62,477 nucleotides of DNA from NCBI GenBank assembly GCA_021807595.1, contig JAKBCS010000008.1, positions 1 to 62,477 of the forward strand. The letters run 5' to 3'. The DNA comes from Planctomycetota bacterium. GTDB taxonomy: Bacteria > Planctomycetota > Planctomycetia > Gemmatales > Gemmataceae. Each line of letters opens with the position of its first letter. Positions within the stretch are counted from its first letter, which is position 1. Shown here piece by piece: positions 1 to 62,477 of the stretch. The translations under genes and the position numbers were made by a program. The notes under the pieces are model-generated. The model made no database searches. It had not been told where the DNA came from and worked only from the letters and a program-made list of their open reading frames with translations.

Positions 1-884
1 TCGGGATTGAGCTTGGCGTCGCGCAGCGCCAACTCCATCGCCTTGGAAGCTCCCGCGCCGCAAGGGTGCGGCTGGGTGATGTGGTAGGCATCGGCGGTGC
101 TGCCGCAGCCGATCACCTCGGCGTATAACGTCGCGCCGCGGCGACGGGCGCGTTCCATCTCTTCCAGAACAACGATGCCCGCGCCTTCGCTGAGAACAAA
201 GCCGTCGCGGTCCTTGTCAAAGGGCCGGCTGGCACGCGGCGGATCGTCGTTGCGCATCGACAGGGCGCGAGCGGAGGTGAAACCGCCAATGCCCATTGGA
301 GTGATGGCGGACTCGGAGCCTCCGGCCAGCATCACATCGGCGTAGCCCCATTGGATGGCGCGAAGGGCGTCGCCGACGGCGTGGGCGGCAGAAGCGCAAG
401 CGGTCGAGACGGCCGTGTTGGGTCCGGACAAGCCGAACTCAATGGACACGTTACCCGCCGCCGCGTTGGGAATCATCTTGGGAATAACGAACGGACTGAT
501 GCGGCTTGGCCCGGCGTCCTTGTAGCGACCGTGCTGTTCCTCGAATTCGTTCAGTCCGCCAATGCCGCTGCCGACGATGACGCCGCAGCGATACGGGTCT
601 TCCTTGCTGAAGTCGATGCCGCTATCCCGGACTGCCGAGTGCGAAGCCACCAAAGCGAACTGTGCGAAACGGTCGAGTCGATGCGCTTTTTTCTTTTCCA
701 CCTGCGGTTCGGGGCTGAAGTTCTTCACCTCGCCGCCGAAGTGGACTTTGAAAGCGGACGTGTCGAACTGCTCGACAATTCCGACACCGCTCTTGCCCGC
801 CAACAGCGCGGACCACAAGCCCGGTAGATCGGAACACAGCGAGTTGACCGTGCCCATGCCCGTAATGACGACGCGCCGGGTCAT
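1..884 (-). CDS. fabF: 3-oxoacyl-ACP synthase II, partial (3' end outside window)
   Basis: Condensing enzyme of fatty-acid elongation: it joins malonyl-ACP to a growing acyl-ACP. About 294 N-terminal residues are present and the C-terminus runs off the left edge. The protein starts [16 protein letters not shown], the typical KAS II opening. The nucleophile lies in [14 protein letters not shown] and a glycine-rich GSGIGGL is seen earlier. The first active-site His appears near the edge in DAYHITQPH, while the second His and the C-terminal loop are missing. The ATG overlaps the acpP stop as ATGA, so the two are translationally coupled. The acpP-fabF pairing is the standard neighbourhood and supports the call. 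Only the truncation by the window is unusual. Confidence 0.95.
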
Positions 885-1123
885 TTCTTGGCTTGCTCCC
901 GCTCGATATAGTCGATGGCCTCGCCGACGGTTTTGATTTTCTCCGCTTGATCGTCGGGGATGGTAATGTCGAACTCTTCTTCCAGTTCCATGACCAATTC
1001 CACGATGTCGAGCGAATCGGCGCCGAGGTCTTCGTGAAATGAGGTTTGTCGCGTGACTTGTTCCTTATTCACGCCCAGATTCTCTCCGACAATGTCGATC
1101 ACACGTTCTTCAACGGAAGCCAC
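881..1123 (-). CDS. acpP: Acyl carrier protein
   Basis: Eighty-residue acyl carrier protein that carries fatty-acid intermediates on a phosphopantetheine arm. The attachment serine is in [10 protein letters not shown], followed by the acidic helix MELEEEF, as in housekeeping ACPs. I chose the GTG at 1121-1123 because a strong GGGAGG lies just upstream on the minus strand and the protein then begins (M)ASVEERV, the usual ACP start. A longer frame to 1258 adds a basic N-terminus unlike any ACP. The stop overlaps the fabF start (ATGA). A second, divergent ACP occurs at 26739-26975, so this copy is most likely the fatty-acid one. Confidence 0.95.
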
Positions 1124-1777
1124 GGTGGGGGACCTCCCAAATGCAGTCGTTTCCGGAACCCCGTGGACGCGAATGCTCGAAGTCGTTCGCTTTTTCGATC
1201 CGACCCGCTCACGTCGGCGTCTTTGGGTTATGTACCACAGCGCACTCGCGCCGGGCAAGGGGTAATCGTCGAATGCTCGGCATTCCGAGACACGTTCGTT
1301 TGAGGCACCCCTTGCTCCACCCGCGTCACGCTGCCGCCGCGCACAATGCGGCGGTCGTAAAATGAATAACTACAGACAACTAGAGAAAAGGGAAAGGCCA
1401 ACTCGATAGGGGAGAGCGATTTGCCGGTACGAGACGGTCTGAGACGGTTCGCGACTATTCCCCACCCGACGGGATGCCGATGGTCGAAGCGGCCTGATTT
1501 AGTAAAGAGTTCCGACAAAGTGTGAGAAAATGTTCGAGATGGCCCACAAGAAAAAAAATGGTCTTCCCCATCGGGCAAAAGGGTAGCCTACTCGATAGAC
1601 ATGGCCGAGCGCGTGGTCCATCCCTTTCGAGAACGCACAAAGCGCCGCGAGACTTTTCGCCTCCAGTCATTGCGACTACCACGATCTATCATTCGGCGCG
1701 CGCGAACGGCAACCGTCGAGACCTATCCTTTGTTGGCTCGATGACCGCCAGGAGTGCCTATGGAGTAAAAAATGAAG
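1124..1777. other. Gene-free stretch upstream of acpP
   Basis: About 650 bases between acpP and tRNA-Gly. The open frames here are short, rich in Arg/Ser/Pro and resemble no family I know. I see no convincing RNA fold. It should contain the acpP-fabF promoter, but no pair of -35/-10 boxes stood out. Confidence 0.5.
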
Positions 1778-1850
<73 letters not shown>

Positions 1851-1932
1851 CGAAAGATTCGCACAAATCGAATTATAGACGCGCTCCGCTCACTTTCAAG
1901 GGTGAAAAACAAATACCGCCGCAAATCGATCG

Positions 1933-2346
1933 CTACTTCTCGACCACAGAATCGAAGACGCGCACTTTCTTCCAGTTGTCCTTGTTCTCGTCGATGAATT
2001 GCTTGTGACGTTTGTCGTCTTGGTACTTGTCGTGCGCGGCTTTGTCCGCAAAGACGACATGGAGCGCGACATCGAAATCGCGGTCGTTGACTTCGCGGTT
2101 CAGGTCCTCGGCCAGCGTGCCGGCGGCGAAGAATACTTCGCCGGGATGATCGGTCAAGTATTTCTTGCAGGCGTCCACAAGCTTTTGCTTGTTCGCAGCC
2201 GAGTGGTCCTTGAGCGCGAAATAGACGTTATGAGCCAACATGGTCCGCTTCCCCTCCGCCTTCTTTTCGGCGTCGCGCCCGCGCACCGCGGCAAACGATG
2301 CGATGGTGAGAGCGAGGGCGACGCCGCATACGAGTAATTTCCGCAT
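1933..2346 (-). CDS. Exported Dabb-domain (stress-responsive alpha/beta barrel) protein
   Basis: A 137-residue protein. Residues 1-24 form a signal peptide (MRKLLVCGVALALTIASFAA). The mature part has the Dabb ferredoxin-like pattern: an early HNVYFALKD strand, then KKYLTDHPGEVFFAAG, then FDVALHVVFADKAAHDKYQDDKRHKQFI. Dabb proteins form small dimeric barrels, and most have no proven reaction. GGGGAG lies just upstream of the ATG. It stands alone between two tRNA genes on the same strand. The family call is good, but the function is unknown. Confidence 0.8.
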   Translation of the reverse strand: MRKLLVCGVALALTIASFAAVRGRDAEKKAEGKRTMLAHNVYFALKDHSAANKQKLVDACKKYLTDHPGEVFFAAGTLAEDLNREVNDRDFDVALHVVFADKAAHDKYQDDKRHKQFIDENKDNWKKVRVFDSVVEK

Positions 2347-2420
2347 GATTCACTCCCCGGGATGTAGAACGTCACCTGTTGTAGCAGGCGGCTTCTCATC
2401 GTCAAGTGACGATCGATAAA

Positions 2421-2506
2421 TGCTGGAGGAGGGACTCGAACCCTCACGGGACTTTCGCCCCTTCGGATTTTAAGTCCGATGCGTCTGCCGATTCCGCCAC
2501 TCCAGC
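2421..2506 (-). tRNA. tRNA-Leu (anticodon UAA)
   Basis: Minus-strand 86-nt class II tRNA. The acceptor GCTGGAG pairs with CTCCAGC and the discriminator is A. The anticodon stem TCGGA/TCCGA encloses CTTAAAA (anticodon TAA). A long variable arm (GGGGCGAAAGTCCC) and the T arm GAGGGTTCGAGTCCC follow. CCA is not encoded. Confidence 0.97.
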
Positions 2507-2545
2507 ATGGCCTTTACTGTATCGTTGGACGCTTCCGCAGGCAAC

Positions 2546-3367
2546 TCAGTCGCGCAGGCCGACTTGCTGCATCAGACGATCGGTCGCTTCATATGCCTCG
2601 CGCACCCATTCGACGATGCGCTCCGGCTCAGGCGAGTATTCCAACTCGATGCTGATGACCCCGTCGATGGCCAATTCCTTGATCTCGCGCAGATACGGAA
2701 GGAAATCGACCGCACCGCGACCGGGAGGGAGGTCGCCGTGAACCTTGCCGTCGCAATCGCTGAGATGAACGTGGGCTGCCAGGCCGCGAAGCTGGCGCAG
2801 TTCCTCCGGCGCGACTCCCGACAGTTGCAGGTGCGAAATGTCGATGTTTGCGCGAACGGCGGGATGGTTCACCTCTCGAAGGAAGCGCACCATCGACTCG
2901 ACATTGCGGACTAGCGAGAGACGGAAAGGCTCTAATTCCAAGGCGATCTGAAGATCGAGATCGGCGGCGTACTTGCCCAGCTCGCGGACGTTGCGGACGG
3001 CGGTTTGCCATTGCTCTGCCGGGGGGATAACCTGGCGTTCCCAGATGTATTCGCCGAGAACGAGCAAGACGTTCTTGGCCTCGTATTCGTAGGCGAGATC
3101 GAGATAACGACGGCAGCGTTCGAGATGAAAGCGCTGCACGCTGGGGTTGAAGTCGATGAGACCAACGGCGACGCAGGCGATGCTAATAATCGGTAGACCG
3201 GCGCGCTGGCATTCGTGGCGAATCCGTCGGCGTTCGCGGGGATCGAGATCGAGCGGATCGGCAAAGATGTCGATGGTATCGAAGCCGATTTCCTTGGTCG
3301 CATGGATGCCGAATGTCGTGTCGCGTCCCGCCTGCGCCCACGCCGAGTTGATGAGTCCGAGTTTCAA
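2546..3367 (-). CDS. Sugar phosphate isomerase/epimerase family TIM barrel
   Basis: A 273-residue protein of the xylose-isomerase-like / AP-endonuclease-2 superfamily. Barrel strands with metal-ligand acidic and His residues are visible in ALELEPF, ANIDISHLQLSG, HVHLSDCDGKVHGDLPPGRGAVDF and VISIELEY. This fits a divalent-metal isomerase or epimerase acting on a sugar or inositol derivative. No signal peptide is seen. The start is a TTG at 3365-3367 with GGAG eight bases upstream. A nearby in-phase-looking ATG upstream runs straight into a stop and was discarded. Substrate cannot be named from sequence, and the neighbours are unrelated. Confidence 0.8.
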   Translation of the reverse strand: MKLGLINSAWAQAGRDTTFGIHATKEIGFDTIDIFADPLDLDPRERRRIRHECQRAGLPIISIACVAVGLIDFNPSVQRFHLERCRRYLDLAYEYEAKNVLLVLGEYIWERQVIPPAEQWQTAVRNVRELGKYAADLDLQIALELEPFRLSLVRNVESMVRFLREVNHPAVRANIDISHLQLSGVAPEELRQLRGLAAHVHLSDCDGKVHGDLPPGRGAVDFLPYLREIKELAIDGVISIELEYSPEPERIVEWVREAYEATDRLMQQVGLRD

Positions 3368-3548
3368 GGTGACGACTCCATTGGGAGGGTTGACGAACGT
3401 TCTCTGGACAGAGTATCAAGATCGAAGAAGTGGGCACACGCCTCTTTCCGCCTTTGCCGCCGCTCTGGATAATGCTCTAATAGGTCGTTCGCGAAAATGC
3501 GGACGACGAACGAAGACGCACGCAAGAATGTCGAGGAGTCTCCCTATC

Positions 3549-4559
3549 GTGTCCGTGGGCGAAGTCTGGATCTATCTGGGTTTTTTTGTGACGCTGGTGG
3601 CGGCAGGTCTGGGGCTGCCCGCACCGGAGGAGTTGGTAATAAGCGGCGCGGGCGTACTGGCGGGTCAGCTGCCGTCCGATCCGGATGTTCGCGACGTACC
3701 GGCCGCCTACCCCAATCCTGCCGATGTTGCAGGTCTGCTGGCGTTCGATCCGCAAACGGGATCGGTCGGCGGCCTGCCTTGGGCTGCTTTCGTCTACTCG
3801 GGCGCGCCGCACGAGTTGGAACCGCAAGATGTCGCCGCCCTATTGGCCTTCGATCCTCAAGCCGGCTCCGTGGCCGCCCTGCCTTGGGGCGCGTTGGCCC
3901 GCGCCTCGCCGCCCGTTGAAACGCAGATCGAACTTCCTCCCGACCGGATTCGCGTTCGGTGGTGGATTCTGTTGCCAGTGTGTATTGCCGGCGTCGTCTT
4001 CAGCGACATCGTCCTCTACACAGTCGGTCGTCGTCTCGGCGGTTGGCTCTTTGAACGTCCGTGGATGACGCGCATTCTCCCCATCGAAAAACGGAAACGA
4101 ACCGAAGAGAACTTTCATCGCTACGGTGTCAGCATACTCATCATCGGTAGGCTGGTACCTGGCATTCGCGCGCCCTTGTTCCTCACCGCCGGGTCGATGC
4201 GTCTGCCCTTGCCTCGTTTTTTGGTCGCCGATGGACTCGGCGCGGTCGTTGGCAATAGTCTATTCTTCTTCTTGGGATTTTGGCTGGGCAAGTCGATTGA
4301 ATCGTTGGTGGGGCAGGCCGAGGAGAAACTGAAGCCTATTTTAATCGTCGTGGTGGTCGGATTGTTGGTGGCCCTGTCGTTGTGGCTTTTCCTACGCCAT
4401 CCCGTGTCCGTGGGCGACCCGCAAGAAGTGCCGCTGATCGGCTCGCAAGTGGCCTCGCACATCGATCAAGCGGACGCTTCCGCGAAAGCCGAAGGCAGGG
4501 ATTCGCCCAATCTGAAAGAGATGCCTCAATCGGAGCGCATGACCCCGCCCCATTCGTAG
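3549..4559 (+). CDS. DedA-family membrane protein with a repeated insert
   Basis: About 336 residues. The first DedA half is clear: a hydrophobic segment, then GLGLPAPEELVISGAG. The second half has the family's DIVLYTVGRRLGG, then RYGVSILIIGRLVPGIRAP, then GNSLFFFLGFWLG, and a last membrane helix near VVVVGLLVALSLWLFL. DedA proteins are inner-membrane proteins, some of which act as lipid flippases. Between the halves sits an unusual insert of roughly 85 residues holding two copies of a 23-residue motif (separate entry). I placed the start at GTG 3549, ten bases after AGGAG. An ATG at 3528 and longer upstream frames are alternatives without DedA similarity. It is convergent with the next gene, with 14 bases between stops. 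Confidence 0.85.
   Translation: MSVGEVWIYLGFFVTLVAAGLGLPAPEELVISGAGVLAGQLPSDPDVRDVPAAYPNPADVAGLLAFDPQTGSVGGLPWAAFVYSGAPHELEPQDVAALLAFDPQAGSVAALPWGALARASPPVETQIELPPDRIRVRWWILLPVCIAGVVFSDIVLYTVGRRLGGWLFERPWMTRILPIEKRKRTEENFHRYGVSILIIGRLVPGIRAPLFLTAGSMRLPLPRFLVADGLGAVVGNSLFFFLGFWLGKSIESLVGQAEEKLKPILIVVVVGLLVALSLWLFLRHPVSVGDPQEVPLIGSQVASHIDQADASAKAEGRDSPNLKEMPQSERMTPPHS
3723..3896 (+). repeat. Two in-frame 23-residue repeats inside the DedA gene
   Basis: Copies at 3723-3791 and 3828-3896 (period 105 bases, 35 residues). Both read DVA-LLAFDPQ-GSV--LPW, and 17 of 23 residues agree. They fall between the two conserved DedA halves, in a stretch that is Pro/Ala rich and probably not membrane embedded. 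Confidence 0.85.
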
Positions 4560-4573
4560 AGTGGCGGGCATCG

Positions 4574-6004
4574 TCATTTCCCCGATCCCACGCGGCCATC
4601 GTCGTGCAGGTGGTTCAGATAGCGTCGAAAATCCGCCTCGAACGTTGCCACCGACTGTCCGGTCAAGGCGGCGAACGCCTCTACCGGATCGGTCCCACGC
4701 TTCAGCTGGCGCACATAGTCATCGAGCGCCGGAGTGCCGAGCAGTTTGCGGTCGAAGGTGAGATAGAAGGCCAATCCCCACGATGCGAGATAATAGCGAT
4801 CCGAAATTTGCTTGTCGCGGTCGTGAGCCACCTGAAACTGTTTGGGTCCAGATCGAAGCAGATCGACAAGCGACGGCCAATTCTCTTTGCCGAGCGCTTG
4901 CCGAACGGCTTGCAAGCGCTCTTTGTCGGCGTGTCCGATGCGCAGCTCTCCCACCTCGAACACGGCCGTCTCGAAGATTTGCGCCAGCCCTTCGTTCAGC
5001 CAACGGGGCAGCTCCCCGTCGCGCGACGGATACACGAAGTTGAGCAGATAAGCGTGGAACGCTTCGTGGAACAAGCGCTGAAACAGCCGATGGTGAGCGC
5101 GCGCGAAAGTTTCCCGATTGCGCGCATCGGCCGCCTGAATGCTGCGTCGCTGTTCGGACAAGGCCGCTTTTAACTCGGTGGGAATTTCGCCTTTGTACGC
5201 CTTGCGCAAGTCCGCCTCGCACTCGTCTACCTTGGCGCGCAGCTTGACGTGATCGCGGTGGATGCGCTCGATCTCCTCGCTCATCTGCCGCCAATCGAAA
5301 GCGCTGACGATTTGATTCTTTGCTGGATCGAAGAAGGCGGGATTGAGAAAAGTAACTCCTTGACCGCGCGCCAGCTGTCGATAATCGTCCAACGATTGCG
5401 GTAGTAGAACGCGCGTGGGTCGGCCCTTGGCGCGCGGCGGCAAACTGCGAAAGTAGGCGGCGTAGACTTGTTCCAACTGCATGGCCGCCACGGTTACCAC
5501 GCGGCGCGGCGCGTTGGATTCTAACTCAAAATACGTCGAACGATAAGCCAGTGCCTTGCTCTTGCCGTCGCCCCGCCAGACCATTTCGTGCAGCTTGATT
5601 TTGTCGGCACCCGGCACGACCGATTTCTCGGAGGCCAGTGCTTTCAACGGATCGGGGAGTTGGCGATGCTCTTCCCGCAGGCCGAGAAAGCGCCGTCGCA
5701 AGATCTCGTGTTCGAGATCGGGCAGCATTTCGACGCGATCGACCTCGGCTCGGGGAAGCGTTATCCGATAAAAAATCGTTGGCCGGCCCGGATTGCGAAC
5801 GATGCACCACATCCGCACGTCGCCCCCATCCAGCGCCTCGACCAGACCGCGATAGGGATCTCCCTTTTTCCGATGGACGACATCGTATCTCCAGTCGTCG
5901 CCGCCGGGCGCGCCATCGGCGGCCCTAAGCGCGACCGGCGAGGTCGGCGTGCAGTCGAGACAAGCGCTAACGATCAGAAGTAGGAACGGAACGGTATGCT
6001 TCAT
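4574..6004 (-). CDS. Secreted gluzincin-like protein (DUF1570 type)
   Basis: A 476-residue exported protein. The N-terminus MKHTVPFLLLIVSAC looks like a lipoprotein signal with Cys15 in a VSAC lipobox. A metallopeptidase-like core follows: HEAFHAYLL (HExxH at about residue 313) and downstream LNEGLAQIFE, whose Glu would be the third zinc ligand. Around it are helical regions typical of the DUF1570 / peptidase-MA-like proteins common in planctomycetes. Proteolysis has rarely been shown in this group, so activity is inferred. I chose the ATG at 6002-6004 because it starts the signal peptide. A frame extending to 6070 lacks one. Confidence 0.75.
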   Translation of the reverse strand: MKHTVPFLLLIVSACLDCTPTSPVALRAADGAPGGDDWRYDVVHRKKGDPYRGLVEALDGGDVRMWCIVRNPGRPTIFYRITLPRAEVDRVEMLPDLEHEILRRRFLGLREEHRQLPDPLKALASEKSVVPGADKIKLHEMVWRGDGKSKALAYRSTYFELESNAPRRVVTVAAMQLEQVYAAYFRSLPPRAKGRPTRVLLPQSLDDYRQLARGQGVTFLNPAFFDPAKNQIVSAFDWRQMSEEIERIHRDHVKLRAKVDECEADLRKAYKGEIPTELKAALSEQRRSIQAADARNRETFARAHHRLFQRLFHEAFHAYLLNFVYPSRDGELPRWLNEGLAQIFETAVFEVGELRIGHADKERLQAVRQALGKENWPSLVDLLRSGPKQFQVAHDRDKQISDRYYLASWGLAFYLTFDRKLLGTPALDDYVRQLKRGTDPVEAFAALTGQSVATFEADFRRYLNHLHDDGRVGSGK

Positions 6005-6283
6005 GGCGCGGATCGGCCTCCTCGATCCAAAGATAATCGCCTTCGCTGTACTATATCGGCTGAGAGGCAATCCGAGAAGCCCGTCTCCCCCTGTAAAGCC
6101 ACTTGCGTCGTTCGACGATTCCCGTCTCTCGCCACGACCGAGTCAGGGTCACAATCGGGTTCGTAATATCTTCCCGAAATCAATGTTTTGGTAAGGTACT
6201 CCTCGTCGACGATGCCAACGCCTCACAACGCAAACGGCTCGCTAGCGCATCCTCAACCGGGAACCGTTCGTCCTGGAAAACGA
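6005..6283. other. Intergenic stretch, no gene seen
   Basis: Leader and promoter region of the minus-strand gluzincin-like gene. Only short frames without family resemblance are found. It ends at the hairpin terminator of the next minus-strand gene. Confidence 0.5.
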
Positions 6284-6309
6284 CAACGCCACCCGTTGGG
6301 GTGGCGTTG
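6274..6309 (-). terminator. Rho-independent terminator of the small Cys protein gene
   Basis: An 11-bp perfect stem (CAACGCCACCC at 6284-6294 and its complement at 6299-6309) with a 4-base loop. On the minus strand it is followed by TCGTTTTCC. It lies about 35 bases after the stop of the gene at 6343-6657. Confidence 0.75.
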
Positions 6310-6342
6310 CTGAATCGAATCGTCGAAGTCGTTGTCGGCCGG

Positions 6343-6657
6343 TTACTTCGCGTATTCGACCTTGCTGACCTTAATCACACTTTTGCCGTCTTTGGTCGTG
6401 ACGGAGCCGGTCACGCTTCCTTCCTTGGCCTTCTTGCAGGTATCCGCGTGATATTTCTTGTTGCTGGCCACGTCAAACCAGTACAGTTTGTCCTTGACCT
6501 TAATGACCGTATGGCACTTCGCGGATTCACCCAGGTCGCACTTGGCGCAGGTGATCGTTCCCTTGAGCTTCTCTTCCTTCTTGTCCTCCGCTTTCGCCAA
6601 CGCCAAGAAGCTCAATACCACCACCAAGCTGACGCCCACCTTTAACACTGCCTTCAT
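6343..6657 (-). CDS. Small exported Cys-containing protein (resembles DUF6370)
   Basis: A 104-residue protein with a signal peptide (MKAVLKVGVSLVVVLSFLALAKA) and a mature domain containing CAKCDLGESAKCHTV and, further on, KKYHADTCKK. The CxxC plus two later Cys and a His suggest metal binding or disulfides. Short planctomycete proteins of similar pattern are common, and I recall DUF6370, but I cannot confirm the assignment. I used the ATG at 6655-6657, preceded by GGGAGG. The frame also permits an earlier Met at 6681 that would spoil the signal peptide. It is a single-gene unit with its own terminator. Confidence 0.65.
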   Translation of the reverse strand: MKAVLKVGVSLVVVLSFLALAKAEDKKEEKLKGTITCAKCDLGESAKCHTVIKVKDKLYWFDVASNKKYHADTCKKAKEGSVTGSVTTKDGKSVIKVSKVEYAK

Positions 6658-6882
6658 TGCCGAACCTCCCTTTACCAACACCTCGAGTTATGGAACAACG
6701 CTTACTCAGTCACGGTTTGGGGCTTAGCTAGTCTACTCAATTCTGAACCGAGAGCAAACCGCGACCTCTGGAGATGCAGACGAATATAAACCGGCGATCT
6801 ATTCAAATCAATGTTCTTCTTTTGTCTCCGATAGTGAGATCGTGAGGGAGTGTCCTCCTCGCTCGTTTGCCCGACCCAGCCA

Positions 6883-6910
6883 TTGACACACTTCCGTTAC
6901 GCTTTAGAAT
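6883..6910 (+). promoter_or_regulatory. Sigma70-type promoter of the arginine block
   Basis: TTGACA at 6883-6888 and TAGAAT at 6905-6910 with a 16-base spacer. Transcription would start near 6917, leaving a leader of about 60 bases before argB. The rest of the 6658-6975 gap shows no gene and no obvious ARG-box-like palindrome. Confidence 0.7.
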
Positions 6911-6975
6911 GTTCTTTTCCCATACGCCCTTCTCATTACCCTTGTTTTACCTAGGGGAGTGGTAATACGACCGTG

Positions 6976-7866
6976 ATGGACGATGCCATCCGCAAAGCCG
7001 AAGCACTCATTGAAGCGCGCAACTACATCAGGATGTTCCGCGATCGGCTCACCGTTATCAAGCTCGGCGGTAGCGCCATGGAGGATGCCGGCGCGCTCGA
7101 GGCGACGCTGCAAGATGTCGTCTTCATGGAGACGGTTGGGATGCGCCCCATCCTCGTTCACGGTGGTGGTAAGCCCATCGACCGAGCGATGGCCCGCTCG
7201 GGTCTGCAACCGCGCAAGATTCAGGGACGGCGCTACACGGACGAAGCCACTCTCGCCATCGTCGTCGATGTCTTGCTCCGCGAAATCAACGAAGACATCG
7301 TCCGTGCCATTCGTCGTTTGCGAGGTCGAGCGGTTGGATTGCACTCCGGCTCATTGCAATGTCTCTTCGGCGAACGCCTGACTTTGCCGGGTTCGGAGGG
7401 CAAGCCCATCGACCTCGGTTTCGTCGGTCGCGTCACCCGCGTCGATGGCTCGCTCATCGAGTCGTTTTGCGCGGGCGGAGTGGTGCCGGTCATTCCCTCG
7501 GTGGCATTGGACGCGGCGATGGATCGACAAGCGGGTTGGTTGAACGTCAACGCCGACACCGCCGCCGCCGCCGTCGCCGCAGCCCTCCGCGCCGAAAAGC
7601 TCGTCTTCCTCACCGATACGCCGGGCATTCTGATGGATCGCAACAAGCCCGATTCGCTGTTGCCCAGCCTCGACGCGGCCCGTTGCCGCCAACTGATCGA
7701 AACTCGCGTCATCGACGAGGGAATGATTCCGAAAGTGGAAGCATGTCTCGACAGCCTTCGCTCCGGCGTTCGTAAGACTCACATGATCGATGGCCGCCTG
7801 CGTCATTCCCTCTTGTTGGAGATTTACACCGACCGAGGTGTCGGCACGGAGATTACCCTCAATTAG
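6976..7866 (+). CDS. argB: Acetylglutamate kinase
   Basis: A 296-residue enzyme of arginine synthesis that phosphorylates N-acetylglutamate. Amino-acid-kinase signatures are present: VIKLGGSAM with Lys29, LVHGGGKPID, the substrate-site region GWLNVNADTAAAAVA, then LVFLTDTPGIL and GMIPKVEACL. The N-terminal helix (residues 1-22) resembles the extension of the arginine-sensitive hexameric form, so feedback inhibition is plausible but unproven. The ATG at 6976 follows GGGGAG, and a GTG one codon earlier is an equal alternative. It is first in an argB-argD-argF-rph run. Confidence 0.96.
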   Translation: MDDAIRKAEALIEARNYIRMFRDRLTVIKLGGSAMEDAGALEATLQDVVFMETVGMRPILVHGGGKPIDRAMARSGLQPRKIQGRRYTDEATLAIVVDVLLREINEDIVRAIRRLRGRAVGLHSGSLQCLFGERLTLPGSEGKPIDLGFVGRVTRVDGSLIESFCAGGVVPVIPSVALDAAMDRQAGWLNVNADTAAAAVAAALRAEKLVFLTDTPGILMDRNKPDSLLPSLDAARCRQLIETRVIDEGMIPKVEACLDSLRSGVRKTHMIDGRLRHSLLLEIYTDRGVGTEITLN

Positions 7867-7917
7867 TTCAGCCGTGCCCCAATGGGAGCGCGGCGTTCTT
7901 CGCACCCTGTTACCCCC

Positions 7918-9102
7918 ATGAAACAAGCCACTCTCGAACAGTTTCAGCGTTACGTTATTCCCAATTACACGCGCTACCCCGTGTGTTTGGTGCGCGGCGA
8001 GGGTTCGTCGGTATGGGACGACGAGGGCAATCGCTATCTCGATTTTTTCCCCGGCTGGGGTTGCGATCTGCTCGGCCACTGTCCGCCGCGTGTGGTCCGA
8101 GCCGTGCAAGAGCAAGTGGCCCAACTCATCCATGTACCCAATACTTGGTACATGGAAGCGCAGGGACGCTTGGCCGAGGCGCTGAGCGAACGCACCGGCT
8201 GGGGAGGGCAATGCTTCTTCTGCAACAGCGGTACCGAGGCGAACGAGGCGGCCATCAAGATCGCCCGCCTGCACGGCAAACCGGGACGTTACAAGATCGT
8301 CAGTATGCTCGATAGCTTCCACGGCCGCACCCTGGGAGCGCTGAGCGCCACCGGTCAGCCCAAGTACCATAAGGGACTCGAACCGCTGCTGGCCGGTTTC
8401 AACTACGCTCCCTACGGCGATCTCGACGCGGCGGCGAAGCTCATCGACGGGGAAACGTGCGCCGTGATGGTCGAACCGATTCAGGGAGAGGGCGGCATCA
8501 ATCTCCCGCCTCCGGGGTATCTGCAAGGTTTACGCGAGTTGTGCGACCGCCATAATCTGTTGTTGATTTTCGACGAAGTGCAAGCGGGCATGGGGCGCAC
8601 GGGACGTTGGTTTGCCGCGCAACATTGGGATGTGCAACCGGACGTGATGACCTTGGCCAAGGCTTTGGCCGGAGGCGTGGCGGCGGGCGCGTTGATCGCT
8701 CGCCCAGAAGCGGCGGAGAAACTGCGGCCAGGTACTCATGCCGCCACTTTTGGAGGCAATCCGTTGGCCTGTGTTGCCGCCTTGGCCACCATCGAAACCA
8801 TTGAAGCCGAGGGGTTACTCCAACGCGCCGAGCAATTGGGCGCGTATTTCCAACAGCGATTCGATGCGTTTCGTCCGCGCTGCCCACTCCTCCGAGAGGT
8901 GCGCGTCAAAGGCATTATGATCGGCTTGGAACTAGCGGTGGATGGCGCGCCGGTCGTCGAAGCGTGTCTGAAGCGGCGCTTGCTCCTGAACTGCACGCAT
9001 ACCACGGTTCTGCGGCTGCTGCCGGCTCTCACGCTCAGCGACGCCGAGCGCGACGAAGGCTGTGACATTCTGGAAGACGTTTTAGCGAGCATTACGGTGT
9101 AA
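7918..9102 (+). CDS. argD: Acetylornithine aminotransferase
   Basis: A 394-residue PLP enzyme of class III that converts N-acetylglutamate semialdehyde to N-acetylornithine. Features: FFCNSGTEANEAAIKIAR, LDSFHGRTLGALSATG, VEPIQGEGGIN, the cofactor Asp in LLIFDEVQAGMGRTG, and the PLP lysine in TLAKALAGGV. The ATG at 7918 gives the standard N-terminus, and a frame from 7882 adds 12 residues not expected. argF begins two bases after its stop. Neighbours argB and argF separate it from succinylornithine or GABA transaminases. Confidence 0.95.
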   Translation: MKQATLEQFQRYVIPNYTRYPVCLVRGEGSSVWDDEGNRYLDFFPGWGCDLLGHCPPRVVRAVQEQVAQLIHVPNTWYMEAQGRLAEALSERTGWGGQCFFCNSGTEANEAAIKIARLHGKPGRYKIVSMLDSFHGRTLGALSATGQPKYHKGLEPLLAGFNYAPYGDLDAAAKLIDGETCAVMVEPIQGEGGINLPPPGYLQGLRELCDRHNLLLIFDEVQAGMGRTGRWFAAQHWDVQPDVMTLAKALAGGVAAGALIARPEAAEKLRPGTHAATFGGNPLACVAALATIETIEAEGLLQRAEQLGAYFQQRFDAFRPRCPLLREVRVKGIMIGLELAVDGAPVVEACLKRRLLLNCTHTTVLRLLPALTLSDAERDEGCDILEDVLASITV

Positions 9103-9104
9103 CC

Positions 9105-10019
9105 ATGAAGCACTTTTTAGATCTGACCGATGTGTCGGCGGAAGAGTTGACTCAACTTCTCGATGATGCGGCGCGGTTGAAAGCCGACGCCCAGCGCGGT
9201 TCGCGTCCCCCACTGTTGGCCGGGCGCGTCCTGGGCATGATCTTCGAGAAACCCTCGCTGCGGACGCGCGCTTCGTTCGAGGCGGCGATGGCGCACCTCG
9301 GCGGCGCTTCCATCTTCCTCAGCGCCAGCGACGGTCCCATCGGCCAGCGCGAGAGCGTTGCCGACTTCGCTCGGACGCTCTGCCACTACGTCGATGCCGT
9401 CGTGCTGCGCACCTTCAAGCACGCGACCATCGAAGAGTTCGCCCACTTTGCCAGTGTTCCGGTCATCAACGGCCTCTCGGAACTTTGCCACCCGTGTCAG
9501 GTTCTCGGCGACTTGCTGACGATTCAAGAGCATTTCGAGGGAGGCATCCGCGGCAAGACGCTGGTCTTCGTCGGCGACGGCAACAACGTCGCTCGTTCGT
9601 TGGCCCTCGGCTGCGGCAAGCTCGGCGCACGTTTCATTCTCGCCGCCCCCGAAGGCTATCGCTTCGATGCGGGCTTCGCGCAGACCTTTCAGCGCGTCTG
9701 TCCCAAGGCCGAGTTGGCTCAAGACGGCGTTCCTTCCCAGGCCGTCGCGCAAGCCGATATCCTCTACACCGACGTTTGGACCAGCATGGGACAGGAGAGC
9801 GAAAGCGAACAACGCCGCGCCACGTTCGCTCCGTTTCAGGTCAACTCCCGGCTTCTATCGCAAGCGCCGCCGCATGCGCGCGTCATGCACTGTCTACCGG
9901 CCCATCGCGGCGAAGAGATCACCGGCGAGGTGATGGACGGCCCGCGCAGCATCGTCTTCGAGCAAGCCGGCAATCGCATGCACGCCCAAAAGGCGCTGCT
10001 CAAATGGCTAATGACGTGA
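9105..10019 (+). CDS. argF: Ornithine carbamoyltransferase
   Basis: A 304-residue cytosolic enzyme that makes citrulline from ornithine and carbamoyl phosphate. The carbamoyl-phosphate site appears as EKPSLRTRASFE and, later, HPCQVLGD. The ornithine side shows the HCLPAHRGEEI loop with the catalytic Cys. Length is normal for the family. It begins two bases after argD, so the two genes are surely cotranscribed. Confidence 0.96.
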   Translation: MKHFLDLTDVSAEELTQLLDDAARLKADAQRGSRPPLLAGRVLGMIFEKPSLRTRASFEAAMAHLGGASIFLSASDGPIGQRESVADFARTLCHYVDAVVLRTFKHATIEEFAHFASVPVINGLSELCHPCQVLGDLLTIQEHFEGGIRGKTLVFVGDGNNVARSLALGCGKLGARFILAAPEGYRFDAGFAQTFQRVCPKAELAQDGVPSQAVAQADILYTDVWTSMGQESESEQRRATFAPFQVNSRLLSQAPPHARVMHCLPAHRGEEITGEVMDGPRSIVFEQAGNRMHAQKALLKWLMT

Positions 10020-10048
10020 GATAATGACTAGCCCAAGGATACCTGAAC

Positions 10049-10801
10049 GTGCGCAACGATGGACGGCAACTCGATGAACTGCGACCCCTTCGTTTCAAAC
10101 GACGCTACACGCGCCACGCGCCCGGCAGCGTGTTGGTGAGCATGGGACAAACGACCGTTTTGTGTACCTGTTGCGTCGAGGAGGTGGTGCCGCCGTTTCT
10201 CCTCGGCAAGGGCAAAGGCTGGCTGACAGCCGAGTACGGCATGTTGCCGAGCAGTACGAACACCCGCAAAGCGCGCGATCGCGGCGGCAAAATCGACGGA
10301 CGCAGCGTCGAGATTCAGCGCCTCATCGGTCGCGCGCTGCGCGCCGTCGTCGATTTGGAAGCTCTGGGCGAACGCACGCTCTGGATCGACTGCGACGTGC
10401 TGGAAGCCGACGGCGGCACGCGCACCGCAGCCATCAACGGCGCGTTTGTCGCATTGATCGACGCCCTGAATGTCCAACGAAAACATCAAAAGTCCTCGCT
10501 CCTTCCGCCCTTGCCTCGTTCGTCCACTCTCGTTCGGGGCAGTGTGGCCGCCGTTAGCGTGGGTTTACTCGATGGACGGGGACTGCTCGATCTGGACTAC
10601 AGCGAAGACAAAGACGCCGATGTCGATTTGAACCTCATTATGACCGGCGACGGCGATCTCATCGAAGTGCAGGCCGGTGGCGAAGAAGCGACCTTTCGAC
10701 GACAACAATTGGAGGAATTGCTCGATCTGGGCAAGGGCGGGATCGATGCGATAACTCGCGCTCAACGCGCCGCTCTCGGCGCGAATTGGCCTCTGGACTA
10801 A
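10049..10801 (+). CDS. rph: Ribonuclease PH
   Basis: A 250-residue 3'-5' phosphorolytic exoribonuclease that trims tRNA 3' ends. Family signatures: RHAPGSVLVSMGQTTVLCT, GWLTAEYGMLPSST, RGGKIDGRSVEIQRLIGRALRAVVDL, LWIDCDVLEADGGTRTAAINGA and DLDYSEDKDADVDLNLIMT. The start is a GTG at 10049, eight bases after AAGGAT. It follows argF by 29 bases, probably as the last gene of the arginine transcript. The metabolic link is not obvious. Confidence 0.95.
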   Translation: MRNDGRQLDELRPLRFKRRYTRHAPGSVLVSMGQTTVLCTCCVEEVVPPFLLGKGKGWLTAEYGMLPSSTNTRKARDRGGKIDGRSVEIQRLIGRALRAVVDLEALGERTLWIDCDVLEADGGTRTAAINGAFVALIDALNVQRKHQKSSLLPPLPRSSTLVRGSVAAVSVGLLDGRGLLDLDYSEDKDADVDLNLIMTGDGDLIEVQAGGEEATFRRQQLEELLDLGKGGIDAITRAQRAALGANWPLD

Positions 10802-10907
10802 ATCGTTTCCCCTTGCTATACGCCTCCCACGAAGACGATGCGCGACGGGTTTGTTTGAAATCGCCGTCCAATTGTCGATCCATCGCCACACGAGGAGGTT
10901 GGGGCAA

Positions 10908-12005
10908 ATGCGGAGGTTTTCCTTGCTGCCGGCCGCGGGACTAGGGCTGGCATTGTCGATAGGCATGGGCCAAGCCCAGTTTCCGAACGCACCGCAGCCG
11001 AACGCGGCGGAACAGGCGAGCGGCGGTTTGAACGGTCTGATCGAATCGAGTCGAGAAGACATCAACGCGGCCTATGCCGTAACCCAACAAGCCGGTTCGT
11101 GGATGGTGTGCGCGGCCAGCTATCAGGGCGAAGCGGCTTCCGAGTTGGCCTTCCTGTTGTGCGGCTATCTGCGCCAACGAGGGCAGCCCGCCTACGTCTA
11201 CAACCGCGCGAACATCGAACGGAAAAAACTTCAGGACGAGCTGGATCAATGGCAGCGCGAGCATCCCGGAGCGCCGCGCCGACGCACCTTGGCGCATCCG
11301 CAAGAAGATCAATTCGTCGTCTTGATCGGCGGATTCCGCGACATGGATGGTGCCAAAAACCATCTAAAAAAGGTACAAAGGTGGGATCTACCCGAGTTGC
11401 GGTTGAAATCGGGAAAACCGGCGTTCGACACCATCGACCACTACGAAGCGGTAGCCGGAAAGAAGGCCTATGAGGTCAAACGCTATCCGGTCAATCCGTT
11501 CCATTCCGCGATGGTGGTACCCAATCCGACCCTGCCGCCACCGCCGAGACCCGTGGTCAAAGTCGATCCGCTCTGGAAGAAGCTCAACGCCGGCGAACCG
11601 CGCAGTCTGTACAAGAACCCCAAACCGTGGACGCTCGCGGTTCAAGAGTTCCGCGGCGCTCAGGTGATCCAATCGGGGCCGGAATCGAGCGGTTTCTTAC
11701 AGAAACTCGGTCTCGGAGATAACCTGGGCAAACGTCTCGACAGCTCGGTGGGCATGGCGCAGAATGTGTGCGATATGTTCCGACGCTTTAAGTTTAAGAG
11801 CTACGTTCTGCACACGCGCTACGGCAGCGTCGTCACCGTGGGCGAATTCAATTCGCCCGACGATCCCGAACTGTTGCGGACTCAAAAAGAGCTGTCGAGA
11901 TTCAGTTTCAAAAAAGGCGTGCAGTCCGGACAGGCTGCCCGACCAACGGGAGAAACCGCTTTCAATCTCTTCTCCAAGGCGATGCCGATGGAAGTGCCCC
12001 GTTGA
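10908..12005 (+). CDS. Exported SPOR-like protein, function unknown
   Basis: A 365-residue protein with signal peptide MRRFSLLPAAGLGLALSIGMGQAQ. The mature part has two short alpha/beta regions that look like SPOR repeats: WMVCAASYQGEAASELAFLL... followed by FVVLIGGFRDMDGAKNHLKKV, and near the C-terminus VVTVGEFNSPDDPELLRTQKEL. SPOR domains bind denuded peptidoglycan, but the match here is by shape only. I chose the ATG at 10908 because AGGAGG lies ten bases upstream and the signal begins there. The frame from 10851 is less likely. It overlaps a small opposite gene by 44 bases at its 3' end. Confidence 0.6.
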   Translation: MRRFSLLPAAGLGLALSIGMGQAQFPNAPQPNAAEQASGGLNGLIESSREDINAAYAVTQQAGSWMVCAASYQGEAASELAFLLCGYLRQRGQPAYVYNRANIERKKLQDELDQWQREHPGAPRRRTLAHPQEDQFVVLIGGFRDMDGAKNHLKKVQRWDLPELRLKSGKPAFDTIDHYEAVAGKKAYEVKRYPVNPFHSAMVVPNPTLPPPPRPVVKVDPLWKKLNAGEPRSLYKNPKPWTLAVQEFRGAQVIQSGPESSGFLQKLGLGDNLGKRLDSSVGMAQNVCDMFRRFKFKSYVLHTRYGSVVTVGEFNSPDDPELLRTQKELSRFSFKKGVQSGQAARPTGETAFNLFSKAMPMEVPR

Positions 12006-12267
12006 GACCGCGTTCGGAGGGGTTCTGGCAGGACGCCACCCGACGGCTTTCACCGCTGGGTGGTGTCGATTCCTCGGTACTTTTGAGCGGGCGATTGCGG
12101 AGTTGCGGGACCGATAATTCGTCGTCGATGTCTTCGCCGTGACAACCGTGGCAGAAGATGAGGTAGCCCACCAACAAGAGCGAACATGCACCGTTGCCCC
12201 AGCGTCGGAAACGGAGTGCGGTGTCCGATTCGGGGCGACCGCGTTTCATCGTAGACACGGCGTTCAT
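11962..12267 (-). CDS. Possible small membrane protein coupled to the esterase gene
   Basis: A 101-residue frame whose ATG overlaps the esterase stop as ATGA, which suggests translational coupling. It has one hydrophobic segment with Cys and His (CSLLLVGYLIFCHGCHG, about residues 28-44) and a polar tail. The tail overlaps the convergent SPOR-like gene by 44 bases. A hairpin with 10-bp arms (12032-12041 and 12058-12067, one mismatch) lies inside it and may instead be the terminator of that convergent gene. I recognise no family, and it could be spurious. Confidence 0.35.
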   Translation of the reverse strand: MNAVSTMKRGRPESDTALRFRRWGNGACSLLLVGYLIFCHGCHGEDIDDELSVPQLRNRPLKSTEESTPPSGESRRVASCQNPSERGLNGALPSASPWRRD

Positions 12268-13163
12268 TTTTTCAGGTACTCATCGAAGAATAGCACGGCG
12301 TCGGCGAGGCTCTTCCGCAAACTCGAACTCGTTCGATTCAATCCGTGCCCTTCTTTTTCTATGCGAATCAATCGCGCCGGCACCCCCGCCTTTTGTAGTT
12401 TCTCAGCCATTTTCTCCGATTGTTCGATCGGCACGATGGTGTCTGCCGTACCGTGGACGAAGAGAAATGGCGGCGCATCCTTATGAACGTAAGCGAGGGG
12501 CGAAGCGCGGCGATAAGCCTCGGCTCTCTCGCCGAAGGTTCCTCCCAAAAACGGCTCCAGCTGCTTCTCTCGCAACTCTTTGCCCCAGACGGGCCGCGTC
12601 AGGTCGGTGGGCGCAAAAAAGCTGACGACCGCTTGAACCTCGCTCGATCGATCAGCGTTGCCCCCGTTGCCTTCCAAGCCGTCCTCTTTCCGAGTGACGC
12701 CGAGTAGGCACGCCAAATGTCCTCCGGAAGAAACGCCGAACGCTCCGATGCGCGACGGGGCGACGCGATAGCGTTCGGCATTGGCCCGAAGCCAGCGCAC
12801 CGCCGCTTTGCAATCCTCGATCTGGGCGGGAAACCGAGAGCGTGGTGCTAAGCGATAATCCGGACTGATGGCCACATAACCGCGGCGCGCGAAAGCCGCG
12901 AGCGTGGCCTGCATCTGTTGGCGTTCGCCGCGAATCCATCCGCCGAAATGGATGCAGACGATGGCGGGAAAAGGCCCCTCGCCCTCGCGCGGCGCGGCCA
13001 GATCGAGTTTCAATTCGCTGTCGCCACCCTTGCCGAAAACGATGTCGTTCTCCGAGCGAATTGCTGGGTTCTCCTGCTTTTCTTGCGCCCGGATCCCCCA
13101 AGCGAGCAACCAACACGCCGACGCTGCCGCAATTCTCAATCCAATCGACGAACCTTTCGGCAT
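12264..13163 (-). CDS. Exported alpha/beta hydrolase (esterase/lipase, BD-FAE type)
   Basis: A 299-residue hydrolase with a signal peptide (MPKGSSIGLRIAAASACWLLAWGIRAQ). The oxyanion region reads CIHFGGWIRG, the nucleophile elbow is FGVSSGGHLA, the acid is probably in HGTADTIVPIEQSE, and the His is in KEGHGLN. This is the hormone-sensitive-lipase-like / feruloyl-esterase-like set acting on ester bonds of small or carbohydrate-linked acyl groups. I set the start at 13161-13163 because AGGAGG precedes it. The frame extends to 13310 but that part is not signal-like. Substrate is unknown. Confidence 0.8.
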   Translation of the reverse strand: MPKGSSIGLRIAAASACWLLAWGIRAQEKQENPAIRSENDIVFGKGGDSELKLDLAAPREGEGPFPAIVCIHFGGWIRGERQQMQATLAAFARRGYVAISPDYRLAPRSRFPAQIEDCKAAVRWLRANAERYRVAPSRIGAFGVSSGGHLACLLGVTRKEDGLEGNGGNADRSSEVQAVVSFFAPTDLTRPVWGKELREKQLEPFLGGTFGERAEAYRRASPLAYVHKDAPPFLFVHGTADTIVPIEQSEKMAEKLQKAGVPARLIRIEKEGHGLNRTSSSLRKSLADAVLFFDEYLKK

Positions 13164-13264
13164 CGATCGTCCTCCTTGCGTTGATGGGCTATCTCTTTGC
13201 CTCTCCGCCTCGACGTGGTAATATCGCTTGGCCGCCGACGAAATACAATAGAGGGAGAACGCCA

Positions 13265-15469
13265 ATGCCCGCATCCCACGAGACGCGATCCATGAAATCC
13301 ATTGCCACACCAGCCGTAACTCTCGCCGAGTGCCTGTGCCGTCCGCGCCGGGTTGGCGTGTTCGGCCATCGCGGCGTGGGCAAAACGACGCTGTTGACGA
13401 TGTTGTACCGCGAAGCCGTCGGCGGTCGGATGCCGGATCTTCGCCTCGCCGCCGCCGACGCGCGCACCGCCGATTACTTGTCCGATAAGGTGCTGCAACT
13501 CGAATCGGGACTCCCGTTGCCCGCGACGCTCGGCGAGACGGAGTTGCGCTACCACCTATATTACCGAGAGCGCCGACTCGACCTGTTATTCAAAGATTAC
13601 CAGGGCGAACACATCGCGCTCGGTCGAGAGGAGCCGATCCGCGATTTTCTCCGCGATTGCGATGCCGTCTGGCTCTGTCTCGATGTGCCAGTCGTCGAGA
13701 ATCCCTCGGACTGCCTGCAAGCGCAACAAGAAGTCGAGCAAATCGTCGAGGATTATTTGACGGACGAGACGCCGGGAATGCCGCCGAGGCCGATGGCGTT
13801 GGTACTCACCAAGGGAGATTTAATCCAACAAGGATCGTCTAAGGAGTCTATAATCGAGCGTTATCTCAGCATGACGCGGCACACGCTGCAACTGCATTGT
13901 CCCGGACACGGATTGATGGCCGTCAGCAGTCTCGGTCCTCGTCGCACGGATGGTCGAGAGGGCAATCGGCCGTTTGACCCTCAACCGATCGACTTGGCTG
14001 AGCCGCTGATTTGGCTGGCCGAAACCTTGCAAACACTCGATGAGGCTCGGCTCAATTATTTGTGGGATTTGCCCGACGCTTCTTTGCCTCTTTTGCAGCG
14101 CTGTGTCGCCGCCTACGTTCGCCGCTATCCCGGCACGCCTGCCGCCTTGGGGTTCCAGGGAAGGCTTCGCCAGTGTCGGAAGCAAAGCCGTCGTCGCCGT
14201 GGCCTCGTGGGAGCGTTCCTTGCCGCGAGTTTGGCGCTCGCCCTGTGGACCTACGATGTCTGGGGCGAGCATCGAGCCGCGCGCTTCGCTGTGGAAAACG
14301 CCGACAATCCGCTGGCCGTGAAAGAAAACTGGCGATCGTTTCAACGCTGGCATCCGGCGAGGCACTGGCTGCGTCCCGCGTCCGCGCGCGCCGAACGGAT
14401 GCGGATGCGCGAACTCGACGACCGCGTCCGCAGCCAGGAATACGATGGGCGCTTGGTCGAGTTGCGCCGCCGCGCCGCCGATCCCGATGCCGACGCCGAG
14501 ACGGTTTGGCGCGACCTACAGAGCTTTCACCGAGAGTTTCCGGATCGAGATATCGACGAGGATTGGCAACAATTTCGCAACGCCCTCAAGCGGCGCGCCG
14601 ACTCTGAACGCGAACGCCGCGCCGAGGCCGCGTTCACCGAATTGGAACGCGAGGGCGACAAAAGCAATCTCCGATCGAGGATCGATCGCGCGGATCAGTT
14701 TCTCCGCGATTATGCCGGGACCGCGTGCGAATCCGAGGTACGCCGCCGTCGAGCCTCCTATGCGTTGCGCCTGGATGAACGCGACATGGAAGCCGCGCGC
14801 TCCTACTCGGCTTCTCATCCGCTGAACTTTCAGACGCGGCGCGAACTCTATCAACGCTATCTCGAAGGCCATCCCGGCGGCGCGTTCGCGGTGGAGGCGA
14901 GCAATTCTCTCAAGAACCTCGAATCCGATTGGGATAAGCACGACTTCCGAGCCGTACGCGACCGTTTTCAAGAGCAACCCGGCGACGTGAAAGAGTTGCA
15001 ATTGCTCTGCCGCTCGTACCTTGCCGTCCACACCGAGGGGCGCTTCCGCGATGCCGCCCGCGATCTGCTGCGCTGGACGGAGCGAGTCACGCAACCGGGT
15101 GAGTATCGAATCGTGCTGAAAAGCGGCGACTTCGATCGCAAGGCGGCCCATCTCCTAAGTCGGGGCCTGTCCCTCTCTGTGGCAATCGAGGTCAACGGCA
15201 CTCGCCACGGGCCGAGCAACATCGTCGCGCGCAGTTACCAACCGGAGTGGAACTACGAGTTTCCTCGTCGCGTCCGTTGGAAACTCGGCGACAGCGTCCG
15301 AATCATCGTTACCGATAATTACTATTGGGACCGCAAAGTCGCGGAGATCGCCTCGGAAGAAAACGATTCGTTGGCCATCCGCTTGCTCGACGGCGAAGTG
15401 CATTCGGGAAAGAACAGCCTGACATTCGAGTCGGATCTCCAAATGCCGGTGCTGCCGAAGATTGAATAA
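13265..15469 (+). CDS. Membrane-anchored GTPase-like protein, 734 residues
   Basis: The N-terminal domain (about residues 25-270) has a P-loop GHRGVGKT (34-41), a DYQGE switch-II-like motif near residue 111, and TKGD near 182 in the place of NKxD. A single membrane helix follows at about 313-333 (GAFLAASLALALWTYDVW). The remainder is a long charged helical region with TPR-like or coiled-coil character, then a beta-rich C-terminus resembling a C2-like sandwich (RIVLKSGDFDRKA..., WKLGDSVRIIVTDNYYWD). I know GTPases of this build from planctomycetes without an assigned role. The ATG at 13265 follows AGGGAG. Confidence 0.65.
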   Translation: MPASHETRSMKSIATPAVTLAECLCRPRRVGVFGHRGVGKTTLLTMLYREAVGGRMPDLRLAAADARTADYLSDKVLQLESGLPLPATLGETELRYHLYYRERRLDLLFKDYQGEHIALGREEPIRDFLRDCDAVWLCLDVPVVENPSDCLQAQQEVEQIVEDYLTDETPGMPPRPMALVLTKGDLIQQGSSKESIIERYLSMTRHTLQLHCPGHGLMAVSSLGPRRTDGREGNRPFDPQPIDLAEPLIWLAETLQTLDEARLNYLWDLPDASLPLLQRCVAAYVRRYPGTPAALGFQGRLRQCRKQSRRRRGLVGAFLAASLALALWTYDVWGEHRAARFAVENADNPLAVKENWRSFQRWHPARHWLRPASARAERMRMRELDDRVRSQEYDGRLVELRRRAADPDADAETVWRDLQSFHREFPDRDIDEDWQQFRNALKRRADSERERRAEAAFTELEREGDKSNLRSRIDRADQFLRDYAGTACESEVRRRRASYALRLDERDMEAARSYSASHPLNFQTRRELYQRYLEGHPGGAFAVEASNSLKNLESDWDKHDFRAVRDRFQEQPGDVKELQLLCRSYLAVHTEGRFRDAARDLLRWTERVTQPGEYRIVLKSGDFDRKAAHLLSRGLSLSVAIEVNGTRHGPSNIVARSYQPEWNYEFPRRVRWKLGDSVRIIVTDNYYWDRKVAEIASEENDSLAIRLLDGEVHSGKNSLTFESDLQMPVLPKIE

Positions 15470-15640
15470 CGACGGCGAACCGGGCGTCTAAGCCGTTTGG
15501 TTGCTGCCCCACCAAGCCCGGCAGCCAACGCGCCGGTTCGCCTCGGTTGCTGGATCGCTTGGCTCCTCGTAAAATCTCCCCATCGTAAACCTGGACGCGC
15601 ACCCCGCGAACACCGATTTCACGCACGATTCGAGTTTTTC

Positions 15641-16933
15641 ATGCTGGACGCCGCTTTCATTCGCGAGCATTTGGATGCCGTGAAGACCAATTGCCTCAAC
15701 CGCAACGTCAAGGCCGATGTGGATCGCGTCGTGCAATTCGACGACGAACGCAAGCGATTGATCCAACAAACGCAAGTGATTCAACAGCGGCAAAACGAAC
15801 TGTCGAAGCTAATCCCCAAAGAGAAGGACGCGGCGCGAAAGCAGGAATGGATCGCCGAGGGCAAACGGCTGCGCGAAGAAGCCACGACCGGCGAGAAGCA
15901 GTTGAAGGAAATCCAAGAACGGCTGCACGCGGTTCTCACGACCATCCCCAATGTGACGCATCCCGACGCGCCCGTGGGAACCACCGCGGAAGACAACAAA
16001 GTTATCCGCGTTTGGGGCGAGCCGCGCAACTTCGACTTTGTCGCCAAGGATCATGTGGCACTCGCCGAGGCGTTGCAGCTCGTCGATTTCGAGGCCGGGG
16101 CGTCGGTGGCGGGTCAGAAGTTTTACTATCTGAAGAACGAAGCCGTACTTTTGGAATTGGCACTCGTTCAGTATGCCATTCGGACGTTACTTGAAGAAGG
16201 CTATACGCCGATCATTACGCCGGATGTGGCGCGCGTCGAAGTGTTGGAGGGGATCGGCTTTATTCCGCGCGACCCCGATCCCGAAAAACGACAGATCTAC
16301 TCGCTGAGCGACACCGACCTCTGTTTGATCGCCACGGCGGAGATTACCTTGGGCGGGATGCACCGCAATCAGATTTTCGATGAGTTGGATCTGCCGAAGA
16401 AGTACGTCGGCCTGTCGCATTGTTTCCGAACCGAGGCCGGCGCTCCCGGACGCGACACGCGCGGACTCTATCGCGTTCACCAATTCACCAAAGTCGAGAT
16501 GTTCGTCTTCTGCACCCCCGATCAAAGCGAGCAAATTCATCTCGAATTGTTGGCCGTTGAGGAGAAGATATTCCAGAGTCTTGGACTACCCTACCATGTT
16601 ATCGACACCTGCACCGGGGATTTAGGAGGTCCGGCTTATCGTAAATATGACCTTGAAGCATGGATGCCGGGCCGAGGTCAAAACGGCGAATACGGCGAAG
16701 TGACCAGTACCTCGAACTGCACCGATTATCAAGCCCGCCGGTTGAACATTCGTTGTAAGACGCACGGGCAGAAGGGCACGCGCTTCGTCCATACGCTCAA
16801 CGGCACCGCCGTCGCCGTCACCCGCGCGCTGTTGGCCATTCTTGAGAACAATCAGCAAGCCGACGGCTCGATCGTCGTCCCCGAAGCGTTGCGTCCGTGG
16901 GTGGGCAAGGATCGTATCGACTCGAGGAAATAG
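15641..16933 (+). CDS. serS: Seryl-tRNA synthetase
   Basis: A 430-residue class II synthetase that charges tRNA-Ser. The N-terminal long coiled-coil arm (residues 25-105, rich in Gln/Glu/Lys) is present. Class II motifs are seen as ATAEITLGGM, CFRTEAGAPGRDTRGLYRVHQF (motif 2, shown with the catalytic Arg) and NGTAVAVTRALLAILE (motif 3). I chose the ATG at 15641, which gives the standard start MLDAAFIREHLD. The frame from 15497 adds a Pro/Arg-rich piece with no counterpart. Confidence 0.96.
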   Translation: MLDAAFIREHLDAVKTNCLNRNVKADVDRVVQFDDERKRLIQQTQVIQQRQNELSKLIPKEKDAARKQEWIAEGKRLREEATTGEKQLKEIQERLHAVLTTIPNVTHPDAPVGTTAEDNKVIRVWGEPRNFDFVAKDHVALAEALQLVDFEAGASVAGQKFYYLKNEAVLLELALVQYAIRTLLEEGYTPIITPDVARVEVLEGIGFIPRDPDPEKRQIYSLSDTDLCLIATAEITLGGMHRNQIFDELDLPKKYVGLSHCFRTEAGAPGRDTRGLYRVHQFTKVEMFVFCTPDQSEQIHLELLAVEEKIFQSLGLPYHVIDTCTGDLGGPAYRKYDLEAWMPGRGQNGEYGEVTSTSNCTDYQARRLNIRCKTHGQKGTRFVHTLNGTAVAVTRALLAILENNQQADGSIVVPEALRPWVGKDRIDSRK

Positions 16934-16963
16934 CAAACCATGCGATAAAAGAGGTGCCACGCC

Positions 16964-17530
16964 ATGCCGCACGCCACGCAGCTATCGCCCGCCGACACGG
17001 CCTTGCTCGTCATTGATGTGCAGGAAAAACTTGTCCCCATGATTCTCGACGGCGGGGTTCTCGTCCGCAATATCGCCTTTCTTCTCGACGCCGCCAACTT
17101 GATCCAGATACCGATGCTCTGTACGGAGCAGTATCCGCGCGGCCTCGGTTCGACGGTTTCGCCTTTGATTGAGAAGCTGCCGGAGCGACTCGACAAGGTC
17201 GCCTTTAGCTGTTGCGCCGTTCCGAAAATCGTCGAGTCGCTGCATCGGGAAGCACGCCCCAAGGTCGTGTTGTGCGGTATCGAAGCGCACGTTTGCGTGC
17301 TGCATACGGCTCTCGATTTACTCGCTCACGATTTCCGAGTGTACGTCGTTGCCGATGCCGTCGGTTCCCGCTCAGCCATCGACCGCGAAGTTGCCCTGCG
17401 CCGTCTGGAACAAGCGGGTGCCGTTCTGACCACCAGCGAAATGTGCGTCTTCGAGTGGATCGGCGGCGCGGGCCATCCCCAGTTCAAAGCCGTGAGCCGG
17501 TTGGTGCAAGATCGTATGAAGACGTTGTGA
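16964..17530 (+). CDS. Isochorismatase-family cysteine hydrolase
   Basis: A 188-residue cytosolic hydrolase. The catalytic triad is visible: Asp18 in LLVIDVQEKLV, Lys78 in RLDKVAFS and Cys111 in GIEAHVCVLHTA. It also keeps the TEQYPRGLG loop of the YcaC/nicotinamidase-like members. The reaction is hydrolysis of an amide or vinyl ether, with substrate undetermined. It starts 30 bases after serS and is followed by a long palindrome, then a separate aminotransferase. Confidence 0.85.
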   Translation: MPHATQLSPADTALLVIDVQEKLVPMILDGGVLVRNIAFLLDAANLIQIPMLCTEQYPRGLGSTVSPLIEKLPERLDKVAFSCCAVPKIVESLHREARPKVVLCGIEAHVCVLHTALDLLAHDFRVYVVADAVGSRSAIDREVALRRLEQAGAVLTTSEMCVFEWIGGAGHPQFKAVSRLVQDRMKTL

Positions 17531-17542
17531 TATTGTCCCCCA

Positions 17543-17603
17543 TTTAGCCGCGGCGCGCAGCGGAGCGCGAGAGACCCGCGCTCCGCTGCGCGTCGCGGCT
17601 AAA
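17543..17603. repeat. Long palindrome, 27-bp arms
   Basis: Arms 17543-17569 and 17577-17603 pair with a single G-U. The arm begins TTTAGCCGCG and ends GGAGCGCG. A related element lies at 46967-47029. It may end transcription of the upstream gene, but no T-run follows. Confidence 0.85.
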
Positions 17604-17620
17604 CGAAGTTGAGGAGAACC

Positions 17621-18796
17621 ATGAACATACCTGGCCCATTGAATCCGCCCACTCGTTTGCTCCTCGGTCCCGGTCCTAGCGACGCGCATCCGCGCGTTCT
17701 CCGCGCCATGAGTACGCCGCTGTTGGGCCATCTCGATCCGCAATTCCTGGAGATTATGACTGCCGTGCAGGAGATGTTGCGGAGCGTCTATCAAACGAAA
17801 AATCAGGTCACCTTCCCCGTCAGCGCGACGGGCATGGCCGGCATGGAAACGTGTCTGGTTAATCTCATCGAACCGGGCGATCGCGTCGTCGTCTGCGCAG
17901 TCGGATTTTTCGGGCAGCGCATGGTTGAAGTGGCGACGCGCGCCGGAGCGCAGGTGACGGTACTCGAACGACCTTGGGGCGAGGTGTTCGATTTGCAGCC
18001 GATCCGCGAGACGTTGCAGAAAGTGCGGCCCAAGGCTCTCGCCATCGTTCATGCGGAGACTTCGACGGGAGCTTGCCAGCCGCTCGAAGGACTGGGCGCA
18101 CTGTGCCACGAATTGGATACGTTGCTGGTCGTCGATGCCGTCACCGCGCTTGGCTGTATCCCCGTGGCCGTGGACGATTGGCAAGTCGATGCGATCTACA
18201 GCTGTTCGCAGAAGGGGCTGAGTTGTCCGCCGGGACTGTCGCCGGTGTCGTTCAGTCCGCGCGCCGTCGAAGCGTTCGGCAAGCGCAAGTCGAAAGTGCA
18301 GAGTTGGTATTTTGATGTGAGTCTCGTCGAACACTATTGGGACAGCGATCGCTTTTACCACCATACCGGACCCATTACGATGGTATTTGCCCTGTACGAA
18401 GGGTTGCGGCTGGTATTGGAAGAGGGCTTGGAGACCCGTTGGGCGCGCCATCGCCGCAATCACGAAGCGCTCAAGGCGGGACTAAATGCTTTGGGGCTGA
18501 CGTACACCGCCAACGAGAAGCATCAATTGCCGCAGCTCAACGCCGTGCGCATCCCCGCCGGAGTAGACGATTTGGCCGTTCGCAAACGGCTTCTCAACGA
18601 ATTCGGCATCGAGATCGGCGGCGGCTTGGGCGAGTTCAAGGGCAAGGCATGGCGGATTGGACTCATGGGACACAACAGCCGACCCGATGTCGTCCTGTTG
18701 TTCCTGGGGGCGCTGGAACAATGCTTAATGAACCAGGGTATGAGGGTATCTCCCGGCAGCGGTGTGGCCGCGGCCAACCGCGTGTATTTGGGGTGA
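17621..18796 (+). CDS. Class V aminotransferase (serine-pyruvate / alanine-glyoxylate type)
   Basis: A 391-residue PLP enzyme. Signatures: LLLGPGPSDAHPRVLRAM at the N-terminus, SATGMAGMET, VHAETSTGA, the cofactor Asp in LLVVDAVTALG, and the Schiff-base Lys in YSCSQKGLSCPPG. C-terminal WRIGLMGHNS is also typical of AGXT-like enzymes. It should transfer an amino group to glyoxylate or pyruvate. The ATG at 17621 has GAGGAG five bases upstream, and an earlier Met at 17609 is possible. Phosphonate transaminases share the fold, but nothing nearby suggests phosphonate use. Confidence 0.85.
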   Translation: MNIPGPLNPPTRLLLGPGPSDAHPRVLRAMSTPLLGHLDPQFLEIMTAVQEMLRSVYQTKNQVTFPVSATGMAGMETCLVNLIEPGDRVVVCAVGFFGQRMVEVATRAGAQVTVLERPWGEVFDLQPIRETLQKVRPKALAIVHAETSTGACQPLEGLGALCHELDTLLVVDAVTALGCIPVAVDDWQVDAIYSCSQKGLSCPPGLSPVSFSPRAVEAFGKRKSKVQSWYFDVSLVEHYWDSDRFYHHTGPITMVFALYEGLRLVLEEGLETRWARHRRNHEALKAGLNALGLTYTANEKHQLPQLNAVRIPAGVDDLAVRKRLLNEFGIEIGGGLGEFKGKAWRIGLMGHNSRPDVVLLFLGALEQCLMNQGMRVSPGSGVAAANRVYLG

Positions 18797-18907
18797 ACCG
18801 AATCGACGCATCGGCTGAAACACACTCGACATCAGGGCCGTATTGAAGCGAAGACTGCCCAGTCGGACTCCGTGAAGTAAAACGATGAACCCGAAAAGGA
18901 ACCTTCC

Positions 18908-20326
18908 ATGAATCCTCGTCGCATCCGCGGTCTGGTTTTATCGTCGCTTGCTGTACTATTCGCGGTTAACGGAGCGAACGCAACTCCTCCCAACATCGTC
19001 CTCGTGCTGACGGACGATCAGGGATACGGAGATCTGTCTTGTCACGGTAATCCCACGGTAAAGACCCCAAATCTCGATCGACTGTATCGAGAGAGCGTGC
19101 GCTTCACCGATTTTCACGTTTGCCCAACGTGTACCCCTACGCGCTGTACGTTGATGAGCGGGCGACACGAGTTCCGCTCCGGGGTGAGCCATACCATCAC
19201 CATGCGTTGCCGAATGAGCTTGAAAGCGACGACGATCGCTCAAGTTTTGAAGTCGGCAGGATACACCACGGGCATCTTCGGTAAATGGCACCTCGGCGAT
19301 GCCGCGCCGTATCAGCCCGACCAACGCGGTTTCGATGAGGTTTTCATCCACGGTGCCGGAGGCATCGGTCAGCGATTCCCCGGCTCCAGCGACGTGCCTG
19401 GCAACAAACACATGAAACCGATCGTTCTGCACAACCGCGTCTTCGAGAATACCCAAGGCTATTGCACCGACGTTTTTTTCGACCAAGCAATGAAATGGAT
19501 TTCGGACGTGAAAGGCAAAAAGCCGTTCTTCGCCTACATCGCTTGTAACGATCCGCACGACCCGCAGGCTTGCCCCGATGCGTTCGCCAAACCGTATGCG
19601 GATAAAGTCGAGCCTCGATTGGCAAAGTATTTCGGCATGGTCGGACACATTGACGACAACGTCGGTCGGCTTCTCGCGCAACTCAAGCAATGGGATCTTG
19701 AGCGCGACACCCTTTTGATTTACATGAGCGATAACGGTGGAGCCACGGCGGTTCGCCACTTCAACGCGGGCATGCGCGGCAGTAAGGGTTCGCCGTATCA
19801 GGGAGGCACGCGAGTACCATCGTTCTGGCGTTGGCCGGCTGGTTTCAAGGGGGGCGTAGATGTGGACAAGCTCACGGCCGGTATCGACCTCTTCCCGACC
19901 TTGACCGAAATTGCCGGAGCCAAGATGCCCAAAGACCTCAAGCTCGACGGTCGAAGTCTGGTACCATTGCTCAAAGATCCCAAGGCCGCCTGGCCAGATC
20001 GCTATGTGTTCGTTCACGTCGGACGATGGGGCAAAGGAAAAGCAGCGGAATCCAAATACGCGCGGTGCGCGGTGCGCAGCGCTCGGTACCGTTTGGTGAA
20101 CAATCGAGAACTCTATGACATTCGAGCCGACCCAGGCGAGACAAAGAACATCCTGAGCGATCGCGCCGATGTCGTCGCGGAACTGAGAGCCGCCTACGAC
20201 AAATGGTGGGAAGAAGTGCTACCGGCTCTTGAGAATGAGAACGTGGAACCGCCGGAGGTCGAGCCGTTTCCCGAATTGTATCGAAAACAACAAAACGATC
20301 TAAAGAAGCCTCAAGAGAAAGGCTAG
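18908..20326 (+). CDS. Secreted type I sulfatase
   Basis: A 472-residue arylsulfatase-like enzyme with signal peptide ([25 protein letters not shown]). Metal ligands Asp36-Asp37 lie in [13 protein letters not shown]. The formylglycine motif is C75-T-P-T-R in [12 protein letters not shown], so it is the Cys type needing a maturase. GKWHLGD and YMSDNGGAT complete the active site. Such enzymes remove sulfate from polysaccharides or steroid-like esters, and planctomycetes carry many. No polysaccharide-degrading neighbour is present and no maturase is seen in the window. Confidence 0.92.
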
Positions 20327-20445
20327 GATTCAATCCCTGGCACCGAACAAGCGGGCCTGAACCGTTCTTCGTCGAGATGCGTTCAGATTCTTCCCATCCC
20401 GTATCGTTTTGTTGTGCGGCCCCTTTACGGAGCGAAAGTGCGAAC

Positions 20446-21435
20446 ATGGCCGAGTTTCCTCGAATCCGTCCGCGACGCCTGCGCCATCATCCGCTCATCC
20501 GCGGTCTCGTCCGTGAAACGACGCTGTGTGTGGACGATCTGATCTTGCCGCTGTTCGTGCGGCCCGGTCGCGGCATCAAGAAAGAAATCGCCTCGATGCC
20601 GGGCAATCATCAACTCAGCGTCGATTGCCTGGTGGAGGAAGTGGGCGCGTCCCTCGACTTGGGCATCCGCGCCTTTCTCCTCTTCGGCATCCCGTCGCAC
20701 AAGGATGCCACCGGCAGCAGCGCGCTCGATCCCGAAGGCATCGTGCCGCAAGCCCTGCGCGCCGTGCGGAAAGAGTACGGCGAACGCGCCCTGTTGATGA
20801 CCGACGAATGTTTCTGCGAATATACCGATCACGGACATTGTGGAGTGCTAACGGAGGCGACGGGGCGACTCGATCTCGATAACGACGCGACGCTGCCCCT
20901 CTTGGCCGAGCAATGCGTCGGACACGCTCGCGCCGGGGCAGATCTCGTTGCGCCGAGCGGGATGCTCGACGGCATGGTCGGCGCGATCCGGACTGCCCTT
21001 GATGCCGCCGGTTTTTCGCATGTGCCGATTATGAGCTACTCGGCGAAATACGCATCGGGTTTTTACGGTCCTTTCCGCGATGCTGCCGAATCGCCGCCAC
21101 AGTTTGGCGATCGCAACGGCTATCAGATGGACCCAGCCAACGGCGACGAGGCTCTGCGCGAGGTCGAGCTGGATCTCGCCGAGGGTGCCGACATCGTGAT
21201 GGTCAAACCGGCCTTGGCCTATCTTGATATCCTCCGCCGGGTGAAGGAACGGTTCGCTGTGCCGGTCGCTGCCTACAATGTCAGCGGCGAGTTTGCTATG
21301 GTCAAGGCGGCGGCACAAAAGGGCTGGATAGACGAACGCCGGATCGCTCTGGAAATCCTCACGAGCATCAAACGCGCCGGCGCGGATATGATCCTGACGT
21401 ATTTCGCGCGCGATGCGGCGCTGTGGTTGAAGTGA
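20446..21435 (+). CDS. hemB: Porphobilinogen synthase (5-aminolevulinate dehydratase)
   Basis: A 329-residue enzyme that condenses two 5-aminolevulinate molecules to porphobilinogen. The zinc-type triple-Cys site is present ([14 protein letters not shown]). The two active-site lysines lie in [17 protein letters not shown] and [10 protein letters not shown]. The ATG at 20446 gives the usual N-terminus ([13 protein letters not shown]), and a frame from 20377 is unlikely. It is 13 bases ahead of the kinase gene and shares a transcript with hemL two genes on. Confidence 0.96.
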
Positions 21436-21448
21436 TACAGGTGCAAGC

Positions 21449-23368
21449 ATGTTGGTCGGGCAACAATTTGGGCCGTTCACCGTCGACAAGGAACTCGGGT
21501 CCGGAGCGATGGGGACGGTGTATCGCGGTCGATTCACCAAGACCGGGCAAATCATGGCCATCAAGATCATGGCCCCCGGCATCGGTTCGACGAACTCCGG
21601 TGCCGTGGATCGTTTCGAGCGCGAGATCGCCATCCTGAAGCAACTCCACCATCCCAACATCGTTCGTTTCTACGGCGCGGGCAAGGAAAAGGGCATGCGC
21701 TACTTCGCCATGGAATACATTCAAGGCGAATCGCTCGACCGGGTGATGGCTCGGCGCGGCCGCATGACCTGGGAAGAGGTGGTCGAACTCGGACAACAAC
21801 TTTGCTCGGCGTTGAAACACGCGCACGACAAGGGCATCGTGCATCGAGATCTAAAGCCCTCGAACATCATGGTTTTGCCCGACGGCACGCTGAAGTTGAC
21901 GGACTTCGGCATCGCCAAGGCTGCCGATCTCGAAGCGTTGACCTCCACCAACTGCACGGTCGGCACCGCATCCTACATGTCGCCGGAACAGTGCAAGGGC
22001 GTCTCCGACTTAACGCATAAGTCCGATCTGTATTCTCTTGGAATCATGTTTTATGAGCTGGTTACGGGTCGCAAGCCGTTCCAGGCCGAGAACGCCATGG
22101 ATATGTTTGTGCTGCACGTCAACGGTACCTTCGAGCGACCGTCGCACCTCGTGTTGGAACTGCCGATTTGGCTCGACACGTTGATTTGCCAGTTGTTGGA
22201 GAAACAGCCGGATAAACGACCTCTCGACGCCGACATGGTGGCCAAGGCGCTCGGTTCCATTCAGGAGAAAGTCGAAACGCAGCAGAGCGCGGGGGTCGAG
22301 GCCGTGCGCCGGCGCTTCATCGATCGCACTCCCGGCCAGAAGCGGTTGGCCGAGGAAGACAAGGATGCCGCCCGCCTGCTGCTGACCGGCAAGGGCAGGG
22401 GGAAACGCAAACCGGCGAAGAAACCGTTCTATCTAAAGGTATGGGTGCGGGCCGTTGGCATGTTGTTGGCGCTTGGCGTCGTCGCCGGCCTCTTGTACCT
22501 GGTCTTCCGCCCCCCGTCGGAGGACAAGCTCTATCAGCAGGCCAGAATAGCCGCGAATTCTCCGAACATTGAGGAGCAAGAGAAGGGAGTCGAGGCCGAT
22601 GGCGCGATTCAAAAATATCTCGTTCGCTATCCAAAAGCAAAGAGCGATCGAGCCGGCGAGGTTCGCGGTTGGCGCGATCGGATCGAGTCGGCGCGATGCG
22701 AGCGCTTGCTCGACAATTATCTACAAAAAGAGAGCAAGAGTCTCATTAAAGTACAGGCGCTGAGCCAGACCGAGGAGTACGCCTTTGCCGCCGTGAAAGC
22801 GGAAGAGGAAGGCGACCTCGAAACGGCGGTAAAGAAGTGGTTGAGCGTCCAAGAGATCGGCGCGCCGGATTGGCAGCGCGTAGCGACCTCTCACTTAACA
22901 GAGTTGAGTGCGTTGGAACAGATCGATGTCGATTTTCAAAAACGGTACGATAGCGTCCGCAACACCAGCGAAGAGCCGACGCTGACGGAGGATCGACAAG
23001 TTAAGGCGTTCCAGGCTTGGCGCATGGAGCATTCCAAGCTCGGTGACGCCGGCTTGGCCAAATCGCTTTATAATGCGATGAAGGACCAGTTGGCCAAAGA
23101 ACCCAGGCCGCGCCGTCGCTGGTATCTTTACGCCGCCGTCAATGCCCGGCGCTTACACGACAAAGACACGGTCAAGGAGAATCTCGAAAAGTCCGTAGAT
23201 TCGAAGCTGAAGCTGGTGCGCGAGCAATTGGCGAAGAAGCCCCCGGAAATCCGCTCGCTCGACGCCCGATTCGTCTGTCTGGATGTCTTGGCTCTCTATT
23301 CTCAAGAGAACTGGATGGAACGCGTCGTAAAGGAGGCCGACAAGCTCCTTCACGACATACCCCAATAA
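21449..23368 (+). CDS. Membrane-anchored Ser/Thr protein kinase
   Basis: A 639-residue Hanks-type kinase. The kinase domain is complete: glycine loop GSGAMG (17-22), catalytic Lys39 in AIKIM, alphaC Glu59, HRDLKPSN (132-139) and DFGIAK (152-157). Activation-loop TSTNCTVGTASYMSPEQ follows. A basic linker (KGRGKRKPAKK) precedes one membrane helix at about 333-351, and a charged helical domain of some 280 residues extends beyond it. No PASTA repeats are present. The gene lies 13 bases after hemB and 24 bases before hemL, a placement that suggests shared transcription. Targets are unknown. Confidence 0.92.
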   Translation: MLVGQQFGPFTVDKELGSGAMGTVYRGRFTKTGQIMAIKIMAPGIGSTNSGAVDRFEREIAILKQLHHPNIVRFYGAGKEKGMRYFAMEYIQGESLDRVMARRGRMTWEEVVELGQQLCSALKHAHDKGIVHRDLKPSNIMVLPDGTLKLTDFGIAKAADLEALTSTNCTVGTASYMSPEQCKGVSDLTHKSDLYSLGIMFYELVTGRKPFQAENAMDMFVLHVNGTFERPSHLVLELPIWLDTLICQLLEKQPDKRPLDADMVAKALGSIQEKVETQQSAGVEAVRRRFIDRTPGQKRLAEEDKDAARLLLTGKGRGKRKPAKKPFYLKVWVRAVGMLLALGVVAGLLYLVFRPPSEDKLYQQARIAANSPNIEEQEKGVEADGAIQKYLVRYPKAKSDRAGEVRGWRDRIESARCERLLDNYLQKESKSLIKVQALSQTEEYAFAAVKAEEEGDLETAVKKWLSVQEIGAPDWQRVATSHLTELSALEQIDVDFQKRYDSVRNTSEEPTLTEDRQVKAFQAWRMEHSKLGDAGLAKSLYNAMKDQLAKEPRPRRRWYLYAAVNARRLHDKDTVKENLEKSVDSKLKLVREQLAKKPPEIRSLDARFVCLDVLALYSQENWMERVVKEADKLLHDIPQ

Positions 23369-23392
23369 ACGAAGGAAGGGCGAGAAACCGCC

Positions 23393-24691
23393 ATGCCGCC
23401 GTCGCACGTCCGCAGTCGAGAAGCGTTCCAACGGGCCTGCCGCCTGATTCCTGGCGGAGTGAACAGTCCCGCCCGCGCCTTCGGAGCCGTTGGGGGGCAG
23501 CCGCCTTTCATCGAACGGGGCGAAGGCGCGTATCTGCACGATATCGACGGCAATCAATATGTGGATTTCGTCGGTTCTTGGGGTCCGCTCATTCTCGGTC
23601 ACGCCCATCCGCGCGTGGTGCGTGCCGTGGAAGACGCCATGCGTCGTGGAGCGAGCTTCGGTGCGCCCACGGAAGCGGAGTCGCAACTTGCCGAGCTAAT
23701 CGTCGACGCCGTCCCGTCGATTGAAATGGTGCGTCTGGTCAGTTCGGGCACCGAGGCTTCGATGAGCGCGATCCGCTTGGCGCGCGGCTTCACCGGGCGC
23801 GATGGGATCGTCAAATTCGCCGGTTGCTATCACGGCCACGTCGATAGTCTCTTGGTGCAAGCCGGTTCCAGCGCGACGACGCTGGGCGTGCCCAACAGTC
23901 CCGGCGTTCCAGTCGGCTGCACCGCCGATACGATGGTGCTGCGCTACAACGACGTACAAGGAGTGGCCGACGCCTTTGCCGCGCATGGCGACCGGTTAGC
24001 CGCGGTTATCCTCGAGCCTGTCGTCGGCAACATGGGTTTGGTTCGTCCCACCGTTGAGTTCCTTGAGGAGCTGCGTCGCCATACCGAAAAGCACGGCACG
24101 CTGCTGATCTACGACGAAGTGATGACCGGCTTCCGGCTGGCGTATGGCGGAGCGCAGCAGTTGTTCCATCAAATGCCCGATCTGACGGTGTTGGGCAAAA
24201 TCGTCGGTGGTGGTTTGCCGGTGGGAGCCTACGGGGGTCGCGCCGATGTGATGAAGCACGTCATGCCGTCGGGGCCGGTGTTTCAGGCCGGCACGCTGTC
24301 GGGCAATCCGTTGGCGATGGCCGCCGGCATCGCCACCTTGGAAGAACTGCGAGATCGTCCGCCGTACACTCGTCTGGAATCCTTAGGCGAACGCCTCGCC
24401 CAGGGGTTGAGCGATGCCGCTACCTCGGCGAACTTGGCACACTGTATTGCCCGCGTCGGCAGCATGTGGACGCTCTTCTTTACCAATGGCCCTGTCGTCG
24501 ATTACGACACCGCCAAGCAAGCCGACACGGCGCGCTTCGCTCGTTTCTTCTGGGCGATGATGGATCGAGGATTCTATCTACCGTGCAGCCAATTCGAGGC
24601 CGCGTTCCTCTGTACGCAGCACACCGAGAAACACATCGATCGAACGATTGAGGCAGCGCGCTCGGCCCTGATGGGTGTCGCTGCCGCATGA
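23393..24691 (+). CDS. hemL: Glutamate-1-semialdehyde 2,1-aminomutase
   Basis: A 432-residue PLP enzyme that isomerises glutamate-1-semialdehyde to 5-aminolevulinate, the substrate of the nearby HemB. Key regions: IPGGVNSPARAF, FVGSWGPLILGHAHP, VSSGTEASMSAIRLARG, CYHGHVDSLLVQAGS, the Asp in LLIYDEVMTGFRL, and the Schiff-base Lys in LGKIVGGGLPVGAYGG. Length is normal. The ATG at 23393 is preceded by a GAAGGAAGG purine run. The hemB-kinase-hemL order shows that this organism makes 5-aminolevulinate by the C5 route. Confidence 0.96.
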   Translation: MPPSHVRSREAFQRACRLIPGGVNSPARAFGAVGGQPPFIERGEGAYLHDIDGNQYVDFVGSWGPLILGHAHPRVVRAVEDAMRRGASFGAPTEAESQLAELIVDAVPSIEMVRLVSSGTEASMSAIRLARGFTGRDGIVKFAGCYHGHVDSLLVQAGSSATTLGVPNSPGVPVGCTADTMVLRYNDVQGVADAFAAHGDRLAAVILEPVVGNMGLVRPTVEFLEELRRHTEKHGTLLIYDEVMTGFRLAYGGAQQLFHQMPDLTVLGKIVGGGLPVGAYGGRADVMKHVMPSGPVFQAGTLSGNPLAMAAGIATLEELRDRPPYTRLESLGERLAQGLSDAATSANLAHCIARVGSMWTLFFTNGPVVDYDTAKQADTARFARFFWAMMDRGFYLPCSQFEAAFLCTQHTEKHIDRTIEAARSALMGVAAA

Positions 24692-24830
24692 ATCTTTCGA
24701 TCGCCGACAAGATCGAGTTACCATTCCGGTCCCCTCATCGTTAGGCTCAAGCCCGAGTACCATTCGTGCCGATCAAAGGATTTGAGGTAGTCTGGATCGT
24801 AGCGCGTCCAAAGGATGGGGGCTTCCGCTC

Positions 24831-25925
24831 ATGCACGATCTCCAAGCGGCGGCGACGGCGTTTAACGAAGGGCGGTTCGACGAAGCCGAATCGCTCTGCC
24901 GCGCGACTCTGGCCACTACCCCCAATCACACGGAGGCGAACCTGATCGTGGCGTCGGTGATGCTCGGCCGCCAGCAGATTACCGAAGCGGAGAAGCTCAC
25001 AGCCGAGGCGATGACGCATTCCTACAACCATCCGGAATGGCTCAATCTGCGCGGCGTCGCGTTGGCGCGACTCGGACGACGCGAGGAGGCTCTCGACTTC
25101 TTCGATCGAGCCATCGAGCGCCGCTTGCTTTTCCCCGTAGCTCAAGCCAACATGCTCGCAATGTTGGCCGAGCGACGCGATGCAACTCCGCGCTTCTCGG
25201 TGACCGTCGTGACGCCGACCATCGGTTCGCCTCACCTCGCGCAGACCATCGAGAGCGTGCAAGCTCAGACCTATCCGCACCTGGAACACATCATCGTCAC
25301 CGATGGGCCGGACTTTTACGACCGCGTCGGCCCGCTCATGCCGAGTCGCCCTCGCCATCCAGTTCATTTATTCACCTTGCCATATAATGTTGGAGCAGGG
25401 GGGTGGAACGCCCATCGCATTGCGGCGGCCATTCCGTATCTCGTGAACGGCCGCTACATCTCGTTCCTTGACGACGACAACTGGATTGAGCCGGACCATG
25501 TCTCCCTGCTCATGGCCAAGATTACTGCCGAGGGATTGGCCTGGGCTTATTCGCTGCGCAAAATCGTGGATGAGCGGGGGCAATTTGTCGCCAATGACGA
25601 TTGCGAGAGCCTGGGAGTTTGGCCCACTTTCTATAATGCCGCGCTCAACCATGTCGATGGGAACTGTTATATGATGCGAAGAGACATCGCCATGACGACG
25701 AGTACCATTTGGTATCGCCGATTCCGCGATGGCGAGAGTCCCGATTTCGTGGTGTGTCGTCACTTGCTCAAAGAATTTCCTCGCTGTGGGTGCAGCGGCG
25801 GCTATACTGTGAATTATCGAGCGGGCAGCACTCCCGCCTCGGTCCAGCCGGATTTCTTCCTTCGTGGCAACCGTGTGATGAAACAACGTTACGGCGACTT
25901 ATTACCTTGGCGATTGGCGAGTTGA
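24831..25925 (+). CDS. TPR-fused family 2 glycosyltransferase
   Basis: A 364-residue protein. Residues 1-115 contain about three TPR units (AFNEGRFDEAESLCRATL..., LGRREEALDFFDRAI). From about residue 121 a GT-A fold begins with FSVTVVTPTIGS and continues SVQAQTYPHLEHIIVTDG, with the metal-binding acidic motif FLDDDNW near 211-217. It should transfer a sugar from a nucleotide donor. The same TPR/GT2 combination, in other order, occurs in the flagellin glycosyltransferase GmaR of Listeria. It heads the plus-strand half of the proposed glycosylation island, 48 bases before the acyltransferase gene. Confidence 0.8.
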   Translation: MHDLQAAATAFNEGRFDEAESLCRATLATTPNHTEANLIVASVMLGRQQITEAEKLTAEAMTHSYNHPEWLNLRGVALARLGRREEALDFFDRAIERRLLFPVAQANMLAMLAERRDATPRFSVTVVTPTIGSPHLAQTIESVQAQTYPHLEHIIVTDGPDFYDRVGPLMPSRPRHPVHLFTLPYNVGAGGWNAHRIAAAIPYLVNGRYISFLDDDNWIEPDHVSLLMAKITAEGLAWAYSLRKIVDERGQFVANDDCESLGVWPTFYNAALNHVDGNCYMMRRDIAMTTSTIWYRRFRDGESPDFVVCRHLLKEFPRCGCSGGYTVNYRAGSTPASVQPDFFLRGNRVMKQRYGDLLPWRLAS

Positions 25926-25973
25926 ACGATTCGTCGGATTGAAAATCGATCAAAGCTCTGTTGGTGTCTCCTT

Positions 25974-26717
25974 ATGCTTCGTGCGACGATCCATCCCTCG
26001 GCTCAAATTGCTTCCGATGTTGTACTCGGAGAATATACCGTCGTCGGCGAACGAGTGAAAATCGGATCGGGTACGATTGTTGGGAACGGATGCGTCGTTC
26101 ACAATGATACCATTATCGGGAGAGATGCTCGGCTATTCGACAATGCTGTGATAGGCCGAGTCCCGCAGCGTGTGGCGAGCATGACTCGCGCTATGACAAC
26201 CATTCTGCCGCCCTTGCGGATCGGCGATGGCTGCGTCGTCGGCGCATGCGCCGTGTTGTATCGTGGAACGATTGTGGGGGAGGCGTGCCTGATCGGTGAT
26301 TTGGCCACTATCCGTGAAGAGGTTGAGATCGGCGGGGACAGCGTGATAGCCCGATTGGTGAGCATCAATTATAACACCCAAATTGGTCGGCGCGTCAAAA
26401 TAATGGACAATAGTCACATTACGGGCAACATGACAATCGAGGACGGTGTGTTTGTCAGCGTACTGGTCTCGACGACAAACGATAAAGACATGGATCGTCG
26501 TAAAAACTCCGAGGCAAGTTACAATGGCCCGACGATTCGCCGCGGGGCAAGCATCGGAGCCGCCGCCACGCTGCTACCCGGCGTGACGGTCGGCGAATAT
26601 GCAATGGTTGGGGCGGGGGCGCACGTCTACCGCGATGTCCCACCCCGGAAAATTGCGATGGGATCGCCGGCCCGCGTCGTCAGAGATGTACCCGCCGATA
26701 TGATTTCCGACAACTGA
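25974..26717 (+). CDS. Left-handed beta-helix (hexapeptide-repeat) acyltransferase
   Basis: A 247-residue protein made of hexapeptide repeats such as IGSGTIVGNGCVV, IGDGCVVGACAVLYRGTIVGEACLIG and the C-terminal VTVGEYAMVGAGAHVYRDVPP. This is the LpxA / WbpD-like trimeric fold that moves acetyl or longer acyl groups from CoA or ACP to sugars. It lies between the TPR-GT2 gene and a gene for a dedicated ACP, so an acyl-ACP donor is plausible. The convergent DegT aminotransferase could provide an amino-sugar acceptor. Acyl chain length cannot be read from sequence. Confidence 0.82.
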   Translation: MLRATIHPSAQIASDVVLGEYTVVGERVKIGSGTIVGNGCVVHNDTIIGRDARLFDNAVIGRVPQRVASMTRAMTTILPPLRIGDGCVVGACAVLYRGTIVGEACLIGDLATIREEVEIGGDSVIARLVSINYNTQIGRRVKIMDNSHITGNMTIEDGVFVSVLVSTTNDKDMDRRKNSEASYNGPTIRRGASIGAAATLLPGVTVGEYAMVGAGAHVYRDVPPRKIAMGSPARVVRDVPADMISDN

Positions 26718-26738
26718 CGGCATTCACGGAGATTGTCC

Positions 26739-26975
26739 ATGACTTTGGAGCAATTCGTTCGGCAGTTCGCGGATGCCATTCAGACCGACCCGGGAAGTCT
26801 TCGCCCGGACGTGCGTTTGGCGGATCTCGCCGAGTTCGATTCAATGGGAAGGCTGTGTGTGATGTCGATGATTGACAGCCGATTCGGATATGTAATTCCG
26901 GCCGACGTGCTAAATAAGATGACGACAATCGGCGAGCTATTTCATTGTGCCCAACGCGGATCGACTGAGGTGTAA
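26739..26975 (+). CDS. Second acyl carrier protein
   Basis: A 78-residue carrier protein with the phosphopantetheine serine in AEFDSMGRL, where housekeeping ACPs have DSLD. Helix II is less acidic than in AcpP, so it probably talks to other partners. The ATG at 26739 sits seven bases after GGAG, and a TTG two codons earlier is possible. It lies between the acyltransferase and the KAS III gene, suggesting that it carries the acyl group for the sugar-modifying enzymes. Confidence 0.85.
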   Translation: MTLEQFVRQFADAIQTDPGSLRPDVRLADLAEFDSMGRLCVMSMIDSRFGYVIPADVLNKMTTIGELFHCAQRGSTEV

Positions 26976-27023
26976 CCGTTCCATGAAATAGTGATTCTCA
27001 TAGCTTGAAAAAGAATACAAACC

Positions 27024-28037
27024 ATGTTCCATGCGTCGATCGGCGGTATTCGAGGCTACTTGCCCGAGCGCGTATTAACGAACGAAGAGCTATCTCAAGA
27101 AATTGGTTGGACTCCCGCAGACATCGCACGGAAGACGGGCATCGTTTCACGACGAATTGCCGCGGCGGACGAGTGTGTTTCGGACATGGCGACGCTCGCA
27201 GCCAAGCGCTTGATAATCGATCTCCGACTCGACCCAGAAGCGCTCGACTTCTTGATCCTTTGCACCCAGACGCCCGATCACTATTTGCCAACCACCGCCT
27301 GTCTCGTTCAATGTCGATTGGGCTTGCCTTCCCGTTGCGCCTCGTTCGATCTCAATCAAGGCTGCTCCGGTTACATCTATTCGTTGTCCGTGGCGGCTGC
27401 CTACATCCGATCGGGGATGTTTCGACAGGGCATCGTCCTGACGGCGGATACTTATAGTAAATTGATCCATCCTAAAGATCGGTCGGTTCGCACACTCTTT
27501 GGAGACGCGGCGACGGCGACCTGGATTCGTCGTAGCGATGAACCGGGCTTGGGACGCTTTGTCATGGGGACCGATGGCTCGGGGGCGGAGAATTTAATTG
27601 TCCCGGCTGGAGGCTTGCGGCAACGGTCGAGCCAGAAATCAAGTCGAGAGTTTCAGGATGAGAGCGGCAATACTCGATCCGCCGATCACCTCTCCATGAA
27701 TGGCCCTACCTTGTTCGAGTTCGCGCTGCGCCGCGTCCCCGATTTAGCGAACCGAGTTCTCGAGTCGAACGATTTGGGCGGCGATTGTCAACCCCATTGG
27801 TATGTATTCCATCAGGCCAGCGGCTTTATGTTAGAACAATTGCGAAGTAAAATGAGTATTCCCAGAGAGAAGGTCGTCTATCATTTACGCGAGGTGGGCA
27901 ACACCGTCTCCTCTACCATCCCTTTGGCCCTGCGCGAATACGAACAACTGGGCCGCTTTTCCGTTGGGGAGAAGTTACTTCTCCTCGGCTTCGGCGTCGG
28001 TTACTCCTGGGGTGGAACGATACTAACCTGGCGATAG
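27024..28037 (+). CDS. Ketoacyl-ACP synthase III-like enzyme
   Basis: A 337-residue thiolase-fold enzyme. The complete Cys-His-Asn triad is seen: Cys114 in FDLNQGCSGYIYSL, His in VFHQASGFMLEQL, and Asn in EVGNTVSSTIPLAL. N-terminal IGGIRGYLPERVLTNEEL is typical of FabH relatives. Because it follows its own ACP and an acyltransferase, it more likely builds a short beta-ketoacyl chain for a glycan than starts fatty-acid synthesis. No ketoreductase gene is next to it. It is convergent with the aminotransferase gene, 31 bases apart. Confidence 0.88.
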   Translation: MFHASIGGIRGYLPERVLTNEELSQEIGWTPADIARKTGIVSRRIAAADECVSDMATLAAKRLIIDLRLDPEALDFLILCTQTPDHYLPTTACLVQCRLGLPSRCASFDLNQGCSGYIYSLSVAAAYIRSGMFRQGIVLTADTYSKLIHPKDRSVRTLFGDAATATWIRRSDEPGLGRFVMGTDGSGAENLIVPAGGLRQRSSQKSSREFQDESGNTRSADHLSMNGPTLFEFALRRVPDLANRVLESNDLGGDCQPHWYVFHQASGFMLEQLRSKMSIPREKVVYHLREVGNTVSSTIPLALREYEQLGRFSVGEKLLLLGFGVGYSWGGTILTWR

Positions 28038-28068
28038 ATCGTCGCGGACGCTCCATTGTTCGTTCCGC

Positions 28069-29190
28069 TCAGCCGGCTAACCGAATGCCGATGGCCAACT
28101 CATGGCATACGAAGCGCACTTGCTCTTGGGTAAGTTCGGGAAAAATGGGCAGCGACAGAATTTGCCGTGCGAGTCGTTCCGCGATCGGGAAGCAACCGAC
28201 CCCGCCGAGATGGGGATACGCTTCCTGAAGATGAATGGGCACCGGATAATGGATGCCCGCACCGATCCCAACGCTCTGTAAATGCTGTAAGACAACGTCG
28301 CGATTTGCCCGTTTGAGGGCGACTACAAACAAATGATAGACGTGTTGGCGGGACCAAGGTGCTTCCGAAGGAACGATCAATTCATCCCCCAGCTCTCTCA
28401 ATTCGTTGCGATACCAATCGGCGATAGTTCGACGTTGCCGATTCCATTCGGCAAGATGGTGGAGTTTCACTAACAAGACAGCAGCTTGGAGCGTATCGAG
28501 TCGGCTATTATACCCCTGGACTCGGTGAACGTATTTTACTGTGGAGCCCCAATTGCGCAACAATCGCAACTGCTCGGCCAAACGATCGTCGTTTGTACAA
28601 ATGGCTCCCCCGTCTCCGTAGGCACCGAGGTTCTTGCCGGGATAGAAGCTGAACGCGGCTGCCGCTCCAAGAGTTCCTACCCGTCCCAAACGATTCTCCG
28701 CTCCGTGCGCCTGGGCCGCATCCTCAATCGCAAGCAATCCTTTCCGACGGGCAAAATCCATCAGTTCTTCCATGTTCGCCGATTGGCCGTAAAGATGTAC
28801 GGGAATCAACGCCTTCACATTGGGTGTGAGAGCGCGTCGGGCGGACTCCGCGTCCATGGTAAAGGACGTGGGATCGACATCGCACAAAACGGGTTCGGCT
28901 CCGGCATCACTGACGGCCAGCGCAGTCGCGATGAATGTATTGGCCGGAAGTAGAACGCGATCCCCCGGGCCGATACCCAGCGCGTGGAGGCTGAGAAAAA
29001 GGGCGTCCGTCCCACTTCCCACCCCAACGGCGTGGCGAGTCCCAATGAAGGCGGCAAAGGCGATCTCAAATTGTTCGACCTCTCGGCCAAGGATGAAATC
29101 GCCTCGTTCCAATACCTTGGCAATGGCCGCATTCATCTCCGAATGCAAGGATTGATACTGCTGTCGTAAATCGACCAAAGGTATATTCAT
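28069..29190 (-). CDS. DegT/DnrJ/EryC1/StrS sugar aminotransferase
   Basis: A 373-residue PLP enzyme that transaminates keto-sugar nucleotides. Signatures: IPLVDLRQQYQSLHSEM, AVGVGSGTDALFLSL, DAAQAHGAEN, and the PLP lysine in FSFYPGKNLGAYGDGGAI. With the dehydrogenase encoded 18 bases upstream it forms the usual two-step set that makes a 3-amino sugar (WbpB/WbpE or GnnA/GnnB in other bacteria). It is last in the minus-strand series that begins at the flagellin gene. Confidence 0.92.
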   Translation of the reverse strand: MNIPLVDLRQQYQSLHSEMNAAIAKVLERGDFILGREVEQFEIAFAAFIGTRHAVGVGSGTDALFLSLHALGIGPGDRVLLPANTFIATALAVSDAGAEPVLCDVDPTSFTMDAESARRALTPNVKALIPVHLYGQSANMEELMDFARRKGLLAIEDAAQAHGAENRLGRVGTLGAAAAFSFYPGKNLGAYGDGGAICTNDDRLAEQLRLLRNWGSTVKYVHRVQGYNSRLDTLQAAVLLVKLHHLAEWNRQRRTIADWYRNELRELGDELIVPSEAPWSRQHVYHLFVVALKRANRDVVLQHLQSVGIGAGIHYPVPIHLQEAYPHLGGVGCFPIAERLARQILSLPIFPELTQEQVRFVCHELAIGIRLAG

Positions 29191-29208
29191 GATGCGACAA
29201 CCCCAAGA

Positions 29209-30270
29209 CTACACGCGCGCTCGACGAACTCGGTTGGCGGTTGGCTTCGACCGCTTTGAAGCTCGGTCGATGCCCATCCCTCGCATGGAGACCATGAGCG
29301 ATTCCAAGGTTTCCACCACGTCGCGCGCGAATTTCCCATCCGTTAGCGGCCGCTGCCGATTTTGAACGCAATCGAGGAAATGTCGATCTTGCACTTTCAG
29401 CGGCTCTTCCGATATCAGTTTCGGGATAAGTACATCGGCGTCGCGCAATCGGAATTGGAACTGGCCGAAGGAATCGTAATAAGGCTCCTGCATCAATCCC
29501 TTGTCGTAGAGTCGGATCGGCTCCAGGGGCGAGGTGTCGTCCCACACGGCCATCTTCTTGTCGCCCACGACGACAAGGGTGCGTTCCTTGCGTGGATTGA
29601 GCCAACTAACGTGCATGTGGCACATCGTCTTATTGGGAAAACGCAGAGAAGCGAAGCATACGTCTTCGATGTCGAGTTGTAAGAATTTCTCCCCCCATGC
29701 GCCGACCTCGACGGGTTTGTCGTCGAGAAGATAGTGGAAAATGGAAACATCGTGGCTGCCGAGATCGTAAAGTGCATTTACATCACGACGCACCGGGCCG
29801 AGATTGGTCCGAGTCGCCGTCATGTAATAGACCCTGCCCATCGTACCGTCGTCAATATATTGGCGCAATCGACGGATGCCCGCGTTAAAAAGAAATACGT
29901 GGCCGCACATTAAGATGCGATCCTGCTTTTCGGCCAGGGCAATAAGATGGTCCGCTTCCATCGTGCTGTATGTGATAGGTTTTTCCACCAGCACATCCTT
30001 ACCGGCTAGAAGCGCGGCTTCCACCAGACCATAATGGGAGGATACCGGCGTGGCGACGACGACGGCGTCCACATCGGGCCGGCGCAGCAATTCCTTATAA
30101 TCGTCGGTCAGCTCCACCTCCGGGGACTGTTGCCGAACTGCTTTCAATCGCTGCGAGTCGGTGTCCGCGATGATGCGCACGCACGAATCGTGGAAATGAT
30201 TGAAGATCCGGACGTGATTCGGACCCCAATGGCCGTATCCGATTAAGCCAAGACCTATCATGGGATTCAT
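29209..30270 (-). CDS. Gfo/Idh/MocA-family sugar dehydrogenase
   Basis: A 353-residue NAD(P)-dependent oxidoreductase. The Rossmann motif is LGLIGYGHWGPNH near the N-terminus, and the family's catalytic segment reads DVLVEKPITYS. The C-terminal part has the Gfo/Idh beta-sheet domain. It probably oxidises a nucleotide sugar at C3 for the next enzyme (DegT) to transaminate. Its ATG overlaps the stop of the TPR gene (ATGA), showing coupling to the flagellar half of the operon. Confidence 0.88.
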   Translation of the reverse strand: MNPMIGLGLIGYGHWGPNHVRIFNHFHDSCVRIIADTDSQRLKAVRQQSPEVELTDDYKELLRRPDVDAVVVATPVSSHYGLVEAALLAGKDVLVEKPITYSTMEADHLIALAEKQDRILMCGHVFLFNAGIRRLRQYIDDGTMGRVYYMTATRTNLGPVRRDVNALYDLGSHDVSIFHYLLDDKPVEVGAWGEKFLQLDIEDVCFASLRFPNKTMCHMHVSWLNPRKERTLVVVGDKKMAVWDDTSPLEPIRLYDKGLMQEPYYDSFGQFQFRLRDADVLIPKLISEEPLKVQDRHFLDCVQNRQRPLTDGKFARDVVETLESLMVSMRGMGIDRASKRSKPTANRVRRARV

Positions 30271-30686
30271 CCGAGTAGAACGGTGGAGGAAGATAAGGAA
30301 TGTCGGTTGGAAGCCAATCGATCCAGGTTCGCTCGCGCTTGGAGATTACCCGCGTCGAGTTGTAGTGCATTTTGAAACGCGCAAATCGCTTCTTCTTTTC
30401 TGCCGAGGGCCGAGAGCGCAACGCCTCGACTGTTGTGATAACCGGCAACGTCGGGCCGACAGTTTACCGCGCGGGTCAGAAGGGTAAGGGCCTGCTCTTT
30501 TTGTCCGAATTGATGCGCGGCCAAACCGAGCAAGTGTAAGGCATCGGCGTGGTCCGGAACCGCGTCGAGGATTCGTCCGTAGATCGAAACCGCTTGCGGG
30601 AGACGACCGGCTCGCTGATGCGCGATGCCTTCGTCCAATAGACGAACAAAATCGGGACTGGGGATATTCATGGCAGAGTCTCTCAT
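30267..30686 (-). CDS. Small TPR protein
   Basis: A 139-residue protein of about three TPR units (GRLPQAVSIYGRILDAVPDHADALHLLGLAAHQ..., GRKEEAICAFQNAL). It overlaps both neighbours by four bases: ATGA with the GT41 gene upstream and ATGA with the dehydrogenase downstream. I therefore kept the start at 30686; a second Met five residues on (30671) is possible. It has no catalytic motif and may be an adaptor or acceptor-binding partner for the glycosyltransferases. Confidence 0.75.
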   Translation of the reverse strand: MRDSAMNIPSPDFVRLLDEGIAHQRAGRLPQAVSIYGRILDAVPDHADALHLLGLAAHQFGQKEQALTLLTRAVNCRPDVAGYHNSRGVALSALGRKEEAICAFQNALQLDAGNLQARANLDRLASNRHSLSSSTVLLG

Positions 30687-33016
30687 TGGCCGTCCCCGAC
30701 GACATGGTGTGTCATTGCGTTCGCGGTTTGTCGACGAGGTTGTGCGTTTAGGAAGAACTGCTCCAGATCGCGGAGAATGCCGGGATTCTCAAAAAGAACG
30801 TCCTTCTTTTCAAGAATGCGCGAGGACATCTCGGCACGCCACTCGGAATCGTTTCCTAGACGGAGTGCCAGCCGCACGTAGTCGTCTCCGTCGGCGGCGA
30901 CGAGGTCGGGCAGGCCCATGCGGCGATAGAATCCGTAGGTCAGCCGACTGCGTAGAAAATTCCCCGGCAGTGTGACCAGCGGTGCGCCGACCGCGAATGT
31001 CTCAAGGCTCGTGTTACCCCCTCCGAAATGAATCGTGTCCAATACGACTTCGGAGATTGCTAAAAGGCTAAGGAATTCCGCGGCGTCCAAGCGAGACAAA
31101 AAGACGACGCGCCGGGCGGCATCGCCGAGCGTGGAGTCAAATCGCTTCTTCAGAAGCTGGGACCAATAGTCTTTTTGGCCGGCGATCAGGACGAGACGTC
31201 CTTTGGGGTCGGCCTCCAGGATGCGCGCCAGTAGCACATCAAAATCGGGATGGAATTTGAACAAGCTCTGCGGGCAGGTGTACAGATGATCCTCGTCGGA
31301 CAGACCGAAGTGAGCGCGCGTGTGCAACGTCTGGGGCAATTGCGGTCGATAATAGTACGTCGTCATGTTGTCCAGGCGTACTAATTTTTCGGTATAATGC
31401 TCGTCACCGTCGGAGGGATCGAGGTCGCGCGCGGAAATGAAATAGTCCATTGTGGGAATGCCGGTCGTGTCCGGATGTCCCCAGGTGACACACTGAATGG
31501 GTGCCAGACGCGAAAAGGCGAGATAATACGTCCACGGGTCCATGCCGATATCGGTGTAGAACAGAATGTCTAATTCTTGGTCGGCAACAATGCGCCGCGT
31601 TTGTTCGAGATGATTGGGAAGCAAGATAAATCGATCCGCGCTGCGGCGAATCTCGCCGCGCCATTCATCCTCCGGACGATGGAAGGTCAAAACGCTGACC
31701 TCGAAGTGTTCGCGCGATAAATGGCGGATAATGCCGGCGTTTAATTTGCCGATGGTATGATTAAAAAAGAGGCGCGAGAGGAAGCCGATGCGGATGCGTC
31801 CCTCGCGGCGTTTTGGAGAATCGAGACGGCAGTGCGGCGCAGTCCAGGTAAGTGAGGGGGTGGCGCGGACATGGATTGCGGCGAGATCGGCCATGACCTT
31901 GCGATCGTTCTTGCCCTGGTAGGCCAAATAAAACGAGAGATTTCCCACCCGCGCGAGAGGATCCTCAATACTCAAATCCTGGTTGCGCAAATGGGCCAGA
32001 CCACTCTCGATGCGTCGCCGGTGGAGTTCTCCTTCGGACAGCGAGCCGGGGATCACGGGCAGCAAGAGTGTGGACAATAATTTCAGTGCATCGTTGGGAG
32101 ACTGTGCCAACGCGCGCTCGACGCCCACCGCGGCTTCGTTGTAACGGCCCTCTTCGGCGAGAAGGAGACAGAGATTGGCTCTGGCCTCCGGGTGGTTCGG
32201 TGCGCGCTCGAGCGCTTGCTGATAATAGCCCATCGCCTCCGCGCGGCGTTCGGCAATGCGATGTACATTGGCCAAATTGTTATACGGGTCGGCCGGTTTG
32301 GGATCGCGTTCGATGGCCGTCTCGAAACAGCGCTCCGCCTCTTCCATTTGTCCCTGGGTATGATGGTATATGCCGAGGTTGTTATGAGCCGGTGCGAAGC
32401 GGGGATTAATGCGTATCGCTTCGTGAAAATAATACGCTGCCTCCGCGTTCGCACCTCTTAATAAATGTACCAAGCCGAGATTGTTCACGGGCGCGGCATA
32501 AGCGGGATCGAGACGACTGGCTTTGCGGAAAAAATCGGCGGCTTCGTCGGTCTGTCGCATCTCATAAGCGACGAGTCCCGCATGATTGAACGGTTCGGCA
32601 AAATCGGGACGCAGCATGATCGCTCGAAGAAAGCAGCGAAGCGCGGGATTGTGCTTGCCGTGCGCTTGATACACTAATCCCAAATTGTTGTAAGCTTCGG
32701 CGTAATTGGGGCGCAGTCGAAGCGCCTCCTCGAAGCAACTTTGCGCTTCGCTCAGCCGCTCCTGCGCCGCCAAGACCTCGCCGAGATCGTGATGAAATTC
32801 GGGGCGCTGGGGGTCGAGTTGAATTGCCCGGCGCAAGGTCTCGGCAGCTTCGTCGCGCCGACCACTTTGCAGGAGGGCCACGCCGTAAAGATGCAACGCC
32901 TCCGCGTTGGTTGGGTCCGACGCGAGGATACGTCCGTATAGTCTTCGAGCCTCGCTCAGCGCACCCGCTTGGTGACGGCTGAGCGCGTGTTCCAAGGTTC
33001 CCTTCGTGGAAGACAT
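30683..33016 (-). CDS. TPR / GT41 O-GlcNAc transferase-like glycosyltransferase
   Basis: A 777-residue protein. Residues 1-400 are a superhelix of roughly ten TPR units (for example YGRILASDPTNAEALHLYGV). From about residue 400 the SPINDLY/OGT catalytic region begins (RIRIGFLSRLFFNHTIGKL), with ILFYTDIGMDP, CVTWGHPDTTGIPTMDYFI, a Rossmann part LVLIAGQKDYW, and the UDP-site segment FGGGNTSLETFAVGAPLVTLPG. It should add a sugar to Ser/Thr of a protein. I chose the ATG at 33016 with AAGGA upstream. A TTG at 33097 overlapping the fliS stop is an alternative. It lies directly behind fliS, so flagellin is the likely acceptor. Confidence 0.85.
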   Translation of the reverse strand: MSSTKGTLEHALSRHQAGALSEARRLYGRILASDPTNAEALHLYGVALLQSGRRDEAAETLRRAIQLDPQRPEFHHDLGEVLAAQERLSEAQSCFEEALRLRPNYAEAYNNLGLVYQAHGKHNPALRCFLRAIMLRPDFAEPFNHAGLVAYEMRQTDEAADFFRKASRLDPAYAAPVNNLGLVHLLRGANAEAAYYFHEAIRINPRFAPAHNNLGIYHHTQGQMEEAERCFETAIERDPKPADPYNNLANVHRIAERRAEAMGYYQQALERAPNHPEARANLCLLLAEEGRYNEAAVGVERALAQSPNDALKLLSTLLLPVIPGSLSEGELHRRRIESGLAHLRNQDLSIEDPLARVGNLSFYLAYQGKNDRKVMADLAAIHVRATPSLTWTAPHCRLDSPKRREGRIRIGFLSRLFFNHTIGKLNAGIIRHLSREHFEVSVLTFHRPEDEWRGEIRRSADRFILLPNHLEQTRRIVADQELDILFYTDIGMDPWTYYLAFSRLAPIQCVTWGHPDTTGIPTMDYFISARDLDPSDGDEHYTEKLVRLDNMTTYYYRPQLPQTLHTRAHFGLSDEDHLYTCPQSLFKFHPDFDVLLARILEADPKGRLVLIAGQKDYWSQLLKKRFDSTLGDAARRVVFLSRLDAAEFLSLLAISEVVLDTIHFGGGNTSLETFAVGAPLVTLPGNFLRSRLTYGFYRRMGLPDLVAADGDDYVRLALRLGNDSEWRAEMSSRILEKKDVLFENPGILRDLEQFFLNAQPRRQTANAMTHHVVGDGQ

Positions 33017-33093
33017 GGACGGAATCCTTTCGAGCGGATCGAACGCTGCTTCACTCCAGACCCGATTGTATAAAGGTTCGTCGCGACATTCGA

Positions 33094-33510
33094 TCAAGCC
33101 ATCGCTTGGAGAGTCGTTAAACTATTGATCGGCGGAATGGCTCCTCGTCGCTCCAGCTCAACGGCTTCGGGTCGTATTTTTTGGAACCCTTCGCGTAGGA
33201 TGCGCAGCACATTCAGCGCCGACCGCATGTCGTCTTCGCCTCCCTTTTCTAGTTCGTGCAGGCAGAATTCATATAGGCGTAAAATGTCCGTCGTAACGGG
33301 ATCGCCGTCGGCCACGACGCCAGAGGCTAAACCCATGACGATGAGCCGCGCCTTAACCAGTCGGGCTTTCGCACCCTTTGTGTCGCCTCTCGCCAGTGCA
33401 GACAATGCCTGCTCGCAGCGTTCGACCGCGCCATCGTACAGTGCTAAAAGCATGTCGATGCGCGTCCAACTCGGTGAGGACTGTTGCTGGTATTTGTTGT
33501 ACGGGTTCAT
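33094..33510 (-). CDS. fliS: Flagellar export chaperone FliS
   Basis: A 138-residue helical protein that binds the C-terminus of flagellin before export. The N-terminus MNPYNKYQQQ and the segment IDMLLALYDGAVERCEQAL match the family, as does the helical continuation to a C-terminal helix (LNVLRILREGFQKI). Length is as expected. It follows fliD by 91 bases and precedes the GT41 glycosyltransferase. Confidence 0.93.
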   Translation of the reverse strand: MNPYNKYQQQSSPSWTRIDMLLALYDGAVERCEQALSALARGDTKGAKARLVKARLIVMGLASGVVADGDPVTTDILRLYEFCLHELEKGGEDDMRSALNVLRILREGFQKIRPEAVELERRGAIPPINSLTTLQAMA

Positions 33511-33601
33511 GGGGAGATCTCATTTCGGATCGGTTGCGGCCTACACAATGCACTTCTCCCTTGCTCGCGCCGCGAACCGGAAGGCGAGGGTTGTCCTTTC
33601 C

Positions 33602-36022
33602 CTAGCCGAGGGTGGTAGAACTGCTCGAACTGGTACTCGTCGGCGTCGCACTGCTCAGCGAAGCACCCAGCGCATTACCCGCCGATTGTAGTTGCGCCAA
33701 GACCGATTCCATGTTGTTGAACTCCGACAAAAGCGCTTGCTGTTGACGTTGAAGGTTTTGTTGCTGTTGAGTGATATTTGTTGTGAGGCTCGTGGATTGG
33801 TTTTGCAGTCCTTGCGTGGCGATGGTGATTTGTCCCGCGACCGGATCGAGCATCTGCGTGAGTACATTGTTCAACTGTGAGGCGATGCCTTGGGTGACGG
33901 CGATATTCCCTTCGGGTGAGCTGGTGACTTGCGAGGGCGTAAGCGTGGATAGAACCGCCAAGCCGCCCGTATATTTGTTGCCCGTATTACCGGTCAACAC
34001 CTGACCGCTGCCTGTCGCCGATTCTACGATGCCATTGTAAATGTAATTCCCGGCTACATCTTGCCCGCTGCCCGATTCCGAACCTGTATATCCCAACGAG
34101 GTTAAAGCCGTGCCCGCGAGATTGGCGACCGAGGAATGCGATCCGAAACTGTTGGACGTCAAAACGAGTTGGCCGCTGCTATTGACGTTGGCCGTCACGG
34201 TCGCGCCGCCGAGAGAACTGCTGGCATCAATTGCCGATTGTACTTGTTGGGCAAGTTGTGCTTGTGTGTAGGTTCCGCTTGCGAGCGTAACCGTGCCGGA
34301 ATTCTGGCCGTCGACGGCGAGGCTGAGGGTGTCGTTACTGCTACCAATCGTAATAGAGTTCGCCAGGGCGGTGGTGGCCGAGGCCGCCGCTTGGGTGGCC
34401 GCTTGAGTGATCTGAACCTGAATCGGAGCGTTGGTTCCTTGTATATTGGATGGCGCAAAGACGTAGGAAACGGCGGGGTTGCTCGATGTCGCGTCCTGCA
34501 CGAAGAGGCGGCGAACATCGTTCGAGGAGATACCACTCAATTGACCGTTGAGCGCCTGATTCAAGGTGGTGTTGTTGACCGACAAGGTTCCGTCGGAATT
34601 GACGCCGATGCCGACGGACGCCAAGTCACTGGCCATTTTGTTGACGCCAGTAACTGCCGAAGTAACTGTTTCACTCAGCCGATTGGGGATAGACGTGGCA
34701 TTATAATCGCCGAGGAAGATCCCGGCCTGATTCGTTTGCGAATCGAACGAGTCGTTTTGATTGATATATCCGATGAGACTGTTATACGCGCTGACAAATC
34801 CATCGATGCTGGTGGCCGTGGTCTGGGTATTGTTGGCTACCGAGACCGTGACGGGAGACGAACTCGTTCCCGTCAGATTCAGGGTGACTCCGTTAAATAA
34901 ATTCTGGATCTGATTGCTAGAATTGGTAATGGTCGCCGCGCCGGGGCCTGAGCCGATCGTTAAGGACGCATCGCTCGCCGCTTGGGTATTCGGTGTAAAG
35001 GCGTCGATGGAAAACGTCTGTCCCGTCGTCACTGTGCCGCTGCTGAATTGGACGGTCAGTCCCTCGGCCACGGCGGCGGGGGAACTGAGCAAAGTCGAAC
35101 TGCCGTTAATCGTTCCTTTAATCGTGCCGCTGCTGTTGGTATAGGCGATGCTCGTGGCGGAGTTCGTGATGTCGCCACCGTTGATTACCGTAAATGTAAA
35201 GGTATCGTTGTTGGTTCCCGTATAGGAGCCGCTGCCGGCGTTGGAGGTCGGTGTCGCGGTACCACTCCAACCGGAGGATGGGACGGCTTGACCGATGTAC
35301 GTCGCGTTCAGTTCCGGCCTCATCGCGCCGTTAGAACTGGCGGCCAAATGATTGGTAATCGTTATGGCATTGGCCGTGCCGCTATTATTGGAAGTCAGCA
35401 TCAGGCGATTGCCCTGCGAGGAGCTGCCATCGTTGACGATTGTAGCGGTCGCGCCGGCGTTGGAGCCGTTGATGGCGTTGGCCAAACCTTGCAAGGTATC
35501 GTTGCTGCCATCAATGGTGATCGTGGTCGCCGGGCCGCTGCCGACCTGAAATTGAAAAGTCCCTTGTGTAATCGAGCTGGTGGCGGAATCGAAACCCTGC
35601 GAAGAGGTTTCTTGGGCCTGAGCGAGGCTGTTGACGGCGAAACTGTATTGACCCGGAGTAGCACCGCTGGAAGCCGAAGCCGAGACGACGGCGGGATTGC
35701 TGGAAGTAGCGGTTCTTCCATCGAATACACTATTGGTCGCTGGGGTTAGGTTGCCGAGCGAGGATTGCAGAGCGGTCAAGTACGACTGGATGGTATTATA
35801 GGCCGCTTCGCGCTGCTGAATCTGTGCTTGCTGAGTTTGCAGGTTGGTGATGACGGCCTGTTCGGGTGCCAACAAACCTTGAATGAGTTGATTCGTATTT
35901 AGCCCGCTGACCAATCCCTGGAACGAAATACCGCTGGTGCTCAGTCCGGTTATGCCCGATGTGCTGGACGAACCGCTCGCCGTACTTGCTGGGGCACTGG
36001 AGACGGAAGACAACGCGGACAT
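33602..36022 (-). CDS. fliD: Flagellar filament cap protein FliD, enlarged
   Basis: An 806-residue hook-associated protein 2 that caps the filament and helps flagellin fold into place. The FliD N-terminal region is clear (ISFQGLVSGLNTNQLIQGLLAPEQ, then a coiled coil of Gln-rich heptads). The C-terminal region also ends in a Gln-rich coiled coil (ITQQQQNLQRQQQALLSEFNNM). Typical FliD has 450-600 residues. The extra length is in the middle, a Ser/Thr/Asn/Gly-rich beta region of several FliD-like subdomains. No Cys is present and almost every surface segment offers hydroxyl residues. Confidence 0.92.
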   Translation of the reverse strand: MSALSSVSSAPASTASGSSSTSGITGLSTSGISFQGLVSGLNTNQLIQGLLAPEQAVITNLQTQQAQIQQREAAYNTIQSYLTALQSSLGNLTPATNSVFDGRTATSSNPAVVSASASSGATPGQYSFAVNSLAQAQETSSQGFDSATSSITQGTFQFQVGSGPATTITIDGSNDTLQGLANAINGSNAGATATIVNDGSSSQGNRLMLTSNNSGTANAITITNHLAASSNGAMRPELNATYIGQAVPSSGWSGTATPTSNAGSGSYTGTNNDTFTFTVINGGDITNSATSIAYTNSSGTIKGTINGSSTLLSSPAAVAEGLTVQFSSGTVTTGQTFSIDAFTPNTQAASDASLTIGSGPGAATITNSSNQIQNLFNGVTLNLTGTSSSPVTVSVANNTQTTATSIDGFVSAYNSLIGYINQNDSFDSQTNQAGIFLGDYNATSIPNRLSETVTSAVTGVNKMASDLASVGIGVNSDGTLSVNNTTLNQALNGQLSGISSNDVRRLFVQDATSSNPAVSYVFAPSNIQGTNAPIQVQITQAATQAAASATTALANSITIGSSNDTLSLAVDGQNSGTVTLASGTYTQAQLAQQVQSAIDASSSLGGATVTANVNSSGQLVLTSNSFGSHSSVANLAGTALTSLGYTGSESGSGQDVAGNYIYNGIVESATGSGQVLTGNTGNKYTGGLAVLSTLTPSQVTSSPEGNIAVTQGIASQLNNVLTQMLDPVAGQITIATQGLQNQSTSLTTNITQQQQNLQRQQQALLSEFNNMESVLAQLQSAGNALGASLSSATPTSTSSSSSTTLG

Positions 36023-36169
36023 GAGCGTGGTTCTCTTCGATGGTCAATCGCATCAGCTTCACCGACTCATACATCGTCCAAAAGGGCGAAAAACTTCCGT
36101 GCCAGTAATTGTTCCGAGCCGCGACCTTGACGAGTCGATTCCAAGGATCGCGGCTCGGAAACGCTAACC

Positions 36170-37579
36170 TTACTGAAGTAGAGTCAGTGCCAATTGCGAA
36201 AGCTGATTGGCATTTTTGAGGACCATAGTTCCCGCTTGCACCAAGACTTGGCTTTGCGTGTAATTGGCCGTTTCAGAGGCAAAGTTGGTATCGCGGATGG
36301 TTGAGTTCGCCGCCGTGGTGTTCTGCAACGAGGTTTGCAGATTGGCCGCCGTCGCTTGCAACGTGTTGTCCTGGAACGCGCCGAGCGTGCCCGCCGTGTT
36401 CGCCACGTCGCTGATCGCCTTGTCGATGATGGCCAGAACATTGGCGGAACCGGAAGGATTCATCACGTTAATTTGCGACAAGTTTACCATCGTGGTCGAG
36501 GTGTTGCCGCTGGCATTGAGGCCCAGATTGTCCGCGGTCATGGACTGGATGGACAGGCTCGCGCTCTGGCCGCTATTGGCACCGATTTGGAACAACAGCG
36601 CGTTGTTGGCGTTGACCTCGATCGTGGTGCCGTTCGTCAGGGTCTGATTGGCGTATGTTCCGCTGTTGGTGGCCACGGTGACGCTGAGTCCGGATGCCGC
36701 GCCGGCGGTGGCGTAAAGCGTATTACCCACGCCCTCGGCGACCTGCCCGTTGATCGTGCCCTGGATATTTGTGCCATCGGCACTCGTCGCGCCGGAAGTG
36801 AGGCCGGTGGCGTCGGTACCGGAACTGGCGCTAACACTAATCGTGTGGCCACTGCCGAAGGTGGTCGAGTACAGAACGAGATTCGTCGTACCGTTCGCGG
36901 TCGCCGACACGCCGGTCTGACTGGTGTATGCATTAATGTCGTTGGCCATTGAGCCGAGGCTGGAGTTGGCGGCGATGGCGATTTGTACGCCGTTGAGGGT
37001 CAGCGTCTCGGCATTCCCCGTATTCGACGCCGTGCCACCGACTACGGTGGCGGCGGTGCCAGCGTTCGTGATGGCTACCGTGTAGTTCCCCGTGGTCAGG
37101 GAGCCAGGATTGGTTGGCGTGTAGCCGGTGTTGGAACTGGTCGTGGCGGCAGCGTGGCTACCGTCGATCAACTTCTCGTTGCCGAATTGGGTCGAACTAG
37201 CGATGCGCGTGATGGTTTGCAGAGCGTTGGCGATCTGCGATTGGTCCGCCGCCAACGTGTTCGGATCATTGGCCCCCGAGTTGGCGGCATCGACGGCCAG
37301 CGCGCGAATCTGAAGCAGCAGCGAGTTCGACTCGTTGAGCGCTCCGTCGGCGATCTGCACCACGTTGGTGGCCTTCGAGGTGTTGGTGATCGCCGTCTGG
37401 AGACCGCTCATCTGCGCCATTTGTTCTTGACTGATGACCAGGCCGGCGGGGTTGTCGGCACCGCTGTTAATCGCCAAGCCCGACGACAGCCGCTGCAGCG
37501 ACACGTTCAACGAATTGTTGGCGTTGTTCAAGTTGTTCTGAGCGACTTGCGATGCGATGTTGTTCACGAGGGACAGCAT
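36170..37579 (-). CDS. fliC: Flagellin
   Basis: A 469-residue filament protein. The conserved D0/D1 N-terminus is seen (NNLNNANNSLNVSLQRLSSG, then GADNPAGLVISQEQ). The C-terminal D0/D1 is ANYTQSQVLVQAGTMVLKNANQLSQLALTLL. The central 200 or so residues are Ser/Thr/Gly/Asn rich, an exposed D2-like region and likely site for O-glycosylation. The ATG at 37577-37579 is preceded by AGGAG. An upstream extension to 37669 is not flagellin-like. It is first of the series leading to fliD, fliS and the sugar genes, with 147 bases to fliD. Confidence 0.95.
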   Translation of the reverse strand: MLSLVNNIASQVAQNNLNNANNSLNVSLQRLSSGLAINSGADNPAGLVISQEQMAQMSGLQTAITNTSKATNVVQIADGALNESNSLLLQIRALAVDAANSGANDPNTLAADQSQIANALQTITRIASSTQFGNEKLIDGSHAAATTSSNTGYTPTNPGSLTTGNYTVAITNAGTAATVVGGTASNTGNAETLTLNGVQIAIAANSSLGSMANDINAYTSQTGVSATANGTTNLVLYSTTFGSGHTISVSASSGTDATGLTSGATSADGTNIQGTINGQVAEGVGNTLYATAGAASGLSVTVATNSGTYANQTLTNGTTIEVNANNALLFQIGANSGQSASLSIQSMTADNLGLNASGNTSTTMVNLSQINVMNPSGSANVLAIIDKAISDVANTAGTLGAFQDNTLQATAANLQTSLQNTTAANSTIRDTNFASETANYTQSQVLVQAGTMVLKNANQLSQLALTLLQ

Positions 37580-37801
37580 ACCGGCACGATCTCCTGCTAT
37601 GGGATGTAGAACGCAGAGTGCGTAACCCGCCACAACAGCGTGGTTGTCCCGACTTATCGAACTCCGCACCGAAAACTTGCTCGATAAAGTGAGCCGTCCG
37701 GGTCACAAGCGGCGGGAAGAATCGCGGAATCGGTAGAATCGACACAATCGGAAGCAAGAGAAGCGCCGAAGCATCGCTTCCCTTCTGGATGCCGAGTCGT
37801 G

Positions 37802-37807
37802 TATAAT
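37802..37807 (+). promoter_or_regulatory. TATAAT -10 box directly before a tiny ORF
   Basis: A perfect TATAAT preceded by TG one base upstream-like context (GTGTATAAT). The expected start of transcription, about seven bases on, coincides with the ATG at 37814, so the message would be leaderless. No good -35 box is seen. Confidence 0.45.
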
Positions 37808-37813
37808 GAGGGT

Positions 37814-37903
37814 ATGAAGGAACTACTGGTATTCGTGGGCATCGTTGTCGTTTGGCTCGTCCTCAACCGTTGGGTATTGCCCCGCATGGGTGTCCCGACC
37901 TGA
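37814..37903 (+). CDS. Very small membrane protein (29 residues)
   Basis: Reads MKELLVFVGIVVVWLVLNR and then WVLPRMGVPT before a TGA. It is one hydrophobic helix with a short basic tail. It is placed right behind a TATAAT and before a hairpin (37910-37936). No family can be named with confidence. Its hydrophobic design, promoter position and terminator-like hairpin argue for a real gene. Its size means chance cannot be excluded. Confidence 0.45.
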   Translation: MKELLVFVGIVVVWLVLNRWVLPRMGVPT

Positions 37904-37909
37904 GGAAGC

Positions 37910-37936
37910 GGAGCCTGCGCGGTGTCACCGCGCTCC
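37910..37936 (+). terminator. Hairpin after the tiny ORF
   Basis: GCGCGGT and ACCGCGC with a 3-base loop, flanked by GGAGC/GCTCC. No T-run follows, so its role as terminator is uncertain. Confidence 0.4.
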
Positions 37937-38028
37937 GACGATCCAACGCGCCCCAAATCGCGCGCGGACCTCGGTTTCGTTCCCCCAGCTTACGACGAGG
38001 GCGACCCAAAGCCGGAGGATGCGTCCTC

Positions 38029-39480
38029 TCATGGTCCGTCGAGCAAACGCTGAACTTGCTCCGCTGGCATCGGTTGCGGATCGTCGCTACCGATCAAGAA
38101 GTCCCAGCCGTCACCGACGCCGTGGGCGAGCGGCATCTCGAACTTGCCCAAAACCTGTCGGACGCTGTCCGCGGCAAGGTGATGTTGCCGAGAAACAGAA
38201 TCGACTTCCTCAATGCGGAGCAGTGCCGCTTGCTGCTCGCGAACTTCCGCGAATTGTGTCCAACTCGTTGGCGAACTACACAGCAAACCGCGCGGCAATT
38301 GGACGAGAAAACTGATGCCGATGACTCCTAAGAGAAATCGCAGCTGTCGAGACTCGATCTGCCCGTCATCGCGCAAGTTAAACCATCGTCCTTCGCGCCC
38401 GCGCAATCCTCCCACGAAGAAGAGTACGAGTCCAAGATGAGGCAGCAGATGATAGCGTGAAAAAGCCGGTTCGACCATTTGCTCGTAATCCCAACGTGCC
38501 CGCGCGCTGTAACACAGGAGGTAGGTGCTGCCGATAAAACCCAATCCCAGAAGCATCAATCGGCGATCCTTTGCTTGCCGGCACCACGCGAGACCGATTG
38601 AGGCAGCTGCCAGCAGCGCCGGCGCGACGACCCAAATCGGCAGAGCGACGCCGCACACACCCACCACTCCGAGCAAGAGATTATCCGCCAGCGATCGCGC
38701 GGTGTAGACGACGCCAACCAGCGGATCGAATGCCTGCGTTGCCGTCTGTTCGCCGTAATGGCCGGTATGCAGGATTGCATCCGACGTGCGCGGCAGACTG
38801 ATCGTCAGAAAGAGGGCGGTGCCCAACAATGGCCACAGACAATGAAGTGTTCGCAGAGTCGGTCGTATTCGTAGCTCACCTCGGTGGGGCACGCTTCGCT
38901 CGACCCACCCTACGAAGAGGAGATAAACAAAACACAATGGACCGGCCAGAATGCCGAGCGCGAACCAAGCGGGAGCGAGTAAACAGGCAGCCGCCGATAG
39001 AACTAGATACACATGGTTTCCCGTCGTTCGCCAGCACTGGGCTGCCAACAAAGCCAGCAGTAGCGTGTCGAACGAGAGAACGGCAAAAGAGGCGGCGAAC
39101 CACCAAATCGCTTGATGGTAGACCGAAGTGACGGCGAAGAGGATCGCGGCCAGCAAGGCGTAAAAGGAATGTCCCATCTCGCGGCGAACGAAGACGAACA
39201 CCATCGCCATCGCCGAGAGCAGCCCCATCGGACCGACCCAACAAGTCCAATAAGGCAGGTTCGTCAGCTGGCCGGCGGCGTGGTCTAGCCCGAAAGACAG
39301 GAGACGTCCCAACGGCATGGCATGTTCGTTCTGGGGCAGCCACAGGCTATCCACCGTGCGCTGCCAGGTTCGAGCATGGGGAAGAATCTGAAAATCGTCG
39401 TAAAAGATCACCGGACCAATCAAGGATCGCCCGTGCAGGAGAAGGAACGCCAGACAGGCTAATAGGTAGGCTCGTTTCAT
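38029..39480 (-). CDS. Multi-pass membrane protein, glycosyltransferase-like (unassigned)
   Basis: A 483-residue protein with about nine or ten hydrophobic helices. The N-terminal pattern is helix 1, then a loop with FYDDFQILPHARTW, reminiscent of the acidic first loop of GT-C (PMT-like) glycosyltransferases. No full family signature is visible. Residues 190-200 are encoded by a copy of the VGWVERS palindromic repeat (38884-38913), placed between two membrane helices. I chose the ATG at 39478-39480; the frame extends upstream to 39675 with non-hydrophobic residues. It stands apart from the island on the same strand. Confidence 0.6.
   Translation of the reverse strand: MKRAYLLACLAFLLLHGRSLIGPVIFYDDFQILPHARTWQRTVDSLWLPQNEHAMPLGRLLSFGLDHAAGQLTNLPYWTCWVGPMGLLSAMAMVFVFVRREMGHSFYALLAAILFAVTSVYHQAIWWFAASFAVLSFDTLLLALLAAQCWRTTGNHVYLVLSAAACLLAPAWFALGILAGPLCFVYLLFVGWVERSVPHRGELRIRPTLRTLHCLWPLLGTALFLTISLPRTSDAILHTGHYGEQTATQAFDPLVGVVYTARSLADNLLLGVVGVCGVALPIWVVAPALLAAASIGLAWCRQAKDRRLMLLGLGFIGSTYLLCYSARARWDYEQMVEPAFSRYHLLPHLGLVLFFVGGLRGREGRWFNLRDDGQIESRQLRFLLGVIGISFLVQLPRGLLCSSPTSWTQFAEVREQQAALLRIEEVDSVSRQHHLAADSVRQVLGKFEMPLAHGVGDGWDFLIGSDDPQPMPAEQVQRLLDGP
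38884..38913 (-). repeat. REP-like palindrome inside a coding region
   Basis: On the minus strand the repeat begins GTAGGGTGGGTCGAGCG and is in frame as VGWVERSVPHRG (from residue 190). Twenty of its first 22 bases match the intergenic copy at 48288-48322. Confidence 0.75.
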
Positions 39481-39779
39481 CGTTTTGCGCTTGCCGTCTG
39501 TCAGCTTTTGCTTCGCGCCCTGTGTGCCTCGGTCAACCCTCGGCGCTTCGCAAATTCTATGAAAAACCGATGAGACTACAAAAATCCTATTCGGACGCTT
39601 GCAATCCGATGGTCGGAATTGTAGAACACTTGACAAATCTCTCTCCACGGGAGGTCGGAAATGCGCCCCGCCCAAACAGCGAAGGAAACGATTTTTCTCC
39701 CGATCGAGAGCGATGGCGGCGGGGGCAACAGGTTGCTCCTCCTAACACGGGGCATCAATCGAAAGGCGGGCTGTACATT

Positions 39780-39893
39780 ATGTTTGAATGGATCGACGAA
39801 CATTTCGTACTCTTCATCATCCTTATGTTGGTCATTCTTGGAGGGTTGGTCGGCGCTCTGCTTTATTTGCGCAATAAACGGTCCGAAGATTAG
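39780..39893 (+). CDS. Small single-helix membrane protein (37 residues)
   Basis: A 37-residue frame beginning MFEWIDEHF, with hydrophobic core LFIILMLVILGGLVGALLYL and a charged end RNKRSED. A weak AAGG lies upstream. The same frame is open from 39522, but the upstream part is not protein-like. The 299-base gap to the membrane protein at 39480 shows nothing else. It is followed by a perfect palindrome that can end transcription. No known family. Confidence 0.45.
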   Translation: MFEWIDEHFVLFIILMLVILGGLVGALLYLRNKRSED

Positions 39894-39911
39894 GCGATGA
39901 ATCGTCTCCAA

Positions 39912-39964
39912 GAGCCTGAAGCGTAAGCGAGGAGAGCAAATGCGCTCGCTTACGCTTCAGGCTC
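39912..39964. terminator. Perfect 20-bp inverted repeat between convergent genes
   Basis: Arms 39912-39931 and 39945-39964 (GAGCCTGAAGCGTAAGCGAG and its complement) with a 13-base loop. It lies between the tiny plus-strand ORF and the minus-strand HtrA gene, so it may serve as a bidirectional terminator. There is no long T-run. Confidence 0.65.
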
Positions 39965-39979
39965 CGAGATAGTTTCTCG

Positions 39980-41125
39980 CTATTTGTCTTTTTCGTGCTG
40001 AAAGCGCGCTTGAGCCGTGTTCCAATCGCCGACGATCGCCTCAAGCGTCATGGTTCGTCGTTCGCGCCAGATCGTGAGCCGGATGCGCTGGCCGACGGTC
40101 AGACCACTGACGTGGTTGATGAAGTGGTTCTCGTTGCGGATTCCCTCTCCATCCACCTCTAGAACGACATCGCGCGTCCGCAATCCCGCCGTCGAGGCCG
40201 GTGTTTCCGCGTAGACCGTTTCGATGAGCGCGCCTTGCGCTCGGCTCAATCCCAAAGCAACGGCATCGGCCGCCTCGAACGAGGGAGCCACTTGCACGCC
40301 GAGATATCCCCGAGATACCTTGCCTCGAACCAACAGCTGATTGAGGATGCGTTTGACCATGTTGATCGGGATGCTGAAGGCGACGCCGCTGTTGTCGCCG
40401 GAACGCGAGGCGATGGCGGTGTTGATACCGATTACTTCGCCGTCCATGTTGATGAGCGGGCCGCCGCTCGATCCTGGATTGATTGCCGCGTCGGTCTGCA
40501 AGAAATCCTTGATGCGGATGGTGCTGTTGAGACTGACCTGACCGCGCTCGCGCGCACTGATGATGCCGTGGGTAACCGTTTGATTCAATCCGAACGGACT
40601 GCCGATGGCCAGCACCCACTGTCCGACGCGCGCCCGGTCGCTGTCGCCCAGCGCGGCGGCGGGTAGATTGTCTGCGTTGAGCAGGAGGAGTGCCACGTCC
40701 GATTCGGGATCGGCCCACACCTTTGTAGGTTTAAGAATCCGATTGTCCGCGAGGCTCACGGTGATCTTATCGGGGGGGGCCTGATGGATAACGTGATTGT
40801 TGGTCAGAACGTAGACTCCGGGGTGACCGGGAATGCGGACGAGAACCCCAGACCCGGATTCATCGACCGAGCGCGTTTTGCCCGGCGCTCCCTTGGCGGG
40901 TTGTTGCTTGACGGCTTCGACGGCCACGACCGCCGGTGAAACCTTGCGCGCGACGTACTCGAATCGTTCGCCGATTCGCGAGGCATCGAGCGAGGTTGCA
41001 CCCGGAGGCGATCCACCGATCTGAGCCAAGGCCGGAGCGATTCCGTGGATGCCGAACGCCGTGGCCAACGCCCCTCCCAGGCACGAGCAGAGTCCCAAAA
41101 AGCAAGTCATCGCAATGCGTTTCAT
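39980..41125 (-). CDS. HtrA/DegP-family serine protease
   Basis: A 381-residue envelope quality-control protease. It has a signal or anchor sequence (residues 1-35), then a trypsin-like domain with triad His111 (LTNNHVIH), Asp143 (PESDVALLLL) and Ser220 (NPGSSGGPL), and one C-terminal PDZ domain (GYLGVQVAPSF... to the end). One PDZ makes it DegS/HtrA2-like in architecture rather than DegP-like with two. The ATG at 41123-41125 starts the signal sequence. A frame to 41212 is available but not signal-like. Confidence 0.92.
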   Translation of the reverse strand: MKRIAMTCFLGLCSCLGGALATAFGIHGIAPALAQIGGSPPGATSLDASRIGERFEYVARKVSPAVVAVEAVKQQPAKGAPGKTRSVDESGSGVLVRIPGHPGVYVLTNNHVIHQAPPDKITVSLADNRILKPTKVWADPESDVALLLLNADNLPAAALGDSDRARVGQWVLAIGSPFGLNQTVTHGIISARERGQVSLNSTIRIKDFLQTDAAINPGSSGGPLINMDGEVIGINTAIASRSGDNSGVAFSIPINMVKRILNQLLVRGKVSRGYLGVQVAPSFEAADAVALGLSRAQGALIETVYAETPASTAGLRTRDVVLEVDGEGIRNENHFINHVSGLTVGQRIRLTIWRERRTMTLEAIVGDWNTAQARFQHEKDK

Positions 41126-41786
41126 GACGAGGAATCCGTGAGAATGTTGAGATCGACGGCGAGTCGCACTCCTCGAAAGACTTGTGGCCAACCGGGGCCG
41201 CGAGGAGTCCAAAACGCCCTTCAGAAAAGCATCCCGACTTCGGGATACGCTTCTATTTTACCCCCGTCGTGGAGGTCGCCTTCAGAAAAAGCGAACGATT
41301 GTTCGTGGAAAGGATCGCGGGCGGCGGCACAACGCGCACGCGCGGCGAACTCCCGTAGAAAGCGCCGGAATTATCATTCCACAATCTGCCTCCTTCGACT
41401 CGGTGTTAACGCGGATCGAATCCGCCGATCTGTACGAGAACTACCCTCTCCGCGTTCGTACCGTTCCTCGGAGTGCGTTAGCCGTACCGCGATGAATCGT
41501 CAACCTTCTATGCGATTCTCTCTACCAACCCGGTACACAGGGGTAAGGCGGCTCGTGGTACAGACACCCAACGGAAGCGCGAAATCGTTTCATTCGGAGA
41601 TGCCGTTTTCCTTCGACCCCAATTTTCGAGACGGAAAAGACAACGCCACCGTACCCTCATTCGTCTAAGATAAAGTAAGATTTCGCTTGCCAGCGTCTGG
41701 CAGAGTGTGAGAGAATCCGCAAGAGCCACTTCTCAGCGGCGTTGCCGCCGTGGCCGATTCGAGAGGAAGCAGGGAGAATCACGCCA
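41126..41786. other. Gene-free stretch between divergent htrA and the envelope array
   Basis: About 660 bases holding the promoters of two divergent units. The short frames present look spurious. AT-rich segments (near 41660-41685) may carry the plus-strand promoter. A small hairpin GCCAG/CTGGC is near 41690. I see no RNA gene. Confidence 0.5.
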
Positions 41787-44700
41787 ATGTCGTGGAATGC
41801 ACGCCGAGCCTCTATCGTCCTGTTGGCGCTGTTCGCAGTCGTATCTGCCTTCGGTCTGGAGCAGGTGCTGGCCCAAATCCGAGGCAGACCCGTTCCCGTC
41901 GATCTCCCCGTCGCACCCCCTGGGGGCGATTCCACTGCCGTCAATCCGGCCGTGGATCCGGACGGATTCCTCAACAACGGCATTCAGTTGCTGAAAGACG
42001 AGAAGGGGCGAGGCAAGGCCATCGAAGCCGCCATCGACTACATCGGCGACGAAGATTGGGCCACCGCCGTCGAACGCTTGCAGAAACTCTTGGAGATAAA
42101 CGAAGACGTTTTTGTCCGCCTCAAGCGCAAGAACGAAGAAGGCAAAGAAGTCTTCGTTTGGGTCAGCGTCAAACGGGAGGCGGATCGACTGATCGGCAGC
42201 TTGCCCCCTGCTGGGATGGACTTCTATCGCTCCAAATACGATGCCGTCGCCGCCGACCTGCTGAAGAAAGCAAAAAAGGCCGGCGATCCCTCGCTGCTCA
42301 ATGAGATTATGAAACGGTTTGCCTTCACCGAAGCGGGCGCGGAAGCGATCAAGCTGCTCGGCGACTACAAGTTCGATCGCGGCGAATACATGCCGTCCCT
42401 ATTGTGTTACAGCAAACTCATACATCGGTTGGGCGAAGAGAAGACGCCGATTCAGATGCTCGCCAAGGCCGCTTGGGCCGCCCACCTCGCACCCCCGTCG
42501 TCCTCTGGAAAGAACACCATCTCGGTCAGTGCCGTTTATAGTGAAAAAGAACTGTGGAGAATGCTCAAAAGTCGCACCCGCGAAATCCAGTTCGGCGATC
42601 GGGCGCTCACTCCCCAGGAACTTCAGGATCATGTGGCCAAACTCGACCGCTCGCGCCTCGAACAGAACGCTTCGGACTCGATGATTTATCGCGCCACGCC
42701 CAGCCGAGGCAATCAACTCGTCGGCGGTCCCGTCTTCATGGCCCGCGAATGGGGTCAACCGATGATCTACTCCTCGGATGGCGGCGATGTGGTGCGCCAG
42801 CACATTCGCCAGGCGAAGTCGGTGCTGAAAAACACCGGCCAGCCGATCATACCGAGCTTCGCTCCCATCACGCTGACCGCGATCGGCTCCAAAGGCGAGA
42901 AGATTCCGCTTGTGGTGTACAAAGACTACTTCGGCATCATGGCCTGCGATTTGCGCAACGGCGGCATCTCGTGGTTCGGACGCTCCAACTTGAGCCTGCA
43001 AGGGCTGCTGGGCACGTCCGGGAATCAGTCGCTCATCGGGTCGTGGCTGAGCTATTATCAAAACCAACATCCGCAGATGGTATTTGAGAACTCAACCTAT
43101 GGCACGCTCAGCACCGACGGTCAGTTCGTCTATGCCATCGACGATTTTGCCGTGCCGCCGCAGCCGCAGATGAACGGTAACCCCATGTTCATCAACCCGG
43201 GGATGAATCCCACTCCCTCCATGGACAAGAACATGGAGTCCGCTGCTTCGCACAACATTCTGCAAGCATACAGTCTCGATAAAAATTCGGGCAAATTAAC
43301 CTGGGAAGTGGGAGGAACCGGCGAGAAAGATCCGCTCCCCGATCACTACTTCCTCGGGCCTCCTCTCCCTTTGGCGGGTAAGATCTATGTCCTGGCCGAG
43401 AAACAGCAGGAGATACGCCTGATCTGTTTGGAGACCGTCGAATCGACCGGCATCGGCGGGACGACTTATAAGGCGCGCGTGGTATCCGTGCAGACGTTGG
43501 GGTTGGCTCAAGAAAAGATGCTGAACGACCCGCTCCGACATGCCGCCGCCGCCCATCTGGCCTACAGCGAAGGCATCCTCGTTTGTCCCACCAATGCCGG
43601 CGCGGTCTTCGGCGTCAATTTGTTGGAAAACAGCTTGGCTTGGGCCTATCCGTACCGCGAAAAGAGCGACGCGCCCGCTCAGCCGCGCTTCGACCGCTTC
43701 GGACGCCCCATCGGAGGGTGGGTCCAGCCTGGGATGCAGCCCAATAACACCCAGCATCAGAATCCTTGGAAGAATACCGCCCCCGTCGTCTCCGAGGGCA
43801 AAATCGTCTTCGCCGCGCCCGATGCCCGCTCGCTGCATTGCATCAATCTGCGCGATGGCTCGCTCATCTGGAAGAAGAATAAGCAGGAAGACGATCTGTT
43901 CTTGGGCAATGTCTACAACGGTCTCGTGGTCGTTGTCGGCAAGAAATACACGCGTGGCCTAAAACTGTCCGACGGCGAGATTGCCTGGACGCTCGAGACG
44001 GGAATGCCTTCCGGACAGGGAATCGGCAGCGACAACATCTACTATCTTCCCGTTCGCGGCAAGGACGACACCGGCCGAGACGCCCAGGTTTTGGGCATCG
44101 ACATGGAACGCGGCAGAATTGTGTCGCCCTGCAAGTCGAGGCCGCGCCAGGACGGCAAGGAGACGGTCTATGACGTGCCTGGCAATTTGCTCTTCCACGA
44201 CGGCAAAGTGATCTCCCTGACGGTCGATGAAATCGCCGTCTATCCTCAGCTGAAGGCTCGCATCGCCGAAATGGACGAGCAGATCGGCAAGAATCCGAAC
44301 GATCCCGTCGCCCTGACCGAGCGCGGCGATCTTCGCTTGGACAAGGGCGATCTGTCCGGAGCTATCGACGACTTGACGATGGCCCTTCAGAACAATCCGA
44401 CCAAGGAGTTGCGCGAGCGGGCGCGCGGCAAACTGTACGAGACCCTGACGGTTTATGTCGCCGACCACTTCAACGATGCCGAAAAATATCTCAAGGACTA
44501 CGAGGAGTTGTGCAAGATCGAGGTTTCGAGCGCGCCCGAATCGATGCGCGAAAAGCTGGAGAACGAGCAGCGCCGGCGTCGTGCTACCTATCTCTGGTTG
44601 GTCGGCAAGGGCCGCGAAGAACAGGGTCGGCTCGTCGAAGCGTTCGAGAAGTATCAGCAGTTTGCCGCCGCCGCCGGTAGACAGTCCGATCTCGTTCCCG

Positions 44701-46955
44701 CCGTCGATGACAGTCAGGTAAACGCTGCGCCCGATGTCTGGGCGCGAGGCCGCATCGCCGACATGATGCAAAAGGCCACTCCGGAAAATCGTCTACCACT
44801 GGAAAGGCTCATCGCCGAGAAATGGGACAAGCTGCGCCAGACCAACGATCTCAGCGAGTTGCGCTCCTTCGTCCGCACCTTCGGCTCGGTCTCGATCGCC
44901 GGCAAGGAAGCCCGCCTGGAGTTGGCCGAACGCCTCATGGAGCGAAAGGACAGCGGCGACGAGCATCCGCTCTTGGAAGCCGAGTTGGAATTGAATCAAT
45001 TTCGCACCGGACGCCATACCCCCGAGTTGGCCGCCCGCGCCACCGAGTCATTGGCCAGGCTCTACACTCGAAAGGGCCTGCTAGAAGACGCCGCCTATTG
45101 CTATCGCAAATTGGCGCTCGAATATGCCAAGGTCATCGTCCGCGACGGGAAGACCGGCCAGCAGATCTATGAGGACGATGCCGCCACCGACAAACGATTG
45201 ATCCCCTATCTGGACGATCCCCTTCCGCTCGGCTCGGTCAAGAAGTTTCGGGCCAGTACCAAGAACAGTGAGGTCACGATGCCGGCGGGAGGAAACCTAT
45301 TCCAATTCGACCACAGCGGCGAAAAGTTGCCGTACTTCCGCCATCACATCGTCGGACTCCATTTTACCGATCATGCCTTCATGCTTCTGGATCGCAACTT
45401 GGAAGACGACAATCGGGCACCGAAAAGCGTGTGGTCGGAACGCATCACCTCCAACGGAACCGCGTTTGAAGTGTTGGCGCGATCCGGCTTCTCGGTCAAT
45501 GTCTTCAATCCGCAATTCGGCATGGTTTCCACCAGTTCGATCAACGCGCACTCGCGTTTCTCCTACTCCACGGCGGGACATCTCATCGTTCTGCCGCTCG
45601 GCGATCGGGTGTTCGGCTTCGATCCCGTTCATCGCCGGAAGCTGTGGGAGAAGAATCTGTTAGAAAAAGGCGGCCCCGTTCACGTTCACACCGCCAGCCA
45701 AGCCCCGATGTGGAACCCGCAGACTGCGCCCGTCGTCGATCCGCGCGACGGCAGCATGTTGCTGACCTACAACGATGGCTGGTTCCAACGAATCGGCCAG
45801 GTCAGCCCCTTCGACGGCACGATTTGCGTCCAGACCCGCGACACCCTCAGCGTCCTCGACGCACTCACCGGCCGGACCTTGTGGTCGCGCTTGGACGTGC
45901 ATTCGCGCAACTACCTCTTCGCCGACGAAGAGTACGTTTTCGTCGTCGAACTGGACAATCAAAATCAACCGAGTGCCACGCGCATCTTCCGCGCCGCCGA
46001 CGGCATGATCGTCAAGGCTCCGGACTTTGCGTCCAAGTTTAACAAGCGCGTCCAGGTGTTCGGTCGCTATCTCCTCTTGGCCGAGAATGGCCCCTCCAAC
46101 GAAGTCGTCGTGCGCTTGTACGACATGGTCTCCGGTGAAGACGCCTGGAAACAGAAATATGCCGCGCGCTCCATCCTGGCCCAGGGCGAGGATACTTCCC
46201 TTGCCGGCGTGGTCGAGCCGGACGGCAAAGTACACGTCCTCGATCTGCGGCAGCGCAAGGAAGTGTACTCGTCGCAGCTGAGCGAACAAAGTGAACGAGC
46301 CGAGAAAATCAAGGGTGTTCCACGGTACGTCCTGTTGGCCGACCGCATCAACTACTACTTCGCTCCGCTGCCTGTGGACCAAAACGGCCCTGTTCCTATG
46401 CAAAACAATATACCCTCTCCCAACAACGTGATGACTCAGCTGGGTATGAGAACGATTCCCGTCAACGGTTGGCTATTGGCCTTCAGCCGCGAAAAGGAAG
46501 ACCAACTTTGGCACGAGTGTCGCAATCAATTCCTGATTCTCGACCAGTTCCAAGAGTCCCCCTTCCTTTTCTTGACCTCGCGCTCGGGACCAGCGGGCAA
46601 CCCCCAACTCGGCATTGTTCCGCAGGGACCGTGGGTTCCTCATGTGACAAGCGTTCACAAAACTCAATTCTCCGTGGTCTTCAACGAAGATCTGCCTAAC
46701 GGGACGCAGAATATCTTCGGAGTCCGCATCGATCCACGAGCCAATACCGTCGAGTTGTTGAGCCATCGTTTCAAGGTCTTGCACTACCCCGCGCCGGCCG
46801 ATAAAAAGACGAAGCCGGCCGCCCAGGTGGGCAGCGCCCCAAAAGCGCAATCCGATGGTTCCTCGCCCTTGCAAGCCGCTCAGCCGCAGCGCCTTCGGCA
46901 ACCTGTCTACCGCGCCGGCATCCGAGAAATCGCCGCTCCGCTGGCCCCAGGTTGA
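41787..46955 (+). CDS. Giant exported PQQ-propeller / TPR protein (1722 residues)
   Basis: The start is MSWNARRASIVLLALFAVVSAFGLEQVLAQ, a signal sequence, with AGGGAG upstream. The long mature part has two beta-propeller-like halves of PQQ/BamB type (for example AWTLETGMPSGQGIGSDNIYYLPV in pieces, LHCINLRDGSLIWKK, and later VLDALTGRTLWSRLD). Between them lies a helical part with TPR units (NPNDPVALTERGDLRLDKGD). PQQ propellers often serve as scaffolds, as in BamB, or as quinoprotein dehydrogenases. No cofactor-site signature is seen, so a scaffold is likelier. No family-level name can be given. It heads the plus-strand envelope array. Confidence 0.7.
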   Translation: MSWNARRASIVLLALFAVVSAFGLEQVLAQIRGRPVPVDLPVAPPGGDSTAVNPAVDPDGFLNNGIQLLKDEKGRGKAIEAAIDYIGDEDWATAVERLQKLLEINEDVFVRLKRKNEEGKEVFVWVSVKREADRLIGSLPPAGMDFYRSKYDAVAADLLKKAKKAGDPSLLNEIMKRFAFTEAGAEAIKLLGDYKFDRGEYMPSLLCYSKLIHRLGEEKTPIQMLAKAAWAAHLAPPSSSGKNTISVSAVYSEKELWRMLKSRTREIQFGDRALTPQELQDHVAKLDRSRLEQNASDSMIYRATPSRGNQLVGGPVFMAREWGQPMIYSSDGGDVVRQHIRQAKSVLKNTGQPIIPSFAPITLTAIGSKGEKIPLVVYKDYFGIMACDLRNGGISWFGRSNLSLQGLLGTSGNQSLIGSWLSYYQNQHPQMVFENSTYGTLSTDGQFVYAIDDFAVPPQPQMNGNPMFINPGMNPTPSMDKNMESAASHNILQAYSLDKNSGKLTWEVGGTGEKDPLPDHYFLGPPLPLAGKIYVLAEKQQEIRLICLETVESTGIGGTTYKARVVSVQTLGLAQEKMLNDPLRHAAAAHLAYSEGILVCPTNAGAVFGVNLLENSLAWAYPYREKSDAPAQPRFDRFGRPIGGWVQPGMQPNNTQHQNPWKNTAPVVSEGKIVFAAPDARSLHCINLRDGSLIWKKNKQEDDLFLGNVYNGLVVVVGKKYTRGLKLSDGEIAWTLETGMPSGQGIGSDNIYYLPVRGKDDTGRDAQVLGIDMERGRIVSPCKSRPRQDGKETVYDVPGNLLFHDGKVISLTVDEIAVYPQLKARIAEMDEQIGKNPNDPVALTERGDLRLDKGDLSGAIDDLTMALQNNPTKELRERARGKLYETLTVYVADHFNDAEKYLKDYEELCKIEVSSAPESMREKLENEQRRRRATYLWLVGKGREEQGRLVEAFEKYQQFAAAAGRQSDLVPAVDDSQVNAAPDVWARGRIADMMQKATPENRLPLERLIAEKWDKLRQTNDLSELRSFVRTFGSVSIAGKEARLELAERLMERKDSGDEHPLLEAELELNQFRTGRHTPELAARATESLARLYTRKGLLEDAAYCYRKLALEYAKVIVRDGKTGQQIYEDDAATDKRLIPYLDDPLPLGSVKKFRASTKNSEVTMPAGGNLFQFDHSGEKLPYFRHHIVGLHFTDHAFMLLDRNLEDDNRAPKSVWSERITSNGTAFEVLARSGFSVNVFNPQFGMVSTSSINAHSRFSYSTAGHLIVLPLGDRVFGFDPVHRRKLWEKNLLEKGGPVHVHTASQAPMWNPQTAPVVDPRDGSMLLTYNDGWFQRIGQVSPFDGTICVQTRDTLSVLDALTGRTLWSRLDVHSRNYLFADEEYVFVVELDNQNQPSATRIFRAADGMIVKAPDFASKFNKRVQVFGRYLLLAENGPSNEVVVRLYDMVSGEDAWKQKYAARSILAQGEDTSLAGVVEPDGKVHVLDLRQRKEVYSSQLSEQSERAEKIKGVPRYVLLADRINYYFAPLPVDQNGPVPMQNNIPSPNNVMTQLGMRTIPVNGWLLAFSREKEDQLWHECRNQFLILDQFQESPFLFLTSRSGPAGNPQLGIVPQGPWVPHVTSVHKTQFSVVFNEDLPNGTQNIFGVRIDPRANTVELLSHRFKVLHYPAPADKKTKPAAQVGSAPKAQSDGSSPLQAAQPQRLRQPVYRAGIREIAAPLAPG

Positions 46956-46966
46956 TCGAAGGCTCG

Positions 46967-47029
46967 GTTAGCCGCGATGCGCGGTGGAGCGCGACGACGA
47001 ACGCGCTCCACCGCGCATCGCGGCTGAAC
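46967..47029. repeat. Long palindrome, about 27-bp arms
   Basis: Arms 46967-46993 and 47002-47029 pair nearly perfectly. The arm shares TTAGCCGCG at one end and GGAGCGCG at the other with the element at 17543-17603. It lies between the PQQ/TPR gene and the terpene-cyclase-fold gene. Confidence 0.85.
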
Positions 47030-47164
47030 TTACCGATTCGTGGACGCTGGGACGGAAACCTATTTTTTCTCTCATCTTGCTGTCAGGAATTCTCACTTCA
47101 ATCGTCTTAACCTATAAGTGACCCCTCGTCCTTGGTGGGTCTATTGTCAAGGAGTCGGAACCTC

Positions 47165-48277
47165 ATGCGCTCATCCTTATCCCGCAGAAGTTTCTTGGCG
47201 TCCTCAATGTCGGTGCCGGTCTTTCTCGCTTCGCTCTCGTCGGCTCGCTCCGATGAGATGACGGCCGATCAACGCAAGGCCGTGCGAAAGGGATTGGACT
47301 GGTTGTCGAAGAATCAAGCCAAAGATGGCCATTGGGAGGCTGCCCCAAACGGACAGTATCCCGTTACCATGACCGGCGTATCCGGCATGGCAATGTTGAT
47401 GGAAGGCAGCACCATCCGCGAAGGCAGATACAAGGACAACATCCGCCGCGCCGTCGATTGGCTGATGGGTCATAGCATGCCCAACGGAATGCTCGGCAAT
47501 CCCAACATCCCCGGCGAAGCGGGACGTTATATGTACGGCCACGGCTTCGCAACTCTGTTTCTATCCTGTGTCGTCGGCGAAGAGGAAGAGGGCGATCGGC
47601 GTCGGCGTCTGGTGGATATTCTGGAGCGCGCGTGCAAGTTCTCCCACGCGGCTCAGACCAGTCGAGGCGGTTGGGGATACATCTCGGCGCGCGAGGGCGG
47701 CAACTTCGACGAAGGCTCCGTAACGATCACTCAAGTGCAAGCGCTGCGCGCCGCGCGCAACGCCGGCATCGCCGTCCCACAAGAAGCGATAAAGATGGCC
47801 CAGAAATACCTCAAAGATTCCACCGATGCATCGGGTGGCGTCGTCTACAGTCTGGGCAACGGCGTGGCAATGGGCGGAGGCCGTCCCGCCTTGACCGCGG
47901 CGGCGATCTCGTGCGGCTTCAGTTTCGGCGATTACAATTCAGAACTCGTCAAGAAGTGGTTCAAGTTCTGCCAGCAGCACTTGCAAGGCATCGGCGGCGG
48001 AATGCGCATGGGACACGACGAGTACACGCACTATTACTATGCCCAAGCCGTCTACATGCTCGGCGAAGACGGCTACGCGCGCTTGTTCCCCACTTCCAAA
48101 GCGAGCGAACGTCTTACCTGGAGCGGTTACAAAAAGGACAACTTCGCCGGCATCATCAGTTCGCAATCCAGCGACGGCAGCTGGTCCGGCGGGCACGTCG
48201 GCGCGGCCTTCATCACGCCGGTTTATCTGACCATCCTTCAACTGGACAACGCGGCCCTGCCGATCTATCAACGCTAG
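47165..48277 (+). CDS. Exported terpene-cyclase / prenyltransferase-fold protein
   Basis: A 370-residue protein. The N-terminus SRRSFLASSMSVPVFLASL matches a Tat signal (twin Arg plus FL). The mature part is an alpha-alpha toroid of squalene-cyclase-like repeats, seen as GLDWLSKNQAKDGHWEA, FSHAAQTSRGGWGYIS, and SSQSSDGSWSG near the C-terminus. A DxDD-type catalytic motif is not visible, so it may bind rather than cyclise terpenoids, or act on another substrate. AAGGAG precedes the ATG at 47165. It stands just before the MoxR gene. Confidence 0.75.
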   Translation: MRSSLSRRSFLASSMSVPVFLASLSSARSDEMTADQRKAVRKGLDWLSKNQAKDGHWEAAPNGQYPVTMTGVSGMAMLMEGSTIREGRYKDNIRRAVDWLMGHSMPNGMLGNPNIPGEAGRYMYGHGFATLFLSCVVGEEEEGDRRRRLVDILERACKFSHAAQTSRGGWGYISAREGGNFDEGSVTITQVQALRAARNAGIAVPQEAIKMAQKYLKDSTDASGGVVYSLGNGVAMGGGRPALTAAAISCGFSFGDYNSELVKKWFKFCQQHLQGIGGGMRMGHDEYTHYYYAQAVYMLGEDGYARLFPTSKASERLTWSGYKKDNFAGIISSQSSDGSWSGGHVGAAFITPVYLTILQLDNAALPIYQR

Positions 48278-48287
48278 TTTGTGTTCC

Positions 48288-48322
48288 GTGGGGTGGGTCG
48301 AGCGGAGCGAGAACCACCCCAT
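48288..48322. repeat. REP-like palindrome (VGWVERS type)
   Basis: Begins GTGGGGTGGGTCGAGCG and ends CCACCCCAT, with an AGCGGAGCG centre. It lies in the 77-base gap before the MoxR gene. The same core occurs inside a gene at 38884-38913. Confidence 0.75.
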
Positions 48323-48354
48323 AACCTTTCTCCTTCACGAAGAGACTCACTCAC

Positions 48355-49458
48355 ATGAGCGAACCGAATTTCACACCTTCGTTGGCCTTGAACCAAGGGA
48401 CCAACGCTCCGGCGGAAATGGGCCAGGACGATCTCGAAGCCGTTCGCCGTTTGCGCGATGCTTTCGATAACATCAAGAAGCAGTTGAGCCGTATCATTGT
48501 CGGCCAAGATGAAGTGATCGAGGAGTTGCTGATCGCCCTCTTCAGCAGGGGCCATTGCATCCTCGAAGGCGTGCCCGGCCTGGCCAAAACTCTTATGATC
48601 TCCACGCTGTCGCGCTCCTTGTCGTTGGCCTTCAGCCGCATTCAGTTCACCCCCGACCTTATGCCTGCCGACATCACCGGCACCGAGGTGATCGAAGAGA
48701 ACCGATCGACCGGCCAGCGCGAGTTTAAGTTCTTGCCTGGACCGTTGTTCGCCAACGTCATTCTCGCCGACGAAATCAACCGCACGCCGCCGAAGACGCA
48801 GGCCGCCCTGCTCGAAGCCATGCAAGAACGACAGGTGACGGTCGGTAGGGTCCGCCACAAACTCGATGCGCCGTTCTTCGTCTTGGCAACGCAGAATCCC
48901 ATCGAACAGGAAGGCACCTATCCGCTGCCCGAAGCCCAGCAGGATCGTTTCATGTTCAAAGTGTTCGTGCGTTACCCGAAATTTGAGGAAGAGTTCGAGA
49001 TTGCTCGCCGTACTACATCGCTGCAATCCGATGAGGTGGCGGCCGTCTTGGGGGGGGAGCAGATTTTGGAATTGCAGAATCTGGTGCGCAAAGTCCCCGT
49101 AAGCGATCACGTCATCCGCTACACGCTGGCTCTCGTTCGTCAAACCCGTGTGGGCGAACCGGGCATACCCAAGTTCGTCCGCGAATGGCTGTCGTGGGGA
49201 GCCGGTCCTCGCGCCGTCCAATATCTCATTCTGGGCGGCAAGTCGCGGGCACTGCTGCACGGCCGCGTTCACGTCCAGACCGAGGACATTCAAGCGTTGG
49301 CCTATCCTGTGTTGCGCCATCGCATCCTCACCAATTTCACCGCCGCGTCGGAAGGAATCACGTCCGATACGGTGATTAAGAAGTTGATCGAGGAAACGCC
49401 GGCGAAAGACAACGAATTGTCCCGCGACGAGCGGTTCAAGAAGATTTTCGCATCCTGA
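48355..49458 (+). CDS. MoxR-family AAA+ ATPase
   Basis: A 367-residue chaperone-like ATPase. Walker A is GVPGLAKT (about residue 72), Walker B is [15 protein letters not shown], and sensor 1 is [24 protein letters not shown], shown here as the usual MoxR core. Such ATPases act with VWA proteins to insert metals or mature complexes. Next come DUF58 and two VWA-like genes, the classic partners. The start is ATG 48355. Confidence 0.93.
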
Positions 49459-49468
49459 CCCGATCTGC

Positions 49469-49511
49469 CAACTCGCTGCGCAAGCAAAAGTTTTGCTTGC
49501 GTCGCGGGTTG
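49469..49511. repeat. Palindrome between moxR and DUF58 genes
   Basis: Inner arms CGCAAGCAAAA (49479-49489) and TTTTGCTTGCG (49491-49501), with outer arms CAACTCGC / GCGGGTTG. It reads the same on both strands with small interruptions. Confidence 0.8.
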
Positions 49512-49527
49512 TCATTGGAGCGCACCC

Positions 49528-50463
49528 GTGGCCGTTAAAGAAGAAGATCCCCGCCGATTTCTGCATCCCGCCACCATCGCCAAGATCTCTCGACTCGATG
49601 TGCGCGCTCGACAAATCGTCGAGGGGTATATCTCCGGGATGCACAAAAGCCCGCTGTTCGGGCACTCCATCGAGTTCGTCCAACACCGCGAGTACAGCAC
49701 CGGCGACGACATCCGACATCTGGATTGGAAAGTATGGTCCAAAACGGATCGCTATTATATTAAACAGTACGAAGCGGAAACCAATCTGCGCTGCACCACG
49801 ATCGTCGATGTCAGCGAGTCGATGCACTACGGGCGCGGCGCGTTGAACAAGTACAACTACGCCTGCACGGCTGCCGCCTGCCTCGCCTATATGTTGTTGC
49901 GACAACAGGACGCGGTCGGGGCCATTACCTTCGATTCGGACGTGAGGCAAATCGTGCCCTCGCGCAGCCAACTGACGCACATCGACGCCATCTGCAAAGC
50001 CATGCACGTCAGCAAGCCGCGCGAAAAAACAGATATCGAACGCATCCTCCGCCGCGTGACCGAAAGCATTCCACAGCGCGGCATGATCGTACTGATCTCC
50101 GATTTTCTCGTCGACCGCGAACCGTTGCTCAAGGGTTTGGAGATGCTGTGCCAACGACGGCACGATATTCTCGTTTTCCACGTTCTCGACGACGACGAGA
50201 TGAATTTCCCTTTCTCCGGCACCACGCGCTTCGAGGGCATGGAGGAATTGCCTCATCTGCTCTGCGACCCGCGCGCCCTACGCGACGGCTATATGGAGGC
50301 GTTGGAAGAATATCTCGTCGAAGTGCGACGCGGCTGCACGCGCCTGGGCATTGACTATCAATTGGTGCGCACCGGCGATTATCTCGACGCAGTCCTGTCG
50401 AAGTTCCTCAGTCATCGCATGGCCGACCGCACGACGACGGTTCGTCATCGCGGACCCGGTTAG
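49528..50463 (+). CDS. DUF58-domain protein with VWA-like fold
   Basis: A 311-residue cytosolic protein. The DUF58 signature is EYSTGDDIRHLDWKVWSKT followed by YYIKQYEAETN. A MIDAS-like VDVSESMHYG gives a DxSxS metal site. It is the regular partner of MoxR and is found next to BatA-like genes. The start is GTG 49528, with GGAG upstream. Confidence 0.9.
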   Translation: MAVKEEDPRRFLHPATIAKISRLDVRARQIVEGYISGMHKSPLFGHSIEFVQHREYSTGDDIRHLDWKVWSKTDRYYIKQYEAETNLRCTTIVDVSESMHYGRGALNKYNYACTAAACLAYMLLRQQDAVGAITFDSDVRQIVPSRSQLTHIDAICKAMHVSKPREKTDIERILRRVTESIPQRGMIVLISDFLVDREPLLKGLEMLCQRRHDILVFHVLDDDEMNFPFSGTTRFEGMEELPHLLCDPRALRDGYMEALEEYLVEVRRGCTRLGIDYQLVRTGDYLDAVLSKFLSHRMADRTTTVRHRGPG

Positions 50464-50525
50464 ATGCGCCGCGCGGCCGAACGAACGAACGACATTGAGA
50501 TTTCATCCAAGAAGGTTTGTCAGAT

Positions 50526-53333
50526 ATGGATCTCTTTCTACATCCTTGGTACATGGCCGCGGGGGGAGCGTTGGTCAGCGCTCCCATCCTCATCCACCTC
50601 ATCAACCGCATGCGCTTCAAGCGCGTCCGTTGGGCGGCGATGGAGTTTTTGCTCAAGTCGCAAAAACGCAATCGACGACGGCTGATTATCGAACAACTGA
50701 TTCTGTTGGCGTTGCGTTGCCTGTTGGTGTTGTTGGCCGCTTTCCTTGTCTCCCGCTTCGTCGGTGCCATGCCGACCGGACAGGGAGCCACCCATATCGT
50801 GGTTCTCGACGATACGCCGAGCATGGCCGACGCCTTCAGCGAAAAGGGTCCGAAAACCAGTTCGTTTGAAGTGGCCCGCGAACAGATCAAACGACTCGCC
50901 CACGACGCGGCCCAAGCGACCACGCACCAGCAGATGCGTATTTATCTCTTGTCCGATCTCGAAAAGATGCTATTCGATCAACGTCTCAACGACCAATCCG
51001 CCGATGCCATCGACGAAAAACTGCGCGACAAAAAGCCTTCCGCGCTGCACGTCGATCCGATTGAGGGCATCAACATGGCACAGACTCTGTTTTTCGACGT
51101 GAAACAAGGACAGAAGATCTTGCACCTCGTCGGCGATTTCCGCGATGTCGATTGGAGCGGCCCTGCCGCCGAGGAGTTGAACAAATCCGTCGAGAAATTG
51201 CTCGAGAGCGGAATCCACTTGAGTTTGATCGACACGGCGCATCCCTATCGAGCACCATCGCGCAACGTGGCGCTGCATCACGATAACTTGTCGATCACCG
51301 ATCTGCATTCCGAGGCGCGCGTCGTGGCCGAGGGTGTGGAAACGGAGTTCAGCGTCACCATCCGCAATTTCAGTTCCAGCGACAAGCGGACGTTTCTCCA
51401 CATCAAGATCGACGGCAAGGAAGCGTTCGCCGGTTCCCGCCCGGTCGAACGTATTCCCGCCGACGACAGCGTGACGGAGAAGTTCACGCTCGTCTTCGCC
51501 AAGAAGAAGCCGTCGCTGCCGGTCGCTCCCGGCGATTTGCCGGAGGACCGCGAACGCAAACGACGCCTCGATCGGGAGTTCGTTCAGGTGACGGCGGAGT
51601 TGGATCCGGAAGAGACGGGCCTGCAAGCCGACAACATCCGCGACATGGTTGTCGAGGTGCGCAAGCGTGTGCCTACCTTGGTCGTCGATGGCAGCGGACA
51701 AGACCCCGAGCTGGACGGCGGCGACTTGAAACACTTGACGGCGGCCTATGAAGCTGCCCGATCGTATGAGATCGAGCGCTGTAAGGTGGACGATCTGGAG
51801 AAAATCAATCTGGAATTGTATCCAACGATCATTTTCCTCAACGTGCCCACCATCAAGAGCGACAAGGCGCTGCAAAAGATGCGAGAATACGCCCAACACG
51901 GCGGCAGCTTGCTCTATTTCTTGGGAGACAAATCGCAGCCCGCGTTCTACAACGATACGTTGTTTAAGAAGTACGATGGGATGTTTCCGCTGTTGATCGA
52001 GAGCAAGTCGTTCGATCCGCTGAACCCCGACGGTCAACTTACTCCGGAAGATCGTGCGGAGAAGGCGAAGGATCGTCTGCGCTTCGACGAACAACCGAAG
52101 TTGCTATTCCGCGATCCCAAACACGAGGCCATCCGCACCCTCTCGGACTATCGAACCGGTCTCGTATACCTCAGCATCGACCGCTACTACCAGGCGTTGC
52201 CGCGTTCGCGTTGGGATCCCGAACCCGTGAGCGGCTCCAACGCCGAGGAGTTAATCGTACTGCCCAACCACAAGACGACCGACGACCGAGGTTACCGCGA
52301 GCGCACGGTGCAGATCGGCCGCAAGTTAGTGGAACAGGTGCGCGATCTCGCCGTATCGGAACCGGATGCCTTCTCGCGCTACGTCGAACCCGCCGAACGC
52401 TATCAAACGCAGGTTCGCAACGCGTTGACGAAGCCGTATCTCAGCGGCGTGGTGCGCGTTCTCGATGCTTTGCGCCACGATCACGGGGCGGAGAGCGATC
52501 CCCAACGCCCCGATATGGAAGTCCTGTGGGCGCATCCCAAGATGAAGGCCCTGGGGGCGGAAATCGACGAGTTTCGCACCACCATCGAATACGGCGATCC
52601 GTTGGTCGTGACCCGTAGGTACGGCAAGGGTCGCGTTTGCGCGGTCCTCACGAGTGCGGGGACGGCCACGCACTGGAACGATTGGGGCAACGGGCTGGCA
52701 TCGTGGAGTTACACGCCGTTCGTCATGGATCTTCAGCGATGGCTCATCAGCTCCGGCGACGACCTCAATCGCAACGTCGGTGAGTCGATCAAGGTGGAAC
52801 TAGACGCCGCGCGCTATCAGCCGAAAATGAAGATGAAGTTTCAACCGCAGCGCGATCTGGAGAAAACGAAGATCGAAGAGGTCGTCAAGCCGGTCGAGTT
52901 TTCCGAACAGGCGCTGCCGATGGAAGAAAACCTGCTGACCCTGGATTTCCGCGACACGCGCGAACCGGGCGTCTACACCTTTGAGTTTTATCCAAATAGC
53001 AAGGACGCTTTGGGCCAAACGGAATTGCGCTCGTATGCGTTCAACCTGGACACGACCAAGGAGAGCGATCTCCGCCGCGCCGCGCGCGACAAACTCGAAC
53101 GTCCGCGCGCCCGCGATAGCCACGCCGGCACCGTTCTCTTGCGTTCTCCCGGCGATACGTTTGAAGCGTATAAAAATAAAATGCCCGATGCCTCGGAATC
53201 GCCGTGGTTGTATCTGTTTTTCCTCGTCGTTCTCATTGTGGAACAAGCGTTGGCCGTCCACCTGAGTTTCCATCTCAAGGGCAACGAGGCAACGCCGGGA
53301 ACGACGGCGGCAAGGCAACCCGCGGCGGCATAG
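50526..53333 (+). CDS. BatA-like VWA membrane protein (935 residues)
   Basis: The first 80 residues are the BatA N-terminal domain (FLHPWYMAAGGALVSAPILIHLINRM, given in parts, then two membrane segments). A VWA-like region follows with VVLDDTPSMADAF, a degenerate MIDAS where the family has DxSxS. The long periplasmic part has no clear family, and a membrane helix closes the protein (WLYLFFLVVLIVEQALA). Typical BatA is about 330 residues, so this is nearly three times as long. I chose ATG 50526, ten bases after AAGAAGG. Confidence 0.8.
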   Translation: MDLFLHPWYMAAGGALVSAPILIHLINRMRFKRVRWAAMEFLLKSQKRNRRRLIIEQLILLALRCLLVLLAAFLVSRFVGAMPTGQGATHIVVLDDTPSMADAFSEKGPKTSSFEVAREQIKRLAHDAAQATTHQQMRIYLLSDLEKMLFDQRLNDQSADAIDEKLRDKKPSALHVDPIEGINMAQTLFFDVKQGQKILHLVGDFRDVDWSGPAAEELNKSVEKLLESGIHLSLIDTAHPYRAPSRNVALHHDNLSITDLHSEARVVAEGVETEFSVTIRNFSSSDKRTFLHIKIDGKEAFAGSRPVERIPADDSVTEKFTLVFAKKKPSLPVAPGDLPEDRERKRRLDREFVQVTAELDPEETGLQADNIRDMVVEVRKRVPTLVVDGSGQDPELDGGDLKHLTAAYEAARSYEIERCKVDDLEKINLELYPTIIFLNVPTIKSDKALQKMREYAQHGGSLLYFLGDKSQPAFYNDTLFKKYDGMFPLLIESKSFDPLNPDGQLTPEDRAEKAKDRLRFDEQPKLLFRDPKHEAIRTLSDYRTGLVYLSIDRYYQALPRSRWDPEPVSGSNAEELIVLPNHKTTDDRGYRERTVQIGRKLVEQVRDLAVSEPDAFSRYVEPAERYQTQVRNALTKPYLSGVVRVLDALRHDHGAESDPQRPDMEVLWAHPKMKALGAEIDEFRTTIEYGDPLVVTRRYGKGRVCAVLTSAGTATHWNDWGNGLASWSYTPFVMDLQRWLISSGDDLNRNVGESIKVELDAARYQPKMKMKFQPQRDLEKTKIEEVVKPVEFSEQALPMEENLLTLDFRDTREPGVYTFEFYPNSKDALGQTELRSYAFNLDTTKESDLRRAARDKLERPRARDSHAGTVLLRSPGDTFEAYKNKMPDASESPWLYLFFLVVLIVEQALAVHLSFHLKGNEATPGTTAARQPAAA

Positions 53334-53411
53334 AGTTTATTCACTGGCCCGCCGCGCCGGCAAGGAGAATCTCTCCGGCTGCCTCGGGCTGGCTAACGAG
53401 GATGAGTCTCC

Positions 53412-56400
53412 ATGAACGAAGCCAATAACGTATCGACGTATGAAGAGATAGTCTGGCGTCGGATGAGCGAACCGCTCTCTGTGGGCGGCCACGAATTTCC
53501 CGGCATGTTGTGGCTGGTGATCCTCGGTCTAATTCTGCTCGCCGGATTCGTCTACATCGTCTGGATGTACGTCAAAGACAGCCGAGGCGTCGGGCCGTGG
53601 TGGGCGATCTTTCTCGGCACGCTGCGCTCCTGCGTCTACATTCTGCTGGCCCTGGTCTTTATGCTTCCTGCCAAACAGACCTGGGAAGAGACGCGCGTCA
53701 TGGGCAAGGTTCTCGTTCTCTTCGATGCCTCTCCCAGCATGACGAAAGTGATCGACGACATCCCCACCGGCAAGGGCGGCGATAAGCTGCAAACGAGGCA
53801 GGACAAGGTTCTCGACTTTCTGAGCAAAGACAACAATAAGTTCTTCGCTGACATCGAGGCGAAGAATCCTCTGACGGCGTTCCGTTTTGCCAGCCGGCTC
53901 GATGAGAATTACATGCTCTTCAAGGACGGCCGCAACTGGACCCGCGAAGAGTCGGAAGAGTTCGCCCGGAAAGCCGACCGAAATACCGAGCCTCCGGAAG
54001 CCAAACCACTGGCGCGCGAATATCTGCAAGCCTGGCTCAATCCCGGCACCAAGGTGGAAACGCCGCCCGAATGGAACGACGACCAACGCGCTCGGCTTCT
54101 CAAACTCGACGAGTTGACGCAGAAACTTGCCAACGCCGGCTTCTTCAGCGGTACGAATCTCGGCAGCGCGACGCTGTCGCTGGTCAACCGCGAATTGAAC
54201 GGACGGGTGCAGGGCATCGTCATTGTCACCGATGGGCGCAGCACCGATGGCTCGTCGAAGATGTTCAACGACATCGAGGCGCGGGCCAAGTCGGCGCACA
54301 TTCCGATTTTCGTCGTCGGAGTCGGCCAAGAGAGGCCGCAAACGAAGATCGACATCGCCGACCTACGCATTCCAGAGCAGGTTCAACCCGAAGACAAGTT
54401 CAAAGCCGTGGTCGAACTACAGGGCGAGGGATTGCCGGAAAAAGAAGTCAAGGTGGTTCTCGACATCACCCATACCGTGAAGGACAAGAGCGGCAAAGAA
54501 GTCGATCTCGATCTCACGCTGACCGAGCAGGTCAATAAGAACAGCCCCGATGAAAAAAGGGCTAAGCTGTCCTTGGGAACGAAGAAGATCACACTCGAAG
54601 CGCCCGCGACGGCGAGGTTCGACCGCTCGTCGCCTCCGCGCGTCTCGGTCGAATTCCCCATCGACGCGCAAGCCCTGGCCAAGGCGGCCCACGCCGACTT
54701 GGAGTCGGGAGAAGCGGCCGGGAAGAAGTGGGAGTTGACCGAGACCGGCGAGGGGGAGTTGCGCATTCGGGTCCGCGTGCCGCGCGATGCGCAAGAAGCG
54801 TTTCCCGCGCCGTTTCACGTCAGTGAACCGGCGATCCTCCGCGTCGTCAAACGTCCGCTCCGAGTGTTGCTGTTCACCAGTTCGGCCACGCGCGATTATC
54901 AGTTCTTGCGCTCCATCCTCATCCGCGAGATGGACAAGAAACGCGCCGAGGTTTCCATCTACATGCAGTTGCCGCCCGGCGTCAACGAAAGGCGAGGCGG
55001 CGTGGTGCAGGACGTTCCCTCGGATCGGCTGCTCGGCCAGTTCCCAACGCGCCTTGAGGCCGGCAACAAGGAGGACGCCCTTTACGCGCTCGATCAATAC
55101 GACGTGATCGTGGCCTTCGATCCCGACTGGACGCAGCTGAGCGACGCTCAATTGAAAATGGTCGGGCGCTGGGTAGAGAATGGCGGCGGACTCATCGCCC
55201 TGGGTGGGCCGATCAACACCCTGGAATTGGCTCGACCTAAATCGCAAAAAGATAAATTGAAGCCGATCCTCGATCTCTACCCCGTGGTACTCAGCGACAT
55301 CCGCATCGCCGACTACGATCGCGATACCAAGGAACCGTGGGCGCTCGATTTCACCGGCGCGTCTCCAGACATGGAGTTCCTCAAACTCGACGAGAGCGAG
55401 GACATCAAGTTCCTCAGCGATTGGGACGACTTTTTTTATGGCAAGGACGGCAAGGACGGCAAGAAAGGTGCCACGGCCACGCGCGGCTTCTACGCCTATT
55501 ATCCAATCGAAAAACCCAAGACGACTTCGGTGGTTGTCGCGCGCTTCACCGATCCCAAGGGCAAACTCAAGGATCAAACGCTCCAACCGTACATCGTGAC
55601 GACCTCGCCGAGCAGCAATCGCCGCGTCGTCTGGATCGGCTCCGGTGAGATCTGGCGGCTGCGCAGCTATAGCGTGCCCTATCACGAACGCTTCTGGACC
55701 AAACTGCTCCGCTACACCGGCTCGAACAACATGAGCCGGGTCAACAAACGCATTCGCCTTTACATGGGCACGACGCACACGGCCAACAAACCCATCGAAT
55801 TCGAGGGTAAGTTTGAGGGCAAGGAAGGGGAACCGTTGGCTCCGGGACCAAAGGTTCCGACGGTCAAAGTGTCGCCCCCCGCGGGGCAGGCGGATTCGGT
55901 CGCTCCCAAACCGTTCGAGATGAAGGCCAAGCCCAACGGCGACGGCTGGTTCAGCGGTCGTTTCCAAGTCAGTGCCGCCGGCGATTTCACCCTGACTGTG
56001 ATCAACCCCGAAACCAACGACCAATTGACGCAGCGCTTCAACGTCAAGGAAGCGAACCCGGAAATGGACAATACGCGCCCCGATTTCCAGACCATGTATC
56101 AGTTGGCCAGTGAAGCCGAGGACGTGCTGGGACGCATGGGCGATGCCGAACGTCTCGAATTGAAACGCCGGCTCCAACGACCCAAACTGGAGAACGATCC
56201 GCAAAACGAGAATAAAGACGACAAACTGAGGCTGTATTTCGATCTCAAGAACGCCTATCTGATCCCCACCTGTTTGCGCCCGGACGTGCAGACGCTGCGC
56301 AATCGCGGCCCGATTCAGGATATGTGGGACGATGGCTTCGTGGTGTGGAACCGCGAAGAACCGTATCCACCGATTAAGATGTCGTATCTTCTCGCGGCTG

Positions 56401-56456
56401 TCGTCGGTCTGCTCTCGATCGAATGGTTGACGCGCAAACTGCTGCGCTTGGCATAA
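53412..56456 (+). CDS. Large VWA-domain membrane protein (1014 residues)
   Basis: Two N-terminal membrane helices (MLWLVILGLILLAGFVYIV and ILLALVFMLPA) precede a VWA domain with a good MIDAS (LFDASPSM) and, later, GIVIVTDGRSTDGSS. The rest is a long periplasmic region of unknown fold including a Rossmann-like VIVAFDPDWTQLSDAQLKM, and a C-terminal membrane helix (YLLAAVVGLLSIEWL). It follows the BatA-like gene and probably sits with it in the envelope. Function beyond metal-dependent protein contact is not known. Confidence 0.78.
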   Translation: MNEANNVSTYEEIVWRRMSEPLSVGGHEFPGMLWLVILGLILLAGFVYIVWMYVKDSRGVGPWWAIFLGTLRSCVYILLALVFMLPAKQTWEETRVMGKVLVLFDASPSMTKVIDDIPTGKGGDKLQTRQDKVLDFLSKDNNKFFADIEAKNPLTAFRFASRLDENYMLFKDGRNWTREESEEFARKADRNTEPPEAKPLAREYLQAWLNPGTKVETPPEWNDDQRARLLKLDELTQKLANAGFFSGTNLGSATLSLVNRELNGRVQGIVIVTDGRSTDGSSKMFNDIEARAKSAHIPIFVVGVGQERPQTKIDIADLRIPEQVQPEDKFKAVVELQGEGLPEKEVKVVLDITHTVKDKSGKEVDLDLTLTEQVNKNSPDEKRAKLSLGTKKITLEAPATARFDRSSPPRVSVEFPIDAQALAKAAHADLESGEAAGKKWELTETGEGELRIRVRVPRDAQEAFPAPFHVSEPAILRVVKRPLRVLLFTSSATRDYQFLRSILIREMDKKRAEVSIYMQLPPGVNERRGGVVQDVPSDRLLGQFPTRLEAGNKEDALYALDQYDVIVAFDPDWTQLSDAQLKMVGRWVENGGGLIALGGPINTLELARPKSQKDKLKPILDLYPVVLSDIRIADYDRDTKEPWALDFTGASPDMEFLKLDESEDIKFLSDWDDFFYGKDGKDGKKGATATRGFYAYYPIEKPKTTSVVVARFTDPKGKLKDQTLQPYIVTTSPSSNRRVVWIGSGEIWRLRSYSVPYHERFWTKLLRYTGSNNMSRVNKRIRLYMGTTHTANKPIEFEGKFEGKEGEPLAPGPKVPTVKVSPPAGQADSVAPKPFEMKAKPNGDGWFSGRFQVSAAGDFTLTVINPETNDQLTQRFNVKEANPEMDNTRPDFQTMYQLASEAEDVLGRMGDAERLELKRRLQRPKLENDPQNENKDDKLRLYFDLKNAYLIPTCLRPDVQTLRNRGPIQDMWDDGFVVWNREEPYPPIKMSYLLAAVVGLLSIEWLTRKLLRLA

Positions 56457-56466
56457 AGCTATTTGG

Positions 56467-56536
56467 GCGAACGGCGGCGCTGAGGCTTCGATTCGTGGAA
56501 TCGAAGCAATCGGAGTCTACCGTTCGCGCTTTTTCA
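56467..56536 (+). terminator. Nested hairpin with T-run between VWA and DUF4175-like genes
   Basis: Inner stem GCTTCGATTC (56485-56494) with its complement (56498-56507), outer arms GCGAACGG (56467-56474) and CCGTTCGC (56520-56527), then TTTTT. It may partly end transcription between two genes of the array. Confidence 0.6.
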
Positions 56537-56551
56537 TACGGGATGTTGTAA

Positions 56552-59500
56552 ATGGCCACCGTCACCACGCCGAAAACTTCGCTGAATCTGAACGAAGCAA
56601 ACCTGCGCGTTCGCAGTCCTTTGCAACGTCTGCGCCACTACATCCGCTCTTACGTTGGTCTCGAAGGGGCGGCCATCGTTTGCCTCTACTTGGCCCTCTG
56701 GTTCTGGATCGGGATCGTTCTGGACTACGGAGTCTTCCGTCTATTCCACTTCGATTGGGTGCAAGTCCTGTCGTGGGGCGTGCGTTGCGGCGTTCTCGTG
56801 ACGATTCTTGCCGGTTTAGCGACGGCGGTTGTTGTCAAAGTGTTGACCCGCCTGTTCCGAGAGTTCCGCGATTCGGCTTTGGCCCTGGTTTTAGAACGGC
56901 GCTTCCCGGCCATACTCGGCGACCGGCTCATCACCGCCGTCGAGTTGGCCGACCCGCGCAAAGCCGAACAGTGCGGTGCCTCGCCGGTCATGGTGCGGGA
57001 GACCATCCACGAAGCGGCGCAGCGCGTCGATGAATTGAAGATCAAGGAAGTTTTCGATTGGGAACGCCTCATTCGGCGCGGCTTATTCGTCGGGCTGCTG
57101 GCGCTTGGCGGCTACCTGCTGGCCGGCGGATTGTTCGTCGCCGTCAACGCCGCGCAACACCACGGAGTCAGCGTCGCTGGCTTCACGCAGTTTAACGAAG
57201 TGGCGGGCATATGGTTCGAACGCAACATCCTTTTACAAAACGTCATTTGGCCGCGCCAGTCGCATCTGGAGTATCTGGATGCCCCCGCTGGCGGCGAATA
57301 CCGTATCGGCAAGGGCGATCGCGGCCCAGCCGTTCGCGTTCGCGCTCTGAAATATGTCATCTCCGGCGCGCCGACGAAGAAAGCCGTCGAGGCCTATCGA
57401 GCCTGGCTCGTAGCGAGCGGCATCGAAGGCGACGAACAGAATCGGCTCGTCGATCTGTTCCATCGCAAACCCTCCGAAGGCTGGCGCGCGCTTTCTTGGT
57501 TCGATCTGACGCCCGAACTAGTCGGCGCGGAAGTGCCCGCCATCGAATTGCCCAAAGACTGGAAAATCCGCGAGATGAGTGCCGGACTCACGCTCGATGA
57601 GATCGAATTGAATCTCGACAAGAGCGAAACCCACAAGACGCTGGCCTCCGCAGCAAAGGATGGAATGCGCGACGTTTTGGATCGGCTCGAAGAGCGCGCC
57701 GTCGATCCCGCTCTGAGCCGATACCTTCGCAAATTGGCCATCCCGGAAGAAGTGTTGTTGATGTACAAGGGCGATACCACCAACAGCCAAACGACCATGC
57801 AGCGCTTGGCCGACAACGAATATACCGGCCAATTCGGCGAACTGCGCGAGACTGTCTCCTTCTATGTGCGGGGACTCGATTACTACACCCAGACGCGGCG
57901 CGTCGTCGTCGTCGATCCTCCCGGGTTGGAAAAATTGATTCGCGAGGAAGAAAGGCCAGCCTATCTCTATTATCGCTTGACCGGCGATGCCGATCTCTCC
58001 GAGTTAAGCGGTAAGAAACAGCGTTTCGAGCCGTCGCAAGTCTCGTTGCAAGGCGGCGAAGTGTCGCGCATTGATGTTCCCGTTGGGACCAATCTCATTC
58101 TTACGGGCACAGCCAGCAAAGATCTCGCCTCGGTGGTTCTCGAGCCGCATCGCTTGCAGAAGGCCGGCATCCCCCTCATCGGCACGCCTCCCAAGATGCT
58201 CGACGCGCGGACCTTCACCACGACCTTCGAGAACATTCGCTTCGAGCAGAATTTCTTGTTCCGCTTCGTCGATACCGACGGCGTGACGGCGCAGCGGCAG
58301 GTGGTGATCGTGCCGTCGGAAGACGCCCCACCCAAGATTCGCGAGTTCTCTCCGGATAAAATCGTCCGCAAGGTGCAAGGCGGTTACATCGCCACGATAA
58401 ATGCCCGCCTCCCCTTTCAAGCCGAAGTGGATGACGACCGCGGCCTAAACGATGTGCATTACGCCTATACCATCAACCAGGTGGACAGTGGGAAACTCAA
58501 TCGCCGGGGAACCTGGCCGTTGCTTGGCGCGTCCAGCTTCACCCCCACCGGTCAGGGATTCTTGCCGGGTCTCGCCGATCTTGCCGTCTTGCTCCATCTG
58601 ACCGCGGAAAGCGAACGCCGGACTCCCGAATCGTCCGTCGAAATCTATCCGCTGCCGAGCTTCAAAAAGGCACTCGACCGACGCCCCGAAGACGCCGTGC
58701 AACATCCCAGGACCGTGCTGGAGGAATTGACCAAGCCCAAGAAGTTGCCGTACCTCCAACTTCTGAAGCACTTCTCGCTCAAAGCCGACGATTGGACTCA
58801 GCCGGAACTCGACCCGCTCGATTCCGATTTGCCCTTGTGGAAGACGAACCCCAACCTGAAGATCAGCGATCCCTCGCGCCCGCAGCCTCGCTATCAAATG
58901 CAGCTTTGGCTCGAAGCGGTCGACAACGACCTCGACAGCGAAAAGGACAAGAGCGGCAAGCCGAAGCAGCATCTAAAAGTCAGCGACGAGAAGTTTACCA
59001 TCTTCTTGGTGTCCGAAAACGAGCTGCTGACCGAGATTGCCAAAGAGGAAGAGCAGCTGTACGGCAAGATGGAAGAGCGCTTCCAGACGTTGCTGGACAT
59101 GCAGAATAAATTGGCGCAAGTGAATCTCGATCTGTCCAGTTCCGCGCTCAAGGTGGAAGAGATGGGCGCGATGAGCGCGCGCATGGATCAGATCTTGGAA
59201 GTGCTAGATAAGGCCCAAGCCACGACGCGCGAAGTGCATCTCGATTACCGCCGCATTCTCCTCGAGATGAAGGCGAATCAGGTCAGCCTGCGCTTCTTGG
59301 AGCGCGTTGAAAAAACCATCGTCGAACCGTTGAAGGCCGTCGATCGCAACTTCGACGACACCCGCGATGCCGTAGTGAATTTTCGCAAGGCGCTCGACAA
59401 TAAGGAATTGGCCGCCCCCCAGCGCGTACAGGAGTCCAGAATCGCTGGCAAAACTGCCAAGGAACAGATGCTGGCACTGATCCAGGCGCTCGAGAAAATC

Positions 59501-59662
59501 CGCGAGTCGATGCAGAAAATGAGCAGCATCAACGAAGTGATCGAGTTGCTCGTGAAAATTGAGCGAACGGAGTCGGAACAGTTCGAGCGGCTGAACAACG
59601 AATACAAGAAAATGGTCGATGACATTTTCAAGGGAGGCAACGACGACGGCGGCAAGAAATAG
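56552..59662 (+). CDS. Large membrane / coiled-coil protein (1036 residues, DUF4175-like)
   Basis: The N-terminus has three membrane helices in the first 200 residues (LEGAAIVCLYLALWFWIGI, LVTILAGLATAVVVKVL, LFVGLLALGGYLLAGGLF). A cytosolic-looking piece between them reads RFPAILGDRLITAVELAD. A long beta-rich periplasmic part follows, and the last 200 residues are highly charged coiled coil (KMEERFQTLLDMQNKLAQ...). I recall DUF4175-like proteins of this layout in VWA loci, but the name is tentative. It lies between a VWA gene and a Gly/Lys-rich secreted-protein gene. Confidence 0.65.
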   Translation: MATVTTPKTSLNLNEANLRVRSPLQRLRHYIRSYVGLEGAAIVCLYLALWFWIGIVLDYGVFRLFHFDWVQVLSWGVRCGVLVTILAGLATAVVVKVLTRLFREFRDSALALVLERRFPAILGDRLITAVELADPRKAEQCGASPVMVRETIHEAAQRVDELKIKEVFDWERLIRRGLFVGLLALGGYLLAGGLFVAVNAAQHHGVSVAGFTQFNEVAGIWFERNILLQNVIWPRQSHLEYLDAPAGGEYRIGKGDRGPAVRVRALKYVISGAPTKKAVEAYRAWLVASGIEGDEQNRLVDLFHRKPSEGWRALSWFDLTPELVGAEVPAIELPKDWKIREMSAGLTLDEIELNLDKSETHKTLASAAKDGMRDVLDRLEERAVDPALSRYLRKLAIPEEVLLMYKGDTTNSQTTMQRLADNEYTGQFGELRETVSFYVRGLDYYTQTRRVVVVDPPGLEKLIREEERPAYLYYRLTGDADLSELSGKKQRFEPSQVSLQGGEVSRIDVPVGTNLILTGTASKDLASVVLEPHRLQKAGIPLIGTPPKMLDARTFTTTFENIRFEQNFLFRFVDTDGVTAQRQVVIVPSEDAPPKIREFSPDKIVRKVQGGYIATINARLPFQAEVDDDRGLNDVHYAYTINQVDSGKLNRRGTWPLLGASSFTPTGQGFLPGLADLAVLLHLTAESERRTPESSVEIYPLPSFKKALDRRPEDAVQHPRTVLEELTKPKKLPYLQLLKHFSLKADDWTQPELDPLDSDLPLWKTNPNLKISDPSRPQPRYQMQLWLEAVDNDLDSEKDKSGKPKQHLKVSDEKFTIFLVSENELLTEIAKEEEQLYGKMEERFQTLLDMQNKLAQVNLDLSSSALKVEEMGAMSARMDQILEVLDKAQATTREVHLDYRRILLEMKANQVSLRFLERVEKTIVEPLKAVDRNFDDTRDAVVNFRKALDNKELAAPQRVQESRIAGKTAKEQMLALIQALEKIRESMQKMSSINEVIELLVKIERTESEQFERLNNEYKKMVDDIFKGGNDDGGKK

Positions 59663-59665
59663 AAT

Positions 59666-59684
59666 CGGGCCAACCGGAGGCCCG
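59666..59684. repeat. Short hairpin after the coiled-coil gene
   Basis: CGGGCC and GGCCCG, 6-bp arms with a 7-base loop, just behind the stop at 59662. Weak. Confidence 0.4.
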
Positions 59685-59840
59685 CTCCGTCGCTAGTCTC
59701 GTGGGAGTTGTTGTTGGTTCGACCGCGATGAATCGTCATTACTGCGTCGGAACCATCCGTTCGAGGGTTTGAATCGTCTTAACAGCGGACGCAATCGTTG
59801 TTTCGGGGGTCACATCCCCCAAAGCCGGAGGATACCATAC

Positions 59841-62072
59841 ATGACTCGTCGTCTATTGGCCGTTCTGAGTGTCTTGGCTACGACATTCGTCTTGGCCGCC
59901 CACGCGGAAGACCGTTTCCCCGCCAAGGTCGATCCTCGCAAAGCGCGCGACGTGAGGCGTACCGACGATAAGACCGATCCGAAAATTCTTGTAGAGGACG
60001 CGGCAACAGAGCAAGAGCGTCTCAAACGGCAATTCGATGAGTTCAAGCAGAAACTCCTCGTACTGGCTCAGCGAATGGAAAACAGCACCAAGCCGGAAGA
60101 CCGCGAGAAGGCGAAGACTCTACGCGAGGCCATCAAAAAGGCCAGCGAAGAAGGAGTCGAGACGCGGTTCAGTTCGCTCATCGAACGGCTTCGCAGCAGC
60201 GACACGTTGAAGAACACCGAATCGATGAACGATATCCTCGAAGAGAACCGCCAGCTGCGCACCGTCCTCCGCGACATCATGGAGTTGCTCCTCAAGGACG
60301 ACCGCGACAAGCAATTGAAAGAAGAAAAAGAACGCGCCCAGCGGCTGCTCGACGAACTGAAGAACGTGATCCGCCAGCAGGAAGTGGTCATCGCCAAGAC
60401 TGTGGAAAACAAGACCAAGGGCGGCGACGTTGCCAAGAGTCAAGAGAAGGTTCGAGAACGCACGGACAACCTTGCGAATCCCAAATCGAATAAGGGCAAC
60501 GAAGCCAAGAACGGCGAGGGCAAAAGCAGCAAGTCCGGCAAGGAAGGTGTCGGCGAAGGAAAGAACGATACCAAGGAAGCGAAAGCCGACAATAAGCAGG
60601 CCAAAGACGGCGAAGGCAAAGAAGGAAAGGGCGGCGAAGCTAAAGAAGGAAAGGGCGGCGAAGGCAAAGACGACAAGGGAGGCGAGGGTAAGGAAAACAA
60701 GGGAGGCGAAGGCAAGGAAGGTAAAGGAGGCGAAGGCAAGGAAGGTAAAGGAGGCGAGGGCAAGGAAGGAAAGCCCGGAGAAGGCAAAGAGGGTAAGGGG
60801 GGCGAAGGCAAGGAAGGTAAAGGAGGCGAAGGGAAAGAGGGTAAGGGTGGCGAGGGCAAAGAAGGAAAGCCCGGAGAAGGCAAAGAAGGCAAACCGGGTT
60901 CCGGCAAGCCGAGCGATAAGCCTGGCGAGGGCAAGAATGGCAAACCGAGCAGCGGAAAACCCGGCGATGGCAAGCCAGGAGACGGCAAGCCAGGAGACGG
61001 CAAGTCGGGCGATAGCAAGGGTAAGGGGGAAGGTAAAGGCGACAGCAAGGGCAGTGCCGGCAAACCCGGTCAATCGGGCCAGGGAAAGCCGGGCGAAGGC
61101 AAGAGCGGTCAGTCCGGCCAGCCGGGACAGCAAGGCCAACAGGGCGAGGGCAAGAGTGGAGGCAAGGGCGGCCAACAGCAGCAGCAACCCAGCCCCGAAC
61201 AGGCCCAGATCAAAAAGCAGATTCAGGACATCGAGAAGTATCAGGAACGCGCCGAAGAGAAACTGCGAAAGGACAATCGCAAGGATGCCACCGAATACGA
61301 AGAAGTCGCTCTCGACAAGCTCAATGAAATGAAGAAGCAACTGGAAGATCTTCTGCGCCAGTTGCGCGAAGAGGAAATCGAACGCCTGCTGGCGCGTCTC
61401 GAAGCACGCTGCCGCCGTATGTTGGTGCTGCAAATCGGTGTTCGAGACGACAGCGTCGCGCTCGATAAGGTCATCAAGACGAATGTCGACGGCAAAGCCA
61501 AGCGAGAAGATCAAGTCGCGTCCAACCTGCTCTCCGACCGCGAGGAAGAGATCATCAAGGAAGCGCGCGCCGGTCTAAAACTGCTTGAGGAAGAAGGCTC
61601 CGCCGTGGCATTCGCCGAGGTGTTTACCCAAGTGAAAGGCGACATGGAACTCGTTGCGGAGCGGTTGCGCAAGACCGACACCGGCGTGGTCACCGTCACG
61701 GTCGAGAACCAGATCATCGAAACCTTACAAGAGATGATCGAGGCGCTCAAAAAGGCGCAGGCCGACAATAAGAACAAGAGCAAGCCGGGGCAACCGGGGC
61801 AATCCGGCCAACAGGGCGATCAGAAACTACTCGACCTGCTCGCCGAGTTGAAAATGATCCGCTCGATGCAGAAACGGGTCAACTCTCGAACGGAGTTGTA
61901 CGGCAAACAATACGCCGGCGAACAGGCTCCACTGCCGGAAAAGGGCGTTTCGCAAGAAGACCGCGACAAGTACGAGCAGATTCAAAAAGAGATGAAGGAT
62001 CTCTCGAAGCGCCAGAAGACGATCGGCAAAGTGACTCACGACATCGCCACCGGCAAAAGCGAACAGAAATAG
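59841..62072 (+). CDS. Exported coiled-coil protein with long Gly-Glu-Lys repeat (743 residues)
   Basis: Signal peptide [22 protein letters not shown], then charged helices (about 40-210), then roughly 230 residues of Gly/Glu/Lys low complexity with unit GGEGKEGK, turning to GKPG-type repeats ([14 protein letters not shown]) and Gly-Gln. A second helical, acidic-basic region follows ([15 protein letters not shown]..., coiled coil). GGAGG sits ten bases before the ATG at 59841. No enzymatic motif is seen. Neighbours suggest a structural envelope part, and the basic-acidic linker may bridge two coiled-coil ends. Confidence 0.7.
60484..61170 (+). repeat. Tandem 24-base coding repeat (Gly-Gly-Glu-Gly-Lys-Glu-Gly-Lys)
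   Basis: The clearest array runs from about 60610 to 60900: 24-base units coding GGEGKEGK with many silent changes. After it come GKPG and GQ-rich repeats to about 61170. Codon variation between copies shows that the peptide, not only the DNA, is kept. Confidence 0.85.
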
Positions 62073-62075
62073 CGG

Positions 62076-62137
62076 CCTCGTCGGCCCTCGACGCAAGCAT
62101 GGGAGTTGACTCCTCGCTTGTGCCGAGGGCCGACGAG
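62076..62137. repeat. Long palindrome after the repeat-protein gene
   Basis: Outer arms 62077-62090 and 62124-62137 (TCGTCGGCCCTCG core), inner arms GCAAGC/GCTTGT and GGAGT/ACTCC. It starts four bases after the stop at 62072. Confidence 0.75.
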
Positions 62138-62223
62138 CAATCTCTTGCGTTCTCTCGTTCGATCTGCGAACATGAGCAATAATGTCGATTTTCCCTTTTC
62201 ACCACGGCCATAGGAGACCTTCC

Positions 62224-62477
62224 GTGAATTTCACACGCTGGTTCTCGGCTGCCGCTCTTTCGCTCCTCCTGTTGGGAGCGCCTCGGGCGCGAGCGGATGC
62301 CGAGACAAGACCGACGAAGGAGACCTCCTCCTTCAGCCTTCTCCGGGCACCTGCCCCGGAGACGGCTCGCGCGCAAGCGCTCGACTGGCTCAAGAGCGTC
62401 GGCAAGCGCGACGATGCCACCCTGAAATCGTTCGAGAAACTGTGGGCGAGCCAGCGTCCGCTTCTGGACAAGGTGTC
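62224..62477 (+). CDS. Exported protein, N-terminal part only (runs off window)
   Basis: About 84 residues. The start is GTG 62224, seven bases after AGGAG. Signal peptide MNFTRWFSAAALSLLLLGAPRARA, then a polar stretch and a helix (RAQALDWLKSVGKRDDATLKSF). No family is recognisable from this piece. It is next in the same plus-strand array. Confidence 0.7.
   Translation, partial: MNFTRWFSAAALSLLLLGAPRARADAETRPTKETSSFSLLRAPAPETARAQALDWLKSVGKRDDATLKSFEKLWASQRPLLDKV

Follow-up and report, generated by a model that had tools for sequence, protein, structure and literature searches.

A VioS-type KAS III, ACP and acyltransferase cassette, probably acting on a C3-amino sugar, at a planctomycete flagellar glycosylation locus

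Gene islands that place an acylated amino sugar on flagellin are a kind of system already known, since the viosamine island of P. syringae (vioA, vioM, vioT, vioS, vioB, vioR and acp) yields N-(3-hydroxybutyryl)-viosamine on flagellin, a product for which vioA, vioB and vioR are required; mutants and mass spectrometry provide the evidence for vioR and vioM, and earlier work that for vioA, vioB and vioT (PMC3927599). By description, the flagellar glycosylation island of P. aeruginosa PAK resembles it in orfA-orfE, which supply an aminotransferase, an ACP, a 3-oxoacyl-ACP synthase, a reductase and a transferase beside the flagellin genes (PMC4020848; PMC3927599). The pathway to UDP-GlcNAc3NAcA runs through a 3-dehydrogenase, a C3-aminotransferase and a left-handed beta-helix (LbH) 3-N-acyltransferase, WbpB, WbpE and WbpD (also WlbA, WlbE and WlbB) (PMC10622841). 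O antigens provide known cases of a 3-hydroxybutanoyl group on a C3 amine, that of Fuc3N and that of Qui3N (PMC4869667); the corresponding transferases of E. coli O103 and Hafnia, FdhC and QdhC, which we liken by description, act on O-antigen sugars whose synthesis goes through RmlA and FdtAB/QdtAB. In Caulobacter, flagellin is glycosylated by FlmG, a protein that combines TPR and glycosyltransferase parts (PMC7591256). The Shewanella sfm operon was set aside as a precedent, as a reductase but no KAS III or ACP is named in it (PMC3765264).

The locus described here belongs to a planctomycete of the Gemmataceae, and the window, meaning the whole stretch of DNA analysed, is 62,477 nucleotides long. 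Genes for an LbH acyltransferase, an ACP and a beta-ketoacyl-ACP synthase III (KAS III) lie in it intact, closely spaced and in that order on the + strand, beginning 48 bp downstream of a TPR-GT2 gene; they converge with a DegT-Gfo gene pair, with which they do not form one operon. The initial annotation had read the trio in just this way, as a beta-helix acyltransferase, an ACP with DSMG and a KAS III with a Cys-His-Asn triad, and all three reading frames were found where it had placed them.

24831..25925, + strand: TPR and family-2 glycosyltransferase (GT2), directly upstream of the trio and inside the putatively exchanged block (Pfam Glycos_transf_2 43.6 bits, plus TPR)
25974..26717, + strand: QdtC/WlbB-like left-handed beta-helix (hexapeptide) N-acyltransferase (LbH), 247 aa (Pfam Hexapep 112.7 bits)
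26739..26975, + strand: dedicated ACP of about 78 aa with its attachment serine within DSMG (PF00550, PP-binding, 25.8 bits, cut-off 20.8)
27024..28037, + strand: VioS-like beta-ketoacyl-ACP synthase III, 337 aa, Cys114/His263/Asn293 (both ACP_syn_III domains; NF006829 281.6 bits, cut-off 249)
28069..29190, - strand: DegT-type sugar aminotransferase similar to C3-aminotransferases, its gene convergent with that of the KAS III (Pfam 389 bits)
29209..30270, - strand: Gfo/Idh/MocA sugar dehydrogenase, putative NDP-sugar 3-dehydrogenase (Pfam 93 bits)
30267..30686, - strand: small TPR protein
30683..33097, - strand: TPR and GT41 (O-GlcNAc-transferase-like), putative flagellin glycosyltransferase, flanked by fliS and the sugar genes (TPR repeats; Pfam Glyco_transf_41 100.6 bits)
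33094..33510, - strand: FliS, flagellin chaperone (Pfam 54.6 bits)
33602..36022, - strand: FliD-like flagellar cap protein (94% over a 655-aa alignment with a sister-species ORF; also ORFs beside FliS or flagellin in other relatives)
36170..37669, - strand: flagellin (Pfam Flagellin_N 88.4 bits, Flagellin_C 50.2 bits)
about 24600..29400, no strand: block differing from the sister species, from the end of a hemL-like gene to the 3' end of the dehydrogenase gene (sliding DNA identity)

With the viosamine island the window shares a VioS-clade KAS III bearing the Cys-His-Asn residues, a small ACP and a hexapeptide acyltransferase, both adjoining, together with a DegT protein and a glycosyltransferase. 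The island has a C4-type aminotransferase and a ketoreductase, whereas the window has relatives of C3-type enzymes, a Gfo protein and a GT41 protein, and no ketoreductase; the PAK island likewise differs from the window in its reductase and in listing no Gfo gene among orfA-orfI. The cassette is real and its kind is known; what is new is the combination. On balance we think it probable that the trio supplies and transfers acyl groups in the VioS manner for a C3-amino-sugar pathway belonging to a flagellar glycosylation locus, and that a flagellar sugar thereby receives a short, fatty-acyl-like group.

The best solved relative of the KAS III is 3gwa of Burkholderia (317 bits, against 165 bits for E. 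coli FabH), and a tree of 57 rows places it with 3gwa and the KAS III of the Pseudomonas loci, apart from its own genome's two FabHs and the control FabHs. Support (SH-aLRT) is 100 for the fork between the VioS and FabH groups and drops to 89 for the inner fork containing the window sequence, which has no close sister. It is 48.5-49.4% identical to the Pseudomonas VioS-island enzymes as against 33% to its own FabHs, shares with the former a leucine (Leu88) at the position of FabH Phe87, and keeps a Cys114-His263-Asn293 triad that is invariant across the aligned relatives. Judged by its sequence, the window enzyme is of the VioS type and not a housekeeping FabH. The adjoining ACP scores 86.4 bits against a profile of the ACPs of cassette relatives; its ORF is open from a TTG at 26733 (26733-26975), and the ATG at 26739, with GGAG ahead of it as read by eye, is the likelier start. 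Its phosphopantetheine serine lies in DSMG, as against DSLD in the window's AcpP (881-1258, - strand), a difference that is unremarkable for such ACPs because DSLD occurs in 0 of 69 cassette ACPs in a motif census. Since two PPTase genes are present, activation of the ACP is possible.

A scan of genome contigs recovered 80 loci with this KAS III from many phyla, and only 14 of the 392 genomes drawn from the planctomycete phylum, the window's own included, carry a KAS III at E 1e-70 or better. In the 50 loci that extend for 5 kb or more in both directions from the KAS III gene, home-made profiles placed an ACP within 5 kb in 44, a ketoreductase (SDR) in 45, an LbH protein in 34 and a DegT protein in 23, the corresponding counts at 20 control FabH loci being 0, 3, 1 and 0 (Fisher p 1e-12, 3e-9, 2e-6 and 1e-4, values that serve only as a guide because loci from related species are not independent). 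The Pseudomonas loci among them appear to be viosamine islands, as in one of them (L100) the gene sizes (GT 1173, DegT 372, SDR 253 and LbH 213 aa) match the published table (PMC3927599). Flagellin was found in the examined flanks of four cassette loci, from Janthinobacterium (L093), Paraburkholderia (L101), Sporomusa (L121) and a Burkholderiaceae MAG (L126). In 26 of the 50 cassettes (among them L063, L066, L077, L082, L084, L093, L098, L101, L112 and L126) there is a further KAS III, which belongs to a separate clade and has an intact Cys-His-Asn triad; the window has no such second enzyme. In four Synergistaceae loci (L103, L106, L128 and L132) the KAS III stands alone, with no ACP, SDR or LbH called nearby. 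Lone members of the window's subfamily, with no sugar genes called alongside, occur in same-class genomes and in Blastopirellula (L052, L058 and L119), and the gene next to the one in L052 looks by eye like YqgE/DUF179; the KAS III of the same-class genomes group with the Blastopirellula sequence in the 57-row tree.

Against the explanation stands the ketoreductase, which 45 of the 50 cassette loci have and the 62-kb window lacks throughout, leaving a VioR-type member without a counterpart in the cluster. This bears out the earlier remark that no ketoreductase lies next door and that any reduction of the chain would need an outside enzyme. FabG-like genes located elsewhere in the genome could supply it, or the group may stay acetoacetyl. 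The convergent layout of the trio and the DegT-Gfo pair also counts against the explanation.

The aminotransferase and the acyltransferase set the locus apart from the viosamine-type islands in a second way. The best PDB matches of the window DegT are DesV (345 bits), QdtB (322 bits) and WbpE (258 bits), which are enzymes of C3 amines, rather than C4 aminotransferases of the VioA type; it is only 28-29% identical to the VioA-like DegTs of L082, L100 and L104, and the closest DegT of any cassette reaches 35%. In L100 (Pseudomonas) the DegT, and in L093 (Janthinobacterium) both the DegT and the LbH, find their matches in 2po3 and VioB/PglB/PerB, which are presumably C4 enzymes. By sequence the window DegT is a predicted C3-type aminotransferase. 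In the window, the acyl supply thus seems to serve a different sugar pathway, because the DegT and LbH resemble C3 enzymes and those of the two island relatives tested resemble C4 ones. The Gfo protein, at 178.5 bits against the UDP-GlcNAc 3-dehydrogenase profile NF040723 (cut-off 450), falls below the threshold and has no clear solved relative. The sugar may be UDP-GlcNAc, as for GnnA/GnnB (which make UDP-GlcNAc3N for lipid A), or UDP-GlcNAcA, as for WlbA/WbpE-like enzymes.

The window LbH scores as an N-acyltransferase of the QdtC/WlbB type, with QdtC (84.8 bits), WlbB (72.6 bits) and FdtD (68.4 bits) as best PDB matches, and is related to WlbB while being a longer protein. These families act on C3 amines, as the PDB titles of QdtC and WlbB also state, and are 3-N-acetyltransferases. 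Asn169 aligns with the asparagine of the TND/TN motif in QdtC and WlbB and does not vary among 16 relatives. Where QdtC has an HH pair, the aligned residues of the window protein are YN, the HH pair and the TND asparagine being residues that we take to be catalytic. An AlphaFold model built with 16 relatives (mean pLDDT 69, pTM 0.49) supports the fold class only, because Foldseek ranks QdtC and then WlbB first at a TM of about 0.25 and VIA-align leaves LpxA, QdtC, gamma-carbonic anhydrases and others tied at Z 10-11. It might be that this protein is an ordinary acetyl-CoA-dependent 3-N-acetyltransferase replacing the WlbB-like enzyme of the sister species, with the ACP and KAS III as an unrelated or decaying passenger. 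That its closest solved relatives are acetyltransferases suits this reading, as does the long LbH type lying beside DegT genes with no ACP or KAS III in the 18-20 kb examined in G015 (L155) and G006 (L156), so that family membership alone is no proof of acyl-ACP use; the missing ketoreductase, too, could signify an eroded cassette. Yet none of the three ORFs is disrupted, they follow one another closely on a single strand, the KAS III triad is whole, and VioS-type KAS III accompanies ACP and LbH genes across many phyla, which makes a passenger unlikely.

Comparison with a sister species of the same genus (G003) shows how the cassette is placed. Its syntenic locus runs GT2, DegT, WlbB-like LbH, Gfo, TPR, GT41, FliS, FliD, and so carries a gene set of the WbpB/WbpE/WbpD type, a pathway comparable to that of the window, with its putative 3-dehydrogenase, in having a 3-dehydrogenase, an aminotransferase and an LbH, and unlike it in having no ACP or KAS III and probably in its acetyl-CoA donor. 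Neither of the latter occurs at the G003 flagellar locus, nor is there a VioS-type KAS III in G003. Where G003 has a gap of about 7 bp between GT2 and DegT, the window carries the trio, and where G003 has its WlbB-like gene between Gfo and DegT, the window has a 19-bp gap; no WlbB-like gene appears among the LbH matches listed for the window's genome (G000). In sliding comparison, DNA identity to G003 runs at about 87-95% as far as the end of a hemL-like gene, drops to 60-71% or becomes unalignable from about 24600 to 29400, and is 82-93% beyond. Protein identity follows the same course, at 91-97% before the block, 68% for GT2 and 71% for DegT, then 87% for Gfo, 90% for GT41, 92% for FliS and 94% for FliD (85-97% overall outside the block). 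The simplest reading of these alignments would be an allelic block exchanged by recombination, of which either allele may be the older. Base composition bears no mark of foreign origin (GC content 0.561 in the block, 0.603 and 0.564 in the flanks), and no donor of the block was found, the best KAS III relatives being 51-52% identical. In two further genomes of the genus (L193 and L194), FliS is followed directly by a MotA-looking gene and adjoins no GT41 or sugar gene of the locus set; the whole glycan module therefore varies within the genus.

For the cassette as a whole, then, we envisage that the Gfo/Idh/MocA enzyme would oxidise C3 of an NDP-HexNAc-type sugar and the DegT enzyme, going by its relatives, would aminate it. 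KAS III would meanwhile start the chain on the private ACP, condensing malonyl units with a short acyl-CoA (in all likelihood acetyl-CoA) to give acetoacetyl-ACP, which a housekeeping FabG may reduce to 3-hydroxybutyryl-ACP; the QdtC/WlbB-like LbH would then move this acyl group, in place of acetyl, to the C3 amine, and GT2 and the TPR-GT41 protein, given their position, may build the sugar into a flagellin glycan. Our confidence in the exact acyl group is lower than in the explanation as a whole. More tentatively, and with some doubt on our part, a movable KAS III and ACP module, known from flagellin glycans with C4-amino sugars, may have been joined to a C3 pathway by block exchange at the flagellar locus, through a QdtC/WlbB-type acyltransferase that takes acyl-ACP, so that one and the same flagellar sugar would bear acetyl in one sister species and a C4 acyl group in the other.

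That flagellin is the target is suggested by gene position and by the FlmG precedent. The same cassette might serve a sugar bound for another surface glycan, such as LPS or exopolysaccharide, with the flagellar genes as mere neighbours, much as many cassette loci sit in gene sets with no flagellar genes. We regard this as improbable, since TPR-GT41, FliS, FliD and flagellin come directly after the sugar genes, the neighbourhood is the same in G003, and a protein of comparable make-up, TPR plus glycosyltransferase, glycosylates flagellin in Caulobacter (PMC7591256).

The initial annotation had reasoned by analogy with LpxA, an acyl-ACP user that has the left-handed beta-helix in common with the window LbH, and this analogy did not hold up: against the LpxA profile TIGR01852 (cut-off 231) the window protein scores 94.9 bits in full and 76.7 bits as found in the genome, far below the threshold, whereas the genome's own LpxA, on another contig (C14), reaches 297.5 bits, and the best solved relatives remain QdtC, WlbB and FdtD; identity with LpxA was rejected. 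Acylation of lipid A precursors at O or N in the manner of LpxA, or an accessory set for fatty-acid synthesis, is a very improbable and disfavoured reading, as the likeness is limited to the shared fold and part of the N-terminal half, while the genome has a separate true LpxA, the KAS III falls outside the FabH clade, and the neighbours are an aminotransferase and flagellar genes. Two broader claims of that annotation, that a dedicated ACP and KAS III serve a sugar acyltransferase and that the destination is a glycan and not lipid A, agree with the cassette statistics, the KAS III tree, the sister locus and the P. syringae island (PMC3927599).

If the explanation is right, flagellin-glycan islands have an acyl-supply part that works as a cartridge, open to different amino-sugar pathways and reaching well outside Proteobacteria, and the window species and G003 offer a natural comparison for what the private ACP contributes. 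It would further suggest that a KAS III family which sequence searches match to FabH models, 3gwa included, serves glycan rather than lipid synthesis. The Burkholderia "FabH" 3gwa is sister, with support of 100, to the KAS III at 8001-9008 of L101, a cassette at the flagellar locus of Paraburkholderia, and may therefore be a glycan enzyme and not a fatty-acid one. Elsewhere in the window, and unrelated to the cassette, an ORF at 13061-15469 carries a DO-GTPase2 domain (40.7 bits).
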